52,958 nt of DNA. Source: Eubacterium sp. (GTDB lineage: Bacteria > Bacillota > Clostridia > Lachnospirales > Lachnospiraceae). The position numbers were made by a program, and so were the translations under genes. The DNA lies in assembly GCA_017472565.1 (NCBI GenBank), contig JAFUPY010000073.1, positions 1 through 52,958 on the forward strand. The letters run 5' to 3'. The notes beneath the pieces are model-generated. The model was not told the origin of the DNA, made no database searches, and saw only the letters and a program-made list of their open reading frames with translations. Shown here piece after piece: positions 1 to 52,958 of this stretch (position 1 is the first letter of the stretch; every line of letters starts with the position of its first letter).

Positions 1-1
1 A

Positions 2-145
2 GTACCTGTAATGCTTGGTATGGCGGGCGCAAATGTAAATGTTGGTTACAGAAATGCATTTATCCTTTGCACAATCCTTTCTCTTATTGCAGCAATTCTT
101 GCGGTTGTATTGAAGAACAGATGTATTGGTAAAGAAGTAGAGTAA
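2..145 (+). CDS. C-terminal end of a multi-spanning membrane transporter (MFS-like), partial
   Basis: The reading frame is open from the left edge to a TAA stop and encodes 47 residues. It has a glycine-rich stretch (LGMAGANVNVGYRNAF), then one hydrophobic helix (roughly residues 20-38), then a short basic and acidic tail (KNRCIGKEVE). This is what the last transmembrane helix and cytoplasmic tail of a major facilitator transporter usually look like, but most of the gene lies outside the window, so the family is inferred. A strong terminator follows within 30 bases, so it ends a transcription unit. It may be linked functionally to the LysR regulator downstream, but nothing in the sequence proves it. 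Confidence 0.55.
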   Translation, partial: VPVMLGMAGANVNVGYRNAFILCTILSLIAAILAVVLKNRCIGKEVE

Positions 146-173
146 GTAAATACATAGTGCCTTGAAATGAAGG

Positions 174-206
174 ACTCCTCGAGAAATTTTTCGAGGAGTT
201 TTTTCT
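174..206 (+). terminator. Intrinsic terminator after the partial transporter
   Basis: A perfect 9-bp stem (ACTCCTCGA with TCGAGGAGT) closes an 8-nt loop and is followed directly by a run of T. It separates the transporter tail from the LysR gene. Confidence 0.9.
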
Positions 207-236
207 TGTATCTACGAGGTATTCGTTTTAAAATAC
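206..236 (+). promoter_or_regulatory. Promoter of the first LysR gene with an overlapping inverted repeat
   Basis: TTGTAT and TAAAAT hexamers are separated by 17 bases. The -10 hexamer overlaps an inverted repeat GTATT-N8-AATAC (219-236), the kind of dyad LysR proteins use for autoregulation. The promoter is directly visible; its use as a LysR site is inference. Confidence 0.5.
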
Positions 237-267
237 AAGTAATTGAAAGAAAAAGGAGTTGTGTGCT

Positions 268-1161
268 ATGACATCCGAACAGATTCAATGTTTTTTTGCA
301 GTAGTGGAATCCGGCAGCTTTACAGCAGCTGCAGAGACAATGTATATGACACAGCCAGCACTTAGTAAGCGGATTGCTGCGCTGGAACAGGAAGTGGCAC
401 TTACTTTATTTTCCCGTGATAAAACCAAAAGAACCGAACTTACCATGGCAGGGAAGGTTTTTTATGACGGATTAAAAGAAGTGTATCAATCCTTTGAAAT
501 GGTGTTGGCAAATGCCCGTAATATGGAAGCTGGAATTGCAGGAACAATCCGGTTAGGACTATTTGAAAACCAGATTATTGATGAATATCTGCAGGAAATA
601 TTGAATGACTTTTCCAGACATTATCCGAATATTGAACTGTATGTTACTACGGCAACTTTTGAACAGTTAATTGAACAGATTCACAATGGAACACTGGATT
701 GTGGGATTACTTTGGGGTATGACCTGGTAGGAAGAACAAAGTTAAAAAGCAAGGTATTGTATGCGTTAAAAACATATCTGGTAGTTCCAAATCAATTTTT
801 AGATGAGGCATGGAAAGTATACACGATAGAAGATTTCTTTGATATGCCATTTCTTACCATTCGAAAAAACAGCAATAATTTTTACCAGAGAGAAGTAAGC
901 AGTTTTGCAAAATCCCATGGATTTACGCCAAAGCTGATACAGGCTTCTGATGATAAGAACTTTATGATGCTTTTGGAGATGGGAAAAGGGGTTGCATTTT
1001 TGGATTCTTACAGTAAATGTTGTAATAGTCCAAATGTCAGATGTTTTTCATTTCCAGAGATTCCGGACACTCCGTTTAGTTTGGTGTGGTCTGAAAAGAG
1101 TAAAAATCCAGCATTGAATTATTTGTTGGAATACTTAAATGTAGATGAAAAAAGAGAATAA
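268..1161 (+). CDS. LysR-family transcriptional regulator
   Basis: A 297-residue LysR-type regulator. The N-terminal 60 residues form the winged helix-turn-helix (FFAVVESGSFTAAAETMYMT then QPALSKRIAALEQ), followed by a linker helix and a periplasmic-binding-protein-like effector domain (about residues 90-290, including GTIRLGLFENQ and MLLEMGKGVAFLD). The ATG chosen lies 9 bases after AAAGGAG; a TTG three codons upstream touches the Shine-Dalgarno sequence and is unlikely. It faces the UroD-family gene tail to tail, sharing a bidirectional terminator, so its target may be the neighbouring transporter or the catabolic genes. The effector is unknown. Confidence 0.93.
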   Translation: MTSEQIQCFFAVVESGSFTAAAETMYMTQPALSKRIAALEQEVALTLFSRDKTKRTELTMAGKVFYDGLKEVYQSFEMVLANARNMEAGIAGTIRLGLFENQIIDEYLQEILNDFSRHYPNIELYVTTATFEQLIEQIHNGTLDCGITLGYDLVGRTKLKSKVLYALKTYLVVPNQFLDEAWKVYTIEDFFDMPFLTIRKNSNNFYQREVSSFAKSHGFTPKLIQASDDKNFMMLLEMGKGVAFLDSYSKCCNSPNVRCFSFPEIPDTPFSLVWSEKSKNPALNYLLEYLNVDEKRE

Positions 1162-1172
1162 CGATAGAAAAG

Positions 1173-1210
1173 AGAACTCCCTGAGACAAATCATATCCCA
1201 GGGAGTTCTT
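1173..1210. terminator. Bidirectional terminator between converging genes
   Basis: An 11-bp perfect stem (AGAACTCCCTG with CAGGGAGTTCT) lies between the stop codons of the LysR gene and the convergent UroD-family gene. A-rich and T-rich flanks on both sides suit termination from both directions. Confidence 0.8.
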
Positions 1211-1236
1211 TATGTGAGAAGATATTTGTAGCTACA

Positions 1237-2349
1237 TTATTTACAGCAGTTTAAGAAAACTTTCAGATTTTCTTCCTTACAGTTTAATGGGATTTCACAG
1301 CCATTACCGATGATAAAGCCGCCGTCCATTGCAAGGTCAATTAACTTATCACAGTATTTCTGTGTTTCTTCTGCGGTGCCGAATGCAAGAATCTGAGGTG
1401 GCAGGTCGCCACGGATACACTGATGGCCATTTAAGATTTCTTTTGCTTTCACAATGTCTGTGTCGCCGTCTAATTCCAAGATACAGCTTCCCTTTGGTAC
1501 CTGTTTGAAGAATGGCAACATTGGTAACCAGTTGGCATCTGCGTGGATAACAGCAGTAACGCCTTTTGCGTGGAATGCTTCGATCATCTGTTTTAAGCCT
1601 GGCCAGCAGAATTCTTCGAACATATCAGGAGAAACAAATGTTGCAGAAGAACGCATAGCAAAGACCGCGATTTTGGAACCTGGCTGTGCATGCATCAGTG
1701 CAGTTTCGATAATCTGTGGGTTCGCAGCTTCCATTGCTTTTTTTACCAGTTCTGGTTCGTCGTACAGATCAAAGAAGAATGGCTCTAAGCTTCTGCACAT
1801 GGAGAAGGTGTCAAATGCTGGAGCAGTACCGCCCTGGAACATGGTTGGAACACCTCTCTGTGCCCAGAAACCGGTATTCATACCAGCGTGCATACCCGTT
1901 TCCATAAATTTTCCGCCGATTGTTTCAAACATATGCGCATCCATTGGAATTGGTGGATTCTGGATAGAAGCAATATATGGGAACTGCCATGCAGCAAATC
2001 CTTTTTCGATGATGGTATTGTAGTCATCGATGGACATGTTTTCTTTTTCTACGAACTGGAACAGTTCGTTGTCTCCAAGTTCTTTGCCAGGAATTCTTAC
2101 TGGAAGCTGTTCGATAAAAGCAACGTCATCAGGTCCCATTGGGAATACAATATCAGGATCAACACCTAATTTTTCATAGGTTTTAACCATGGCATCTAAC
2201 CAAATGTCATTGCTTTTGAATAAATCTGCCTGTGTATAGCCTGCAGGAACTGCTGCATAGGTACACATGTGAGCGTAGACAGGGATATCCTGCTTGCAGG
2301 AAACCGGTCCAAGATGAATTGCGTTTTCAAACTTTTCAAATTTGTTCAT
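1237..2349 (-). CDS. Uroporphyrinogen decarboxylase-family protein (UroD/MtaA-like methyltransferase fold)
   Basis: A 370-residue protein of the UroD superfamily, which contains heme-synthesis decarboxylases and the corrinoid:coenzyme methyltransferases (MtaA, CmuA). A conventional heme role is unlikely: the neighbours are catabolic, and a second, divergent UroD-family gene lies across the regulator. In cobalamin methyltransferases zinc is held by an H-x-C pair plus a distant Cys. Here the first site reads H269-A-D271 (Cys replaced by Asp) while the distal Cys is kept in GNGCEIP (C351). No corrinoid protein gene is visible nearby. A GAGGAGG ribosome binding site precedes the ATG. Likely a methyl- or ring-modifying enzyme in the catabolic pathway; the exact reaction is unknown. 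Confidence 0.85.
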   Translation of the reverse strand: MNKFEKFENAIHLGPVSCKQDIPVYAHMCTYAAVPAGYTQADLFKSNDIWLDAMVKTYEKLGVDPDIVFPMGPDDVAFIEQLPVRIPGKELGDNELFQFVEKENMSIDDYNTIIEKGFAAWQFPYIASIQNPPIPMDAHMFETIGGKFMETGMHAGMNTGFWAQRGVPTMFQGGTAPAFDTFSMCRSLEPFFFDLYDEPELVKKAMEAANPQIIETALMHAQPGSKIAVFAMRSSATFVSPDMFEEFCWPGLKQMIEAFHAKGVTAVIHADANWLPMLPFFKQVPKGSCILELDGDTDIVKAKEILNGHQCIRGDLPPQILAFGTAEETQKYCDKLIDLAMDGGFIIGNGCEIPLNCKEENLKVFLNCCK

Positions 2350-2396
2350 AAAAACCTCCTCATGTTATGTTTGTATATCGTTTTCTTGTTGCCTTT

Positions 2397-2424
2397 ATTA
2401 TAATAAAGAAGATGAGAATAACAA
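2397..2424 (-). promoter_or_regulatory. Promoter for the first UroD-family gene
   Basis: On the minus strand TTGTTA and a consensus TATAAT are separated by 16 bases, about 50 bases upstream of the start codon, in the divergent gap shared with the second LysR gene. Confidence 0.6.
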
Positions 2425-2481
2425 AAGTACAGTGTTGTTATGAGCTCATTCTGATTTCAGAAGGAATCCATGAGATTGTTG

Positions 2482-2518
2482 TATAATTGGGATAAAAAGA
2501 TTGCGGAATATGGCCAAT
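2482..2518 (+). promoter_or_regulatory. LysR promoter -10 and candidate LysR operator in the divergent gap
   Basis: A TATAAT hexamer (2482-2487) points toward the second LysR gene. Just downstream is a perfect dyad ATTG-N11-CAAT (2500-2518), similar in geometry to LysR half-sites. Because the UroD-family gene is transcribed the other way, this is a natural place for control of both genes. Binding is inferred. Confidence 0.4.
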
Positions 2519-2564
2519 TCAAGGTATGATAGCTATATAGTATTTTTAAAGGAACGGTGCAAAT

Positions 2565-3449
2565 ATGACCATTACTCAGATGCAGGCCTTCCTGGAAGTG
2601 GCCCGCTGTAAAAATATTTCAGAAGCGGCAAAACGTCTCTATATTACACAGCCTGCCCTTGGGCGGCAGTTGACAGCTATTGAACGAGAACTGAATATGC
2701 AGCTGATGATCCGAAGCAATCGTGGCGTGCGTCTGACTCCAGCGGGGATTGCCCTGCAGGAAGAATTGGAAAAAGCCATGGAACATGTCAAATCCGGTAT
2801 TTCCAAGGCAGAACAGGCTTCCTATGGCTATTCCGGTAATCTGACCATTGGTTTGTTGGACGAGTTGGATATCATGGATGAACTGGTAGATGTAATCAGC
2901 TACTTTGAACTTAAATTTCCAAACATTAATATCAAGTTTAAGCGCAATAGCTTCAAAGCTTTGGTTGACGGGATATATGATGGAAGCTTAGACGCAGTGA
3001 TTTCGTTAAGTGTCAATTTCCTTGGATGCAAGGACTTGAATCTGCGAAACATCAGACGATGTCAGGAAGCCTTTGCCGTACCAATCGGTCATCCATTAGC
3101 GAAAAAGGAAGCACTGAGCTTTGGTGATTTTAGAGGTGTTCCACTGGCCATTGTTGATCGTGACGACTGTTCCGAAGGTGTAAAATTTGTTGAACAGATA
3201 TTTTATGAAAATGCAGGATTTTTTCCGGATTTTTATTTTACGACCACCATGAAAGATGCTATGTTCTGGGTAGAATCCGGAAAAAAATGTGCCGTTATCA
3301 ATATGGATATGACAGTAGCTAAGTCCAAACATGTGAAGATGTATCCCTTTGATGGTGGTGATGATTTTTCTATACAGCTTGCATCAAAGGCTGGAAATGA
3401 GAGTTACGAGATACATCTGCTAAATGAATATTTTACAATGCAAAAATAG
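2565..3449 (+). CDS. LysR-family transcriptional regulator
   Basis: A 294-residue LysR regulator with the N-terminal helix-turn-helix (MQAFLEVARCKNISEAAKRL and TQPALGRQLTAIE) and an effector-binding domain from about residue 90 (GNLTIGLLDELD). It is divergent from one UroD-family gene and lies directly upstream, on the same strand, of another, so both are plausible targets. The closest relatives in architecture are regulators of aromatic-compound or cofactor catabolism that sense a pathway intermediate; the ligand here is unknown. The start sits about 9 bases after AAAGGAA. A terminator follows the stop, so it is probably transcribed alone. Confidence 0.93.
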   Translation: MTITQMQAFLEVARCKNISEAAKRLYITQPALGRQLTAIERELNMQLMIRSNRGVRLTPAGIALQEELEKAMEHVKSGISKAEQASYGYSGNLTIGLLDELDIMDELVDVISYFELKFPNINIKFKRNSFKALVDGIYDGSLDAVISLSVNFLGCKDLNLRNIRRCQEAFAVPIGHPLAKKEALSFGDFRGVPLAIVDRDDCSEGVKFVEQIFYENAGFFPDFYFTTTMKDAMFWVESGKKCAVINMDMTVAKSKHVKMYPFDGGDDFSIQLASKAGNESYEIHLLNEYFTMQK

Positions 3450-3470
3450 CATATTGGATGCAAATAATAA

Positions 3471-3508
3471 GGTGTTATGCCTAAAAGGGCATAGCATCTT
3501 TCTTTTTT
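3471..3508 (+). terminator. Intrinsic terminator after the second LysR gene
   Basis: An 11-bp stem with G-T wobbles (GGTGTTATGCC with GGCATAGCATC) and a short A-rich loop is followed by TTTCTTTTTT. Confidence 0.8.
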
Positions 3509-3513
3509 GGAAT

Positions 3514-3594
3514 TTTACTCTATGGCAAAAGCCTTTTATAATGATGATAACAACAAGGGGATTGTCAGTGTATAGGAGTTTGGGGACACTGACA
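3514..3594 (+). promoter_or_regulatory. Promoter and palindromic operator/leader of the second UroD-family gene
   Basis: TTTACT and TATAAT (3537-3542) are separated by 17 bases. About 20 bases downstream of the -10 is a perfect 9-bp inverted repeat, TGTCAGTGT (3563-3571) and ACACTGACA (3586-3594), separated by 14 bases. It lies in the transcribed leader just ahead of the Shine-Dalgarno sequence. It could be a repressor operator or an RNA hairpin; there is no T run after it, so a plain terminator is unlikely. Confidence 0.6.
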
Positions 3595-3632
3595 GCGTTA
3601 ATTATCAATATTTTGTCAGGAGGGTTTTTACT

Positions 3633-4691
3633 ATGAACTTAACACCAAGAGAAAACGCATTAATCGCTTACAGACACGGCACACCGGCATGGATTCCATG
3701 CTTCTACACAGACATCGCGCTGTTCCAGGCAAATCCTGGAGGAGAACGTTACGCAGGTCATGACCATGGGACAGACTGGTTCGGCATTGACTGGACATTC
3801 GTTCCGGCAGCAGGTGCTCCAATGCCAACGAACCACCATGGTCTGTTTGATGACATTACAGAATGGAAAGACTATGTAAAGTTCCCAGATCTGGATGCTA
3901 TTGATTGGAAAAAACAGGCGGAGATTGACTTACATACAAACTTTGTAGCATTCGCAGCAGGTGCAGGACTGGTTCCATTAGAAGATGGCAAGAGCCTTAC
4001 CGATGAACCAAAATTAATGGTTTGTATGGTGATCAATGGTATGTTCGAACGTCTTCATGCATTCATGGGTATGGAAAATGCACTGGTTGCACTTATGACA
4101 GAACCAGAAGCTTGTAAGGAATTCTTCCATGCAATGGCAGATTATAAGATTGCTTACTTTAAGAAAATTGTTGAGCATTACCCAGTAGACGTAATCAATG
4201 CACACGATGACTATGGTACCAATGATAACTTGTTCATGGCTCCAGAAGTTTGGCGCGAACTGATCAAACCAGAATTAAAACGTATCGTTGATGCTTGTCA
4301 CGAAATGGGCGTACTTTACCAGCATCATTCCTGTGGTTACATCGAACCATTAATGGAAGATTTCGTAGAAATCGGCATTGATGCCATCGACACACTGCAG
4401 GCAGGCAGCAATCCTAACTTAAAAGAACTGAAACAGAAATACGGTGACAAGATCACATTCTGTGGCGGTTTTGATAACTTAAATATCCTTGACAGAGCTG
4501 ATGTAACAAGAGAAGAAGTACACGCTGAATACGAACGTGTCATCAACGACTTAGCTCCAGGCGGAAGCTACGTGATCTATCCAATCGGTCTTGGATTTAG
4601 CTTTATTCCTCATTTCCTGGAAAAACACTTCCAGTACGGAATGGGCTTCTATCAGATGCAGGCTGCACAGCAGGGTGAACAGGCAGAATAA
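3633..4691 (+). CDS. Uroporphyrinogen decarboxylase-family protein, HxC-type
   Basis: A 352-residue UroD-superfamily protein, distant from the first one. It carries HHSCG (H232-S-C234) at the end of a core beta strand, the metal-binding signature of cobalamin- and coenzyme M-type methyltransferases, and a further Cys in FCGGFDN (C277). The distal Cys found in MtaA is replaced by a glycine-rich YPIGLGFSF segment. The N-terminus (TPRENALIAYRHGTP) matches catabolic UroD-family members rather than HemE. It has a strong AGGAGGG site, its own promoter and its own terminator, so it is a single-gene unit. It probably handles a methyl or carboxyl group on the compound degraded by the downstream genes; this is inference. 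Confidence 0.87.
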   Translation: MNLTPRENALIAYRHGTPAWIPCFYTDIALFQANPGGERYAGHDHGTDWFGIDWTFVPAAGAPMPTNHHGLFDDITEWKDYVKFPDLDAIDWKKQAEIDLHTNFVAFAAGAGLVPLEDGKSLTDEPKLMVCMVINGMFERLHAFMGMENALVALMTEPEACKEFFHAMADYKIAYFKKIVEHYPVDVINAHDDYGTNDNLFMAPEVWRELIKPELKRIVDACHEMGVLYQHHSCGYIEPLMEDFVEIGIDAIDTLQAGSNPNLKELKQKYGDKITFCGGFDNLNILDRADVTREEVHAEYERVINDLAPGGSYVIYPIGLGFSFIPHFLEKHFQYGMGFYQMQAAQQGEQAE

Positions 4692-4734
4692 GCGCATATT
4701 ATTTCGGATAAATGATATCTGTATAAAAGTGAAG

Positions 4735-4765
4735 ACCCTCGGGAATTTCCCGAGGGCTTTTGTTG
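4735..4765. terminator. Bidirectional terminator between UroD-family and TetR genes
   Basis: A 9-bp GC-rich stem CCCTCGGGA with TCCCGAGGG, 3-nt loop, followed by TTTTGTTG. It lies between two converging genes. Confidence 0.88.
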
Positions 4766-4801
4766 TGTAAGATATTGATTTTCTAAATGATGTACATATG
4801 T

Positions 4802-5380
4802 TTAATTTCTAAAATTATAAAACGACCCACACAGCATATTGCCCCCAATTTCAGAGATTTCCTGACAGGACATCTCTGGATTTTCAAAGAACCAGTAGGT
4901 GTACAAGCCGATAACAGCGGCAGCGAACAACTCTGTAACAACATCCAGGTTGTAGCCGGTAATCTGATCAAATTCAAATTTGTTTCTCACATCCAGTCGT
5001 ATCTGTTTTTTCCATTTAAAAATGAATTGTGGATCACCGTGGGCAGAAAGCAGTGCTTTGAAATATTTTTTCTTGCTGTAAACATATTCTGCTGTCTCAT
5101 AAAATACGGGAAATGGCTTGCCTTTTTTATATTCTCTAATAGGCGTATTTTTTAATACACGATTAATTTCTTGCATTCTTGCCAGTAATTCCTCTTCGAT
5201 ATATTCCAATACCTGGTATTTATCATCAAAATATCTGTAAAAGATGGTTTTGGAAATGTTCGCTTTTCCACATAAATTCTGTACGGATACCTTATCAATA
5301 CCTACAGACTCATATAATTCGATAAAACTTTCTTTGATATCCTCCATTGTGCGTAAACGGTTTAGTTCGTTTCGGTTCAT
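4802..5380 (-). CDS. TetR/AcrR-family transcriptional regulator
   Basis: A 192-residue TetR-type regulator with the N-terminal helix-turn-helix (IDKVSVQNLCGKANISKTIF then YRYFDDKYQVL) and an all-helical C-terminal ligand domain. The ATG was chosen because AAAGGAG lies 8 bases upstream; the longer frame extending 29 codons upstream has no such signal. It diverges from the PhlG-type hydrolase and TRAP operon, the classic arrangement for a repressor of that operon. A TATAAT on its own strand and an inverted repeat in the intergenic gap suggest autoregulation. The ligand would be expected to be the pathway substrate, but that is not shown. Confidence 0.9.
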   Translation of the reverse strand: MNRNELNRLRTMEDIKESFIELYESVGIDKVSVQNLCGKANISKTIFYRYFDDKYQVLEYIEEELLARMQEINRVLKNTPIREYKKGKPFPVFYETAEYVYSKKKYFKALLSAHGDPQFIFKWKKQIRLDVRNKFEFDQITGYNLDVVTELFAAAVIGLYTYWFFENPEMSCQEISEIGGNMLCGSFYNFRN

Positions 5381-5452
5381 GATCTCTTCTCCTTTACCCT
5401 TCTTGTGCCCCATTTTGTCTATACGTGAACCTAAAACCCTTTCACTAACTGA

Positions 5453-5505
5453 ATTATAGCATAACAACAGTAACTAAAGTTTACGAAATGAGTGAAAAAG
5501 TAAAC
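5453..5505 (-). promoter_or_regulatory. tetR promoter -10 with candidate TetR operator
   Basis: On the minus strand TATAAT occupies 5453-5458. The dyad GTTTAC-N15-GTAAAC (5479-5505) covers the expected -35 region, so a bound repressor would block RNA polymerase. The rest of the gap up to the hydrolase gene (5506-5705) is AT-rich. It holds an imperfect dyad, GTTGAG / GTCAAC, and no clear consensus promoter. Confidence 0.45.
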
Positions 5506-5705
5506 AAGGAAGACAAAATACTGCTAAAAAATCAACAATGTGTTTCGGAAAAGAGAAAAAGTAGCAATAGATGTTGAGTTTGGTCAAAACGTCAACAAGG
5601 TTACTTTGTACCCACGTTCCGTACTTTTAGCAACTGTTTATCAGGGGTATAGTCAGGGCAAAGAAAAGGTTCGTCATAATCAAATAACAAAGAGGAGGAA
5701 ATAAT

Positions 5706-6653
5706 ATGGCACATTTTCCAAAGTTAACAAACGAAGATTTTAAAACATATCCAAAGACAGAATGGAAGGAAGAGTGGAAAGGATCTCCATGGGAAGAAAT
5801 TTTCAATAGACCATTGGCTGATGTATCTCAGGAACAGTTGGATGCACTGAACAATGGTCCATGTAACCCACAGTTGGCAATGCCAATTGAAAACAGAAGT
5901 GATCTGTTCCTTCCAGGTGAACAGTCAGTAGAAATCGGTTACTGTGCAATGCCTGACGGAACCGGTTTTGTAGCAAACAGAACGTTCTTTCCAAATGCAA
6001 CACCAGAAATGCTTGACTGGTGGATGAACTTCCATCCATTATCCGGGGAACGTCTGGCAGCATGGCTTCCAAATGCGCATCTTGACTGCTATGTAAGAGA
6101 ACCGTATTTACATTGTGATGAATCTGGATTCTCTCTTGCAACTCGTAACTGGGGCAAAGAACATATGGCATCTGAAGGCTTAACAAGCTTAGAAGAATCC
6201 GGTCTATGTCGTCTGAAATTCTATTCCCCACAGGATGTTGGCCTGGATATGATCAAAATTGCACTTTCTCCAGTGAAAGCACATGCATTCCTGTCTGTGG
6301 TTTTCTTTGGCGATGGGCTGGTAATGTTTGGCGAAGAACAGGCAAAAGAAATTCTTGCAAAAGATCCAAATGCACAGATTCCATTTAATTGTCTGTTGCA
6401 CACATTCCGTCCAGTTCCAGGTGGTTGCGAACTTCGAAGCCGCTTCTGGATTGGAAAAGGTATCAAGAACGGTGTTCCTTATACAACACTTCCAAAAGGT
6501 ATGGATGCAGAAGCAATTTCATGGGTAATGTTAAGACATACCATTCAGGAAATGTCCAACTTAGCATCCTTCTTACCAGAGATGTACAACAAGTATGAAG
6601 GAAAGATTTTACTGAAAGACATTGTGGCTCCACAGCCAGAAAATGCAATCTAG
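5706..6653 (+). CDS. PhlG-type (DAPG/phloretin hydrolase family) C-C hydrolase
   Basis: A 315-residue protein of the diacetylphloroglucinol hydrolase family: zinc enzymes that hydrolyse a carbon-carbon bond next to a carbonyl. Pseudomonas PhlG and the phloretin hydrolase of Eubacterium ramulus are the known types. The family core is present: GYCAMPDGTGFVANRTFFPN, the Trp-rich DWWMNFHPL, then H125, E157, H232 in LLHTFRP, GGCELRSRFWIG, and H278-TIQ-E282. The spacing H125 to E157 and the HxxxE pair match the zinc ligands described for PhlG as I recall them. It has a GAGGAGG site and lies 23 bases before the TRAP transporter genes, so it probably acts on what they import. It is longer than the 265-residue paralogue downstream, with an extended N-terminus and a C-terminal tail. 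Confidence 0.85.
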   Translation: MAHFPKLTNEDFKTYPKTEWKEEWKGSPWEEIFNRPLADVSQEQLDALNNGPCNPQLAMPIENRSDLFLPGEQSVEIGYCAMPDGTGFVANRTFFPNATPEMLDWWMNFHPLSGERLAAWLPNAHLDCYVREPYLHCDESGFSLATRNWGKEHMASEGLTSLEESGLCRLKFYSPQDVGLDMIKIALSPVKAHAFLSVVFFGDGLVMFGEEQAKEILAKDPNAQIPFNCLLHTFRPVPGGCELRSRFWIGKGIKNGVPYTTLPKGMDAEAISWVMLRHTIQEMSNLASFLPEMYNKYEGKILLKDIVAPQPENAI

Positions 6654-6676
6654 TTTCAAGACATGGAGGAGAGAGT

Positions 6677-7198
6677 ATGACAAAGTTAATTAACGCGTTT
6701 AAAAAGATTGGTACAGCGTTAAGTGTAATCTCCATTGTGGCATTGCTGATTATGGTATGTCTCACGATTGCAGACGTATTTTTAAGAACATTCTTCAAAG
6801 CGCCAATTCCTGGTACAGTTGAGATTGCCCGAATGATGATGGTTACAATGACCCCTTGTTTTACTGCTGTATTGATGAGAAATATGCACGTAGACGTAGG
6901 TCTTTTAGTTGATAAGTTCAAACCAAACGCACAGCTTGCATTTGCTGCTTTTGGACATGTCTTGTCTGCGATTGTCTGTGTATTGATGTGCTATCAGGGA
7001 TTTATGGATATGGCAAAGAAAATGTCACAGCATCAGGTTTACACCATGCTGAAGATTCCAACCTGGCCATTCTATATGATTTTTGCCATTGCCATGGGAT
7101 TCTTTGCCGTAGCGATCGTAGTAAAACTGATTGATAAGATCATAAGAAAAGATGTAGTAGTTCCAGAAGAGAAAGAAGATGGGGAGGTGTCAGCATGA
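6677..7198 (+). CDS. TRAP transporter small permease (DctQ type)
   Basis: A 173-residue membrane protein with four predicted transmembrane helices (about residues 13-35, 52-70, 86-106, 125-150). FLRTFFKAPIPGTVEIARM is the typical DctQ signature between helices 1 and 2. It forms the membrane complex with DctM for sodium-driven, binding-protein-dependent uptake. The stop codon overlaps the DctM start (ATGA), indicating translational coupling. The acidic C-terminal tail (VVPEEKEDGE) is cytoplasmic. Confidence 0.93.
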   Translation: MTKLINAFKKIGTALSVISIVALLIMVCLTIADVFLRTFFKAPIPGTVEIARMMMVTMTPCFTAVLMRNMHVDVGLLVDKFKPNAQLAFAAFGHVLSAIVCVLMCYQGFMDMAKKMSQHQVYTMLKIPTWPFYMIFAIAMGFFAVAIVVKLIDKIIRKDVVVPEEKEDGEVSA

Positions 7199-8490
7199 GT
7201 ACCGAAATCTTAGGTATTATTGGCGTAGCCATTCTGATTATACTGATTCTCTGCAAAGTGTGGATTGGCGCTGCTTTGGCCATTGTTGGCTTCCTTGGTA
7301 TCGTCCTTATTAGTGGATTTGACACCGCTATGGGCACACTGGTGCTTTCACCTTTTGCTCAGTTGGATAACTATACCACTACAGCCATACCGATGTTTAC
7401 GCTGATGGGTATGATTATAGCAGAGACCAGTATAGGCAGGAATCTGTTTAATTTTGCAAACAAATTTTTAGGACGAGCACCGGGTGGTGTTGCAGGCGCT
7501 ACTGTAGTTGCAGCAGGTCTAATGGGTGCTATCACAGGTTCCGACAACGTATCCTGTGTCATCATGTCCAAACTGGCGCTGCCAGAGTTAAAACGTTATA
7601 ACTATCAGGATTCTCTTGCAACTGCATCTGTAGCAGCAGGCGCTCCACTGGCAATCTTGATTCCACCAAGTATGGCATTCATCCTTTACGGTATGCTGAC
7701 AGAACAGTCTGTAGCCAGCCTGTTTTCTGCTGGTATCATGCCGGGTATCGTAATGGTAGCTGCCTTTGTAGTAGCTATTCTGATTGTATGTAAGAAAAAT
7801 CCGAAACTAGGACCAAAAGGTGCAAAATTTTCAACGAAAGAAAAGTTAGAAGCACTGGTTGGTGTTATTCCTGTACTGATTCTGTTCGTTATTGTATTAG
7901 GAAGTATCTATCTTGGCTTCTGTACCGTAACAGAAGCAGGTGCTATTGGCTCCTTGGGTGCATTTATTATTGCATTGTTCAGCAAAGACCTGAACATCAA
8001 AAAAGTTGGAAAGATTTTAACAGAAACCATTGTTTGCACAGGTTTCGTTATCTTCCTTCTGGTTGGCACTTATGTATTTATCAAATTTATCACTATTTCC
8101 AAGTTGCCGTTTGCAATTACAAATATTGTAACTGGATTGGATGTAGCACCAGGAATTATCCTGCTGGCGGTAGCAATCATGTACATCATTCTTGGTATGA
8201 TTATGCCTCAGATTCCAATGATCATCCTGACTGTTCCGCTGCTTTATCCAGCAATGATGGCAATCGGATATGATCCAATCTGGTTCGGTGTATTCGTAGT
8301 AATGATGATGGCTTTAGGTGCAGTATCTCCACCAATCGGTATGGATGCATTTATTGTATCAGGTATTTCCAAAGTTCCGGTAATGACCATTTACAAAGGG
8401 CTGATACCATTCATTGTGGCAGATATTATTGTAATATTCCTTTGCTGTATCTTCCCGCAGATCGTACTTTGGTTACCGTATTCAATGTAA
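7195..8490 (+). CDS. TRAP transporter large permease (DctM type)
   Basis: A 431-residue protein with about a dozen hydrophobic helices. Family hallmarks are FTLMGMIIAETSIGRNLF near the first third, GAITGSDNVSCVIMSKLALP, AGAPLAILIPPSMAFILYGML and, near the end, ALGAVSPPIGMDAFIVSGIS. It is the sodium-coupled translocation subunit of the TRAP importer. The start overlaps the DctQ stop and has its own GGGGAGG site. A small hairpin in the gap before the binding-protein gene probably tunes mRNA levels between the two. Confidence 0.96.
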   Translation: MSTEILGIIGVAILIILILCKVWIGAALAIVGFLGIVLISGFDTAMGTLVLSPFAQLDNYTTTAIPMFTLMGMIIAETSIGRNLFNFANKFLGRAPGGVAGATVVAAGLMGAITGSDNVSCVIMSKLALPELKRYNYQDSLATASVAAGAPLAILIPPSMAFILYGMLTEQSVASLFSAGIMPGIVMVAAFVVAILIVCKKNPKLGPKGAKFSTKEKLEALVGVIPVLILFVIVLGSIYLGFCTVTEAGAIGSLGAFIIALFSKDLNIKKVGKILTETIVCTGFVIFLLVGTYVFIKFITISKLPFAITNIVTGLDVAPGIILLAVAIMYIILGMIMPQIPMIILTVPLLYPAMMAIGYDPIWFGVFVVMMMALGAVSPPIGMDAFIVSGISKVPVMTIYKGLIPFIVADIIVIFLCCIFPQIVLWLPYSM

Positions 8491-8505
8491 TAAGTTAGAA
8501 CCTAA

Positions 8506-8522
8506 TATCAGTAATACTGATA
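8506..8522 (+). other. Small intercistronic hairpin between permease and binding-protein genes
   Basis: A perfect 7-bp stem TATCAGT with ACTGATA around a 3-nt loop, 15 bases after the DctM stop. It is weak and AT-rich, with no long T tract, so it is more likely an mRNA-stability element than a terminator. Confidence 0.4.
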
Positions 8523-8553
8523 AAAATATTTTAAGGAAAAACAGGAGGTTTTT

Positions 8554-9642
8554 ATGAAAAAGAAAATTTTAGCTCTCGTATTATGTGTTGGCTTAATCGC
8601 ATCCTTCGCTACCGCATGTGGCAATGATGAAGGTGCAGCAGGCAATGGCAGTGGCGCTGCAGCTGGAAATGAAGAGGTGTACAAATTTGATGTATCCTTT
8701 GCAACTCCAGAACCAATCACTGTAGCAATGACAGAAACATTTGAACGCATTGAAGAAGCGTCTAATGGCCGTATTGAATTTACATATTATTACAGTTGGT
8801 CCTTAAGTAGTGTTAATACAATTATTGATGATTTTAATACGGGTATCGTAGATATCGGTGTTGTTCCGATCAACATGCATACAAACCTGTTCCCATATTC
8901 TAATCTTGTAACAGATACGCCATTTATGGGCATCCCAAGTATGGAAGCAAACACTATCATTTATGACGAACTGTATGATGAATATGATGTGTTCAAAGCA
9001 GAATTTGACAATGCAGGCTTGCATTACTGGACATGTTTTGCAAACGCACCATACCATCTTTTCTCAGTAGGTAACAATGCAATTACAACACCAGCTGATT
9101 TAAACGGTGTAAAACTGATGACAGATGATGCCATGTTACAGCAGTATATTACAAACCATGGTGGTGCTCCTGTATCCAGCCCGGTTACTGAATATGCAAC
9201 AAACCTTAACACAAACGTTGTTGATGGAGCAATCAACCACGGTGCTACCTTCTCTGCATTTGGATGCTTAGATTTCCTGAATTCTGCAACCATCTTTGGT
9301 GATCAGGGAATTTTATCCTCCATCGCTTGTGTATGCTTCTCCCAGGATGCATGGAATTCACTTCCAGCAGATCTGCAGCAGTTATTTGATGATGAAGCGA
9401 CTAACTTAAGAGACAACTATACAGCAGAAGTTGCAGCAATGGCAGATGGCGCAATCCAGACATTAGTAGACAGCGGCAAAGACATTGTGTTCTTAACAGA
9501 AGAACAGATTGCAGCATGGAGCGAAGGATTTGATGACATCTTAGCAGATAAAATTGCGGAATTAGAAAAAAATGGTGCAACAGAAGCACAGAAATACTAT
9601 GACATCGTTCAGGATAAGATTGCTGCATATCCGGCAGAATAA
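8554..9642 (+). CDS. TRAP transporter substrate-binding lipoprotein (DctP type)
   Basis: A 362-residue extracytoplasmic solute receptor. The first 21 residues are a lipoprotein signal (KKKILALVLCVGLIASF) with lipidation expected at C22 in ATAC, followed by an acidic, Ala/Gly-rich linker. The mature part follows the DctP pattern (VSFATPEPITVAMTETFERI; DIGVVPINMHTNLFPYSNL; EGAIN-like VVDGAINHGATF). Most DctP proteins bind a carboxylate through an Arg in a KxR motif; here that position reads GVKLMTDD, with Met189 in place of Arg. This suggests that the ligand is not a simple carboxylic acid. The GGAGG site is strong. Confidence 0.94.
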   Translation: MKKKILALVLCVGLIASFATACGNDEGAAGNGSGAAAGNEEVYKFDVSFATPEPITVAMTETFERIEEASNGRIEFTYYYSWSLSSVNTIIDDFNTGIVDIGVVPINMHTNLFPYSNLVTDTPFMGIPSMEANTIIYDELYDEYDVFKAEFDNAGLHYWTCFANAPYHLFSVGNNAITTPADLNGVKLMTDDAMLQQYITNHGGAPVSSPVTEYATNLNTNVVDGAINHGATFSAFGCLDFLNSATIFGDQGILSSIACVCFSQDAWNSLPADLQQLFDDEATNLRDNYTAEVAAMADGAIQTLVDSGKDIVFLTEEQIAAWSEGFDDILADKIAELEKNGATEAQKYYDIVQDKIAAYPAE

Positions 9643-9675
9643 TTAGTTCCCTTTCGGATTAAGGTTCAATAGAAA

Positions 9676-9705
9676 ACAGCCTTCGAGAATTCTCGGAGGC
9701 TGTTG
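9676..9705 (+). terminator. Hairpin after the TRAP binding-protein gene (weak terminator)
   Basis: A 12-bp stem with one wobble pair, ACAGCCTTCGAG with CTCGGAGGCTGT. It lacks a good T run (TGTTGTAC), so it may be partial and let transcription continue into the BKACE gene 30 bases on. Confidence 0.6.
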
Positions 9706-9734
9706 TACACTAAAAATGAAAGAGAGTATGAATT

Positions 9735-10610
9735 ATGGCTAGAAAAATTATTGTTACCGCTGCCTTAACAGGTGCCTTTCAGGGAAAAGCGCAGTGTCCT
9801 GGTCTGCCAGAACAGCCAGATGAAATCGCCCAGGCAGCCTATGAATGTTATAATGCAGGTGCATCTATTGTGCATCTGCATGCTAGAGATAAAAACGGAA
9901 TCAATGTAACGGATCCAAAGATTTTCAGCGAAATCAACAGTAAGATTCGTGCAAAGTGTCCAATTATCACACAGGACTCCACTGCACCGGCAACAAGACC
10001 TGGATTTGATCCGAATTACTGCAGGAGCAGTCTGGAGATATTTGATGCAGAGTTTCTGCCAGAGATGGCTTCTCTGGATGTGGCTTTGATGTATGCAAAA
10101 TGGCAAGGAGAAGGGGCTATGTATGCATGGACCAGAGATGTTTTGATAGAAGCTGCCAAAAAGATGCAGGAACTGAAAATCAAACCAGAGATTGAGATTT
10201 TCAGTCCAACCAATCTGGAGGATGTTGAAGATTACTTGTTATCTTATATTCCGCAACCATTGTCATATAATATTGTTATGGGGATGTCTATTACCCAGGG
10301 TGCCATGAAGTATTCCCCAGAAAATTTAATGGATACGGTAAAAAGATTGCCAAAAGGATGCAATTTTTCAGTTATGCATGTAGGCGCCCGTGAGTTAGAA
10401 GGCGCAATGATGGGGATGCTCCTTGGCGGTGGTGTTCGTGTTGGTTTGGAAGACAACATCTGGTACAGAAAAGGAGAAAAAGCAAAGAGCAATGCTCAGT
10501 TGGTAGAGCGTGCTGTTCGCATGATTCGTGAATTTGGATTTGAAATTGCCACTCCGGATGAAGCAAGAGAAATCTTAAATATCCCGCCATTATCTATTAG
10601 CGGTAGATAG
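9735..10610 (+). CDS. Beta-keto acid cleavage enzyme (BKACE/Kce family)
   Basis: A 291-residue TIM-barrel zinc enzyme of the BKACE family (DUF849). The family condenses a beta-keto acid with acetyl-CoA and splits the product into acetoacetate and a shorter acyl-CoA. The zinc site is visible as H47-L-H49-A-R-D and the glutamate of GLEDN (E239), with D240 next to it as in Kce. GGVRVGLEDNIW and NFSVMHVGARE are typical. The Shine-Dalgarno sequence is weak (AAGAGAG). The next gene is a CoA transferase 9 bases downstream. The substrate could be a product of the PhlG-type hydrolase or a triacetate-like keto acid; family members vary widely, so this is inference. Confidence 0.93.
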   Translation: MARKIIVTAALTGAFQGKAQCPGLPEQPDEIAQAAYECYNAGASIVHLHARDKNGINVTDPKIFSEINSKIRAKCPIITQDSTAPATRPGFDPNYCRSSLEIFDAEFLPEMASLDVALMYAKWQGEGAMYAWTRDVLIEAAKKMQELKIKPEIEIFSPTNLEDVEDYLLSYIPQPLSYNIVMGMSITQGAMKYSPENLMDTVKRLPKGCNFSVMHVGARELEGAMMGMLLGGGVRVGLEDNIWYRKGEKAKSNAQLVERAVRMIREFGFEIATPDEAREILNIPPLSISGR

Positions 10611-10619
10611 GAGGATGGG

Positions 10620-12152
10620 ATGAAAGTAATAACGGCAAATCAGGTTGCCAGTCTGATTCAGGATAACGCTTATTTAGGAGTGGGTGGATTTGGTGCTTTT
10701 GGAGCACCAGAGGAACTACTGATTGCGATTGCAGAAGCATACAAGTGGAAGGGAACGCCTTCTAATTTAACCATAATCTCAGGTATTAGCTGTGGAGATA
10801 TGACCAAAGACGGTCGTGGCTTGAACCATCTGCGTGCGCCTGGTCTGATTAGAACAATGATTGCGGCCCATGTTGGGGTACCTGCATCCATCGGCAACGC
10901 CATTGGAGAAAATAAGATTGCAGGATTTATGCTGCCAATGGGTGTTTACGACAACCTGCTCCGTGCAAAAGCGGCTAATCGTCCAGGATTCCTTACGAAA
11001 GTAGGATTGAATACTTTTTGTGACCCTCGTATCGATGGGTGCAAGGTGAATTGTCTGGCCAAAAAATGTGATGCAGAAATTGTACGTTTGATGGAAATTG
11101 ATGGAGAAGAATATCTGTTTTATAAGACCTTCCCAATAGACGCCTGTATCATTCGTGGTACCTATGCAGATGAAGATGGAAATATTTCTCTAAAAGAAGA
11201 GGCCCTGATTGCAGAACAGTTAGAGATGGCCATGGCAACCCGTAATACTGGTGGCAAAGTCTTTGTTCAGGTAAAAGAGATTGTTTCGTCTGGAACACTT
11301 CCAGCAAAGGAAGTACATATTCATCATAAATTTGTAGACTACGTAATTGTAGCAAAGCCAGAAAATCATCCACAGGGATTTGACAATCCAGAGCTTCGTT
11401 GGGAGTTAACTGGAGAAAAAAGAGTACCTTTAGAGTCTATTCCTGAGATGGAATTATCTGTTCGAAAGGTCATTGCCCGAAGAGCTGCCCAGGATTTAGA
11501 AAATGGTGCGTTGGTGAATCTGGGAATCGGAATGCCTGACGGTGTAGCTATGATTGCCAATGAAGAGGGCATCAACGTTACACTTTCAATAGAAAGTGGG
11601 ACCTTAGGAGGTGTCCCTGTAGGCGGGCTCGGTCTTGGCGCTTCTGTCAATCCAGATGCCATTTACCACATCGCAGATAACTTTGATATGTACGATGGCG
11701 GTGGCCTTGATATGGCGTTCCTTGGAGCTGCCCAGATCGACAAGCATGGCAATGTGAATGTGTCAAAGTTTGGCAGTAAATGCACTGGACCAGGGGGATT
11801 TATTGACATTACCCAGAGTACAAAGAAAGTATACTTTATGGGAACATTTACTGCAGGGAAAGCAGAGTACGAGATCAAAGATGGTGAGATCCATATTGTA
11901 AAAGACGGAACAGGCATCAAGTTCGTCGATCAGGTAGAACAGATTACCTTTTCCGCAAAATATGCCAGAAACAACGATCAGCAGGTATGCTACATTACAG
12001 AACGTGCAGTCTTTGAATTGACAGAAGAAGGATTCCTGTTGACGGAGATTGCACCAGGTGTAGACCTGCAGAAAGATATACTAGATAAGATGGAGTTTGC
12101 TCCAGTTATTTCATCAAACTTAAAAACAATGGATGCACAGATTTTTTCATGA
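10620..12152 (+). CDS. Acyl-CoA:acetate/3-ketoacid CoA transferase, fused alpha-beta type
   Basis: A 510-residue single-chain family I CoA transferase (YdiF/Pct-like). The N-terminal alpha half begins GVGGFGAFGAPEELL. The C-terminal beta half carries NLGIGMPDGVA and the catalytic glutamate E325 in SIESGTLGGVPVGG. Such enzymes move CoA between acetyl- or acyl-CoA and acetoacetate or similar acids through a glutamyl-CoA intermediate. It starts 9 bases after the BKACE stop behind GGAGG, so the two are co-translated. The natural role would be to turn the acetoacetate released by BKACE into acetoacetyl-CoA for thiolysis. It ends at a terminator. Confidence 0.94.
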   Translation: MKVITANQVASLIQDNAYLGVGGFGAFGAPEELLIAIAEAYKWKGTPSNLTIISGISCGDMTKDGRGLNHLRAPGLIRTMIAAHVGVPASIGNAIGENKIAGFMLPMGVYDNLLRAKAANRPGFLTKVGLNTFCDPRIDGCKVNCLAKKCDAEIVRLMEIDGEEYLFYKTFPIDACIIRGTYADEDGNISLKEEALIAEQLEMAMATRNTGGKVFVQVKEIVSSGTLPAKEVHIHHKFVDYVIVAKPENHPQGFDNPELRWELTGEKRVPLESIPEMELSVRKVIARRAAQDLENGALVNLGIGMPDGVAMIANEEGINVTLSIESGTLGGVPVGGLGLGASVNPDAIYHIADNFDMYDGGGLDMAFLGAAQIDKHGNVNVSKFGSKCTGPGGFIDITQSTKKVYFMGTFTAGKAEYEIKDGEIHIVKDGTGIKFVDQVEQITFSAKYARNNDQQVCYITERAVFELTEEGFLLTEIAPGVDLQKDILDKMEFAPVISSNLKTMDAQIFS

Positions 12153-12175
12153 TGTATCAAATATTTCTCCTTTAG

Positions 12176-12210
12176 AGAAGACTCACAGTTGTAGTGGGTC
12201 TTCTTTTCTG
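12176..12210 (+). terminator. Intrinsic terminator of the BKACE-CoA transferase operon
   Basis: An 11-bp stem AGAAGACTCAC with GTGGGTCTTCT (one G-T pair), 7-nt loop, then TTTCTG. Confidence 0.8.
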
Positions 12211-12489
12211 TAGGTACCCCCACTGGTATAAATTTGTTACCTGCCACTTAACGCTTTACACGTTTGAAGTGGGGGCAATCTACCATATTGGTATACACGC
12301 TTGTCGACCGCTCGCCGACCATTGCTCCACTGGATACGTACAACATGGGATTTCCTGTGTTTTACCACCCGGATACGATTATCTTAGTTTTGCATACTTG
12401 GAAATCTTTTCTAAAATGATTGGTTACCAATTCAAAAGTATAATAAGAATAGAAAGAGATTTGAGCAAAACAAGAAGGAGTGATAAAAA
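12211..12489 (+). other. Structured intergenic region upstream of the sugar-binding protein gene
   Basis: No convincing gene lies here. CCCCCACT (12217-12224) can pair with AGTGGGGG (12268-12275). The same 3' strand can instead pair with CCACTT just after 12243, enclosing a nested AACG/CGTT stem, so the two folds exclude each other. Further on are TACCATATTGGTATAC (nearly repeated at 18196), a dyad ATTGGT-T-ACCAAT (12419-12431) and a TATAAT (12439-12444) serving the next gene. It could be a leader RNA, a relic of an IS200/IS605-type element end, or a control region. Confidence 0.45.
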
Positions 12490-13593
12490 ATGAAAAAACA
12501 TTTGAAAGTGTTAGTATGTGGGGCATTGGTTGGCGCCCTTACGTTGTCCATGGTTGGTTGTGGAACAGCAAATGAAGGTGGTGACACAGCCGACAACGGA
12601 TCTGATATCTCCGTTGGAATTATTGTCAAAACTGCAACCAATGCCCATTTTCATGATATTGCCTACGGGGCTTGTGTAGCAGCCAAGGAACTTGGCATTG
12701 GCATTAAGGTGGACAATACTACTTCGGAAGTGGACACGGAAGGACAGATTACCTTATGCGAAAATATGATTTCAGCAGGCTGTGATGCGGTTATCCTTAC
12801 ACCAAATGATTCTGACGGCATGAGTTCTGCAGTAGAAGCGTGTCATAGTGCAGGAATTCCATTTGTAACAGCAGATACCCAGATAACAAATATCTGGGGC
12901 GATGAGAAAAATGCATATATTCCAAACTTTATCGGTGCACACAACGAAGATATTACTTACAACCTGGCATGCAATGTATTTGATGCTTTAGGTGGGGAAG
13001 GCAACGTAGTAATTCTTCGTGGTATTGATGCCACAAGTTCTTCCAATGAAAGAACATCTGGATTTGAAAAGGCTATCAAAGAATATCCGGGTATAACTTT
13101 GATCGAATCGCAGAGTGCAAATTATTCTCAGGACGATGCAGTAAATACAATGGCAGATATTATTCAGGCAAATGACGATATTGATGCCGTTCTTTGCTGT
13201 AACGATATGATGGCAGTTGGTGCTTGTTCCGCATTGATGGAAAATAACATTGAAGTTGGAAAAGACGGTGTACTGGTAGCTGGCGTTGATGGTAATATCA
13301 TCGCATTGGAATCCATCGAACGTGGTGAAATGTATGCAACAGCATACGACTGGGCGATTCTTTGGGGCTACTTAAGTGTAATGCAGGCTTATGATCTGAT
13401 TCAGGGCAAAGAAGTTCCAGAATTCACCATGACTCAGACAGACTGTGTCATTACTTTAGATAACTTGGATGAATATATGCCTCACAGTACAGAAGTGCAG
13501 GAGTGGGGATTTTCCGGCAAGATTCCAGAAGAAGTTTCAGATTATATGTATCAGTTTATTGAAATGGGACTGGAAGGTGTGACAGAAGAGTAA
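12490..13593 (+). CDS. Sugar-type ABC transporter substrate-binding lipoprotein (orphan)
   Basis: A 367-residue periplasmic-binding protein of the ribose/galactose class. The lipoprotein signal peptide ends at C24 (SMVGC). The mature protein has the repressor/sugar-binding pattern: SVGIIVKTATNAHFHDIAYG, ENMISAGCDAVILTPND, GIPFVTADTQI, ATSSSNERTSGFEKAIKEYP, and CNDMMAVGACSALMEN. No ATPase or permease gene accompanies it, and it sits between terminators with its own TATAAT and AGGAG site. It may feed a transporter encoded elsewhere or act as a sensor for a glycoside, for example the sugar of a plant glycoside; that link is speculation. Confidence 0.93.
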   Translation: MKKHLKVLVCGALVGALTLSMVGCGTANEGGDTADNGSDISVGIIVKTATNAHFHDIAYGACVAAKELGIGIKVDNTTSEVDTEGQITLCENMISAGCDAVILTPNDSDGMSSAVEACHSAGIPFVTADTQITNIWGDEKNAYIPNFIGAHNEDITYNLACNVFDALGGEGNVVILRGIDATSSSNERTSGFEKAIKEYPGITLIESQSANYSQDDAVNTMADIIQANDDIDAVLCCNDMMAVGACSALMENNIEVGKDGVLVAGVDGNIIALESIERGEMYATAYDWAILWGYLSVMQAYDLIQGKEVPEFTMTQTDCVITLDNLDEYMPHSTEVQEWGFSGKIPEEVSDYMYQFIEMGLEGVTEE

Positions 13594-13599
13594 ACAAAA

Positions 13600-13636
13600 G
13601 CGCTACGTGAATTTTTTGTTCACGTAGCGTTACTTT
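13600..13636. terminator. Bidirectional terminator between converging genes
   Basis: An 11-bp perfect stem CGCTACGTGAA with TTCACGTAGCG, with A-rich sequence before and TTACTTTTT after. Confidence 0.88.
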
Positions 13637-14389
13637 TTATAATCTGGTGCCCTCATATCTCTGACGTGTACGAATACACTGTTTCAACTGCATGAAACGT
13701 TCCTGCAGATTGCCTGCCGGAATTACCACATCCATGCAAACTGCAATATCATCGATCAGCTTATCGTCGATATCCCGATACATCTGACCTAAGACCTCGT
13801 ATTTTTGATCAAAGGTCTCGGCGTCTAAAAATTTTATCAGCCATGGGTTTGCCTGGCCTTCTTCTGGCTCCTGTGCTGTTTCTGCTGCAGGGACTGCCTG
13901 CTGTTCTCTCTCAATTACAATTGGAGGAATATTCTTAACTGGCTCAAATTCGCGATGTTCCATCTTATCAACATTGATTATAATTCTATCTTCTTTTGGA
14001 AGATTCTCCCGAATTACAACATCTGCTTTCTTTATAGAATCTAGCGTAATCGGCTCAAATACTTCTTTTGGCTCTACTGCCATTTTAACAGGTGCTTCCT
14101 TGGCAGGTACTTCTACAGGTTTCTCTTCTCTGGCCCAGTATGGCTGTTTGTTGTCGGTTTCTACGTATTGAAAACGATACTTCTGTGTAACCTCTGGATA
14201 TTTTTCATGATCCACTTCACTGATGAACATATCATAAGGTCTTGCACAGATACCAAAGTCTCCATACAATGCCTGATATACGACCAGGCGTTCATCGGTT
14301 TCAGAGTGGTGTGCAAGACACACGATCTGATACGGTTTATTTTTAAAATGGAGATATCTTTCTCCTGGTTTTGGATTTCCCTGTGGCAT
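13637..14389 (-). CDS. DUF1653 domain protein with a long C-terminal extension
   Basis: A 250-residue protein. Residues 1-75 are a DUF1653 domain, a small beta-barrel of unknown function (GERYLHFKNKPYQIVCLAHH, SETDERLVVYQALYGDFG, ICARPYDMF). A charged Glu/Pro/Val-rich linker (about 80-175) follows, then a helical C-terminal region (NPWLIKFLDAETFDQKYEVL). Stand-alone DUF1653 proteins are usually only 70-100 residues, so the extension is unusual. The next gene on the same strand starts 70 bases upstream, so they may be co-transcribed. Function unknown. Confidence 0.8.
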   Translation of the reverse strand: MPQGNPKPGERYLHFKNKPYQIVCLAHHSETDERLVVYQALYGDFGICARPYDMFISEVDHEKYPEVTQKYRFQYVETDNKQPYWAREEKPVEVPAKEAPVKMAVEPKEVFEPITLDSIKKADVVIRENLPKEDRIIINVDKMEHREFEPVKNIPPIVIEREQQAVPAAETAQEPEEGQANPWLIKFLDAETFDQKYEVLGQMYRDIDDKLIDDIAVCMDVVIPAGNLQERFMQLKQCIRTRQRYEGTRL

Positions 14390-14459
14390 AAAAAATTACT
14401 CCTTTTCTTCCATATTACTCTTTGTTTTCATTTTGTATGACAGGCTTTCCTGTTTATGA

Positions 14460-14993
14460 TCAACAATTATAGGAATTGATCAAATCCATTCCTTCTGATA
14501 CAAAATCACGCTCGTTCGGAATGGATGTATCCGGACCAGTGACCATCAGGTTAAAGACTGGTTCCATCAGATCTTCCTTACTGTCATATTCATTGCCTAG
14601 TTCCGTGGCAAGGCTGTGCATTTTGGCAGCAGATAAGATAGCACCATCACCAGCTTCCACGCCAGCCATTTGCTTAAACGCCTGGGCAGATGGTCTGGTT
14701 CTTAATTCCTGCTCCGTCATATTATCCTTGGCACGTTCTGCCGCTTTTCTTGTGGCATACGCACCAGCGGACGTAGATTTGCTTGCGGCATTCGCACGGT
14801 TTTTCATACTGTTTTGAGACTTGGATTCTTTATAATAGGAAGATCGGCCTTCTGTATAAGTGCTGTTAGAATGCCTGCCCTCCGTATAAGTTGTGTTCGG
14901 TGCTTTTCTTTTTGCTTTTTCCTGTTTCTGCTTGTTCAAGGTAGCTATCAGCGAAACAATTGCGACAATGATTACAAAAATAGATCCAGCCAT
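14460..14993 (-). CDS. Hypothetical protein with an N-terminal membrane anchor
   Basis: A 177-residue protein not recognised. Residues 2-20 (AGSIFVIIVAIVSLIATL) form one transmembrane helix, followed by a highly basic, Ser/Tyr/Thr-rich segment containing two near copies of TYTEGRxSxSxY, then an Ala-rich helix and a more regular C-terminal domain (QAFKQMAGVEAGDGAILSAA; FNLMVTGPDTSIPNERDF). It looks like an anchored cytoplasmic protein with a disordered linker. It is followed on the same strand by the DUF1653 gene. Coding status is supported by a good Shine-Dalgarno sequence (AAAGGAG) and consistent codon use. Confidence 0.65.
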   Translation of the reverse strand: MAGSIFVIIVAIVSLIATLNKQKQEKAKRKAPNTTYTEGRHSNSTYTEGRSSYYKESKSQNSMKNRANAASKSTSAGAYATRKAAERAKDNMTEQELRTRPSAQAFKQMAGVEAGDGAILSAAKMHSLATELGNEYDSKEDLMEPVFNLMVTGPDTSIPNERDFVSEGMDLINSYNC

Positions 14994-15150
14994 TATGTAC
15001 TCCTTTCAGATGCAAAGTAACGAGTGGAACGAATTAAGTATACCACAAATCTTTGCCAACAAAAAGCTTTTCAAACGCAACTTTTTATTTACAAAAAAGC
15101 TGGTAACCATTAGGATATTAGTAGAAACATTTTTTTGAGGAGGACTCTGT

Positions 15151-16071
15151 ATGGGACTTTTTGATAAATTAACAGATAAGGTGACCGGAAAAGAATCCGG
15201 CGCTGCAGTTACACCAGTGGTGGAAGAAACAGAAGTATTTGAAACCGTTGAGGAGTGTGACATTGTAGCGGCACCAGAAGAAACTGCTCCGGCAGAAGTG
15301 TCTGGCGAGAAAAAAGAGGTTCCACTGCTTCGTCAGGAACCTGGCGGAACGTACATCATGGAACGCGACAATGAGATCCTGACATGGAATGAAAATCTGC
15401 TCACATACCAGAAAAGAAATAAAGTCATTGAATTTGCCCTGGATGGCACTATTGTGATTGAGTTCGTCAATGAAAGCGGTCTTATCGGTGGACGCGAACT
15501 GATTATCTGGGATAAGAATAAAGGTCTTTTTGGCAAGAATACACAGGACAACCTGCAGATGTGCAACATCGAGTATAAGAAAGCGGTTTCTATCAGTTAT
15601 TCCAAAAAAGAGGCAGATGTTTACCATGACATCTATCAGAAGCTGATCAACACTTTGGGGGATAAGATCAATCCATTCTGCTGGACCCAGGAAATTGAAC
15701 CACTTCTTTTTGACGAAACACACAACATGATTCAGGATGACGACAATCATTTCTATCGTTTTGAAGACATCAAAGATGTGGAAATCATGGAAGATGGAGA
15801 CACCATCATGGGTGGTTCTGTAGGGCAGGCTCTTATCGGCGGTCTGGTGCTTGGACAGGCTGGCAACGTAGCTGGTACCGTAACCAAGAAAAATACATCC
15901 TCCACGGTAAATAGTCTGGACATCAAGATTTCCTTAAATGCACTGGAAGGCTCCGGGTATATATATTCTTTCCTGAAAAAATCCTGTGCAAAAACAGATA
16001 AGGAATATCGTCTTGCGATTGGTACTGCACAGCAGCTGTATGCATCATTATTAACAATTATTCAGAAGTAA
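15151..16071 (+). CDS. Hypothetical protein with PH-like/GRAM-type pattern
   Basis: A 306-residue cytoplasmic protein, not assigned to a named family. The start GLFDKLTDKVTGKE is an amphipathic helix common in small Firmicutes proteins, followed by an acidic linker (about 20-60). Residues 60-190 contain beta-rich segments, and 195-260 include FYRFEDIKDVEIMEDGD and a Gly-rich SVGQALIGGLVLGQAGNVAG, resembling the hydrophobic glycine hairpin seen in PH-like and SHOCT-associated proteins. It is divergent from the anchored hypothetical protein. GAGGAGG lies 10 bases before the ATG. Role unknown, perhaps stress or membrane related. Confidence 0.75.
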   Translation: MGLFDKLTDKVTGKESGAAVTPVVEETEVFETVEECDIVAAPEETAPAEVSGEKKEVPLLRQEPGGTYIMERDNEILTWNENLLTYQKRNKVIEFALDGTIVIEFVNESGLIGGRELIIWDKNKGLFGKNTQDNLQMCNIEYKKAVSISYSKKEADVYHDIYQKLINTLGDKINPFCWTQEIEPLLFDETHNMIQDDDNHFYRFEDIKDVEIMEDGDTIMGGSVGQALIGGLVLGQAGNVAGTVTKKNTSSTVNSLDIKISLNALEGSGYIYSFLKKSCAKTDKEYRLAIGTAQQLYASLLTIIQK

Positions 16072-16096
16072 CAAAATAGAAGCAACAAAATAATTT

Positions 16097-16127
16097 TGGC
16101 TCCACGTAGTTGTGGAGCCATTTTTTA
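16097..16127 (+). terminator. Intrinsic terminator
   Basis: A 9-bp perfect stem TGGCTCCAC with GTGGAGCCA, 6-nt loop, followed by TTTTTT. Confidence 0.92.
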
Positions 16128-16167
16128 TAGGTATATGTTTATATAGAATCTTTTCTCTGGTTCTGGT

Positions 16168-16620
16168 TTATTTCTCCCACCCATGCAGCGCCAAATAGTT
16201 GTTATGATACGCCTGTTTATAAGTCACATCTTCCAAAAACCAGTCTGGCGGACAAAACATATCCGCTTCTTCCGTGGACGGAAATTCTACCTCTGCGATA
16301 ATCAATCCCTCCAAAGCACCTTCAAAAACATCCAGTTCAATGGTGTAGGGATCCAGCGGAATGTTGTAGCGTTTCTTCGTTATAATAATACCATCCGCCT
16401 TTGGTTTCATATGCGCGTATGCTTCTTTGGTCAGCGGCAGATTGTATTCGTCCCGTGCCAGCATGCCTGTTCCCTTGTAAGTCAGGATATAAGTATCGTC
16501 CTGTCTGCGAATGCGGACAACCGGTTCTATAGACAGGTAGCCCTGCTCAATATGATGACATGGGTAGTCGGTCAGATTATCTGGTAATTTTGAAATAGTA
16601 AATTTGCGTTCGATTTCCAT
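16168..16620 (-). CDS. CYTH-domain protein (triphosphate tunnel metalloenzyme)
   Basis: A 150-residue CYTH protein. The ExExK signature is at the extreme N-terminus (MEIERKF), followed by alternating charged strands (EQGYLSIEPVVRIRRQDDTY; EYNLPLTKEAY; YTIELDVFEGALEG; AEVEFPS) that line the tunnel in this family. Bacterial CYTH proteins of this length are usually inorganic or thiamine triphosphatases; some are adenylate cyclases, which are normally longer. It stands alone between two + strand genes. The exact substrate cannot be told from sequence. Confidence 0.9.
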   Translation of the reverse strand: MEIERKFTISKLPDNLTDYPCHHIEQGYLSIEPVVRIRRQDDTYILTYKGTGMLARDEYNLPLTKEAYAHMKPKADGIIITKKRYNIPLDPYTIELDVFEGALEGLIIAEVEFPSTEEADMFCPPDWFLEDVTYKQAYHNNYLALHGWEK

Positions 16621-16799
16621 AGGGATAGTTTCCTTTCCAAAGAAAATATGTTAAAATGTATAGTTAGTTAGCAAGTCATTTTTCAATACTCGCTTGCAAG
16701 AATGCAGGTGTTGTTAAGAGGCAATGTTCTTATGTGTCATGATTTTATCATGATTGGGATGGAAATAAAAGAATAGAGTGGATAAGAAAGGAACCGCAT
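16621..16799 (+). promoter_or_regulatory. Gap upstream of the DJ-1/PhlG pair with a perfect dyad
   Basis: CATGAT-TTT-ATCATG (16738-16752) is a perfect 6-bp inverted repeat about 50 bases ahead of the DJ-1 gene, placed like an operator or small leader hairpin. No consensus promoter with both hexamers is evident. Confidence 0.35.
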
Positions 16800-17345
16800 A
16801 TGAAAAAAATCAGTGTTTTTTTAGCAGAAGGATTTGAAGAAATGGAAGCGTTATCTGTTGTGGATATTTGCCGCAGAGCACAGATTGAGGTGAAAACTGT
16901 TTCTGTTACCGGTCACAAACAGGTGATGGGTGCCCATGGCATCGCAGTACACGCAGATGAAGTATATGATAATATTAATTTTGATGAAATGGATGGGATC
17001 GTTTTACCCGGCGGCATGCCAGGTACTTTAAATCTTGGTGCCCACGCCGGCGTAGTAGAACAGGTGAAAGCCTTTGCCTCAGCGGGCAAAATGACAGCAG
17101 CAATCTGTGCAGCACCGTCTGTTTTTGCCAATGCGGGAATTTTAGCTGGTAAATGCGCAACTGTTTATCCGGGATGTGAAGCAGGTGAAGGTATAAACTG
17201 GACTACGGAACCAGTTGTCAGAACTGATAATATTATTACAGGCAAGGGTCCTGGCGTGGCAGCCCTGTTTGCGTTGGAATTGGTTTCCTGTCTGCAGGGG
17301 GAAGCTGTTGCAGCAGAAGTAAAAGCGGGACTGATGTTCGCATAG
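16800..17345 (+). CDS. DJ-1/PfpI (ThiJ) family protein
   Basis: A 181-residue DJ-1 superfamily protein. E16 (EEMEAL) and the nucleophilic-elbow cysteine C103 (AAICAAPSV) are the conserved reactive pair; DGIVLPGGMPG is the second signature. Members act as deglycase- or glyoxalase-like enzymes or redox chaperones and protect against reactive carbonyls. It lies 16 bases before the second PhlG-type hydrolase gene in the same unit. A role in dealing with a reactive dicarbonyl produced by that hydrolase would fit, but this is inference. Start supported by AAAGGA. Confidence 0.93.
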   Translation: MKKISVFLAEGFEEMEALSVVDICRRAQIEVKTVSVTGHKQVMGAHGIAVHADEVYDNINFDEMDGIVLPGGMPGTLNLGAHAGVVEQVKAFASAGKMTAAICAAPSVFANAGILAGKCATVYPGCEAGEGINWTTEPVVRTDNIITGKGPGVAALFALELVSCLQGEAVAAEVKAGLMFA

Positions 17346-17361
17346 AAAAGGAGAAATAGAA

Positions 17362-18159
17362 ATGAAACCAGAATTGACCGTTAATGAAAAGAAGCTTTCA
17401 TATGCAAAATATTTTGACCAGCCGTTGGCACCAATTCCAGAGGAAAAACTTGCGATTTTAGCAGGAGAACCACTGAGGGAAGACCAGATGTTAAAGTTGA
17501 CCGAGCGTGCAAAGCTGTTTGACGCAGGGTATTTGGAAGCTGAAACCGGCTATGGTATTATGCCAGACGGCACTGGCTATGTGGCAAACCTTACATACAT
17601 GCCGGGTGTAACAAAGGAAATGTTTGAATGGTGGTTCGCATGGCATTGTTTGGAAGATGCCAGATATAAAATCTGGGATCCGGAGGATCATTACTTTGCA
17701 AGAACACAGGATATGCAGACTGCTATGAACAAAGGTCTGCCAATGCGTGAGAGAACCTGGGGAACTACACATGAGGTGAGAGAAGATGTAGGCAATGGTC
17801 CGGAAGACCTGATCATCGAATTCAAGAAACCATCTGAGATGGGATATCCGGAAGAACTGGTTGGTACAGAGGCTTGTGCATCTATGATGTGCGCCAATGT
17901 CCATGGCACAGAACCAGGCAAAGGAATGCCGGTTGTTATGACCCATATGATCCGTGAAGTGGAAGGTGGCATCGAGCTTCGCAGCCGTTTCTGGATGGGC
18001 TATCAGCTTCTTTGGGGCATGCCGATGAAGCAGACACCAAAGGGATTTATGATTCCGGAGGAGGCAGCAAAAGCAGTGCTTCATCATAATATGAAGGAAT
18101 ACACCAACCTGGCAGCTATCCTGCCAGCTCTTTACGAAGAAGAAAAGGATAGATTTTAA
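17362..18159 (+). CDS. PhlG-type (phloretin/diacetylphloroglucinol hydrolase family) C-C hydrolase
   Basis: A 265-residue hydrolase, close in size to PhlG-type enzymes and to the roughly 31-kDa phloretin hydrolase of Eubacterium ramulus. Shared core: GYGIMPDGTGYVANLTYMPG, FEWWFAWHCLEDARYKIW, H110 in DPEDHYFA, H137/E141 in THEVRE, H195, GGIELRSRFWMGY and H242-NMK-E246. The 31-residue spacing between H110 and E141 and the HxxxE pair reproduce the PhlG zinc ligands as I recall them. The known reaction is hydrolysis of an aryl or acyl C-C bond in a polyketone phenol. AAAGGAG precedes the ATG. Compared with the 315-residue paralogue it keeps the canonical KIWxPxxH motif, so it is the better candidate for a phloretin-type activity. 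Confidence 0.88.
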   Translation: MKPELTVNEKKLSYAKYFDQPLAPIPEEKLAILAGEPLREDQMLKLTERAKLFDAGYLEAETGYGIMPDGTGYVANLTYMPGVTKEMFEWWFAWHCLEDARYKIWDPEDHYFARTQDMQTAMNKGLPMRERTWGTTHEVREDVGNGPEDLIIEFKKPSEMGYPEELVGTEACASMMCANVHGTEPGKGMPVVMTHMIREVEGGIELRSRFWMGYQLLWGMPMKQTPKGFMIPEEAAKAVLHHNMKEYTNLAAILPALYEEEKDRF

Positions 18160-18192
18160 GCTTTTGTAAGAATAATTCAATCCTCACGGAGC

Positions 18193-18270
18193 GTATACCA
18201 TCTTGGTATACAATATATACCGAATATGTATGTTTTTGTACTTCCTTTTATTGGAAATATGGTATATAAT
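18193..18270 (+). promoter_or_regulatory. Palindrome and promoter upstream of sufC
   Basis: A perfect 8-bp dyad GTATACCA-TCT-TGGTATAC (18193-18211) lies 35 bases after the hydrolase gene stop. A TATAAT (18265-18270) is the likely -10 for the sufC-sufB operon; the -35 is poor. The dyad could be an operator for an iron-sulfur or redox regulator, or a weak terminator. Confidence 0.45.
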
Positions 18271-18393
18271 AGTAAGACTTGCGAAAAAAAGATAAGTGTG
18301 GTTATTTTCCAACAATATCAGCTTCGTTCATAAGGGCATGACGAATCTGACATTTTGAAGAAAGATGTGAAGATAACCTTTGGAGGAAAACAT

Positions 18394-19125
18394 ATGCTTG
18401 AGTTAAGAGATGTTTGTTTTACTGTCGTGAACGACAATGATGCCAGCGACAAGGAAATTTTAAAAAATATTAATCTGAAAGTAGAAGATCGCTTTGTAGC
18501 TATCACTGGACCAAATGGTGGTGGTAAGTCAACATTGGCGAAAATCATTGCAGGTATCTATCAGCCAACATCCGGACAGATTCTTCTGGATGGGGTAGAT
18601 ATCACAAATATGAGCATTACGGAACGTGCAAAAGCAGGTGTCAGCTTTGCTTTCCAGCAGCCAGTACGTTTCAAAGGGCTGACAGTTAAGGATCTGATCA
18701 CACTGGCAGCAGGCAAGCCAATCGATATTGGAGAAGCTTGTTCCTATCTGTCAGAAGTAGGTCTTTGCGCAAAGGATTATATCAATCGTGAAGTCAATGA
18801 AAGCCTTTCCGGCGGTGAACTGAAACGTATTGAGATTGCTATGATCATTGCACGTGGTACCAAGCTGTCCATCTTTGATGAACCGGAAGCAGGTATCGAC
18901 CTTTGGAGCTTCAACAACCTGATTCAGGTGTTTGAATCCATGCACAAAAAGATCAACGGTTCCATTATGATCATTTCTCATCAGGAACGCATTTTAAATA
19001 TTGCTGACAAGATCGTTGTTGTTGCCAATGGTTCCATCAAGAACTATGGTACGAAAGCAGACGTATTACCAGATCTCTTAAGCACATCAGAAGCTTGCAG
19101 CACACTGATGGAAAAACTGGTGTAA
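18394..19125 (+). CDS. sufC: Fe-S cluster assembly ATPase SufC
   Basis: A 243-residue soluble ABC ATPase. Walker A is GPNGGGKST (39-47), the signature LSGGELKRIEIAMI, Walker B LSIFDEPEAGID, then the H-loop (IISHQER). SufC binds SufB/SufD and powers scaffold rearrangement during iron-sulfur cluster assembly. The ATG with GGAGG just upstream was chosen over an in-frame TTG 13 codons earlier. It is followed 13 bases on by a single SufB/SufD-type gene and by no sufS, sufU or second sufD. This matches a two-component SUF layout. Confidence 0.93.
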   Translation: MLELRDVCFTVVNDNDASDKEILKNINLKVEDRFVAITGPNGGGKSTLAKIIAGIYQPTSGQILLDGVDITNMSITERAKAGVSFAFQQPVRFKGLTVKDLITLAAGKPIDIGEACSYLSEVGLCAKDYINREVNESLSGGELKRIEIAMIIARGTKLSIFDEPEAGIDLWSFNNLIQVFESMHKKINGSIMIISHQERILNIADKIVVVANGSIKNYGTKADVLPDLLSTSEACSTLMEKLV

Positions 19126-19138
19126 GGAGGGTTCGACA

Positions 19139-20062
19139 ATGGATGCAATTCAGAAACAGATGTTAGAGCAGGTTGCGGATCTGCATGAAGTTCCGGAAGG
19201 AGCGTACAATATCCGTTACAATGGTCAGTCTGCAGGCAGAGCAACAACAGCCAACATTGACATTGTGACAAAAACAGAAAAAGGCAAGCCGGGTATCGAT
19301 ATCATCGTGAAACCAGGCACCAAGAAAGAAAGTCTTCACATCCCGGTTATTTTAAGTCAGAGTGGTTTAAAAGAAGTTGTTTACAACGATTTTTATATCG
19401 GCGAAGACTGTGACGTAACTATCGTTGCAGGCTGTGGTATCCACAATCCTGGGGAAGAGGCTTCCGAACATAATGGAATTCATTCCTTCCATATTGGAAA
19501 GAACTCCAGAGTAAAATATGTAGAGAAACATTACGGACAGGGCGAAGGAACTGGCGACAGAATCTTAAACCCAGTCACCATCATCGAAATTGATGAAAAT
19601 GGCCGTTTAGAGATGGATACCGTACAGATCAAAGGTGTAACATCCACAAAGCGTAAAACAACAGCAACACTTGCTGCCGGCGCTTCCTTAGAAGTATCCG
19701 AAAAGCTGATGACACATGGCGATCAGTACGCAGAGACAGACTTCGTCATCGACATGAACGGCGAAGGCTGCAGCGCCAACGTAGTATCCCGTTCCGTTGC
19801 CAAGGAAAGATCCAAACAGTATTTCCTTTCCAAAATCAACGGCAATGCAAAATGCTCCGGTCACACAGCATGTGACGCCATTATCATGGATCAGGCCTGC
19901 GTGATCGCAGAACCACAGCTTACCGCAAGCCATGTAGATGCTGCCCTCATCCACGAAGCAGCCATCGGTAAGATCGCCGGTGAACAGCTCATTAAGCTGA
20001 TGACCCTGGGACTTACCGAAGAAGAAGCCGAAGAACAGATTGTCAATGGATTCTTGAAATAA
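19139..20062 (+). CDS. SufB/SufD-family Fe-S scaffold protein (short)
   Basis: A 307-residue SufBD-family protein, much shorter than typical SufB (about 470) or SufD (about 420); it lacks most of the N-terminal region and is mainly the right-handed beta-helix plus the C-terminal helical part. The family end signature is clear: CSGHTACDAIIMD, LTASHVDAALIHEAAIGKI and EQLIKLMTLGLTEEEAEEQI. Such a protein beside SufC forms the minimal SufBC-type system proposed in archaea and some anaerobes. Likely the scaffold on which Fe-S clusters are built. Terminator follows. Confidence 0.9.
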   Translation: MDAIQKQMLEQVADLHEVPEGAYNIRYNGQSAGRATTANIDIVTKTEKGKPGIDIIVKPGTKKESLHIPVILSQSGLKEVVYNDFYIGEDCDVTIVAGCGIHNPGEEASEHNGIHSFHIGKNSRVKYVEKHYGQGEGTGDRILNPVTIIEIDENGRLEMDTVQIKGVTSTKRKTTATLAAGASLEVSEKLMTHGDQYAETDFVIDMNGEGCSANVVSRSVAKERSKQYFLSKINGNAKCSGHTACDAIIMDQACVIAEPQLTASHVDAALIHEAAIGKIAGEQLIKLMTLGLTEEEAEEQIVNGFLK

Positions 20063-20107
20063 TATTTAAGAAACAAATCAGAATAATATGTGAGAAAACA
20101 CTATAAG

Positions 20108-20141
20108 GCGAGGAACTATTGTAAGTTTCCTCGCTTTTTTT
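20108..20141 (+). terminator. Intrinsic terminator of the sufC-sufB operon
   Basis: Stem GCGAGGAAC with GTTTCCTCGC (one bulge), followed by seven T. Confidence 0.85.
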
Positions 20142-20146
20142 CGATT

Positions 20147-20505
20147 ATTGGGCATGTGAGGTATTAACATAAATCATACACCCACGGATAAACTATGGAT
20201 TGGGCGTGGAGAGTATTAATTCAAATATTGCACCCATGAATTTCTGCTGGATTGGGCGTAGAAAGGAAAAAAGAGAAGCTACGCCCAAGAATGTTTGTTA
20301 AATTGGGTGCGGACAAGAAAAATGCATATATACACCCAAAAACAGAAAAGAAAGTGGGCGTGAACAAGAAAAACAAGTGTAAACGCCCAAAAGTGAGAAA
20401 AATTGTGGGCGTGAAAAATAAAATCAATTATAAACGCCCAAATGCAAGAAAGATTGTGGGTGCAAACAACAAAATACAGGGAAACACGCCCAAGCAAAAA
20501 AATAA
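20147..20505. repeat. Tandem array of seven 51-52 bp hairpin units
   Basis: Seven units begin at 20147, 20199, 20251, 20302, 20353, 20404 and 20455. Each starts with TTGGGCGTG or a variant and carries the reverse-complement arm ACGCCCAA about 20 bases later. In the third unit the arms pair over 10 bp. In the fourth both arms change together (GGGTG with CACCC), which keeps pairing. Because most units are 51 bp the frame stays open on both strands, but there is no Shine-Dalgarno-led start and I do not call a protein. The remainder of the gap (20506-20672) is AT-rich and holds only the upstream region of the spore protein gene. Confidence 0.85.
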
Positions 20506-20672
20506 TGAAAAAATTACCACTCATATTAAGGAAACTTCCGTCAATACTAATTTCAGGATAAGTCATCGCTTATCCTTTGAAATAAAATTGTGAGTGCATG
20601 AAACATTTGTAATAAAGAATGATTTCATAAATTCACAACAAATATTTTCTATATTTACGGAGGTAAAAAAAC

Positions 20673-20879
20673 ATGAGTAGTTCTAACTCTAAATCTACAA
20701 GTGTACCAGAAGCAAAAGAAGCTATGAATCGTTTCAAACAGGAAGTTGCATCCGAATTAGGTATCAACTTAAAAGAAGGTTACAACGGTGACCTTACTTC
20801 CAAAGAAGCTGGTTCTATCGGTGGCGAAATGGTAAAACAGATGATTATGAAACAGGAAGAACAGATGTCTGGTAAGTAA
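20673..20879 (+). CDS. Alpha/beta-type small acid-soluble spore protein (SASP)
   Basis: A 68-residue SASP. The conserved family core is plain: EAMNRFKQEVASELGI, then GYNGDLTSKEAGSIGG and EMVKQMIMKQEEQM. SASPs coat spore DNA, protecting it from UV and chemical damage, and are degraded by the GPR protease at germination; they are made in the forespore. Strong GGAGG site and its own terminator. The gene shows that the organism is a spore-former or descends from one. Confidence 0.96.
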   Translation: MSSSNSKSTSVPEAKEAMNRFKQEVASELGINLKEGYNGDLTSKEAGSIGGEMVKQMIMKQEEQMSGK

Positions 20880-20901
20880 AACACGGGCAATGTTCCAAAA
20901 A

Positions 20902-20948
20902 GGAGCTTCAAAGGCTGAAAAATCAGCTTTCGAGGCTTCTTTTTTTGT
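20902..20948 (+). terminator. Intrinsic terminator after the SASP gene
   Basis: A 15-bp stem with G-T wobbles (AGCTTCAAAGGCTGA with TCAGCTTTCGAGGCT) followed by TCTTTTTTTG. Confidence 0.92.
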
Positions 20949-20959
20949 TAGTTTTTTTG

Positions 20960-20988
20960 TTGCATTTAAAAAAGTGCTATGCTATAAT
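20960..20988 (+). promoter_or_regulatory. Promoter of tig
   Basis: TTGCAT and TATAAT with a 17-base spacer, about 60 bases before the trigger factor start codon. Confidence 0.75.
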
Positions 20989-21049
20989 TGTTTACTGATT
21001 GTAAGTTGCTATCATGGCATTTTATATAATTAGGAGGAAATAGTTAACA

Positions 21050-22390
21050 ATGAGTGTACAGGTAGAAAATTTAGAAAAGAACATGGCTAAGCTGACTATC
21101 GAAGTATCTGCTGAAGAATTAGAAAAAGCTCTTCAGACTGCATATAACAGACAGAAAAAAGATATCAGCATCCAGGGCTTCCGTAAAGGTAAAGCACCAC
21201 GTATGATGGTTGAAAAGATGTATGGCGCAAACGTATTCTGTGATGAAGCTGCAAACATTCTGCTTCCAGATGCATATGCAAATGCTGCAGAAGAAAGCGG
21301 TTTAGATATCGTTTCCAGACCAGCACTTGAAATCGTTCAGTTAGAAAAAGGAAAAGCTTTTATCTTCACAGCAGAAGTTGCTGTAAAACCAGAAGTTACG
21401 CTTGATAAATATGTTGGTATCACAGTAACTAAGATTGACACAACAGCTACAGAAGAAGATATCGAAAAAGAAATCGCTTCTGAATTAGAAAAGAATGCAA
21501 GAACAGTTGTAGTAGAAGACAGAGCAATCGCTGAAGGCGATACAGCTGTTATCGATTACGAAGGATTCTGTGATGGCGTAGCTTTTGAAGGCGGCAAAGC
21601 GGAAAACCATCCATTAGTAATCGGTTCTCATTCCTTCATCCCAGGATTCGAAGAACAGCTTGTTGGTAAAACAACTGGTGAAGAAACAGAAATCAACGTT
21701 ACATTCCCAGAAGAATACCACTCTGCTGATTTAGCAGGCAAAGCTGCTGTATTCAAAATCAAAGTAAACGAAATCAAAACAAAAGAAGTTCCAGTATTAG
21801 ATGAAGAATTTGTACAGGATGTTTCTGAATTCGATACAGTAGAAGAATACAAAGCTTCCATCAAAGAAAAAGTAGAAGCCAGAAATGCAAGAGAGGCGAA
21901 GTCCGAACAGACAGACGAAGCGATTAAGAAAATCGTTGACAAAGCGAAAATGGAAATTCCAGAATTAATGATCGATACACAGTGTGAAGATATGATCAAC
22001 CAGTTCGGACAGCAGATGGCGCAGCAGGGATTCTCCATGCAGCAGTACATGCAGATCACTGGCACAACACCTGCTCAGTTAAAAGAACAGGTTCGTGAAG
22101 AAGCGATCAACCGTATTGAAACACAGCTTGTATTAGAAAAGATCGCTAACATCGAAGGCATCACAATCTCTGATGAAGAATTAGATGCAGAACTTGCTAA
22201 GATGGCTGAAATGTACAAGATGGAACTCGCTCAGTTACAGAGCTACATGGGCGCTGAAGAAAAAGAAGCGATGAGAAAAGACATGGCTGAACAGAAAACA
22301 GTAGAGTTCATCATGAGCAGTGTAAAATACAGAGCAAAAGCAAAATCTAAGAAAGAAAAAGAAGCAGAAGCTGAAACTACAGAAGAGTAA
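21050..22390 (+). CDS. tig: Trigger factor (ribosome-associated chaperone, peptidyl-prolyl isomerase)
   Basis: A 446-residue trigger factor. The N-terminal ribosome-binding domain has GFRKGKAPRMMVEKMYG (the GFRxGxxP loop that docks on the ribosome). The FKBP-type isomerase domain spans about 150-245 (GDTAVIDYEGFCDGVAFEGG; FIPGFEEQLVG; FPEEYHSADLAGK). The helical C-terminal chaperone arm follows, ending in a Lys/Glu-rich tail. It meets nascent chains at the ribosome exit. Placement ahead of clpP-clpX-lon is the usual Firmicutes order. AGGAGGA lies before the start. Length is normal. Confidence 0.98.
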   Translation: MSVQVENLEKNMAKLTIEVSAEELEKALQTAYNRQKKDISIQGFRKGKAPRMMVEKMYGANVFCDEAANILLPDAYANAAEESGLDIVSRPALEIVQLEKGKAFIFTAEVAVKPEVTLDKYVGITVTKIDTTATEEDIEKEIASELEKNARTVVVEDRAIAEGDTAVIDYEGFCDGVAFEGGKAENHPLVIGSHSFIPGFEEQLVGKTTGEETEINVTFPEEYHSADLAGKAAVFKIKVNEIKTKEVPVLDEEFVQDVSEFDTVEEYKASIKEKVEARNAREAKSEQTDEAIKKIVDKAKMEIPELMIDTQCEDMINQFGQQMAQQGFSMQQYMQITGTTPAQLKEQVREEAINRIETQLVLEKIANIEGITISDEELDAELAKMAEMYKMELAQLQSYMGAEEKEAMRKDMAEQKTVEFIMSSVKYRAKAKSKKEKEAEAETTEE

Positions 22391-22445
22391 ATAGCAGATA
22401 CATAAGGAATCTGTTCATACACTTTTTCATGTATGCAAAGCAACT

Positions 22446-22474
22446 AAGGGGGATTTGTCATACAAATCCCCCTT
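22446..22474 (+). terminator. Hairpin between tig and clpP
   Basis: A 13-bp perfect stem AAGGGGGATTTGT with ACAAATCCCCCTT around a 3-nt loop. The following T run is short, so it may be a partial terminator separating tig from clpP. Confidence 0.75.
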
Positions 22475-22504
22475 CATTATTCGATAGAAATGGAGGCATA
22501 AATC

Positions 22505-23089
22505 ATGAGTTTAGTACCTTATGTCGTTGAGCAGACAAGCAGAGGAGAACGTAACTACGACATCTTTTCCCGTCTGTTAAAAGATAGAATCATCTTCCTT
22601 GGGGAAGAGGTAAACGAAACAACAGCAAGCCTTGTTGTTGCACAGCTGCTTTTCCTTGAATCTGAAGATCCAGGAAAGGATATCCATTTATACATCAATT
22701 CCCCAGGCGGAATGGTGACAGCAGGTATGGCAATCTACGATACCATGCAGTATATTAAATGTGATGTGTGTACTACATGTATCGGTATGGCAGCAAGCAT
22801 GGGCGCTTTCCTTCTTGCAGGCGGTACAAAGGGCAAACGTTTCGCTCTTCCAAACGCAGAAGTAATGATTCACCAGCCATCCGGCGGTGCAAGAGGTCAG
22901 GCAACGGAAATCCAGATTGCAGCAGAAAATATTTTAAGAACAAAAGCGAAATTAAATCGTATCCTGGCAGAAAACACAGGAAAACCTGTGGAAGAAGTTG
23001 CCCGTGATACCGAGAGAGATTATTATATGACTGCAGATGAAGCGTTAGAATACGGTATCATCGACGCAGTCATCAGAGAACGTCAGTAG
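22505..23089 (+). CDS. clpP: ATP-dependent Clp protease proteolytic subunit
   Basis: A 194-residue ClpP. Catalytic triad visible: S98 in [10 protein letters not shown]123 in [12 protein letters not shown] and D172 (TERDYYM). It forms the two-ring tetradecamer that degrades substrates fed by ClpX or ClpC. clpX begins 21 bases downstream behind AGGAG, so the two are co-transcribed. Length and motifs are entirely typical. Confidence 0.98.
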
Positions 23090-23110
23090 TTCAGGAGAGG
23101 AATTAGTAGA

Positions 23111-24385
23111 ATGGCAGGAAAAACAAACGGAGAAGATAGAATCCGCTGTTCCTTTTGTGGTAAGACACAGGAACAGGTTCGCAAGTTAATCGCGGGACCA
23201 AAGGGAGCATATATCTGTGACGCTTGTGTGGAAATCTGTACAGAGATCATCGAGGAAGAGTTTGAAGAGTATGGCACAGGCGGTGCGCCGGATATGGACA
23301 TCAATCTGTTAAAGCCAGAAGAGTTAAAGGCTTTTTTAGATGATTATGTAATCGGTCAGGAAGAAGCAAAAAAGGTTCTTTCTGTTGCGGTTTACAACCA
23401 TTACAAACGTGTGCTGGCAGGAGCAGATTCTGATGTGGAACTGCAGAAGAGCAATATTCTGATGCTTGGTCCAACAGGTTCTGGTAAAACACTTCTTGCC
23501 CAGACACTTGCTAAGATCTTAAATGTACCATTTGCCATCGCAGATGCCACCACCTTGACAGAGGCTGGATACGTAGGTGAAGACGTAGAAAACATTCTGT
23601 TAAAAATCATCCAGGCGGCTGATTATGATGTGGAAAAAGCACAGTACGGCATTATCTACATTGATGAGATTGACAAGATTACAAGAAAGTCTGAAAACGT
23701 ATCCATCACACGAGATGTTTCCGGTGAAGGGGTACAGCAGGCATTGTTAAAGATTTTAGAAGGAACGGTTGCATCTGTTCCACCACAGGGCGGCAGAAAG
23801 CATCCACAGCAGGAGTTGATTCCAATTGATACCACCAATATCCTGTTCATCTGTGGCGGTGCCTTTGAAGGAATCGACAAGATTATCGAAGCCAGAATGG
23901 ACAAAAAGTCTATGGGCTTTAATGCAGAGATTGAACTGAAGAGCGAAAAGAATGTGGGTGAACTGTTAAAAGAGATCATGCCACAGGATTTGGTAAAATT
24001 CGGTTTGATTCCTGAATTTGTTGGTCGAGTTCCAGTTACCGTTTCTCTGGATTTATTAGACAGAGAAGCGTTGGTTCGTATTTTGCAGGAACCAAAGAAC
24101 TCCCTGATCAAGCAGTATCACAAGTTGTTTGAATTAGACGGCGTTGAGCTGGTATTCGAACAGGAAGCCATCGAAGCCATTGCAGAAAAATCACTGGAAA
24201 GAAAGACCGGTGCCCGCGGACTTCGTGCGATTGTTGAGAAAACATTGATGGATCTGATGTATCGCATCCCATCCAACGATGATATTGTAAAATGTACTGT
24301 TACAAAAGACACTGTGGAAAACAGTGACAACGCTGTGCTGGAGTACAAAAGTACAGGCACAGGTTCTGAATGGAAGAGTGCATAA
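23111..24385 (+). CDS. clpX: ATP-dependent Clp protease ATP-binding subunit ClpX
   Basis: A 424-residue ClpX. The N-terminal zinc-binding domain has [18 protein letters not shown] and CDACVEIC. The AAA+ module has Walker A GPTGSGKT, Walker B IIYIDEID, the pore loop GYVGED, the IGF-like loop region that contacts ClpP, and sensor regions including [12 protein letters not shown]. It unfolds tagged proteins for ClpP. It directly follows clpP. A strong hairpin after the stop separates it from lon. Confidence 0.98.
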
Positions 24386-24409
24386 GGAATTGTCTATGTG
24401 ACATATGAT

Positions 24410-24447
24410 GCGGGTGCCCCAAAAGTTTTTTTGAGACACCCGCTTTC
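24410..24447 (+). terminator. Intrinsic terminator after clpX
   Basis: Stem GCGGGTG with CACCCGC, extended internally by CCAAAA with TTTTG; the outer stem is followed by TTTCT. Confidence 0.75.
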
Positions 24448-24469
24448 TAAGTAAGAGAGAGGTACGACG

Positions 24470-26787
24470 ATGAACGAGTATGTAAGAGAACTTCCTACCG
24501 TGGCGCTTCGTGGATTAACGATCCTGCCTGGCATGGTGGCTCATTTCGACATGAGTCGTGAAAAATCCATAAAAGCAGTAGAAGCAAGTTTGACTGGGGA
24601 CAGTCAGATTTTTCTGGTAACGCAGAAAGATATCAACGAAAACGACCCAAAGGTAAATGGTTTATATAAATACGGTGTGATTGCCACAATCAAACAGGTA
24701 ATCAAGCTAAAAAATGATGTTGTCAGAGTTTTAGTGGAAGGCAAACGCAGAGCAGAGCTTGCCTGTCTGAATGACCATCCGGATTTTCTGTATTCCACTG
24801 TAATCGTAATGGAAGAACAGGATACGGATTTTCCACAGGAAGTGGTGGAAGCGATGCTGCGTGTGACACAGGAAACGCTGATGGGCTATTGCCTGGAAAA
24901 TCCAAAGGTAGGCAAGGAACTGGCAAAACAGGCGGGCATGCTGACAAAGCTGCCAACCCTGTTACAGTTGATCGCCAACGAACTGCCGTTGGAATTTACC
25001 GAGCGTCAGCGTGTTTTAAACGCCAATAACATTGAACAGCGTTACGAAGTCATCATTGACATTCTGGTAAAAGAAACCAATGTTATTCGTGTTAAAAATG
25101 AATTACAGCAGAAATTAAAAGAAAAAGTAGATAAAAATCAGCGGGATTACATCCTTCGTGAAGAAATGAAGGTGATCCGGGAAGAACTGGGCGAAGACGA
25201 TCTGGAAAAAGATATTGAAAAATACTACGAACAGTTAGAAAATCTTCAGGCTGACGATGGCATTAAGGAAAAGATCGCAGCCCAGATTGAGCGCTACAAA
25301 AATGTAGCAGCCAATCCATCTGAAAGCAGTGTGGTGAGAACCTACATCGAGACATTGCTGGATCTGCCTTGGAATAAAGTATCTGTAGATAATGTGGATC
25401 TGAAAAATGCACAGCAGATTTTGGATGAAGATCACTATGGACTGGAAGATGTAAAGACTCGCGTGCTTGAATTTCTGGCAGTGCGCCATATGACAGACAA
25501 GGGCAATGCCCCAATCATCTGTCTGGTTGGCCCTCCGGGCACTGGTAAAACCAGTATTGCCCGTTCCATTGCAAGAGCACTGGAAAAAGAGTACGTGCGC
25601 ATCTGTCTTGGCGGTGTTCGTGATGAGGCAGAGATTCGTGGTCACAGAAGAACTTACATCGGTGCAATGCCAGGACGTATTGCCCAGGGCATTCGTCAGG
25701 CAGGATACAGCAATCCATTGATGCTTCTTGACGAAATCGACAAGATGAGCAGTGATTATAAAGGGGATCCAACCTCTGCTATGCTGGAAGTGTTGGATTC
25801 GGAACAGAATAACAAGTTCATGGATCATTATGTGGATCTGCCAATGGATCTGTCAGAGGTCATGTTTATTGCAACTGCCAATGAGGCCGGCAACATTCCA
25901 AAGCCTCTGTTAGACCGTATGGAAATCATCCAAGTATCCAGCTACACAGCCAATGAGAAGCTGCATATCGCCAGGGAGCATCTGGTGAAAAAGCAGAAGA
26001 GTCAGCACGGCTTAAAAGCAAGCCAGGTGGTTTTCACAGACGCAGTATTGCGCCATATTATCTCTGGTTACACAAGAGAAGCCGGTGTGCGTAGTTTGGA
26101 GCGGAAAATCGGTGAAATCTGCAGAAAAGCAGCCCGTGAGATTTTTGAAGGCGAGAAAAAGACCGTTCGCGTGTCCGAAAAATCTCTGGAGAAATATCTT
26201 GGTAAAGAGCGTTATACCATTGATTTAAAAAATGAAAAGACGAAATTGGTATTGTACGCGGTCTGGCATGGACCAGTGTTGGCGGCGATACCCTTCAGAT
26301 TGAAGTAAATATCATGCCAGGCAAGGGCGAATTTGTCCTGACTGGTAAGCTGGGCGATGTAATGAAAGAATCTGCCCAGGCAGGCATCAGCTACATCCGT
26401 TCCATTGGCGATAAATACGGTATCAAGCCAGAGTTTTTCCGGGAAAATGATATTCACATTCATATTCCAGAAGGAGCCGTACCAAAGGATGGACCATCTG
26501 CTGGTATCACCATGGCAACAGCCATGTTGTCAGCCATTACCAAGACCCCAGTTCGCGCAGATATCGCTATGACTGGTGAGATTACACTGAGAGGCCGCGT
26601 GCTTCCAATCGGTGGACTGAAGGAAAAACTGCTTGCAGCACAGATGGCAGGCATGAAGATTGTCTGCGTTCCAATCCAGAACAAAAAGGATGTGGAAGAG
26701 ATTTCAGAAGAAATCAAAGCGGGTATGGAGATTGTGCTGGTGAGTACGATGGATGAAGTGATAAAGTTGGCCTTTAAGTGTGAGTAG
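24470..26787 (+). pseudogene. lon: Lon protease (ATP-dependent, LonA), interrupted by a frameshift
   Basis: The first frame (24470-26308) gives the N-terminal substrate domain, the coiled segment and the AAA+ module (Walker A GPPGTGKT at 354-361; Walker B MLLDEIDKM), then ends in 20-odd foreign residues. The protease domain continues in the -1 frame: [11 protein letters not shown] starts right after GAAAAG at 26234-26239, and 26314-26787 holds the catalytic Ser (KDGPSAGI) and Lys ([10 protein letters not shown]). Restoring one A in the run at 26235-26238 rejoins [11 protein letters not shown] without loss. Upstream the -1 frame has a stop (TGA), and the site is not a good slippery heptamer, so programmed frameshifting is unlikely. 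It is either a real inactivating mutation or an assembly/sequencing error. The full product would be about 772 residues. Confidence 0.9.
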
Positions 26788-26806
26788 ATTAGGGCACTGT
26801 TCCTGC

Positions 26807-26871
26807 GTCAGAAAAAAATTGGCTCTTAAAAACCGAAAGGACGGTTTTCGCGAGGCAATTTTTCTTCTGAC
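26807..26871 (+). repeat. Dispersed 65-nt hairpin element, copy A
   Basis: Lies 20 bases after lon. The conserved core is AAATTGGCTCTTA, then an inner stem (AAACC/GGTTT), CGCGAGGCAATTTTTC. The outer arms GTCAG and CTGAC pair. Three more copies are in this window, always in this orientation after + strand genes. Probably a structured RNA 3' element or terminator. Confidence 0.85.
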
Positions 26872-26894
26872 TTCGGGGATATGATTTTATAGTG

Positions 26895-26900
26895 TATAAT
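26895..26900 (+). promoter_or_regulatory. Probable -10 box of engB
   Basis: A TATAAT preceded by GTG, 57 bases before the engB start and just after a hairpin element. No good -35 is visible. Confidence 0.35.
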
Positions 26901-26956
26901 GAAGAATAGCATAGACATGTGATGAAATGTGTTTGGCTATTATGAAGGAGACCATT

Positions 26957-27553
26957 ATGGTAATCAAAAAAGTGGAATTGGAAACGGTTTGCGGCTATAC
27001 CAGCGTGCTTCCGGAAAATACAAAACCTGAGATTGCTTTTGCAGGAAAGTCCAATGTTGGAAAGTCATCCTTGATCAATGCGTTGATGAATCGTAAGTCT
27101 CTGGCGAGAACTTCTTCTCAGCCGGGTAAGACACAGACAATCAATTTTTACAATATCAATGATGAAATGTATCTGACAGACCTTCCTGGCTACGGATTTG
27201 CGAAAGTTTCTCAGTCTGAGAAGGAAAAATGGGGTAAAATGATTGAAAAGTATCTGAATACCTCCAAACAGCTTCGCGCGGTGTTTTTGTTGATTGATAT
27301 CCGTCATGATCCATCTGCAAATGACAGACAGATGTATGACTGGATGGTATATCAGGGATTTCACCCGATTATCATTGCAACTAAGCTGGATAAGATTAAT
27401 AGAAGTCAGGTGCAGAAGCATGTAAAGGCGATCAGGGTTGGACTGAATGTGCAGCCTGATACGGTGATTATTCCATTCTCTGCAACAACAAAGCAGGGCA
27501 GAGATGAGATTTGGGCGTTGATGGATGAGATTATTGCCGATGAGGAACAGTAG
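26957..27553 (+). CDS. engB: Ribosome biogenesis GTPase EngB (YsxC/YihA)
   Basis: A 198-residue GTPase of the EngB family. G1 is GKSNVGKSSLIN, G2 RTSSQPGKTQTINFY, G3 DLPGYGFA, G4 TKLDK, and the G5 region FSATTKQG. It helps assemble the large ribosomal subunit. The internal ATG with GAAGGAG 8 bases upstream was chosen; an upstream GTG in the same frame has no ribosome binding site. Position after lon is conserved in Firmicutes. Confidence 0.97.
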   Translation: MVIKKVELETVCGYTSVLPENTKPEIAFAGKSNVGKSSLINALMNRKSLARTSSQPGKTQTINFYNINDEMYLTDLPGYGFAKVSQSEKEKWGKMIEKYLNTSKQLRAVFLLIDIRHDPSANDRQMYDWMVYQGFHPIIIATKLDKINRSQVQKHVKAIRVGLNVQPDTVIIPFSATTKQGRDEIWALMDEIIADEEQ

Positions 27554-27597
27554 GATTGGTTTTTGTATTAGACTATTTGGGAAGGTAGTGTTCCTGC

Positions 27598-27661
27598 GTC
27601 AGAAAAAAATTGGCTCTTACAAACCTTAAGACGGTTTGCGCGAGGCAATTTTTCTTCCGAC
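27598..27661 (+). repeat. Dispersed hairpin element, copy B
   Basis: 45 bases after engB. The core TTGGCTCTTACAAACC and GGTTTGCGCGAGGCAA is nearly identical to copies A and D. Outer arms are GTCAG and CCGAC. The flank TGTTCCTGC is shared with copy A, so A and B probably duplicated recently or share a longer unit. Confidence 0.87.
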
Positions 27662-27705
27662 TTCGGGCATAAAATAATTTCATTAGAAAAAACGTAAGGT
27701 GAGAA

Positions 27706-28635
27706 ATGAAAAACAAGTATCTTTTTGTTCTTATGATGTTGGTGTGTATCACCATCGCGGGACTTGGCCTTACAACTGCATATGAGAAACAGCAGGATCT
27801 GGCTGGTACGGATGATTTGAAGATTGTGACGTCTTTCTATCCGATGTACATTGCCGCGATGAATGTGATCGGGGATGCGGATGGGGTGCAGCTTGAGAAC
27901 TTGAGTGAGCCTCAGACGGGATGTCTGCATGATTATCAGCTGACACCGGAGGATATGAAGCTTCTTTCCACTGCAGATGTGTTTGTGGTAAATGGCGGTG
28001 GTATTGAAACCTTCCTTGCAGATGTGGCAGAGGAATATCCGGAGTTGACGATTATTTACGCCAGTGCAGGGCTTGAATTGTATGAAGGAAATCCCCATGT
28101 CTGGATGAATCCGGAGTTGTATGCAAAGCAGGTTCACACGATTGCCCATGAACTGAGTGAAGTGGAAGTGGTAGAGGAAGAACTTGCAGCGGCATTTGAA
28201 AACAATGCGCACAACTACATTGCGCAGATTGATGTGCTGGTACAGCAGATCGTATCTCTGAAAGGTGATACCGAAGGAGAACCAATCCTGTCCTTCCACG
28301 AAGCCTATGGCTATGTGGCTAATGCCTTTGGCATGACCATTGTAGGTGAAATGGACTTAGATGAAGAGCGTCAGATCAGCGCAGGTGAAGTGGCCGACAT
28401 GATCCAATTGATAGAAGAACATGATGTGGAGCTGATTTTTGCGGAAGAGCTCTACGGCAAGAGCATGGGTGATACTATACAGGCAGAAGTCGATGCCGAA
28501 GTGCTTTACTTAGATCCAATCACCCGTGGTGAATACGAGGCCACAGCTTACCTCAAGGCGATGCAGAACAATATTGATCTGATTCATGACGCATTCCACG
28601 ATCACGCAGGTGATAGTGACCATGAACATCAATAA
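27706..28635 (+). CDS. Metal ABC transporter substrate-binding protein (ZnuA/AdcA-like)
   Basis: A 309-residue cluster A-I metal-binding protein. An N-terminal hydrophobic segment (7-24) is a signal peptide or anchor without a clear lipobox. Metal ligands of the family are visible: H in GCLHDYQLTPED, H in NPHVWMNPELY, H in LSFHEAYGYVANAFG, and an acidic residue in IFAEELYG. The C-terminus is His-rich (HDAFHDHAGDSDHEH), typical of zinc capture. Manganese specificity cannot be excluded. First gene of a three-gene operon with ATPase and permease. Confidence 0.92.
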   Translation: MKNKYLFVLMMLVCITIAGLGLTTAYEKQQDLAGTDDLKIVTSFYPMYIAAMNVIGDADGVQLENLSEPQTGCLHDYQLTPEDMKLLSTADVFVVNGGGIETFLADVAEEYPELTIIYASAGLELYEGNPHVWMNPELYAKQVHTIAHELSEVEVVEEELAAAFENNAHNYIAQIDVLVQQIVSLKGDTEGEPILSFHEAYGYVANAFGMTIVGEMDLDEERQISAGEVADMIQLIEEHDVELIFAEELYGKSMGDTIQAEVDAEVLYLDPITRGEYEATAYLKAMQNNIDLIHDAFHDHAGDSDHEHQ

Positions 28636-28661
28636 TAGAACTTTGGAAAGGGGGAATACTC

Positions 28662-29531
28662 ATGCGAAAATTGCTGAATCCATGTGGATTTCACTGTATC
28701 AAAATGAATGAAATCGGCGTTTCTGTCGGGGATCAGGTCATCTTACACGATGTCAATCTACATATTCACTGCGGCGAACTTGCTGCTATCATTGGCAAAA
28801 ATGGTGCAGGCAAGTCTACGTTGATTCGTGCGATTCTGGATGATATCCCTCACACAGGAACCATCGAATATAAGGATCGTCAGAATGGTAATTTTGAAAA
28901 TCTGAAAATCGGTTATGTTCCGCAGTCACTGAACCTGGAGCGGAAAACGCCAGTCAGTGTATACGATATGCTTGCCACCTTTCAGACAAAAGCCCCTGTG
29001 TTTTTGATGAAGCGAAGAAGCATTCGTGAAAAGATTTTAGAGACATTGAAGATATTCAAAGCAGAAGCGTTGATTGATAAACAGGTCTGTAATTTGTCCG
29101 GCGGCGAACTCCAGCGTGTACTTTTGTCCATGGCGGTTATGGATGAACCCAACCTGTTGCTTTTGGATGAGCCGGTTTCCGGAATTGACCAGAATGGTAT
29201 GGATTTGTTCTATGAGACGGTAGATGCTTTGAAAAATCATTATGATCTGGCAGTAATTCTGATCTCTCACGATCTTGACTATGTGGCACGATACGCGGAT
29301 CAGGTGATTCTGCTGGATAAAACTGTAGTGAAACAGGGCAAAGTTCGAGAAGTTTACGAAAGCCAGGAATTCGTAGATGTATTTGGCAAGTTTGATCTGG
29401 ATAGTCTCCCTTCGAAACGTGAAAAACGGGAAGGAAAGGCTGCAAATGATGGGCTGAACAAAGAACTGCTAAAGAAAAAGACCAATATGGAACCTGCATT
29501 TAATATAAAGAATAGGGGGCGTTTATTATGA
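28662..29531 (+). CDS. Metal ABC transporter ATP-binding protein (ZnuC-like)
   Basis: A 289-residue ABC ATPase. Walker A GKNGAGKST, signature LSGGELQRVLLSMA, Walker B LLLLDEPVSGID, and the H-loop (VILISHDLDYV) are complete. It energises the zinc/manganese importer with its flanking genes. The C-terminal tail of about 45 residues is basic and Lys-rich (KREKREGKAANDGLNKELLK), longer than the family core and possibly regulatory. Stop overlaps the permease start (ATGA). Confidence 0.95.
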   Translation: MRKLLNPCGFHCIKMNEIGVSVGDQVILHDVNLHIHCGELAAIIGKNGAGKSTLIRAILDDIPHTGTIEYKDRQNGNFENLKIGYVPQSLNLERKTPVSVYDMLATFQTKAPVFLMKRRSIREKILETLKIFKAEALIDKQVCNLSGGELQRVLLSMAVMDEPNLLLLDEPVSGIDQNGMDLFYETVDALKNHYDLAVILISHDLDYVARYADQVILLDKTVVKQGKVREVYESQEFVDVFGKFDLDSLPSKREKREGKAANDGLNKELLKKKTNMEPAFNIKNRGRLL

Positions 29532-30340
29532 TAGAAATGTTTTCATCTCTGCTTACCTATGACTTTATGAAGCATGCGTTTATTGCAATTTTGATTATTA
29601 CGCCACTGTTTGGTATTTTAGGAACCATGATCGTGAATAATAAGATGGCATTCTTTTCCGATGCGCTGGGACATTCTGCGCTGACAGGTATGGCCATTGG
29701 TGTCATCTTCGGCATTCAGGATACGAATATATCTATGATCATATTTGCGGTGGTGTTTGCCTTGCTGCTGAATAAGATCAGCAGTTCCATCAAGGGAGCT
29801 ACCGATACCGTGATTTCTGTGTTTTCCTCCTGCAGTATCGCCATTGGGCTGGTGATCCTTTCCAGAGGAGGTAACTTCAGTAAATATTCCAGCTTGTTGG
29901 TTGGTGATATTTTAAGTATTACAGCAAAAGAGATATTTTATCTGGTGCTGATTTTTATCGCAACCCTTGTTTTCTGGGTGATTTGTTTTAATCAGCTCCA
30001 GGCAGTCAGTCTGCATCGAACTCTGGCTAAGAGCCGTCGCATCAAGGTTGCATTGATTGAGAATCTGTTTTCCGTGTTTATCGCACTGGTGGTTATGCTG
30101 TCCATCAAGTGGGTAGGGATTCTGATTATCAATGCCCTGTTGATCTTGCCGGCAGCCTCCAGTCGAAACATTGCAGAAAATGTCCGGGAGTATCATCTCT
30201 TTGCAGTGATTTTTTCCATGTTTTCCGGTGTGTTGGGATTGATAATTTCTTACTTTACAAATGTTGCAACGGGCCCGATGATTGTTATTATTGCCTCCGT
30301 CATCTTTTTTGCCACATATTTCTATGGAAAAAACAGATAA
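29528..30340 (+). CDS. Metal ABC transporter permease (ZnuB-like)
   Basis: A 270-residue ABC-3 family permease with seven to eight hydrophobic helices. Family patterns: FIAILIITPLFGILGTMIV, ALGHSALTGMAIG, GDILSITAKEI and ALLILPAASSRNIAENVREY. It forms the channel of the metal importer with ZnuC and ZnuA homologues. Translationally coupled to the ATPase gene by overlap. No Fur/Zur box was recognised upstream of the operon. Confidence 0.95.
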   Translation: MIEMFSSLLTYDFMKHAFIAILIITPLFGILGTMIVNNKMAFFSDALGHSALTGMAIGVIFGIQDTNISMIIFAVVFALLLNKISSSIKGATDTVISVFSSCSIAIGLVILSRGGNFSKYSSLLVGDILSITAKEIFYLVLIFIATLVFWVICFNQLQAVSLHRTLAKSRRIKVALIENLFSVFIALVVMLSIKWVGILIINALLILPAASSRNIAENVREYHLFAVIFSMFSGVLGLIISYFTNVATGPMIVIIASVIFFATYFYGKNR

Positions 30341-30354
30341 ATAGAAAAAAGTAA

Positions 30355-30383
30355 TTGCTTTCTATATGAAAAACAGATAGAAT
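30355..30383 (+). promoter_or_regulatory. Promoter for the symporter gene
   Basis: TTGCTT and TAGAAT with a 17-base spacer, about 95 bases before the symporter start. The leader between them is purine-rich and otherwise featureless. Confidence 0.55.
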
Positions 30384-30478
30384 AGAAATGTTCTGAAAAA
30401 AATACATTGAATTTTGGGAAAATAAAAAATTCATAAAAAGGCAAAAAACAAAACGAAAGAGAGTAAAAGGGGTTAAAT

Positions 30479-31720
30479 ATGAAGAAAAAGAAACTCAATC
30501 TTGCAACTGGTATTTTAATCGGTCTGGTTCTCGGTGTGATTGTTGGTCTGCTTTTACAGGGACATGTAGATGCAGCTAACAAGTTTATTGCACCATTCGG
30601 AACCATTTATCTGAACTTACTGAAAGCCATTGTAGTGCCACTGGTACTGTTCTCCATCACACAGGGTATCATTTCCATGAAAGATATCAAAAAGGTTGGT
30701 GCCATTGGTGGGAAAACCATTGTTTATTATTTGATCACCACTGCATTTGCAGTAACCATCGGTCTGGTGATTGCGAATGTGGCAAAAGTAGGAAGTGGTT
30801 ATACCTTAGATATGGCGGCAGTGGAAACCTATGAAGCCACCACTGCAGAATTGAACATGATGGATACGTTGGTAAATATCTTTCCATCTAACGTAGTGGG
30901 GGCAATGGCCAATGCCACCATGCTTCAGGTTATCGTAATTGCACTGTTCTTCGGCTTTGGTATTCTTTTAGCTGGAGAAAAAGCGAAAACGGTAGAGTCT
31001 TTTGTTAATGGCATGTCTGAAGTGTGCATCAAGATCATGGGCTTGATCATTAAGATTTCACCAATTGGTGTATTTGCACTGATCTGTCCGGTTATTGCAG
31101 CAAATGGTCCGGAAGTTTTACTTCCACTGATCAAGCTGATTGTAGTCGTATACGCATCCTGTATCATTCATATGATTGTTGTATACTCCACAACGGTAAA
31201 GGCGATTGGAAAGATCAGCCCATTAAAGTTCTTTAAAACAATGGGACCTGCCATGCTGTTCGCTTTCACAAGCGCAAGTAGTGTAGGAACGCTTCCATTC
31301 AACATGGAATGTACACAGAAGCTTGGCGCAGAAAAAGAAATTTCCAGCTTCGTACTTCCATTAGGCGCGACCATCAATATGGACGGAACTGCAATTTATC
31401 AGGGTGTAAGTGCAATCTTTATCGCTCAGATTTTTGGTATCAATCTGACAATGGAACAGATGATCATGATTGTCCTGACAGCGACATTAGCTTCCATCGG
31501 TACTGCTGGGGTACCTGGTTCCGGTGTAGTAATGCTGACAATGGTACTTACAACAGTTGGTCTTCCACTGGAAGGTCTGGCTCTGGTTGCAGGTGTTGAC
31601 CGTATCCTTGATATGGCGAGAACAACAGTTAATATCACAGGCGATGCTTCCTGTACAATGTGCATTGATGCCATGGAAAAAAGAAAACAAGCCAAGAAGG
31701 CCGCCAAAGAGGCAGCATAA
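30479..31720 (+). CDS. Dicarboxylate/amino acid:cation symporter (DAACS family)
   Basis: A 413-residue sodium/proton-coupled symporter (GltP/SstT/DctA type). It has about eight helices plus the re-entrant loops: the Ser-rich motif FTSASSVGTLPFN (hairpin 1), NMDGTAIYQG, and the substrate/cation site AGVPGSGVVMLTMVL with DRILDMARTTVNITGD near the C-terminus. Asp and Arg in that last motif contact substrate in GltPh-type carriers. Likely imports glutamate, aspartate, serine/threonine or a C4-dicarboxylate. Single-gene unit with its own promoter and terminator. Confidence 0.95.
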   Translation: MKKKKLNLATGILIGLVLGVIVGLLLQGHVDAANKFIAPFGTIYLNLLKAIVVPLVLFSITQGIISMKDIKKVGAIGGKTIVYYLITTAFAVTIGLVIANVAKVGSGYTLDMAAVETYEATTAELNMMDTLVNIFPSNVVGAMANATMLQVIVIALFFGFGILLAGEKAKTVESFVNGMSEVCIKIMGLIIKISPIGVFALICPVIAANGPEVLLPLIKLIVVVYASCIIHMIVVYSTTVKAIGKISPLKFFKTMGPAMLFAFTSASSVGTLPFNMECTQKLGAEKEISSFVLPLGATINMDGTAIYQGVSAIFIAQIFGINLTMEQMIMIVLTATLASIGTAGVPGSGVVMLTMVLTTVGLPLEGLALVAGVDRILDMARTTVNITGDASCTMCIDAMEKRKQAKKAAKEAA

Positions 31721-31724
31721 TTAT

Positions 31725-31757
31725 GGAAAGCTCTTCCTTTTGGGAGGGCTTTCTCTT
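31725..31757 (+). terminator. Intrinsic terminator after the symporter
   Basis: Imperfect stem GAAAGCTCTTCC with GGAGGGCTTTC, loop TTTTG, then TCTT. Confidence 0.75.
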
Positions 31758-31840
31758 ATAATGAGAAAAAGTAAACCACAAAAAACGGGTGTGAGAAGAA
31801 AAAAATCCGTAAATACACATATGGAAGGGGGGAACTCTGT

Positions 31841-32725
31841 GTGGAAAATAAAAAAGTAAATATCCTGCCACAGCTTGGCATTATCTTGGCTACCATTATC
31901 TGGGGATTCTCCTTTGTGGTCGTAAAGGACGCTTTGGTGCTGATTCCGCCGGTGTATATGTCAACGCTGCGTTTTACGTTGGCGGCAATTGTGCTGGCAG
32001 TGGTTTTTCATAAAAAGTTAAAACAGATCAATAAAAAGTATCTGCTTTCGGGGGCGGTGTTGGGATTTTTCCTGTTTGCAGCAACCGCGATACAGACAGT
32101 GGCACTGCAGACCACAGATGCAGGCGTGTGTGCATTTCTCACGACCGCGTATGTTGTCTGGTCACCATTTTTAGCCTGGGCAATTTTTAAGAAAAAGCCA
32201 AATAAGCAGTGCCTGCTGGCGGTGGTATTTGCCATCATTGGTATCGGCTTGTTATCGCTGACCAAAGGGTTTGGGATTGGCTTTGGTGAATTGCTGACAT
32301 TGCTTTGTGGTGTGGGCTATGCATTGCACATCGTATTCTCAGACAACTATACAGAAGCACAGGATCCGCTTTTGATTTCCGTGCTGCAGATGGTATTTGC
32401 GGCTGTCTTTGGCTGGATTGTGGCTCCTGTCTATGAGGGAAGACTGGATATGTCTGCCATGGTGGGGGACAGTCAGTTCTGGATTGCGATACTCTATACA
32501 GGTGTATTAAGCACAGCTCTTTGTTTCCTGCTTCAGGTAGTAGCGCAGAAACACTTGTCCGTTACCACAGCAGCCATTTTGCTTTCTATGGAATCTGTGT
32601 TTGGCACTATCTTTTCTGTGATTTTTCTGCAGGAAGCATTGGGTCCAAGAAAACTGGTGGGCTTTGTGCTGATGTTTGCAGCGGTGTTGATTTCGCAGAT
32701 TACATTTACCAGGAAGAAAAAGTAA
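31841..32725 (+). CDS. EamA/DMT-family transporter
   Basis: A 294-residue drug/metabolite transporter with ten helices arranged as two EamA repeats. WGFSFVVVKDALVLIPPVYM opens the first; GVLSTALCFLLQVVAQKHLS followed by LSMESVFGTIFSVIFLQEAL is the hallmark of the second. Members usually export amino acids, purines or toxic metabolites. The start is GTG, chosen because GGAAGGGGGG is well spaced upstream and no in-frame ATG exists. Basic KKK C-terminus is cytoplasmic. Confidence 0.94.
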   Translation: MENKKVNILPQLGIILATIIWGFSFVVVKDALVLIPPVYMSTLRFTLAAIVLAVVFHKKLKQINKKYLLSGAVLGFFLFAATAIQTVALQTTDAGVCAFLTTAYVVWSPFLAWAIFKKKPNKQCLLAVVFAIIGIGLLSLTKGFGIGFGELLTLLCGVGYALHIVFSDNYTEAQDPLLISVLQMVFAAVFGWIVAPVYEGRLDMSAMVGDSQFWIAILYTGVLSTALCFLLQVVAQKHLSVTTAAILLSMESVFGTIFSVIFLQEALGPRKLVGFVLMFAAVLISQITFTRKKK

Positions 32726-32810
32726 AAAGTATTTTTCCCTGTGAAGATAGCAACCGTATCTGAGAAAAAACCTTAAGAAAAACTTAATAAATTCACAATA
32801 TTTCATATTG

Positions 32811-32925
32811 AGTTCACAGAACTGTTCTAGAATACCAAAGGTTTTGGATGTTAGTGGGTGAGAGTACATCTTTTTACCCGAATTTCCATACCAAAAGTGG
32901 GAGAAACGTTCTGTGAACTTTTTTG
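32811..32925 (+). ncRNA. Structured leader/terminator hairpin upstream of the sulfation operon
   Basis: AGTTCACAGAAC (32811-32822) and GTTCTGTGAACT (32908-32919) form a perfect 12-bp closing stem whose 3' arm runs into TTTTTTG. The 85-nt interior holds sub-hairpins CCAAA/TTTGG and GGGT/ACCC and a repeated ATACCAAA. A plain terminator rarely encloses such a large structured loop. It resembles a regulatory leader that could terminate transcription before the sulfotransferase gene. It does not match the SAM-I or other sulfur riboswitches I know. Confidence 0.5.
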
Positions 32926-32994
32926 TTGATTGGAGATGAGAATAGATCAAAGTCAACAAAATACTCCTTTTAGATTTACGAGAAGGGATAAGAA

Positions 32995-34134
32995 ATGGAG
33001 AAGAAAAAGATTAATCTGTCCCACAACCTGTTGGGATGTAGGTTTGACAACTGGATGCGATTGATTCGTGAGAATCCGATCACACCAGAAAATAAAAAGC
33101 AGGTTCGTTTTATGACATTTGCTTCCTTTTGTTTGGGGATTCCGGCATTTTTCGAATGGTTGATTTTCTATCTTCCGATCAAACGGACCAAGTTAAAAAA
33201 GGATCCGGTGTACATTGTGGGACACTGGAGAACTGGGACTACTTTTTTACAGAATCTGTTAACACGAGATCCGCAGTTTGCCTGGTTTGATCCGGTAAGA
33301 ACCGTTTCTTTCAGCAACTGCATTCTGCTGAAAAAACCACTGGAACTGTTCATGACAAAGCTGCAGCTTTTAAAAGGTGCCCGTCCGATGGATAACCTGG
33401 AATATACCTTAGATCTTCCAATGGAAGAGGTATTTGCTCAGGCAACCATTTCCACCCAGGCCATTGCCCATATGCTGGTTTTCCCAGATGGCGGCAAGGG
33501 TGTGAAGTATATTGAGACAGCATTCATCGATGAACAGCCAGAGAAAAAGCGGCAGGAGTGGAGAAAAGCTTACGACTACATTCTGAAAAAAGTGACTTAT
33601 CTTTACAAGGGCAAACAGCTGCTCTTGAAAAGCCCGGAAAACACATGTCGTATCGGTATGTTAAAGAAGTGCTATCCGGGAGCCAAGTTTATCAATATTT
33701 ACAGAGACCCATATGTAACAATCATGTCTACTGCAAATATGTTCAAAAAGGAAATGGCGCTTTTTTGTCTGAACGAAAAGCCATCCGATGAATTTATCGA
33801 AGATACCATCATTGACCTGTTTGAGCGAATCTACAGAAAGACATTCAACGAGTTGTATGCCATGTCTGAGTCAGACTACATCGATATTTGTTACGAAGAT
33901 TTCTGCAAGGCGCCAAGAGAATATCTGAAACAGATTTACGAGCAGCTTGGCATCGATGGCTATGAAGAAGCACTGCCTTATTTTGAAACCTATCTGGATG
34001 ATCAGAAAGATTATAAGAAAAACAAATTCAATCTGAATCCAGAATTAAGAGATAAAATCAACAATCGTCTGGGATTCTATTTCGAACATTACGGGTACGA
34101 AATGATCACAGAGGACACCAAGGAGGATAACTAA
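32995..34134 (+). CDS. PAPS-dependent sulfotransferase family protein
   Basis: A 379-residue sulfotransferase. The 5'-phosphosulfate-binding loop is [12 protein letters not shown] (75-86). The 3'-phosphate-binding site is [13 protein letters not shown] (R237, S245). The C-terminal FGF-type motif region reads [18 protein letters not shown]. The N-terminal hydrophobic stretch (about 40-60) may anchor it to the membrane. It transfers sulfonate from PAPS to a hydroxyl or amine on a small molecule, glycan or lipid. It is the first gene of a unit that supplies PAPS (cysD, cysNC), so the three act together. Acceptor unknown. No GGAGG is present; AAGGG lies 9 bases upstream of the ATG. Confidence 0.9.
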
Positions 34135-34135
34135 G

Positions 34136-35014
34136 ATGGATCATTTGGATAAATTGGAAGCGAAGAGCGTTCATATTTTACGCGAAGCCTATGCAGCATT
34201 CGGTAACCTGTGCATGCTCTGGTCAATCGGTAAAGACAGTACCGTACTGTTATGGCTGGCAAGAAAAGCATTTTACGGACACGTACCATTTCCACTGGTA
34301 CACGTAGATACCCATTATAAAATTCCAGAAATGATCGAATACCGCGATCGTCTGGCAAAAGAGTACAACCTGTACATGATTTACGGTGAAAACAAAGAAG
34401 CGCTGGAAGCAAAAGAAACATTCCCAGACGGCAAAGTTTCCCATATGGAATGCTGCAAACGTCTGAAAACAGAAGCGCTGACACATACATTAAATGGTAC
34501 ATGGCCACGTTACCGTCTCAATCTTGAAACTGGTCTGTATGAACGCGACACAGATACAGCTGCTTATACAGGTGTTATCGTAGGTGCTCGTTCTGACGAA
34601 GAAGGATCCCGTTCTAAAGAACGTTACTTCTCTCCACGTGACCAGTATAATGACTGGAACTTAGATGACCAGCCACCAGAATTCTGGAATCAGTTCAAGA
34701 CAGACTTTGCACCAGATACACACGTGCGTATCCATCCACTTCTTGACTGGACAGAGTTAAATATCTGGGAATACATTGAACGTGAAAACATTCCAACGGT
34801 TTCCCTGTACTACAACCAGGGCGATGGAACAAGATATCGTTCTCTTGGCTGTGCTCCTTGTACAAAACCAATCAAGTCTGAATCCAGAAATGTTCGTGAG
34901 ATCATTGAAGAGTTAAAGACAGGTGCATTATCCAATATCGCAGAGCGTAGTGGACGTGCACAGGATGCAGAAGACGGCGGATTAGAAACACTTCGTCGTA
35001 ACGGATATATGTAG
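34136..35014 (+). CDS. cysD: Sulfate adenylyltransferase subunit 2 (ATP sulfurylase catalytic subunit)
   Basis: A 292-residue CysD of the PAPS-reductase-like (adenine nucleotide alpha hydrolase) fold. The PP-loop is [11 protein letters not shown], followed by [34 protein letters not shown] and the C-terminal [13 protein letters not shown]. It forms APS from sulfate and ATP with CysN. It starts one base after the sulfotransferase stop behind AAGGAGG, and the fused CysN-CysC gene follows 13 bases on. It lacks any neighbouring reductase genes. Confidence 0.97.
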
Positions 35015-35027
35015 GAGGGCACAAAAG

Positions 35028-36881
35028 ATGCAGATGGAAGAATTATTGAGTGTTGTTACCGTTGGTCACGTAGACCACGGAAAAAGTACCGTAATCGGAA
35101 GAATGCTTGCTGATGCAGGAGCCCTTCCAGACGGTAAATTAGAAGCGATCAAAGAAAATTGCAAACGTAACTCCAAACCTTTTGAGTATGCGTTTTTACT
35201 GGATGCTCTGAAAAACGAGCAGGCACAGGGTATCACAATCGATACTGCCCGTTGCTTTTTCCAGACAGAAAAGAGAAGATACATCATTATCGATGCGCCA
35301 GGACACATCGAATTTTTGAAAAACATGGTAACAGGTGCTTCCAGAGCAGAAGCAGCGCTCCTTGTTATCGATGCATCCCGTGGTGTAGAAGAAAATACAC
35401 GTCGTCATGGGTATTTCTTATCCATGCTTGGTATCAGACAGGTGGCAGTTCTCGTTAACAAGATGGACCTGGTTGGTTACAAACAGAGCGTGTACGATGA
35501 TATTAAAGATGAATATGAAAAGTTCTTAAAGAAAATCAATATTGTACCAAAAACTTTCATCCCAGTAAGCGGTATGGAAGGTGATAACATTGCTTTCAAA
35601 TCCGAAAACATGCCTTGGTATGAAGGTCTGACAGTTCTGCAGCAGATGGATGAGTTTAATACCATTCCTGCTCCAGAAAACATGCCATTCCGTATGCCAG
35701 TTCAGGGTGTTTATAAGTTTACAGGAAGCAACGATAGCCGCCGTATCATCGCTGGTACTGTAGATGCAGGTAAGGTTCGCGCTGGGGACCAGCTTGTTTT
35801 CTATCCATCCGGAAAGAAAACTGCAGTTAAGACGCTGGAAGTATTCAACGCAGAAACTCCAACAGAGTTCACAGCAGAAAACGCTGCTGGTTTCACCATG
35901 ACAGAAGAAATCTTCGTAAAACGTGGTGAAATCGCATGTCTGGCAAGCGAAGAAGCTCCACAGGTTGGAGTTCGCATGAAAGTAAACCTGTTCTGGCTTG
36001 GAAAAGAAAACTTAAAGCTGAACAAAACTTACTTCTTAAAATGTGGTACAGCAAAAGTAGAAATGCGTCTGGAATCCGTAGAGCGTGTTGTTAACGCGTC
36101 TGACTTAAGCTGTATTTCCCGTCAGTATGTAGAAAAGAACGAAGTTGCAGAATGTATTCTGAAATTAGATCGTCCAATCGCATTTGACCTTGCAGGTACC
36201 ATCGAAGCAACAAGCCGTTTCGTTATCGTAGATGATTATGAAATCGCTGGTGGTGGTATCATCACAGAAGCGATGAAGGACGATGCCTATGACAACAAGA
36301 ACATCCGTTGGTCCGGCGATGCGATGACAGAAGGAGAGCGCGCACGTCTCCTTGGCAACAGCGGTCTGGTTGTTTGGATGACAGGTCTGTCTGGCTCCGG
36401 CAAGACAACAACTGCCCAGGAAGTAGAACGTCGTCTGGTAGCACAGGGAATTCCTGCTTACGTACTGGATGGTGACAAGCTTCGCCGCGGCTTGAATCAT
36501 GATCTTGGTTTCTCTGATGAGGACAGAAAAGAAAACATCCGTCGTACAACAGAAGTTGCTAAGATGTTCAAAGATGCAGGCATCGTAACATTCGTAACAC
36601 TGATTTCTCCATTTGCAGAAGCAAGAGAAGCAGCAAGAGCAGAAATCGGTAACAACTTCATGGAAGTATACGTAAAAGCAGACATTGAAACATGCAAACA
36701 GCGTGATCCAAAGAAACTTTACGAAAAAGCACTGAAGGGCGAAATCAAGTCTTTCACAGGTATCGATTCTCCATACGAAGTTCCAAAGAATCCAGATCTG
36801 TTACTGGATACCGAGCTTTGGAGCGAAGAGGAATGTGCAGAAGCATTATTTAGTGCGGTACTTTCTAAAGTGAAACGATAA
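35028..36881 (+). CDS. cysNC: Sulfate adenylyltransferase subunit 1/adenylylsulfate kinase fusion
   Basis: A 617-residue fusion. Residues 1-430 are the CysN GTPase of the EF-Tu type: P-loop [25 protein letters not shown], then two beta-barrel domains. Residues 440-617 are APS kinase (CysC): P-loop GLSGSGKT (453-460), [41 protein letters not shown] and FTGIDSPYE. With CysD it converts sulfate to PAPS. The GTPase drives the otherwise unfavourable adenylation. Strong GGAGGG site. With no PAPS reductase nearby, PAPS most likely serves the upstream sulfotransferase. Confidence 0.97.
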
Positions 36882-36907
36882 TGGAAGTGTATTGCAGGGA
36901 ATCATTA

Positions 36908-36990
36908 TAAAGAATAAATGTAAAGAATAAACGTAAAGAATAAACGTAAAGAATAAATGTAAAGAATAAATGTAAAGAATAAATGTAAAG
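36908..36990. repeat. Tandem 13-bp repeat, six and a half copies
   Basis: The unit TAAAGAATAAATG (or TAAAGAATAAACG) repeats head to tail with only a T/C change, starting 27 bases after the cysNC stop. It is AT-rich and has no coding sense. It may be a slippage-prone minisatellite or form unstructured 3' UTR. Confidence 0.9.
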
Positions 36991-37024
36991 CGTGATTGTA
37001 TACAATTATTCTAATATTCCTGAA

Positions 37025-37090
37025 AGCAGGGAAAAAATTGGCTCCTACAGACCTCAGGACGGTTTGCGCCAGGCAATTTTTCTCCCTGCT
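37025..37090 (+). repeat. Dispersed hairpin element, copy C
   Basis: Core AAAAAATTGGCTCCTA and GGTTTGCGCCAGGCAATTTT. The outer arms AGCAGGG and CCCTGCT differ from copies A/B but pair perfectly, so the stem is kept while the sequence changes. It is followed by TTTTATT. Confidence 0.87.
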
Positions 37091-37097
37091 TTTATTA

Positions 37098-37449
37098 AAA
37101 GTATGTTAAAGTTAAGAAAAAGCAACACAAACATACAATTGAAGAAAAGAGGAAGCAGAAAAAGTATGTTGAAGTAAGAAAAAAGCAACACAAACATACA
37201 ATTGAAGAAAAAGGGAAGTAGAAAAAGTATGTTGAAGTGAGAAAAAAGCAACACAAACATACAATTGAAGAAAAAAGGAAGCAGAAAAAGTATGTTGAAG
37301 TAAGAAAAAAGCAACACAAACATACAATTGAAGAAAAAGGGAAGCAGAAAAAGTATGTTGAAGTAAGAAAAAAGTAACACAAACATACAATTGAAGAAAA
37401 AAGGAAGCAGAAAAAGTATGTTGAAGTAAGAAAAATAACATAAACATAC
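37098..37449. repeat. Tandem array of six 63-bp hairpin units before trmO
   Basis: Units begin with GTATGTT at 37101, 37164, 37227, 37290, 37353 and 37416, exactly 63 bp apart. Each contains GTATGTT, then 22 bases later AACATAC, so every unit can form a 7-bp hairpin. The strand is strongly purine-rich between. Units are nearly identical. Because 63 is a multiple of 3, all three minus-strand frames stay open; these are artefacts, not genes. The array ends directly at the trmO start codon. Confidence 0.92.
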
Positions 37450-38265
37450 ATGCAAGTAGAAATGATGATAAAAATTGCGAAAATTGAGAATGATTTAAGT
37501 GAAAAATTTGGGGTTCCCCGTCAAAGTGGTTTGGCGAGACATATCATTTCAAAAATTGTCTTTGAACCGGAATATCGGGATGTGAATGCCTTCCGCGGTC
37601 TGGAGGAGTATTCGCATATCTGGTTGATTTGGGAGTTTTCAGAGAATAAAAGAGCCTATGGTGCAGAAAAAGATGGCAAGGGTGAACCTGAAAATACAGT
37701 GAAAGCAAAGTCCTGGAATCCGACTGTGCGTCCACCCCGACTTGGTGGCAATCAGCGTGTGGGTGTGTTTGCTACACGCTCTCCATTTCGTCCAAATCCA
37801 ATCGGATTGTCTTGTGTGAAGCTGGAACGAATCGAGCTTGATACACCAGAAGGTCCGGTGCTCTATGTCAGTGGAGCTGACCTTATGAATGGTACTCCAA
37901 TTTATGACATCAAGCCATACCTTCCCTATGTGGACAGTCATCCAGAGGCGACAGGCAGTTTTTCAGAAGAAAAGAAGGATTATCACCTACAAGTGGAATT
38001 GTCGGAATCGATTCGGGAACAGCTTGAGAGAGAATTTTTGAAAGATGATTTAGCGCTGAATTCTCATACGAAAAAAGTTGCTTTAGAAGATTTTAATGCA
38101 CAGCGTTGTGTAGAAGAGAAAATAAAAGGCTTAATCGAGATTCTGTCCATGGATCCACGACCATCTTATCAGGATGACCCTGAGCGCATCTATGGGATGG
38201 CCTATGGAAGTCGTAATATTCAATTTAAAATTGCAGATAATAAGTTACATATAATAAGTATATAG
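37450..38265 (+). CDS. trmO: tRNA (N6-threonylcarbamoyladenosine-37) methyltransferase TrmO
   Basis: A 271-residue TsaA/TrmO-like protein. The beta-barrel SAM-binding domain shows KFGVPRQSGLARHIISKIVF, RDVNAFRGLEEYSHIWLIW, RPPRLGGNQRVGVFATRSPF, RPNPIGLSCVKLERI, and the end motif DLMNGTPIYDIKPYLPYVDS. It methylates t6A37 of some threonine tRNAs. The C-terminal 60 residues (LIEILSMDPRPSYQDDPERIYG) are typical. There is no good Shine-Dalgarno sequence; the ATG nearest the array is listed, but ATG codons four or five codons later are possible starts. Confidence 0.94.
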   Translation: MQVEMMIKIAKIENDLSEKFGVPRQSGLARHIISKIVFEPEYRDVNAFRGLEEYSHIWLIWEFSENKRAYGAEKDGKGEPENTVKAKSWNPTVRPPRLGGNQRVGVFATRSPFRPNPIGLSCVKLERIELDTPEGPVLYVSGADLMNGTPIYDIKPYLPYVDSHPEATGSFSEEKKDYHLQVELSESIREQLEREFLKDDLALNSHTKKVALEDFNAQRCVEEKIKGLIEILSMDPRPSYQDDPERIYGMAYGSRNIQFKIADNKLHIISI

Positions 38266-38280
38266 TATGAGTTGAAAAAA

Positions 38281-38420
38281 GACGCGAGGATAAACAATAT
38301 TCCAAAGAAAACTCTCTTGAAACGTCAGCACTTAGCGAAGCGAAGCTGAGGTTAGTACTGTTACGTTTCAAAAGAAGCGAGAGCGGGTTTTCGGAGGAAT
38401 ACTTGTTTTGTCCGAGCGTC
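38281..38420. ncRNA. Long 140-nt hairpin element between trmO and a histidine kinase gene
   Basis: The region folds as one nested hairpin. GACGC pairs with GCGTC, AAACAATATTCC with GGAATACTTGTTT (one bulge), GAAAACTCTC with GAGAGCGGGTTTTC, GAAACGT with ACGTTTC, and CTTAGC with GCTGAG at the tip. It lies between convergent genes. It could be a large bidirectional terminator or a non-autonomous mobile hairpin. Confidence 0.7.
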
Positions 38421-38431
38421 TAATTGTTTTT

Positions 38432-39466
38432 TTACTTACTCAAATGCACCGTAAACGTGGTTCCTTTTCCCTCTTTACTGGAGCATTCAATAGAACCGCC
38501 GTGCAGTTCTGCAATCTTGTAGGCAATGGAAAGCCCCAGGCCTGCGCCTTCGCGCTTGTGGGAAAGGTCTCCTTGATAGAACTGCTCAAAGACCCTTGGA
38601 AGCTGCTCTTTTGGAATGCCTGGTCCCTGGTCACGGATATAGATGGCGTAGGAATACTGGGTGGAAATCAGGCTGATATCAATGAGCCCGTTTTCAGGAG
38701 AGTATTTGATGGCGTTGTCTAACAAGTTGATCCAAATTTCAGAAAGCAATTCTTCCTCCCCTTTGTATAGGGCATTTGGAAGATGCAGCTGAAACTGCAG
38801 ATTTTTAGCGCTCCATTTCTGTTCTAACAAAAGGATTGTTTGACGAATCTGCTCATCTAACAGCATGGTCTTCTTTTTTAGTGAAATGGTATCGGTATTT
38901 AACTTGGACAGTTTTAGCATATTGGTGGTCAATGTGGATAGTCTTTGACTTTCCTTTACAATCAATTCTGCATATTCCCTGCGTTCTTCTTCCGCAATAC
39001 TATCTTCTGCCAGCAATTTTCCGTATCCATTGATAATTGCCAGTGGAGTTTTGAATTCGTGTGACACATTGGAAATGAAGTCTTTTTTCAAATACTCATT
39101 ACTGCGCAGTTCCTGTATCATGAGGTTGAACTGAACGGCAAGATCGCCTAATTCATCCTTACGATTGAATTCTTCTACCTGAATGTCAAAGTTTCCTTTT
39201 GCCACTTCCTTTGCGGCATCTGACAGTTCGACGATAGGAGTAGCCGTTCGCTTAACGAATCGAAGGGCAATCGGGATGAATATGATGAAGGCAATAATAA
39301 CAATCACAACATCCTTCATGGCAAAGCCAAATAAAAAGATTTTAACGTCCTGGTTTCTTAAAATCACATTGTATCGAATCAGCAGCGATGCAACAAAGGA
39401 CACGATAGAAGATACGGTTACCAGTACAACGAAGATAAATCCCAGTCGGCGTCTAAACTTTTTCAT
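38432..39466 (-). CDS. Sensor histidine kinase
   Basis: A 344-residue membrane histidine kinase. Two helices (about 8-30 and 51-70) enclose only about 20 external residues, so the sensing is probably intramembrane or cytoplasmic. HAMP covers 71-123. The phosphoacceptor is H136 in SNVSHEFKTPLAI. The ATPase domain has the N box NLLDNAIKYS, G1 DQGPGIPKE and G2 GAGLGLSIA. The response regulator gene lies upstream on the same strand, 88 bases away, forming one operon. The short loop resembles kinases that detect cell-envelope antibiotics, but its signal is unknown. Confidence 0.95.
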   Translation of the reverse strand: MKKFRRRLGFIFVVLVTVSSIVSFVASLLIRYNVILRNQDVKIFLFGFAMKDVVIVIIAFIIFIPIALRFVKRTATPIVELSDAAKEVAKGNFDIQVEEFNRKDELGDLAVQFNLMIQELRSNEYLKKDFISNVSHEFKTPLAIINGYGKLLAEDSIAEEERREYAELIVKESQRLSTLTTNMLKLSKLNTDTISLKKKTMLLDEQIRQTILLLEQKWSAKNLQFQLHLPNALYKGEEELLSEIWINLLDNAIKYSPENGLIDISLISTQYSYAIYIRDQGPGIPKEQLPRVFEQFYQGDLSHKREGAGLGLSIAYKIAELHGGSIECSSKEGKGTTFTVHLSK

Positions 39467-39554
39467 TTATGATTACCAAGGGATGCACGGAATCAGATGC
39501 ATTCCCCTATCCTTTCTACAGAGTTATTATGAAAATCGGATGGAAAGCTGGTTT

Positions 39555-40226
39555 CTAACGGATTACAGCTTTATACCCCAGCCCGCGGATCGTCTGGATT
39601 TCAAAAACATCTACATCTGCAAGCTTCTCCCGAAGGCGTTTGATGTGAACATCTACAGTACGGGAGTCCGTTTCTGAGTCCATGCCCCAGATTTCATCCA
39701 TCAGAGACTGGCGGGTAAAAATCTGATTTGGATAGGAGAGCAGCTTGTGTAAGAGACCAAATTCTTTCTGGCGAAGTTCAAAAACCATTTCCCTGTATGT
39801 TACCTGGAGAGAGTCTTCGTTCAATACACACCCATGGATGGTCAAAAGTTTCTTCTCGGAAATGTTGGCTCTTCTAAGAAGTGCCTGTACACGTAGAAGC
39901 ATTTCGTCCATGTCAATTGGCTTGGTCATATAATCATCCGCGCCCTTGGAAAAACCTTCCCGTTTGTCGTCAAACGCACTTTTAGCAGACACAATCAGAA
40001 TGGGCATGGTATAGTTGGCCTGACGAATCTGCTCCGTCAGGTTAAAACCATCCAGATTTGGCATCATAATGTCTGCAATCAGCAGATGAATGGTCTCGTG
40101 TTCCAGGATCTCCAATGCTTCTTCACCATCGTTGGCTTCGAATACCTGGTAACCGGCACGGTTCAGATGTATTTTCATTAATTTTCGATAACTGGTATTG
40201 TCTTCCGCAATCAAAATATGAATCAT
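39555..40226 (-). CDS. OmpR/PhoB-type response regulator
   Basis: A 223-residue response regulator. Receiver domain: acidic pocket ED at 8-9, phosphoacceptor D52 (IADIMMPNLDG), and Lys in TKPID. The C-terminal winged helix shows LRQKEFGLLHKLLSYPNQIF, RQSLMDEIWGMDSETDSRTV and IRGLGYKAV. The start with AAAAGGAG was chosen over a longer frame. Partner of the adjacent kinase. It diverges from a MATE exporter gene, which it may control; repeated GTTTTCCAT motifs lie in the gap. Confidence 0.95.
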   Translation of the reverse strand: MIHILIAEDNTSYRKLMKIHLNRAGYQVFEANDGEEALEILEHETIHLLIADIMMPNLDGFNLTEQIRQANYTMPILIVSAKSAFDDKREGFSKGADDYMTKPIDMDEMLLRVQALLRRANISEKKLLTIHGCVLNEDSLQVTYREMVFELRQKEFGLLHKLLSYPNQIFTRQSLMDEIWGMDSETDSRTVDVHIKRLREKLADVDVFEIQTIRGLGYKAVIR

Positions 40227-40313
40227 AGAAACGCTCCTTTTCGATAACAATGCATGCAATATAAAGTATATATAAGACAGGATATGGTCTAGTGATTATG
40301 GTTAAGTTTACAT

Positions 40314-40379
40314 GGTTTTCCATAAAAAAGCAAAACTTTTCCAGTTTCTATTGAAAAATGGATTGTTTTCCATTAGAAT
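40314..40379 (+). promoter_or_regulatory. MATE gene promoter with direct repeats
   Basis: TTGAAA and TAGAAT are separated by 17 bases. Two direct GTTTTCCAT repeats (40314-40322 and 40365-40373) lie 51 bases apart, about five helical turns, one overlapping the promoter spacer. This is the pattern expected for OmpR-type activator binding; binding is inferred. Confidence 0.5.
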
Positions 40380-40481
40380 AGTTTAGTTCGGTATAGTAAT
40401 ATACACTTTTATAGAAGAGAGTATTGAATGTTATTTGTTTTTTGAGAGAGATGCAGAGAGTTTTAGTTAGGAGATGATTGA

Positions 40482-41885
40482 ATGGAAGTAAAAGCAAAAG
40501 TAAATCCATTAGGTGTAGTACCTGTAAAAAATCTGATGGTAAAGTTTGCGATTCCAAGTATTATTGCGATGTTGGTTAGTTCTTTATACAACATCGTTGA
40601 CCAGTTGTTTATCGGTCAGGCTGTGGGTACCCTGGGTATCGCAGCAACGAACGTAGTATTTCCATTGACAACAATTTCCATTGCGTTGGCGTTGTTGTTT
40701 GGTATCGGTGGTGCAAGTAACTTTAACCTGGATATGGGTCGTGGAGAGAGAGACAGAGCCATCAATTATATTGGCAATGCGGCAGTTTTATTGTTCTTTT
40801 GTGGGGTGGTGCTGTTAATCGTAACACAGATTTTCATGAGACCACTGTTGGTTGGTTTTGGTACACCAGACGATGTTATGCCATATGCCATTGAGTACAC
40901 CCGTATTACAGCTATCGGTTTTCCGTTTTTGATCTTTACCGCAGGTGGATGTCATCTGGTCCGTGCAGACGGCAGCCCTAAGATGTCCATGTGGTGCAAC
41001 ATTATTGGCGCTGTAATCAATGTTGCACTGGATGCAATCTTTGTCATTGGTCTTGACTGGGGCATGGCAGGTGCAGCCTGGGCTACGATTATTGGTCAGA
41101 TCGTTTCTGCTCTGGTTGTGTTCCGATATATGCTGCATTTTAAGACAGTACCTTTAAAGAAAGAGCATCTGAAGCTTCACATGCGATATGTGAAACCAAT
41201 TGTTTCTATCGGAATGGCATCTTGTGTGAACCAGTTGGCAATGATGGTTACCCAGATCGTATTGAACAATTCTCTTACATTTTATGGAGCGTTGTCTATC
41301 TATGGAGAAGCCACACCGCTGGCTATTGCAGGTATTGGCATGAAAACATTCCAGCTGTTCTTTGGGGTTGTCATTGGTCTGGTGCAGGGTGGTCAGCCAA
41401 TCTTCAGTTTCAATTATGGTGCAGAAAAATATGACCGCGTAAGGTCTGCTTATAAAATGGCACTGACAGTAGGCATGATTATCTGTATTGTTGCATTTAT
41501 TATGTTCCAGACAATTCCAGAACAGTTGATTGGGCTGTTTGGTGATGGAGACGGAGATGCACTGTATTTTGAATTTGGTGTGTTGTTCTTTAGAACCTTC
41601 TTGTTTGGTATTTTCCTGGCACCGGTTCAGACAATTTCATCCACATTCTTTACCGCCATTGGCAAGCCGAAGAAAGGTATGTTCCTTTCCTTGACAAGAC
41701 AGATCATATTCCTGATTCCGTTGATTTTGATTTTATCAAAAGTTTTTGGCTTGATGGGAATTTTGTATGCGGCACCAATCGCAGATGCTGCGTCCTTTAT
41801 CGCAGCGCTCACGATGTTGATTTTAGAGTTTAAAGATATGAAGCGATTAGAGATTGCGGCGAAGGCGAGAGTTGCAGCGCAGTAA
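40482..41885 (+). CDS. MATE-family multidrug/metabolite efflux transporter
   Basis: A 467-residue MATE transporter with twelve helices. Family motifs: IPSIIAMLVSSLYNIVDQLFIG, VGTLGIAATNVVFPLTT, ADGSPKMSMWCNIIGAVINV, and in the second half GIGMKTFQLFFGVVIGLVQG and QPIFSFNYGAEKYDR. It exports organic cations or metabolites by sodium or proton antiport. It diverges from the two-component system and has a clear promoter. AGGAGAT precedes the ATG. Normal length. Confidence 0.96.
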   Translation: MEVKAKVNPLGVVPVKNLMVKFAIPSIIAMLVSSLYNIVDQLFIGQAVGTLGIAATNVVFPLTTISIALALLFGIGGASNFNLDMGRGERDRAINYIGNAAVLLFFCGVVLLIVTQIFMRPLLVGFGTPDDVMPYAIEYTRITAIGFPFLIFTAGGCHLVRADGSPKMSMWCNIIGAVINVALDAIFVIGLDWGMAGAAWATIIGQIVSALVVFRYMLHFKTVPLKKEHLKLHMRYVKPIVSIGMASCVNQLAMMVTQIVLNNSLTFYGALSIYGEATPLAIAGIGMKTFQLFFGVVIGLVQGGQPIFSFNYGAEKYDRVRSAYKMALTVGMIICIVAFIMFQTIPEQLIGLFGDGDGDALYFEFGVLFFRTFLFGIFLAPVQTISSTFFTAIGKPKKGMFLSLTRQIIFLIPLILILSKVFGLMGILYAAPIADAASFIAALTMLILEFKDMKRLEIAAKARVAAQ

Positions 41886-41945
41886 ATGAAGATAAGAAGT
41901 GTAGAGGAAAATATAGAACTATAGTTTGTTAATGATTGAAAAATG

Positions 41946-42017
41946 AAGGCTGGGAAAAAATTGGCTCTTACAAACCTTAGAACGGTTTGCGCGAGGTAAT
42001 TTTTCTCCCAGCCTTTT
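41946..42017 (+). repeat. Dispersed hairpin element, copy D
   Basis: 60 bases after the MATE gene. Core TTGGCTCTTACAAACC and GGTTTGCGCGAGGTAA. Outer arms AAGGCTGGG and CCCAGCCTT form a 9-bp stem of new sequence, followed by TTCTA. A C-to-T change inside the right arm still pairs by wobble. Here it lies between convergent genes, so it can terminate both. Confidence 0.88.
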
Positions 42018-42068
42018 CTATATCTTTTGTCGAAGCAGATTCTTTTTTCTGTTTTGCTAGATGAGGAT

Positions 42069-42839
42069 TTATTTCAGTCTGCCATCGCATGTCACAGTCA
42101 CTACCTGCCATGGGATAAACTTGCCGCTGGCCTGCAGTGCATTCTTGGCTGCGTTCTCGATTCCGCCACAGCATGGTACTTCCATGCGGACGATGGTCAC
42201 GCTCTTGATATCATTGTTGGCGATAATCTGTGTCAGCTTGTCTGTGTAATCGCCTTCATCCAGTTTTGGACAGCCGATCAGTGTGATGCGGTTTCGGATG
42301 AATTCATTATGGAAATTACCATATGCATATGCGGTACAGTCAGCTGCGATTAGCAGGTTTGCGCCATTAAAATATGGGGCGTTGATTGGTACCAGCTTGA
42401 TCTGTACTGGCCACTGGGACAGCTGGCTTGCAACTGGTGCGTAAGCTGGTGCCTGGGTTGGACAGCCGGCCGCAGGTGCTGGTTCAGCAACGGGTTCCCG
42501 CTTGATGGATTTGGACTGTGTACCTGGGCATCCGCAAGGCAATACTTTAGGCTGTACATTTTCGCCAGCTTCAGCAGATACATTCTGCTCTTTGATCATC
42601 TTTATAGTCTGTGCGATTTTTACTGCTTCTTCATCGTATGGAAGCGCTTCCCGTTCTTCAAAGGAAATGGCGCCTGTTGGACATGCTGGCAGACAGTCCC
42701 CCAGTCCATCGCAGTAGTCATCTCGGGTCAACTTTGCCACACCATCGATCATCTGGATGGCTCCTTCGTGGCAGGCAGCAGCACATGCACCACATCCATT
42801 ACATTTTTCTTCATTTATTTTGATAATTCTACGGATCAT
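42069..42839 (-). CDS. 4Fe-4S ferredoxin-type protein with cysteine-rich C-terminal half
   Basis: A 256-residue protein. The N-terminus is a two-cluster ferredoxin: CNGCGACAAACHEGAI for the first cluster and a second half, CDGLGDCLPACPTGAI, in which the first spacing is altered (C-x5-C-x3-C), so the second cluster may be modified or lost. The middle has CGCPGT and a Pro/Ala-rich linker. The C-terminal part (WPVQIKLVPINAPYFNGANL; LIGCPKLDEGDY; VPCCGGIENAAK) is a conserved domain common in anaerobes, often beside nitrosative-stress genes. Probably an electron carrier or redox sensor. AGGGAGG precedes the ATG. An FNR-type dyad lies upstream. Confidence 0.9.
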   Translation of the reverse strand: MIRRIIKINEEKCNGCGACAAACHEGAIQMIDGVAKLTRDDYCDGLGDCLPACPTGAISFEEREALPYDEEAVKIAQTIKMIKEQNVSAEAGENVQPKVLPCGCPGTQSKSIKREPVAEPAPAAGCPTQAPAYAPVASQLSQWPVQIKLVPINAPYFNGANLLIAADCTAYAYGNFHNEFIRNRITLIGCPKLDEGDYTDKLTQIIANNDIKSVTIVRMEVPCCGGIENAAKNALQASGKFIPWQVVTVTCDGRLK

Positions 42840-42874
42840 AATCGTTCCTCCCTTAGATATGAGTTGTTCTTACA

Positions 42875-43008
42875 ATGAGATAATATCTCATTTTTACATA
42901 AAAATCTGTTGAAAATTCAACACATATTATTTTTTTGAAAATAATCAGTGAATATAGTATACTTTTTTATATATTTTTTCAATGATCGAAAAAGCGTCCG
43001 TTTTCGAT
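42875..43008. promoter_or_regulatory. Divergent control region with three perfect dyads
   Basis: Between the ferredoxin-like gene and the dehydrogenase gene lie ATGAGATA-A-TATCTCAT (42875-42891), GTTGAA-AA-TTCAAC (42908-42921, containing TTGA-N4-TCAA, the CRP/FNR consensus) and ATCGAAAA-N8-TTTTCGAT (42985-43008). At least two regulators are implied. All are directly visible; their use is inferred. Confidence 0.55.
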
Positions 43009-43057
43009 TCTAAATTACGTATTTGTGCCGCAAGTAAGCGGCGGAGTGGAGTGTAAC

Positions 43058-44005
43058 ATGATTCAGAATATCGCAGTCATCGGTGCAGGAACCATGGGAC
43101 ATGGGATTGCCCATGTGTTTGCCAGAAGTGGCCGAAAAGTAACGTTATATGACCCAATAGAAGAAAGCCTTTTGGCAGCACCGGAAAAGATGAGAGAAGA
43201 ATTGCAGTTTATGGCGGATGCGGACTATATTCCGCAAGAAGATGTGGAGCGAACGCTGGGGAACATTATCATTTGCCCGAATTTGGCAGAAGCGGTAAAG
43301 GATGCTGACTACGTAATGGAAGCAATTCCTGAGTGTATGGAGTTGAAAAAAGCATTGTTTGCACAGTTGGATACGCTTTGTCCAAGACATACGGTCTTTG
43401 CCACCAATACCTCTTCCTTGAAACTGAGTGAAATGATTGCGGACTTGCCAGCGGAACGTCAAAAGCGTTGTATGGTATCGCACTGGTACAATCCAGCCTA
43501 TCTGATTCCCATTGCAGAGTTGTCCAAGTTTGGCAATATGGACGAGGAAGTGTTTGATGAAGTGTATGCTCTTTACGAAGAAAGCGGCAAGCAGCCGGTC
43601 CGTGTGCTGAAGGATATTCCGGGGATGATTGCCAATCGCATTTTGCATGCACAGGCAAGAGAGGTGTTTCATCTGCTGGACATTGGGGCAGCATCTTACG
43701 AAGATATCGACAAAGCGCTGATGTATGGTCCATGTTTTCGCAATGCCACTACAGGTATGTTAGAGACGGCTGATATGGGCGGCCTGGACGTATGGTGTGC
43801 GGCAGAAGATAATATGTTCCCACACTTTAACAACTCTGATAAAGCAAGTGACTCCATGCGCAGTCTTGTGGCAGAGGGACACTATGGCATCAAGACAGGA
43901 AAAGGATTTTTTGAATATCCGGAGAGTGAACGCGAGGAAGTGCAGCAGGCCTTTTATGACCGTTTGATTCGTCAGTTGAAGGTCAGCGAGACTTATAAAA
44001 AATAG
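43058..44005 (+). CDS. 3-hydroxyacyl-CoA dehydrogenase family protein
   Basis: A 315-residue NAD-dependent dehydrogenase. The Rossmann motif is IAVIGAGTMGHGIAHVFARSG. The catalytic-His region reads VSHWYNPAYLIPIAEL in place of the usual HFFNPxxxMxLVE, and the C-terminal helical domain includes PGMIANRILHAQAREVFHLL. HWYNP variants are found in relatives acting on free hydroxy acids (L-carnitine dehydrogenase type, or 3-hydroxy-5-oxohexanoate dehydrogenase) rather than on CoA esters. The internal ATG with GGAG upstream was chosen. No fatty-acid genes surround it, so the substrate is uncertain. Confidence 0.88.
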   Translation: MIQNIAVIGAGTMGHGIAHVFARSGRKVTLYDPIEESLLAAPEKMREELQFMADADYIPQEDVERTLGNIIICPNLAEAVKDADYVMEAIPECMELKKALFAQLDTLCPRHTVFATNTSSLKLSEMIADLPAERQKRCMVSHWYNPAYLIPIAELSKFGNMDEEVFDEVYALYEESGKQPVRVLKDIPGMIANRILHAQAREVFHLLDIGAASYEDIDKALMYGPCFRNATTGMLETADMGGLDVWCAAEDNMFPHFNNSDKASDSMRSLVAEGHYGIKTGKGFFEYPESEREEVQQAFYDRLIRQLKVSETYKK

Positions 44006-44021
44006 GGATTATTTCATTATT

Positions 44022-44047
44022 GATATAGGTGTTATAACATCTATATC
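44022..44047. repeat. Near-perfect 26-bp palindrome
   Basis: GATATAGGTGTTATAACATCTATATC is self-complementary except for a single G/A asymmetric pair. It lies between the dehydrogenase and Sel1-like genes and has no T tract. It could be a weak terminator or a protein-binding site. Confidence 0.5.
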
Positions 44048-44073
44048 GATGGAAAAAGAGAGAAGTATTACAT

Positions 44074-45063
44074 ATGTTTGGATTTGGAAAAAAGCTTTCG
44101 GTAGAGGAAAAACAGCAGTGGGATGAGCAGGTAAAAACACTTTATGAAAAGGAAGACTTCGCCGCTGCTTTCAAGAAAGCAAAGGAATATGAAAAATTGG
44201 ATAAGGCAGCAGCCTCTTATTATCTTGCCTTGATGTACTACAGAGGACAGGGTGTAAAGGCTCAGGATTTGGACAAGGCCTTACTTTATATCACAAGATA
44301 TACAGAAAAGTATCCTGAGGATAAGGATGGGTGGTTTTATGGCAGTGATATTATGGTGGCCAATAACAAGCCTGACGAAGCGATTGCGTATCTGCTGCAG
44401 GCAGAGTCCCTTGGCAAAGAGGAGGCAATCAAATGTCTGGCAGGATTTTGCTCCTACATGGGACTTGCCTACCGCAATGCGGCATGGGTGACCATGAAGG
44501 TAACAGAATACAGGGAATTAAATGCAAAGGCGATTTTGTGTTTTACCCGTGCCATTCAGAAATACCGTAAGCTTTATGAAAAAGATGCCACACTTTTACA
44601 GGAAGACGAGTGGATGCAGCTTGGATTTGTGGTTCACTATATGCATTTTCTGGCTCTTAGCAATGCCTGGCCAAACATGCTGTACAAGGACGATACAGTT
44701 GGATCTGATATTGAAGCAGCTTATCAGATGCCAGATCGAGCGACCCATGACCGCACACCAGCTTATTGGAAAGAACTGGCAGAGAAAGTCATTGCTGACA
44801 TGGAGCGGGAAGGATATCTGGTTCACGGTGCTTATGTAAAAGCAATGCTTGCCAGCAATGAAGCAGATTTGAATAAATCAGAAGAAGCACTTGCTCTGGC
44901 AAAACAGTATCTGGATCAGGCCTGTGAACTGGCAGGAGATCAGGTGGATAAGTATAAAGATGAATTCGAAGTAGTTTGGAAAGAGTACGAACGTCTGGTA
45001 AGAAAATCCGAAAAACAGGAGAAAAAAGAAAAAAAGGGACTGTTCGGTAAAGGTAGTAAGTAA
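44074..45063 (+). CDS. Sel1/TPR-like repeat protein
   Basis: A 329-residue helical protein. Sel1-like repeats are visible around residues 48-75 (AAASYYLALMYYRGQGV) and 90-135 (DGWFYGSDIMVANNKPDEA; EAIKCLAGFCSYMGLAYRN). A Lys/Glu-rich C-terminus ends in GLFGKGSK, mirroring the N-terminal MFGFGKK. Such proteins scaffold protein interactions, often in signalling. It is followed 54 bases on by a response regulator gene on the same strand, so it may belong to that operon. Shine-Dalgarno is weak (AGAGAG). Function unknown. Confidence 0.8.
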   Translation: MFGFGKKLSVEEKQQWDEQVKTLYEKEDFAAAFKKAKEYEKLDKAAASYYLALMYYRGQGVKAQDLDKALLYITRYTEKYPEDKDGWFYGSDIMVANNKPDEAIAYLLQAESLGKEEAIKCLAGFCSYMGLAYRNAAWVTMKVTEYRELNAKAILCFTRAIQKYRKLYEKDATLLQEDEWMQLGFVVHYMHFLALSNAWPNMLYKDDTVGSDIEAAYQMPDRATHDRTPAYWKELAEKVIADMEREGYLVHGAYVKAMLASNEADLNKSEEALALAKQYLDQACELAGDQVDKYKDEFEVVWKEYERLVRKSEKQEKKEKKGLFGKGSK

Positions 45064-45117
45064 AGCAAATTATTCATACAAAAAAAGGAAAAGAATATCA
45101 AAGAAAAGGAATCCAGT

Positions 45118-45795
45118 ATGAGTAAAATCCTTATCGTAGAAGACGACGAAAAATTCAATCAGATCGTATGTACATTTTTGAAGAAGCACAACTATCAGGC
45201 AGAGGGCTGTCTACATCCGGTACAGGCCTTTGATTTGCTGTGTCAGAAACACTATGATCTGATTATTTCAGATATTATGATGCCGCAGATAAATGGGATA
45301 GATTTTGCCCAGGCAGTGCGACAGACCAACGCATCCATTCCGATCTTATTTGTGTCTGCGCTGGATGATCTGTCCACCAAACAGAAAGGATTTCGGGCAG
45401 GAATTGACGACTACATGGTAAAGCCAATCGACCTGGAAGAGTTGGTGCTTCGTATCCAGGCGCTGCTTCGCCGAACCCAGCTTAATAACGCCAACGAGCT
45501 TCGCATAGGCAATCTGGTGCTGAAGCAGGATGAGATGTCAGCCTTTGTGGATGGGGAAGAGATTCCGATCATGCCTCGAGAGTTCAACATTCTGTATAAG
45601 ATGCTGTCCTATCCGAAAAAGATATTTACCCGCAGCGATCTGCTGGAAGACTATTGGGCCATGAGCAATGACAGCAGCCTGCGCAGCGTGGACGTGTATA
45701 TTACCAAGCTTCGTAAAAAGTTTGCTCATTGCGACAGCTTTGAACTGGTGACCGTGCATGGGTTTGGATATAAGGCGGTGGTGAAGGATGCGTAA
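45118..45795 (+). CDS. OmpR/PhoB-type response regulator
   Basis: A 225-residue regulator: acidic pocket EDD at 8-10, phosphoacceptor D52 in ISDIMMPQING, VKPIDLEELVLRIQALLRR, and a winged-helix effector (MPREFNILYKMLSYPKKIFT; VYITKLRKKF; VHGFGYKAV). It strongly resembles the regulator at 39.5-40.2 kb, including the KPIDxxE and YPxxIFTR segments, so the two probably arose by duplication. The kinase gene overlaps its last codons. Confidence 0.95.
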   Translation: MSKILIVEDDEKFNQIVCTFLKKHNYQAEGCLHPVQAFDLLCQKHYDLIISDIMMPQINGIDFAQAVRQTNASIPILFVSALDDLSTKQKGFRAGIDDYMVKPIDLEELVLRIQALLRRTQLNNANELRIGNLVLKQDEMSAFVDGEEIPIMPREFNILYKMLSYPKKIFTRSDLLEDYWAMSNDSSLRSVDVYITKLRKKFAHCDSFELVTVHGFGYKAVVKDA

Positions 45796-46870
45796 GAAAA
45801 ACAAATCAATCCCATTATTGAGAACCATTTCAAGGAAAAAAGACAGTCGTATTAATGCGCCGCTGATCAGTGTAAAGACCATTTTGTATATTTTTACTGC
45901 AATGGTTGCATTGGTTGTTGCCATCTCCTTTATTATTTTCTATCTTCCGGACAGAGTATGGACGGTAATCAGTCTGACGGGCATCTTTTTGGTAGGAACG
46001 GCAGCAGCATTAACGATCATATTCACCATCATGCAGCGATATTTATACGGAAAACCAATCCAGATCATTGCGGATGCGGCAAGACAGGTTTCTGAGGGTG
46101 ATTTTTCTGTCAGAATCCATCCCATTCGAAAGGATGGAAAAAAGAATGAGATTGAAGTACTGATTGAGGACTTTAATACCATGGTACAGGAACTGCAGAG
46201 TACAGAAATCTTAAAGAGTGATTTCATCTCCAACGTGTCCCATGAGATCAAAGCACCTTTGTCTGTCATTCAGAGTTATTCCACTGCGCTAAAGGATCCA
46301 ACCCTTACGCATGAACAGCAGAAACAGTATGCAGACATTATTATGCAGTCAACAAAAGAAATGAGTGAGATGATTTCCAATATTTTGAAGCTGAACAAGC
46401 TGGAGCATCAGGAGATTTCTCCGGTGTCAACGCCATATCCGATTGGAGAACAGCTTCGAAGATGCGCGCTTCACTACATGAATTGGTGGGAAGAAAAGGA
46501 GATTGACTTTCAGATTGACGTAGTGGACATTATGATTCCCTATGACGATACGCTTTTGGAACTGGTGTGGAACAATCTGATATCTAATGCGGTGAAATTT
46601 ACCCCGGAGAAAGGAGCCATTCGTCTGACTTCCTGGGTAGACGATACTGTTTTGAAGGTAGAACTTCGTGACAGTGGCGTTGGGATGGACGAAGAGACCA
46701 TGAAAAATATTTTTGACAAGTTCTATCAGGGAGATGTGTCCCATTCTACCAAAGGAAATGGCCTGGGACTTGCACTGGTAAAACGAGTGCTGGAGCTGGT
46801 GGATGGCGAGATTCAGGTGTCCAGCCGTGTGGAGGAAGGCACTGCTTTTACAGTGATATTGAGACTGTAA
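45788..46870 (+). CDS. Sensor histidine kinase
   Basis: A 360-residue membrane kinase. Two helices (about 30-52 and 60-82) with only a short external loop; HAMP to about 135; phosphoacceptor H152 in SNVSHEIKAPLSV; N box NNLISNAVKFT; G1 DSGVGMDEE; G2 GNGLGLALV. The start codon lies inside the regulator gene, so translation is coupled. The short-loop design matches the other kinase in the window. Signal unknown. Confidence 0.95.
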   Translation: MRKKNKSIPLLRTISRKKDSRINAPLISVKTILYIFTAMVALVVAISFIIFYLPDRVWTVISLTGIFLVGTAAALTIIFTIMQRYLYGKPIQIIADAARQVSEGDFSVRIHPIRKDGKKNEIEVLIEDFNTMVQELQSTEILKSDFISNVSHEIKAPLSVIQSYSTALKDPTLTHEQQKQYADIIMQSTKEMSEMISNILKLNKLEHQEISPVSTPYPIGEQLRRCALHYMNWWEEKEIDFQIDVVDIMIPYDDTLLELVWNNLISNAVKFTPEKGAIRLTSWVDDTVLKVELRDSGVGMDEETMKNIFDKFYQGDVSHSTKGNGLGLALVKRVLELVDGEIQVSSRVEEGTAFTVILRL

Positions 46871-46955
46871 CCTGGGCGTGATATACGTTTATGGAAAGTT
46901 TCGTATTTTAACATCTCATTAACAACTGGTTAATAGCCGATAAATATAAAAAGTT

Positions 46956-47017
46956 TATAATACCTCCAATTGTTTGTATAAAATCGGGTGTTTTATGCAA
47001 TCGTTTACAATTGGAGG
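46956..47017 (+). promoter_or_regulatory. degV leader: promoter -10 and RBS-sequestering inverted repeat
   Basis: TATAAT (46956-46961) is followed by CCTCCAATTGT (46963-46973), an exact 11-bp complement of ACAATTGGAGG (47007-47017), which contains the Shine-Dalgarno sequence. Within is a second stem, TTGTATAAAA with TTTTATGCAA. If transcription starts upstream of 46963 the stem would hide the ribosome binding site; if it starts just after this -10 only part of the arm would be in the RNA. Confidence 0.6.
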
Positions 47018-47023
47018 ATTTTT

Positions 47024-47887
47024 ATGAAGAAGATTATTATCACAACAGAAACCGGCTCCGATATGCCTGCAAAAATGGTGGAACAGTACGGGGTCAAGGT
47101 AGTTCCAATGCATGTCAATCTGGGTGACGAAAGCTTTTTGGATGGAAGTATTCCAGTAGACAAAGTATTTGAATACTTTGAGACAACAGGCAAAGCACCA
47201 AAGACCAGTGCCACTAATATTAATGAATATATCGATTTCTTTGCAAAAATAAACGAAGAAAATCCAGACTGCGTAATCTATAATTTTGCTTATACAGCCA
47301 ATGCATCCAGTACCTATCAGAATGCGGTGATTGCAGCAAGAGAATTTGACAATGTCTACATTGTTGACACCAAAGAAGTCTCTGCGGGGAGTACCGCCCA
47401 TATCATATTAGGCTATAATCATATCCAGAAGCGAATTGCAGAGCAGATGGAAGATTATGACAAATTGTTTGAAGAACTGCAGATTCTTGCGGACAAGGTT
47501 GTCTGTGAATTTATCCCTGATAAACTGGATTACTTAAAGGCAGGCGGACGTGTATCCAACGCTCAGTATCTTGGCGCGACCATTCTTCATTTAAAACCTC
47601 TGATTGAGATCAATCCGGAAGGAAAGCTGGTGACTTCCAAGAAGTATCGTGGCAATATGAGCAAAGTGGTAAAAGAGTTCATGAAAGATTTCTTTAGTAA
47701 ATACGACCTGGATCAGGAATGCCTGTATCTGATGTACGGCAAAGGGGTTGCACCAGAGGTGCTTCGGTACATGGAAGATACTGCCAGGGCGGCAGAATTC
47801 AAGTCCTGGGAATATGTGATGACTGGCTGTGTAGTATCCAGCCACGGCGGGAAAGGTGCCATTGGTCTGACCGGTATATTAAAATAA
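47024..47887 (+). CDS. DegV family fatty-acid-binding protein
   Basis: A 287-residue DegV (FakB-like) protein. Family signs are TTETGSDMPAKMVEQYGV, KTSATNINEYIDFF, FAYTANASSTYQNA, VDTKEVSAG, KLDYLKAGGRVSNAQYLGA and a GKGAIGLTG end. FakB proteins present fatty acids to the kinase FakA; many clostridia have several copies. The internal ATG after TTGGAGG was chosen over an upstream in-frame ATG without a site. Translation may be controlled by the leader inverted repeat. Confidence 0.94.
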   Translation: MKKIIITTETGSDMPAKMVEQYGVKVVPMHVNLGDESFLDGSIPVDKVFEYFETTGKAPKTSATNINEYIDFFAKINEENPDCVIYNFAYTANASSTYQNAVIAAREFDNVYIVDTKEVSAGSTAHIILGYNHIQKRIAEQMEDYDKLFEELQILADKVVCEFIPDKLDYLKAGGRVSNAQYLGATILHLKPLIEINPEGKLVTSKKYRGNMSKVVKEFMKDFFSKYDLDQECLYLMYGKGVAPEVLRYMEDTARAAEFKSWEYVMTGCVVSSHGGKGAIGLTGILK

Positions 47888-47907
47888 AACAGGGTAGAGT
47901 ATTGGAC

Positions 47908-47968
47908 AAAAAAGAAATCTGTCAGCAGAGAAACGTTTTGTTTTTCTACGAGACAGATTTCTTTTTTC
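47908..47968 (+). terminator. Strong terminator after degV
   Basis: A perfect 16-bp stem AAAAAAGAAATCTGTC with GACAGATTTCTTTTTT, with a further AGAAA/TTTCT stem in the loop. Confidence 0.93.
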
Positions 47969-48054
47969 ATTGTTTAGGAAGTATGTTTATGCATATTTTC
48001 TATTACTTTAGGGGAAAAACAATTCCCTGGAATGACTATACTATATAACGTGTG

Positions 48055-48510
48055 TTATTCACTATCCACATCGTAAAGAGGAGCTTGCCCCTCTTTTTTT
48101 AATATGTCATTCACCTGGTCAATATCGTAGGTTTTTTGCCCAATGGCAACAATCAGCAGAACGTCTCGCTTGATCTTTGGATACAGCTCGCTCATGCCAT
48201 AAAGCTTTAATGCCCGCTGAGTTTCCTTTAAGGTCATTTCCATAGAAAAACAGATGCGAAGGATTTTGTCCCGGTCTGTGGTGTGAGACTCACCGCTTAA
48301 TAATTTATAGCCGTATTTTTGTGGCAGGTTTGCTTTGATCAGCACATCCTGACGCTTCAATCCTTTTTGGGAGAGAAGCATATTAATATAGCCTGGAAAG
48401 TCAGGCTCGCCCTCTTCAAATTGTTCCTGTATATACTCGTGCATATCAGAGGGTCTGGCGTTCTGCAGAGCATCCATCAGATTGGTTGTGTCTTTGTCAA
48501 ATATCGTCAT
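48055..48510 (-). CDS. Small protein with helix-turn-helix-like core
   Basis: A 151-residue protein, not assigned to a named family. The central part resembles an XRE-type helix-turn-helix (FPGYINMLLSQKGLKRQDVL then IKANLPQKYGYKLLSGESHT), followed by a helical C-terminus with LKETQRALKLYGMSELYP. Proteins of this type are often found beside eukaryotic-like kinases in clostridia, and here it is divergent from one. It may be its regulator or substrate. Threonine-rich start (TIFDKDTTNLMDAL) could carry phosphosites; speculative. Confidence 0.72.
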   Translation of the reverse strand: MTIFDKDTTNLMDALQNARPSDMHEYIQEQFEEGEPDFPGYINMLLSQKGLKRQDVLIKANLPQKYGYKLLSGESHTTDRDKILRICFSMEMTLKETQRALKLYGMSELYPKIKRDVLLIVAIGQKTYDIDQVNDILKKEGQAPLYDVDSE

Positions 48511-48539
48511 AGCTTACCTCGGTGTTGTATTTTTATGGG

Positions 48540-48568
48540 TTATCATTGCGTATAGGGAATGATATAAT
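48540..48568 (+). promoter_or_regulatory. Promoter of the Ser/Thr kinase gene
   Basis: TTATCA and TATAAT with a 17-base spacer in the divergent gap. A small CCCC-A6-GGGG hairpin (around 48643-48657) lies in the leader. Confidence 0.5.
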
Positions 48569-48685
48569 AGTTTTGATAATCAGCGGGTAATTGAAAACGC
48601 GCTGTCACCTTTTAGTTTATCAGAAAAGAAATTGTTTTCATCCCCCAAAAAAGGGGAAAGTTAACAATTTTTTCCAGGAGGTTCT

Positions 48686-49807
48686 ATGTTTTTCGAATGT
48701 CAGCATCCATTAACTACATATCAGGATGTTTCCCCTCTTTGTGACAAAGGGCATATTATGCTTGTGCGCAGTGAGGTGGATGGGAATCTCTATGTGAAAA
48801 AACAGCTTTCCTGTTACAACCTGGAGGTGTACCACCAGTTGGCCAGTAATCCAGTAAAAAATATCCCGGTTATATATGGAATTTATGGACAAGCAGGAAT
48901 GGCCCCCTCCAATACGAAGGGAATTGAGATTACCATTATTGAAGAGTATTGTGCAGGTTCCACATTGTCAGAGATGCTGGAAGAAGGGCATATTTTCAGC
49001 GAAGCGGAGACCTGGAACATTGCGATGCAGTTGTGTAAGATTTTAATGGATCTGCATAGCATGGAGCCACCAGTGATTCATCGAGATATCAAACCATCCA
49101 ATATTTTGCTTTCCCCGGAAGGCGTGGTGAAGCTGCTTGATTTTGATGCGGCAAAGATTGGTTACTCTGCCAGGGCGTTTTATGCCTCTAAGGCTGGTCA
49201 TACAGGACGCTATAAGGATACGGTACTTCTTGGGACAGCAGGATTTGCAGCACCAGAGCAATATGGATTTTCTCCATCTTCTCCACAGACCGACATCTAT
49301 GCGGTCGGCGTGTTGATGAATCTATTGCTTTGCCGCAGATTACCAACCGATAAGCTGGCTGGTGGAAGATTGAAACATGTGATTTGCTGTTGCTTAGAGG
49401 TCAACCCAAAGGATCGTTACCGGGACGTTGCCCAGCTACATCGGGCACTGAAGCGAAGCATCCAGATCAAATCAGAATGGCTGCCGCCAGGATTTCGCAC
49501 CTTACAGCCATGGAAGATGCTGCTTGCGAGCGGTATTTATGCTGGTATCATTGCGGTAGTGATGTCCGCCACAGAGATGAGTTTTGATACGAGAGGAGAA
49601 CTGCTTTTTTACCGATTTGGGTTCTCACTGATTCTTTTTTGGATTGCTTTCTTTTACGGCAACTACAGAAATATGCAGCGACTGTTCCCCTTTATGCGGG
49701 CACGAAAAAAAGGCCTGCGGATACTAGGCCTTATTATCGCACCGTTTATCATCTTTTGGCTGGTATTCTTTTTAATTGCACTTGCAGAAACCCTGGTGAT
49801 TCCATAA
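48686..49807 (+). CDS. Membrane-bound Hanks-type serine/threonine protein kinase
   Basis: A 373-residue kinase. The catalytic domain (about 1-260) has the Lys of YVKKQL (38/39), the HRD motif IHRDIKPSN (D134), and DFD (152-154) in place of DFG, as in several bacterial kinases. LLGTAGFAAPEQYGFSPSSP with DIYAVGVLMNLLL marks the activation segment and helix F. The glycine loop is not conserved. Residues 275-373 form three or four membrane helices. There is no PASTA domain, so it differs from PrkC/PknB. Strong AGGAGG. Paired with the divergent HTH-like gene. Confidence 0.92.
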   Translation: MFFECQHPLTTYQDVSPLCDKGHIMLVRSEVDGNLYVKKQLSCYNLEVYHQLASNPVKNIPVIYGIYGQAGMAPSNTKGIEITIIEEYCAGSTLSEMLEEGHIFSEAETWNIAMQLCKILMDLHSMEPPVIHRDIKPSNILLSPEGVVKLLDFDAAKIGYSARAFYASKAGHTGRYKDTVLLGTAGFAAPEQYGFSPSSPQTDIYAVGVLMNLLLCRRLPTDKLAGGRLKHVICCCLEVNPKDRYRDVAQLHRALKRSIQIKSEWLPPGFRTLQPWKMLLASGIYAGIIAVVMSATEMSFDTRGELLFYRFGFSLILFWIAFFYGNYRNMQRLFPFMRARKKGLRILGLIIAPFIIFWLVFFLIALAETLVIP

Positions 49808-49823
49808 TAGAAAAACAATTCAT

Positions 49824-49886
49824 ATAATAAAAGCTCCGTATGATAACGTGTAGAATAAAAACAGGTTGTCATGAGGAGCTTTTTTA
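49824..49886. terminator. Bidirectional terminator between kinase and cutC
   Basis: Outer stem AAAAGCTCC with GGAGCTTTT and inner stem ATGATAAC with GTTGTCAT, followed by TTTTTT. It lies between converging genes. Confidence 0.85.
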
Positions 49887-49901
49887 TACAGGGAAGATTT
49901 T

Positions 49902-50633
49902 TTACTTCATCAAAACCGTTTTTGCTGCCTTTATCGCTTCCACATCTGTCTGCCACACTTCGTACTCAGACAATGTTGGAAGTCCCATATTTACCCGTGG
50001 ATTACGGTATTGCATGTTGCTCCGGAGTACCTTTTTCCCGGACATATGGTAGTCGGTGATCGAAGAATGGTTCTTCATATATGCAATATTCTTGGCATTC
50101 AGTCCTGCACCGGCCATGATGCGGATGCTGCCAGCATTTTTCTTAAGATGCTCCAGAACTTCTATGCCTTCAACGGCAGAGGCATAACCGCCAGATGTAA
50201 GGATGGATACGATGCCAAGGGTTTTGGCGTCTTCCAGTGCTTCCTTCAGATCGCGGCACATGTCAAAGGCGCGATGAAGGTTGATTGGAGTTGTGCCAGC
50301 TGCCTCAATGATACGACCCATTGCTTCTAAGTCCAGACAACCTTCGGCAGTAAGGCATCCAATGACCAGATTGTCAGCGCCAGCTAAAGAAAATAGTTTT
50401 GCCTGTCGGGTCAGAATTTCCAGTTCTTCTTCACTATATAAAAAGTCACCAAAACGTGGACGCAAAAGCACATGGATTGGAATCTGTATCTTTTCGCGAA
50501 TACGTTCGTAGAGCGCAAGGGATGGTGTGACTCCACCAACAATTAAGTCGCCGCAAAGTTCTATGCGGTCAGCACCACCTTGTTCTGCGTTGATAGCGGA
50601 TTCTACAGAGTCTACACATACTTCTAAAATCAT
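49902..50633 (-). CDS. cutC: CutC family protein (copper homeostasis-type TIM barrel)
   Basis: A 243-residue CutC protein. Family pattern: LEVCVDSVESAINAEQGGAD, RIELCGDLIVGGVTPS, HVLLRPRFGDFLYSEEELE, GCLTAEGCLDLEAM, FDMCRDLKEALE, GIVSILTSGGYASAVEGIE and IMAGAGLNAKNI. Once linked to copper tolerance in E. coli, its enzymatic role remains unproven. Strong AGGAGGA site. Single-gene unit. Confidence 0.95.
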   Translation of the reverse strand: MILEVCVDSVESAINAEQGGADRIELCGDLIVGGVTPSLALYERIREKIQIPIHVLLRPRFGDFLYSEEELEILTRQAKLFSLAGADNLVIGCLTAEGCLDLEAMGRIIEAAGTTPINLHRAFDMCRDLKEALEDAKTLGIVSILTSGGYASAVEGIEVLEHLKKNAGSIRIMAGAGLNAKNIAYMKNHSSITDYHMSGKKVLRSNMQYRNPRVNMGLPTLSEYEVWQTDVEAIKAAKTVLMK

Positions 50634-50753
50634 TGCCGATCCTCCTGGGGCTAAACTACGTTTTGGTTTTATATATGGTTTGTCTTATGCACATGAAATA
50701 CCATACATAACAATAACGTTACCATCACTATAACATAGAAGTGTAGGCTTAGC

Positions 50754-51509
50754 CTATATAAATTCTGTGATATGTTTTCGATACCAAAGGGGCAGATGAT
50801 TCCGCTGGCAAGCAGGATTTTCTCGTTCTTTAATACCTATTGTCTTAAAAAAGGTCTTCCACAAATCAATAAATGGGTCTGCGACAGATTCTGTTTGTTT
50901 TAATTTTTCTAATTCATCAATCGTCAATCTGGTCAGATAGGAGTCTGCATTTGCAGGATGAATTAATGCTGTTCGTCGGTTGTCGTCCACGATCATCCAG
51001 TTCTCGGATGGAAGACGATCTTCAAAAGCGTGGGCTAACAGTGTAAGGATATCTGCTTTGGGCTCGATATGAGATACCAGCACGTTGTTGGGCAGTGCTT
51101 GAAAACGAATGAATTCCCGGGTGTAATGAGCCTCATTTTTCACTTTGCGGTCTGACTCAAAAATGGCCATCACATGAGGGCTTTGCAGCATGTCGGTTAC
51201 CTGCGAACCATAGGCAAAGCCAAGTAATAAAAACCGGTAAATCACATCCAGCTTATCCGGTTGTGCTGACATGGCACAGCGAAAGACCATCTGGTAGGCA
51301 GAAAAAGAGATTTTTTTCTGAATGGACCGGATGACTTTTTGACACTTTTTGGCATCGACATTCACATGGCGATAGTCACAAAAAAGTTCATAATTGCCCA
51401 GCGGCTCGGTCTGAAGGCGGATATTCTGGTGTCCTTCTTTGGATGCCCAGGCATCATAGATACAGGTCATCATGGCTTCAAAAGTATCTTCACAAGTATA
51501 GATGATCAT
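50754..51509 (-). CDS. Putative DNA metabolism/repair protein (TIGR03915-type)
   Basis: A 251-residue protein of the conserved family found beside a DNA-repair-type radical SAM enzyme. Signs are IIYTCEDTFEAMMTCIYDAW at the start, FRFQALPNNVLVSHIEPKAD, LAHAFEDRLPSENWMIVDD and the end motif NHLPLWYRKHITEF. Several family members are fused to a uracil-DNA-glycosylase-like domain; here only the short form is seen. The radical SAM gene lies directly upstream on the same strand. Biochemical activity unknown. Confidence 0.88.
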   Translation of the reverse strand: MIIYTCEDTFEAMMTCIYDAWASKEGHQNIRLQTEPLGNYELFCDYRHVNVDAKKCQKVIRSIQKKISFSAYQMVFRCAMSAQPDKLDVIYRFLLLGFAYGSQVTDMLQSPHVMAIFESDRKVKNEAHYTREFIRFQALPNNVLVSHIEPKADILTLLAHAFEDRLPSENWMIVDDNRRTALIHPANADSYLTRLTIDELEKLKQTESVADPFIDLWKTFFKTIGIKERENPACQRNHLPLWYRKHITEFI

Positions 51510-51569
51510 GAGAACGGTCTCCTGTTTAACGTGTAGTTTTGTTGCAGACGAAATCGTGAGCTGTCTGGA

Positions 51570-52958
51570 TTAGGCCTGTGTTCCAGCTTGAAATCCAGTC
51601 ATATCAAAAAGAGATAGTTGCTGATAGGACTGTGGATGGGCAATCTCCCAGTCTGTTCGGGCGGTGGTATCGGTCAACTGTCGGGTAATAAAGGTTTCTT
51701 CCAGGCGGAAAGGGTGATACAGCTTTCCGTTGCAGGTGATAAAGTATTGGGCGCGTTTCAGGACTACCCCCATTTTTTTGATGGACTCAAAGGAAAGGGA
51801 GCCTGCTTTGCGAGACTGTATGATGCGAATCGCAGACTTATTGCCAATGCCTGGTACACGCATCAATGTGCTGTAATCTGCGGTAGCTATCTCAACAGGA
51901 AATTGTTCCAAATGTTGTACTGCCCAGTTGCACTTCGGGTCAATCTGTAGGTTAAAGAATGGATTCGTTGGAGTTAATAATTCTTCTGCATGAAATCCAT
52001 AATAGCGAAGCAGCCAGTCGGCCTGATACAGTCTGTGCTCACGCAACAGCGGTGGTGCTGTGTCAAGGGATGGCAGCTCACTGTCTTCGTTCAGCGGAAC
52101 ATAGGCGGAGAAAAAAACACGCTTCAGGTCAAACTGTTGATACAATGCCTGGGTTGTGGCGAGTATCTGATAGTCCGTTTCTCCAGTGGCTCCGATAATC
52201 ATCTGGGTACTCTGTCCCGCAGGTGCGAAAGGCTGATCAGATGCTTGTCTAAAAGCTGCTGGTACTTTTCCATTATGTGTTTTCGCAATTGGGTTATCAG
52301 ATTTACCTATATTATCCTGCAAAATTGTTGGATTTCCGGGGTCAATGTTGGAATCCCCCAAATACATATCGGAGCGATGTTGAAAAATGGTATCGTGCAA
52401 ATATCGATTTCCACTGCTTCGCTCCATAGAAGCGCTTTTGCCAATCGCCAGACGATGATCCACAATCCGTTGTTGGATTTGGCGCATAGGCTGCAGGATG
52501 GAACTTCGGGTCTTTTGTGGAGCCAGCATCTGTAATCCTTCGGCAGTCGGAAGTTCCAGATTAATGCTGATGCGATCAGTCAAATAGCCAAGCTTTTCAA
52601 TCAATTCTGGTGGCGCATAAGGAATCGCCTTCACATGGATATAGCCGTTAAATCGATATTTTGTCCGCAGCAAATATAGGGTCTGATACATTAGTTCCAA
52701 AGTGTAGGTAGGATTCCTGCAAACAGCGGAACTCAAAAACAGCCCTTCAATATAATTTCTTCGGTAAAACTCAATAACCAGTGTGCATATCTCATCCGGA
52801 GTAAAGGTAGCGCGGCGACAGTCATTGTCAGCCCTGCTGGAGCAATACTTACAGTTGTAGATGCACGCATTGCTCTGCAATATTTTTAACAGCGAAATAC
52901 AGCGTCCGTCCGAGGAAAAGCTATGGCAGATACCAGCGGCACAGGAATTGCCAAGATG
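51570..52958 (-). CDS. Putative DNA modification/repair radical SAM protein (TIGR03916-type), partial
   Basis: The frame is open to the right edge, so the N-terminus is missing; the visible part (about 462 residues) begins within AAGICHSFSSDGRCISLL. The radical SAM motif is CIYNCKYC (C-x3-C-x2-C). The barrel follows (NYIEGLFLSSAVCRNPTYTL; LEKLGYLTDRISINLELPT; FAPAGQSTQMIIGATGETD). A helix-hairpin-helix DNA-binding motif occurs near the end (LMRVPGIGNKSAIRIIQSR). About 70 hydrophilic residues (coded by 52236-52454) interrupt the conserved block before FAPAGQ and look like an insertion. Forms a conserved pair with the downstream gene, probably in DNA repair. Confidence 0.92.
   Translation of the reverse strand, partial: HLGNSCAAGICHSFSSDGRCISLLKILQSNACIYNCKYCSSRADNDCRRATFTPDEICTLVIEFYRRNYIEGLFLSSAVCRNPTYTLELMYQTLYLLRTKYRFNGYIHVKAIPYAPPELIEKLGYLTDRISINLELPTAEGLQMLAPQKTRSSILQPMRQIQQRIVDHRLAIGKSASMERSSGNRYLHDTIFQHRSDMYLGDSNIDPGNPTILQDNIGKSDNPIAKTHNGKVPAAFRQASDQPFAPAGQSTQMIIGATGETDYQILATTQALYQQFDLKRVFFSAYVPLNEDSELPSLDTAPPLLREHRLYQADWLLRYYGFHAEELLTPTNPFFNLQIDPKCNWAVQHLEQFPVEIATADYSTLMRVPGIGNKSAIRIIQSRKAGSLSFESIKKMGVVLKRAQYFITCNGKLYHPFRLEETFITRQLTDTTARTDWEIAHPQSYQQLSLFDMTGFQAGTQA

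Follow-up and report, generated by a model that had tools for sequence, protein, structure and literature searches.

A Predicted TetR-Controlled Operon Combining a PhlG-Family C–C Hydrolase, a TRAP Importer and a BKACE in a Eubacterium Genome

What compound would be handled by a PhlG-type hydrolase lying in line with a TRAP importer, a BKACE and a 3-oxoacid CoA transferase? The question is raised by contig JAFUPY010000073.1 of a Eubacterium sp. of the Lachnospiraceae (assembly GCA_017472565.1), taken here as a window of 52,958 nucleotides. We lean towards a TetR-controlled catabolic operon that would import a neutral or phenolic compound, hydrolyze it with PhlG1 and salvage a beta-keto acid through BKACE and the CoA transferase.

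The Gene Set and Its Transcription Unit

The initial annotation described a one-strand set of PhlG family gene, TRAP importer, BKACE and fused CoA transferase with a divergent TetR. This is confirmed by the coordinates and by a Pfam profile search, in which all the named parts at 5706–12152 on the + strand exceed the curated cut-offs. The set begins with the TetR-family regulator (4802–5467, − strand), which passes TetR_N and TetR_C_8. In the + direction there follow PhlG1, a C–C hydrolase of the PhlG/phloretin hydrolase family (5706–6653; PF18089, E 3.7e-50), the three TRAP subunits, each over its Pfam cut-off, namely the small permease DctQ (6677–7198; E 5e-25), the large permease DctM (7195–8490; E 4.9e-89) and the solute-binding protein DctP (8554–9642; E 1.7e-32), then BKACE (9735–10610; PF05853, E 1.4e-77), a fused YdiF/FadX-like 3-oxoacid CoA transferase (10620–12152; CoA_trans, E 1.1e-31) and a terminator-like hairpin (12174–12206). 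A second PhlG-family gene, PhlG2 (17362–18159, + strand), lies behind a DJ-1/PfpI gene.

PhlG1 through the CoA transferase likely form one predicted transcription unit, since the gaps in the open reading frame list are short (23, −4, 63, 92 and 9 bases), a consensus scan reports nothing terminator-like on the + strand from 5706 to 12090, and the hairpin closes the unit. The hairpin was spotted by eye, the same scan having missed it; it folds at −17.4 kcal/mol (z −4.0, none of 200 shuffles as good) and is followed by a T-rich tail. As a caveat to a single unit, promoter-like sites on the + strand are present inside the set, although the region total of 11 is fewer than the 21.4 in shuffles. The TetR probably starts at residue 30 of its frame, where the alignment to its orthologue at locus L008 begins (65% over 191 residues by blastp). 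No palindrome common to the window and L008 was found as a TetR operator.

The genome is a metagenome-assembled one, 68.6% complete with 3.2% contamination, and the set was found nowhere else in our searches, as would fit a misassembled or misbinned contig joining unrelated genes. The short, coherent spacing throughout, the single closing hairpin and a further PhlG-family gene elsewhere on this contig make such an artifact very improbable.

The Enzymes and the Binding Protein

PhlG1 scores 171 bits against PF18089 (cut-off 22.7) and keeps the aligned positions H125, E157, H278 and E282, which we take to be the zinc ligands of the family. Membership in the family and these positions are what it has in common with the 2,4-diacetylphloroglucinol hydrolase PhlG (3hwp) and phloretin hydrolase (5xe5, 5xey). 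It differs from them in three respects besides sharing its operon with BKACE and a TRAP. First, Leu117 stands where Tyr is found in the solved phloretin hydrolases and PhlG, and in 10 of the 10 other family rows aligned; presumably this is the position of the substrate-contacting Tyr121 of PhlG. Second, there is an insertion around residues 195–225, common to the PhlG1 group. Third, PhlG1 falls far below the PhlG equivalog NF047887 (79.7 bits against 600), and PhlG2 and the paralogue on contig C102 of this genome miss it as well (110 and 120 bits).

In BKACE, H47, H49, R235, E239 and D240, presumably the metal and catalytic residues, are intact. The specificity position (Glu14 in Kce) is occupied by Phe15, whereas this residue is Trp in triacetate lyases and Glu in enzymes of the lysine pathway; the TAL-type Trp that marks a triacetate acetoacetate-lyase is thus absent. 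Against the triacetate/3,5-dioxohexanoate model NF053538, BKACE scores 142.6 bits (cut-off 430), and the two Trp-type BKACEs of this genome, to which it is about 40% identical, also stay below at about 216. A further profile comparison listed with Phe15 gave 239.2 bits against a cut-off of 382. Residues 3–509 of the CoA transferase align to YdiF (E 7e-118), including the Glu of the E-[TS]-G motif, which we take to be catalytic in YdiF/FadX-type enzymes; its score against the FadX equivalog NF052271 is below the cut-off (415.7 bits against 750). The gene identities and the enzyme logic of the initial annotation, a C–C hydrolase chained to a BKACE and a CoA transferase, stand.

DctP has Met189 at the TRAP selectivity-arginine position. 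The arginine is present in the five solved homologues displayed (two of them nearly identical) and in all six other DctPs of the genome. According to PMC4646407, it is found in 5943 of 6142 DctP sequences and selects for carboxylates, ethanolamine is the ligand of a solved DctP that lacks it, and a second such protein has a hydrophobic pocket. The window TRAP resembles those of Csal_0678 and Tp0957, from the same survey, in having lost this arginine. It has Met, however, whereas the commonest replacement there is Phe and Tp0957 has Ala, and unlike those two it shares an operon with a C–C hydrolase. The loss is no proof of a neutral ligand, because Arg-to-Ala and Arg-to-Lys mutants reported there still worked at high substrate levels (PMC4646407). 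A literature search brought up nothing relevant on what the closest solved relatives of DctP bind, and in another, none of the papers listed brings TRAP transporters together with flavonoids, phloroglucinol and the gut. An Arg-less binding protein encoded within a C–C hydrolase operon gives an unusual opportunity to infer the class of its ligand. Met189 in DctP, Leu117 in PhlG1 and Phe15 in BKACE together make the substrate question an interesting one.

The Polyphenol Setting in the Rest of the Genome

This genome has seven PF18089 matches; only 17 of 230 family genomes have any, and the next highest count is five. Contig C117 holds together an SDR, a 3-hydroxyacyl-CoA-type dehydrogenase, a cyclase-family hydrolase and a Trp-type BKACE, which are the enzyme kinds of the published phloroglucinol pathway (PMC10470551), and C5 holds a partial set. 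The rest of the genome therefore supports a polyphenol setting for the window genes. That anaerobic pathway (PGR, DPGC, TfD, TAL; PMC10470551) takes phloroglucinol to triacetate and then, via BKACE, to acetoacetate and acetoacetyl-CoA. The window operon would resemble it in bringing a polyketide acid to acetoacetyl-CoA by means of BKACE plus CoA transferase. It differs in having no reductase, cyclase or dehydrogenase, in its Phe-type BKACE and in its importer, the word TRAP being absent from the main text of PMC10470551. Where a phloroglucinol cluster has PGR, DPGC, TfD and TAL co-located, the window operon has a BKACE only. A simple phloroglucinol cluster was rejected on the three absent enzymes and the non-Trp BKACE, and catechin A-ring fission via a substituted triacetate on the lack of a reductase in the operon.

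Alternatively, the operon might be a modified form of the established polyphenol route, with PhlG1 freeing phloroglucinol from phloretin-like compounds and BKACE acting as a third triacetate lyase boosting the C117 pathway. The enzyme sets of C117 and C5 suit this, as does Mycobacterium, where PMC10470551 places a PhlG-family gene (phloretin hydrolase) in a triacetate-lyase cluster, with CtfAB in the neighbourhood figure. We think it improbable given the Phe in place of Trp and the low identity to the two Trp-type enzymes, the three enzymes missing from the operon, and the Leu that replaces the Tyr of phloretin hydrolases and PhlG. With those enzyme kinds encoded on C117, the window BKACE need not be involved in degrading phloroglucinol itself.

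Distribution of the Genes

The genome sets searched overlap and sample larger groups, and the sets from its own groups include this genome, G000. Among 61 relatives (E up to 1e-3), PhlG1 has two matches, G000 itself and G001 at a paralogue level of 33%. There are three among 397 family genomes (1e-40), namely G000, G495 (58%) and a C-terminal remnant in G547, and one, G000, among 391 class genomes (1e-45). A scan of named genomes picked up PhlG1 at two loci, L008 and L009, the latter a remnant. BKACE has 25 matches in 196 order genomes (1e-40), the best outside G000 being G094 at 49%; one, G000, in 391 class genomes (1e-58); one, G094, in the 22 genomes of that genome's family; and four, at 36–40%, in the genomes of L008 and L009. 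DctP has one match, G000, in 299 family genomes (1e-40) and one, G495, in four named genomes (1e-15), there in two places (29% and 28%). In a plasmid collection, BKACE appears in 547 records, PhlG1 relatives in 13 and DctP relatives in 164, all below 60% identity, and the PhlG plus BKACE set is absent from the incomplete gene tables of five plasmid regions.

The complete set did not turn up in any of the other genomes searched, which leaves a widely conserved pathway unsupported; only TetR with PhlG1 recurs. Two full-length PhlG1 orthologues were found, at 77% and 58% identity. A TetR is kept near both (L008 and L064), but homologues of the TRAP, BKACE and CoA transferase are absent from the stretches around them. 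The lack of a conserved neighbourhood in relatives, which the initial annotation had named as evidence against its proposal, thus applies in part. In L064 and L009, a PhlG2-type gene is likewise found no more than about 6 kb from PhlG1 or from what remains of it. The initial annotation knew of no described pathway with this exact gene set; the neighbouring phloroglucinol–triacetate–BKACE chemistry is described (PMC10470551). The overall interpretation of the initial annotation is partly supported, in the gene identities, the logic and the polyphenol setting.

Since the orthologues in L008 and L064 lack the rest in the stretches read, two functions may have been joined by chance. TetR–PhlG1 alone would then hydrolyze an acylphloroglucinol, and TRAP–BKACE–CoA transferase would import a beta-keto acid (for instance 3-oxoadipate) or some other oxo acid and cleave it. 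The recurrence of TetR–PhlG1 without the remainder in L008, and of TetR near PhlG1 in L064, points this way. So does the nearest F-type BKACE, that of G094, which sits beside a thiolase, split CoA-transferase genes and citrate/sulfate-type anion transporters, neighbours that hint at an acid substrate; no PhlG occurs in the 10.6 kb seen there, where the contig ends about 400 bases behind BKACE. On the other side, PhlG1 and DctQ are 23 bases apart with no + strand terminator listed between them, and a DctP without the carboxylate arginine argues against an ordinary oxo acid. We rate this arrangement of two adjacent modules as unlikely, although it is the strongest of the rivals.

A Possible Route

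In the preferred reading, of a single catabolic operon, the host would be an anaerobe whose genome also codes for the breakdown of phloroglucinol. The Arg-less TRAP would bring in a compound that is neutral or phenolic and not one of the ordinary organic acids. PhlG1, as a zinc C–C hydrolase with a changed pocket, would cut the bond beside a carbonyl, the family suggesting a phloroglucinol-like or other 1,3-dicarbonyl substrate. The acyl part would be released as a beta-keto acid, from which BKACE with acetyl-CoA would make acetoacetate and an acyl-CoA, and the CoA transferase would move CoA onto acetoacetate to give acetoacetyl-CoA. If the donor were the new acyl-CoA and a thiolase followed, the net reaction would be keto acid plus CoA to acid plus acetyl-CoA, without ATP. 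Any phloroglucinol released could feed the C117 pathway. Against this reading stands the presence in the genome of two Trp-type BKACEs, which already suit the phloroglucinol pathway.

For PhlG1 and BKACE to work one after the other, PhlG1 would have to cut off a 3-oxoacyl group, so the substrate would be a 3-oxoacyl-phloroglucinol. The acyl product of the reductive flavone route is presumably an arylpropionate, which is no BKACE substrate; the PhlG1–BKACE pairing implies a beta-keto acid instead. The described gut route (FLR, CHI, EnoR, PHY; PMC7862272) is reductive and is like the window operon in its PhlG-family hydrolase, PHY, which comes last and frees phloroglucinol. More speculatively, and with little credence on our part, flavones and other polyphenols of the 1,3-diketone kind might be degraded hydrolytically, without reduction. 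Substrates of such a route might be a ring-opened 2-hydroxyflavanone (a hydrated flavone), dibenzoylmethane or a ring-opened 2-alkylchromone, imported as neutral compounds by the Arg-less TRAP. PhlG1 would yield phloroglucinol, passed to the C117 pathway, and an aroylacetate; BKACE, with its aromatic residue at the specificity position, would yield acetoacetate and an aroyl-CoA; and the CoA transferase would return CoA to acetoacetate. Among the papers listed in a literature search, none connects phloretin hydrolase to dibenzoylmethane, 2-hydroxyflavanone or benzoylacetate. If true, the route would give aroates and acetyl-CoA with no reductant needed, and would also provide a TRAP importer for a neutral polyphenol.

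Also in favour of the preferred reading, a second Met-type TRAP occurs in G495 (L085), in a gene cluster that includes an FMN reductase of the FabK type and a flavoprotein of the fumarate-reductase type. Genes of these two flavin-enzyme families adjoin PhlG paralogues on C102 of the present genome, and on its contig C119 both families and two PhlG paralogues lie within one 12-kb stretch.

Operon structure and residue changes

The operon at 5706-12152 is compact, unusual and real, and it newly combines known kinds of enzyme with three specificity-relevant residue changes. On the + strand it runs in the order PhlG-family hydrolase (PhlG1), DctQ, DctM, DctP, BKACE and CoA transferase, with a TetR gene divergent from it. 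The initial annotation had the coordinates right, and all the parts it named have Pfam matches over the curated cut-offs. The intergenic gaps from PhlG1 through the CoA transferase are 23, -4, 63, 92 and 9 bases in the ORF list, and a consensus scan lists no + strand terminator-like sites from 5706 to 12090. 3' of the last gene, at 12174-12206, lies a strong hairpin that has a T-rich tail; it is absent from the consensus scan listing. The start of TetR is probably residue 30 of its ORF, because the alignment to the orthologue in L008, a locus of an Oscillospiraceae MAG, begins there.

The first change is in PhlG1. Its zinc-ligand positions are intact in all three full-length PhlG1 rows of the alignment. 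The same rows carry Leu at a position that is Tyr in the 10 other family rows (10/10) and that we take, in number and role, to be Tyr121 of PhlG. The solved PhlG and phloretin hydrolases have Tyr there, and PhlG1 differs from them by its Leu. Between residues 195 and 225 of the window protein, the PhlG1 rows also differ in length, with 30 residues versus 4 to 16 in the others, and a tree of 13 rows places them in one group with support of 99/99. Elsewhere in the window's own genome, two PhlG-family genes adjoin each other near an Arg-type TRAP (contig C119, L017 4585-6704). In one of these proteins two of the zinc-ligand residues are replaced, by Asn and Tyr, and it may therefore have lost the metal.

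The second change is in BKACE. According to PMC10470551, the specificity residue is Glu14 in Kce, the lysine-pathway enzyme, and Trp16 in triacetate lyase. We aligned 36 BKACEs (the window's, 27 from a BKACE search of the order's genomes, four from the genomes of L008 and L009, and four from plasmid loci), and the residue at Glu14 is Glu in 19, Trp in 10, Met in 4, Phe in 2 and Arg in 1. The Phe-type pair are the window BKACE and its nearest F-type relative, in genome G094 (49% identity). Arg-Glu-Asp is kept in 36/36 rows, and His occupies both metal positions in 32/36, the window included, the four plasmid rows being without it at the first. The G094 gene has anion transporters of the citrate/sulfate type for neighbours, together with a thiolase and split CoA-transferase genes; the 10.6 kb stretch covered there holds no PhlG.

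The third change is in DctP, where Met189 aligns with Arg in five solved homologues among the matches listed and in 6/6 other DctPs of the same genome. As described in PMC4646407, this Arg is carboxylate-selecting and present in 5943/6142 DctP sequences; of the solved proteins that lack it, one has ethanolamine bound and another contains a hydrophobic pocket, and Arg mutants still support growth when the substrate level is high. The closest DctP relative found, in genome G495 (28-29% identity; its DctM, 49%), likewise has Met at the Arg position. A FabK-type FMN reductase and a fumarate-reductase-type flavoprotein share a cluster with that second Met-type TRAP (L085 8341-14099, C85). Genes of both enzyme families lie immediately 5' of a PhlG paralogue on C102 of the window's genome; on C119, two genes separate them, and they share a stretch of ~12 kb with two PhlG paralogues and the Arg-type TRAP. 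This gene context lends modest support to an association of Met-type TRAPs with phenolic metabolism; the G094 F-type BKACE, which keeps company with anion transporters and not PhlG, argues against it.

Relatives of PhlG1

The initial annotation looked to relatives for a conserved neighbourhood, and the relatives bear this out only for TetR. In L008, a PhlG1 orthologue (77%) lies beside an orthologous TetR (65%). In L064, a G495 locus, the surroundings of an orthologue (58%) include a TetR (36%), a GntP-type permease, a gene of the PhlG2 type and a weak third PhlG-family protein. L009, matching G547, holds an isolated C-terminal remnant of PhlG1 (10040-10345; 88.5% identity across 87 residues), and a PhlG2-type gene lies ~6 kb from it. 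BLAST of the ORFs of these stretches against the window proteins finds no TRAP, BKACE or CoA transferase. BKACE matches number two in the genome of L008 and two in that of L009; three of the four are Trp-type and one is Glu-type. On present evidence this is not a conserved pathway, and none of the other genomes searched shows the full set.

The host genome and the proposed chemistry

The source MAG (2.1 Mb, 126 contigs, 68.6% complete, 3.2% contamination) has seven PF18089 matches. Any match occurs in 17 of 230 family genomes, this one counted, and the next highest number is five. On its contig C117, a Trp-type BKACE is accompanied by an SDR, a cyclase-family hydrolase and a dehydrogenase of the 3-hydroxyacyl-CoA type. 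C5 carries a second Trp-type BKACE, a cyclase, a dehydrogenase, a thiolase and an iron alcohol dehydrogenase; Pfam, run on some of the ORFs in an 18 kb stretch there, recognises no SDR. The genome's fourth BKACE, on C34, is Glu-type. Because the enzyme kinds on C117, and partly C5, are those of the anaerobic phloroglucinol pathway as outlined in PMC10470551, the organism looks equipped, by predicted activities, for phloroglucinol consumption, with the window operon coming on top. The host is a probable polyphenol degrader.

From family chemistry, BKACE would convert a keto acid and acetyl-CoA to acetoacetate and an acyl-CoA. The CoA transferase could pass the CoA of that acyl-CoA to acetoacetate, closing a cycle in which the keto acid would be cleaved at the cost of one CoA and no ATP. 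A thiolase, such as that on C5, would then split the acetoacetyl-CoA. The position of PhlG1 as first gene of this apparent unit points to the PhlG1 acyl product as the keto acid used by BKACE. If the substrate is an acylphloroglucinol, its chain would then have to be a 3-oxoacyl group; ring-opened 2-hydroxyflavanones (hydrated flavones) and dibenzoylmethanes are compounds of this kind. The acyl product of the reductive flavone route is an arylpropionate. The candidate route would differ in this product from that reductive one, which is described in PMC7862272. We consider this candidate route improbable, because no hydratase is recognised and the PhlG1 orthologues have no neighbouring BKACE. 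The Mycobacterium cluster described in PMC10470551, where a PhlG-family gene occurs with an ordinary triacetate lyase, also argues against it.

Other features of the window

Directly before the operon, at 259-4691, are two LysR genes, each adjoined by a URO-D-family gene. One of the URO-D-family proteins weakly resembles MtaA/CmuA methyltransferase models, below cut-off, and a URO-D-like gene near the PhlG paralogue on C102 is 28% identical to one of them. These genes possibly serve O-demethylation of methoxylated phenolics. At 32995-36881, a Sulfotransfer_3 sulfotransferase, a PAPS_reduct-domain protein and a fused GTPase/APS kinase are consecutive; this looks like a cassette for PAPS synthesis and acceptor sulfonation, the acceptors perhaps being phenols or sterols. 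A Lon protease at 24470-26787 is divided between two ORFs that are 612 aa and 157 aa long and not in the same frame, through either a frameshift or an assembly error. A protein-kinase-domain protein is encoded at 48686-49807 (Pkinase E 1.3e-25).
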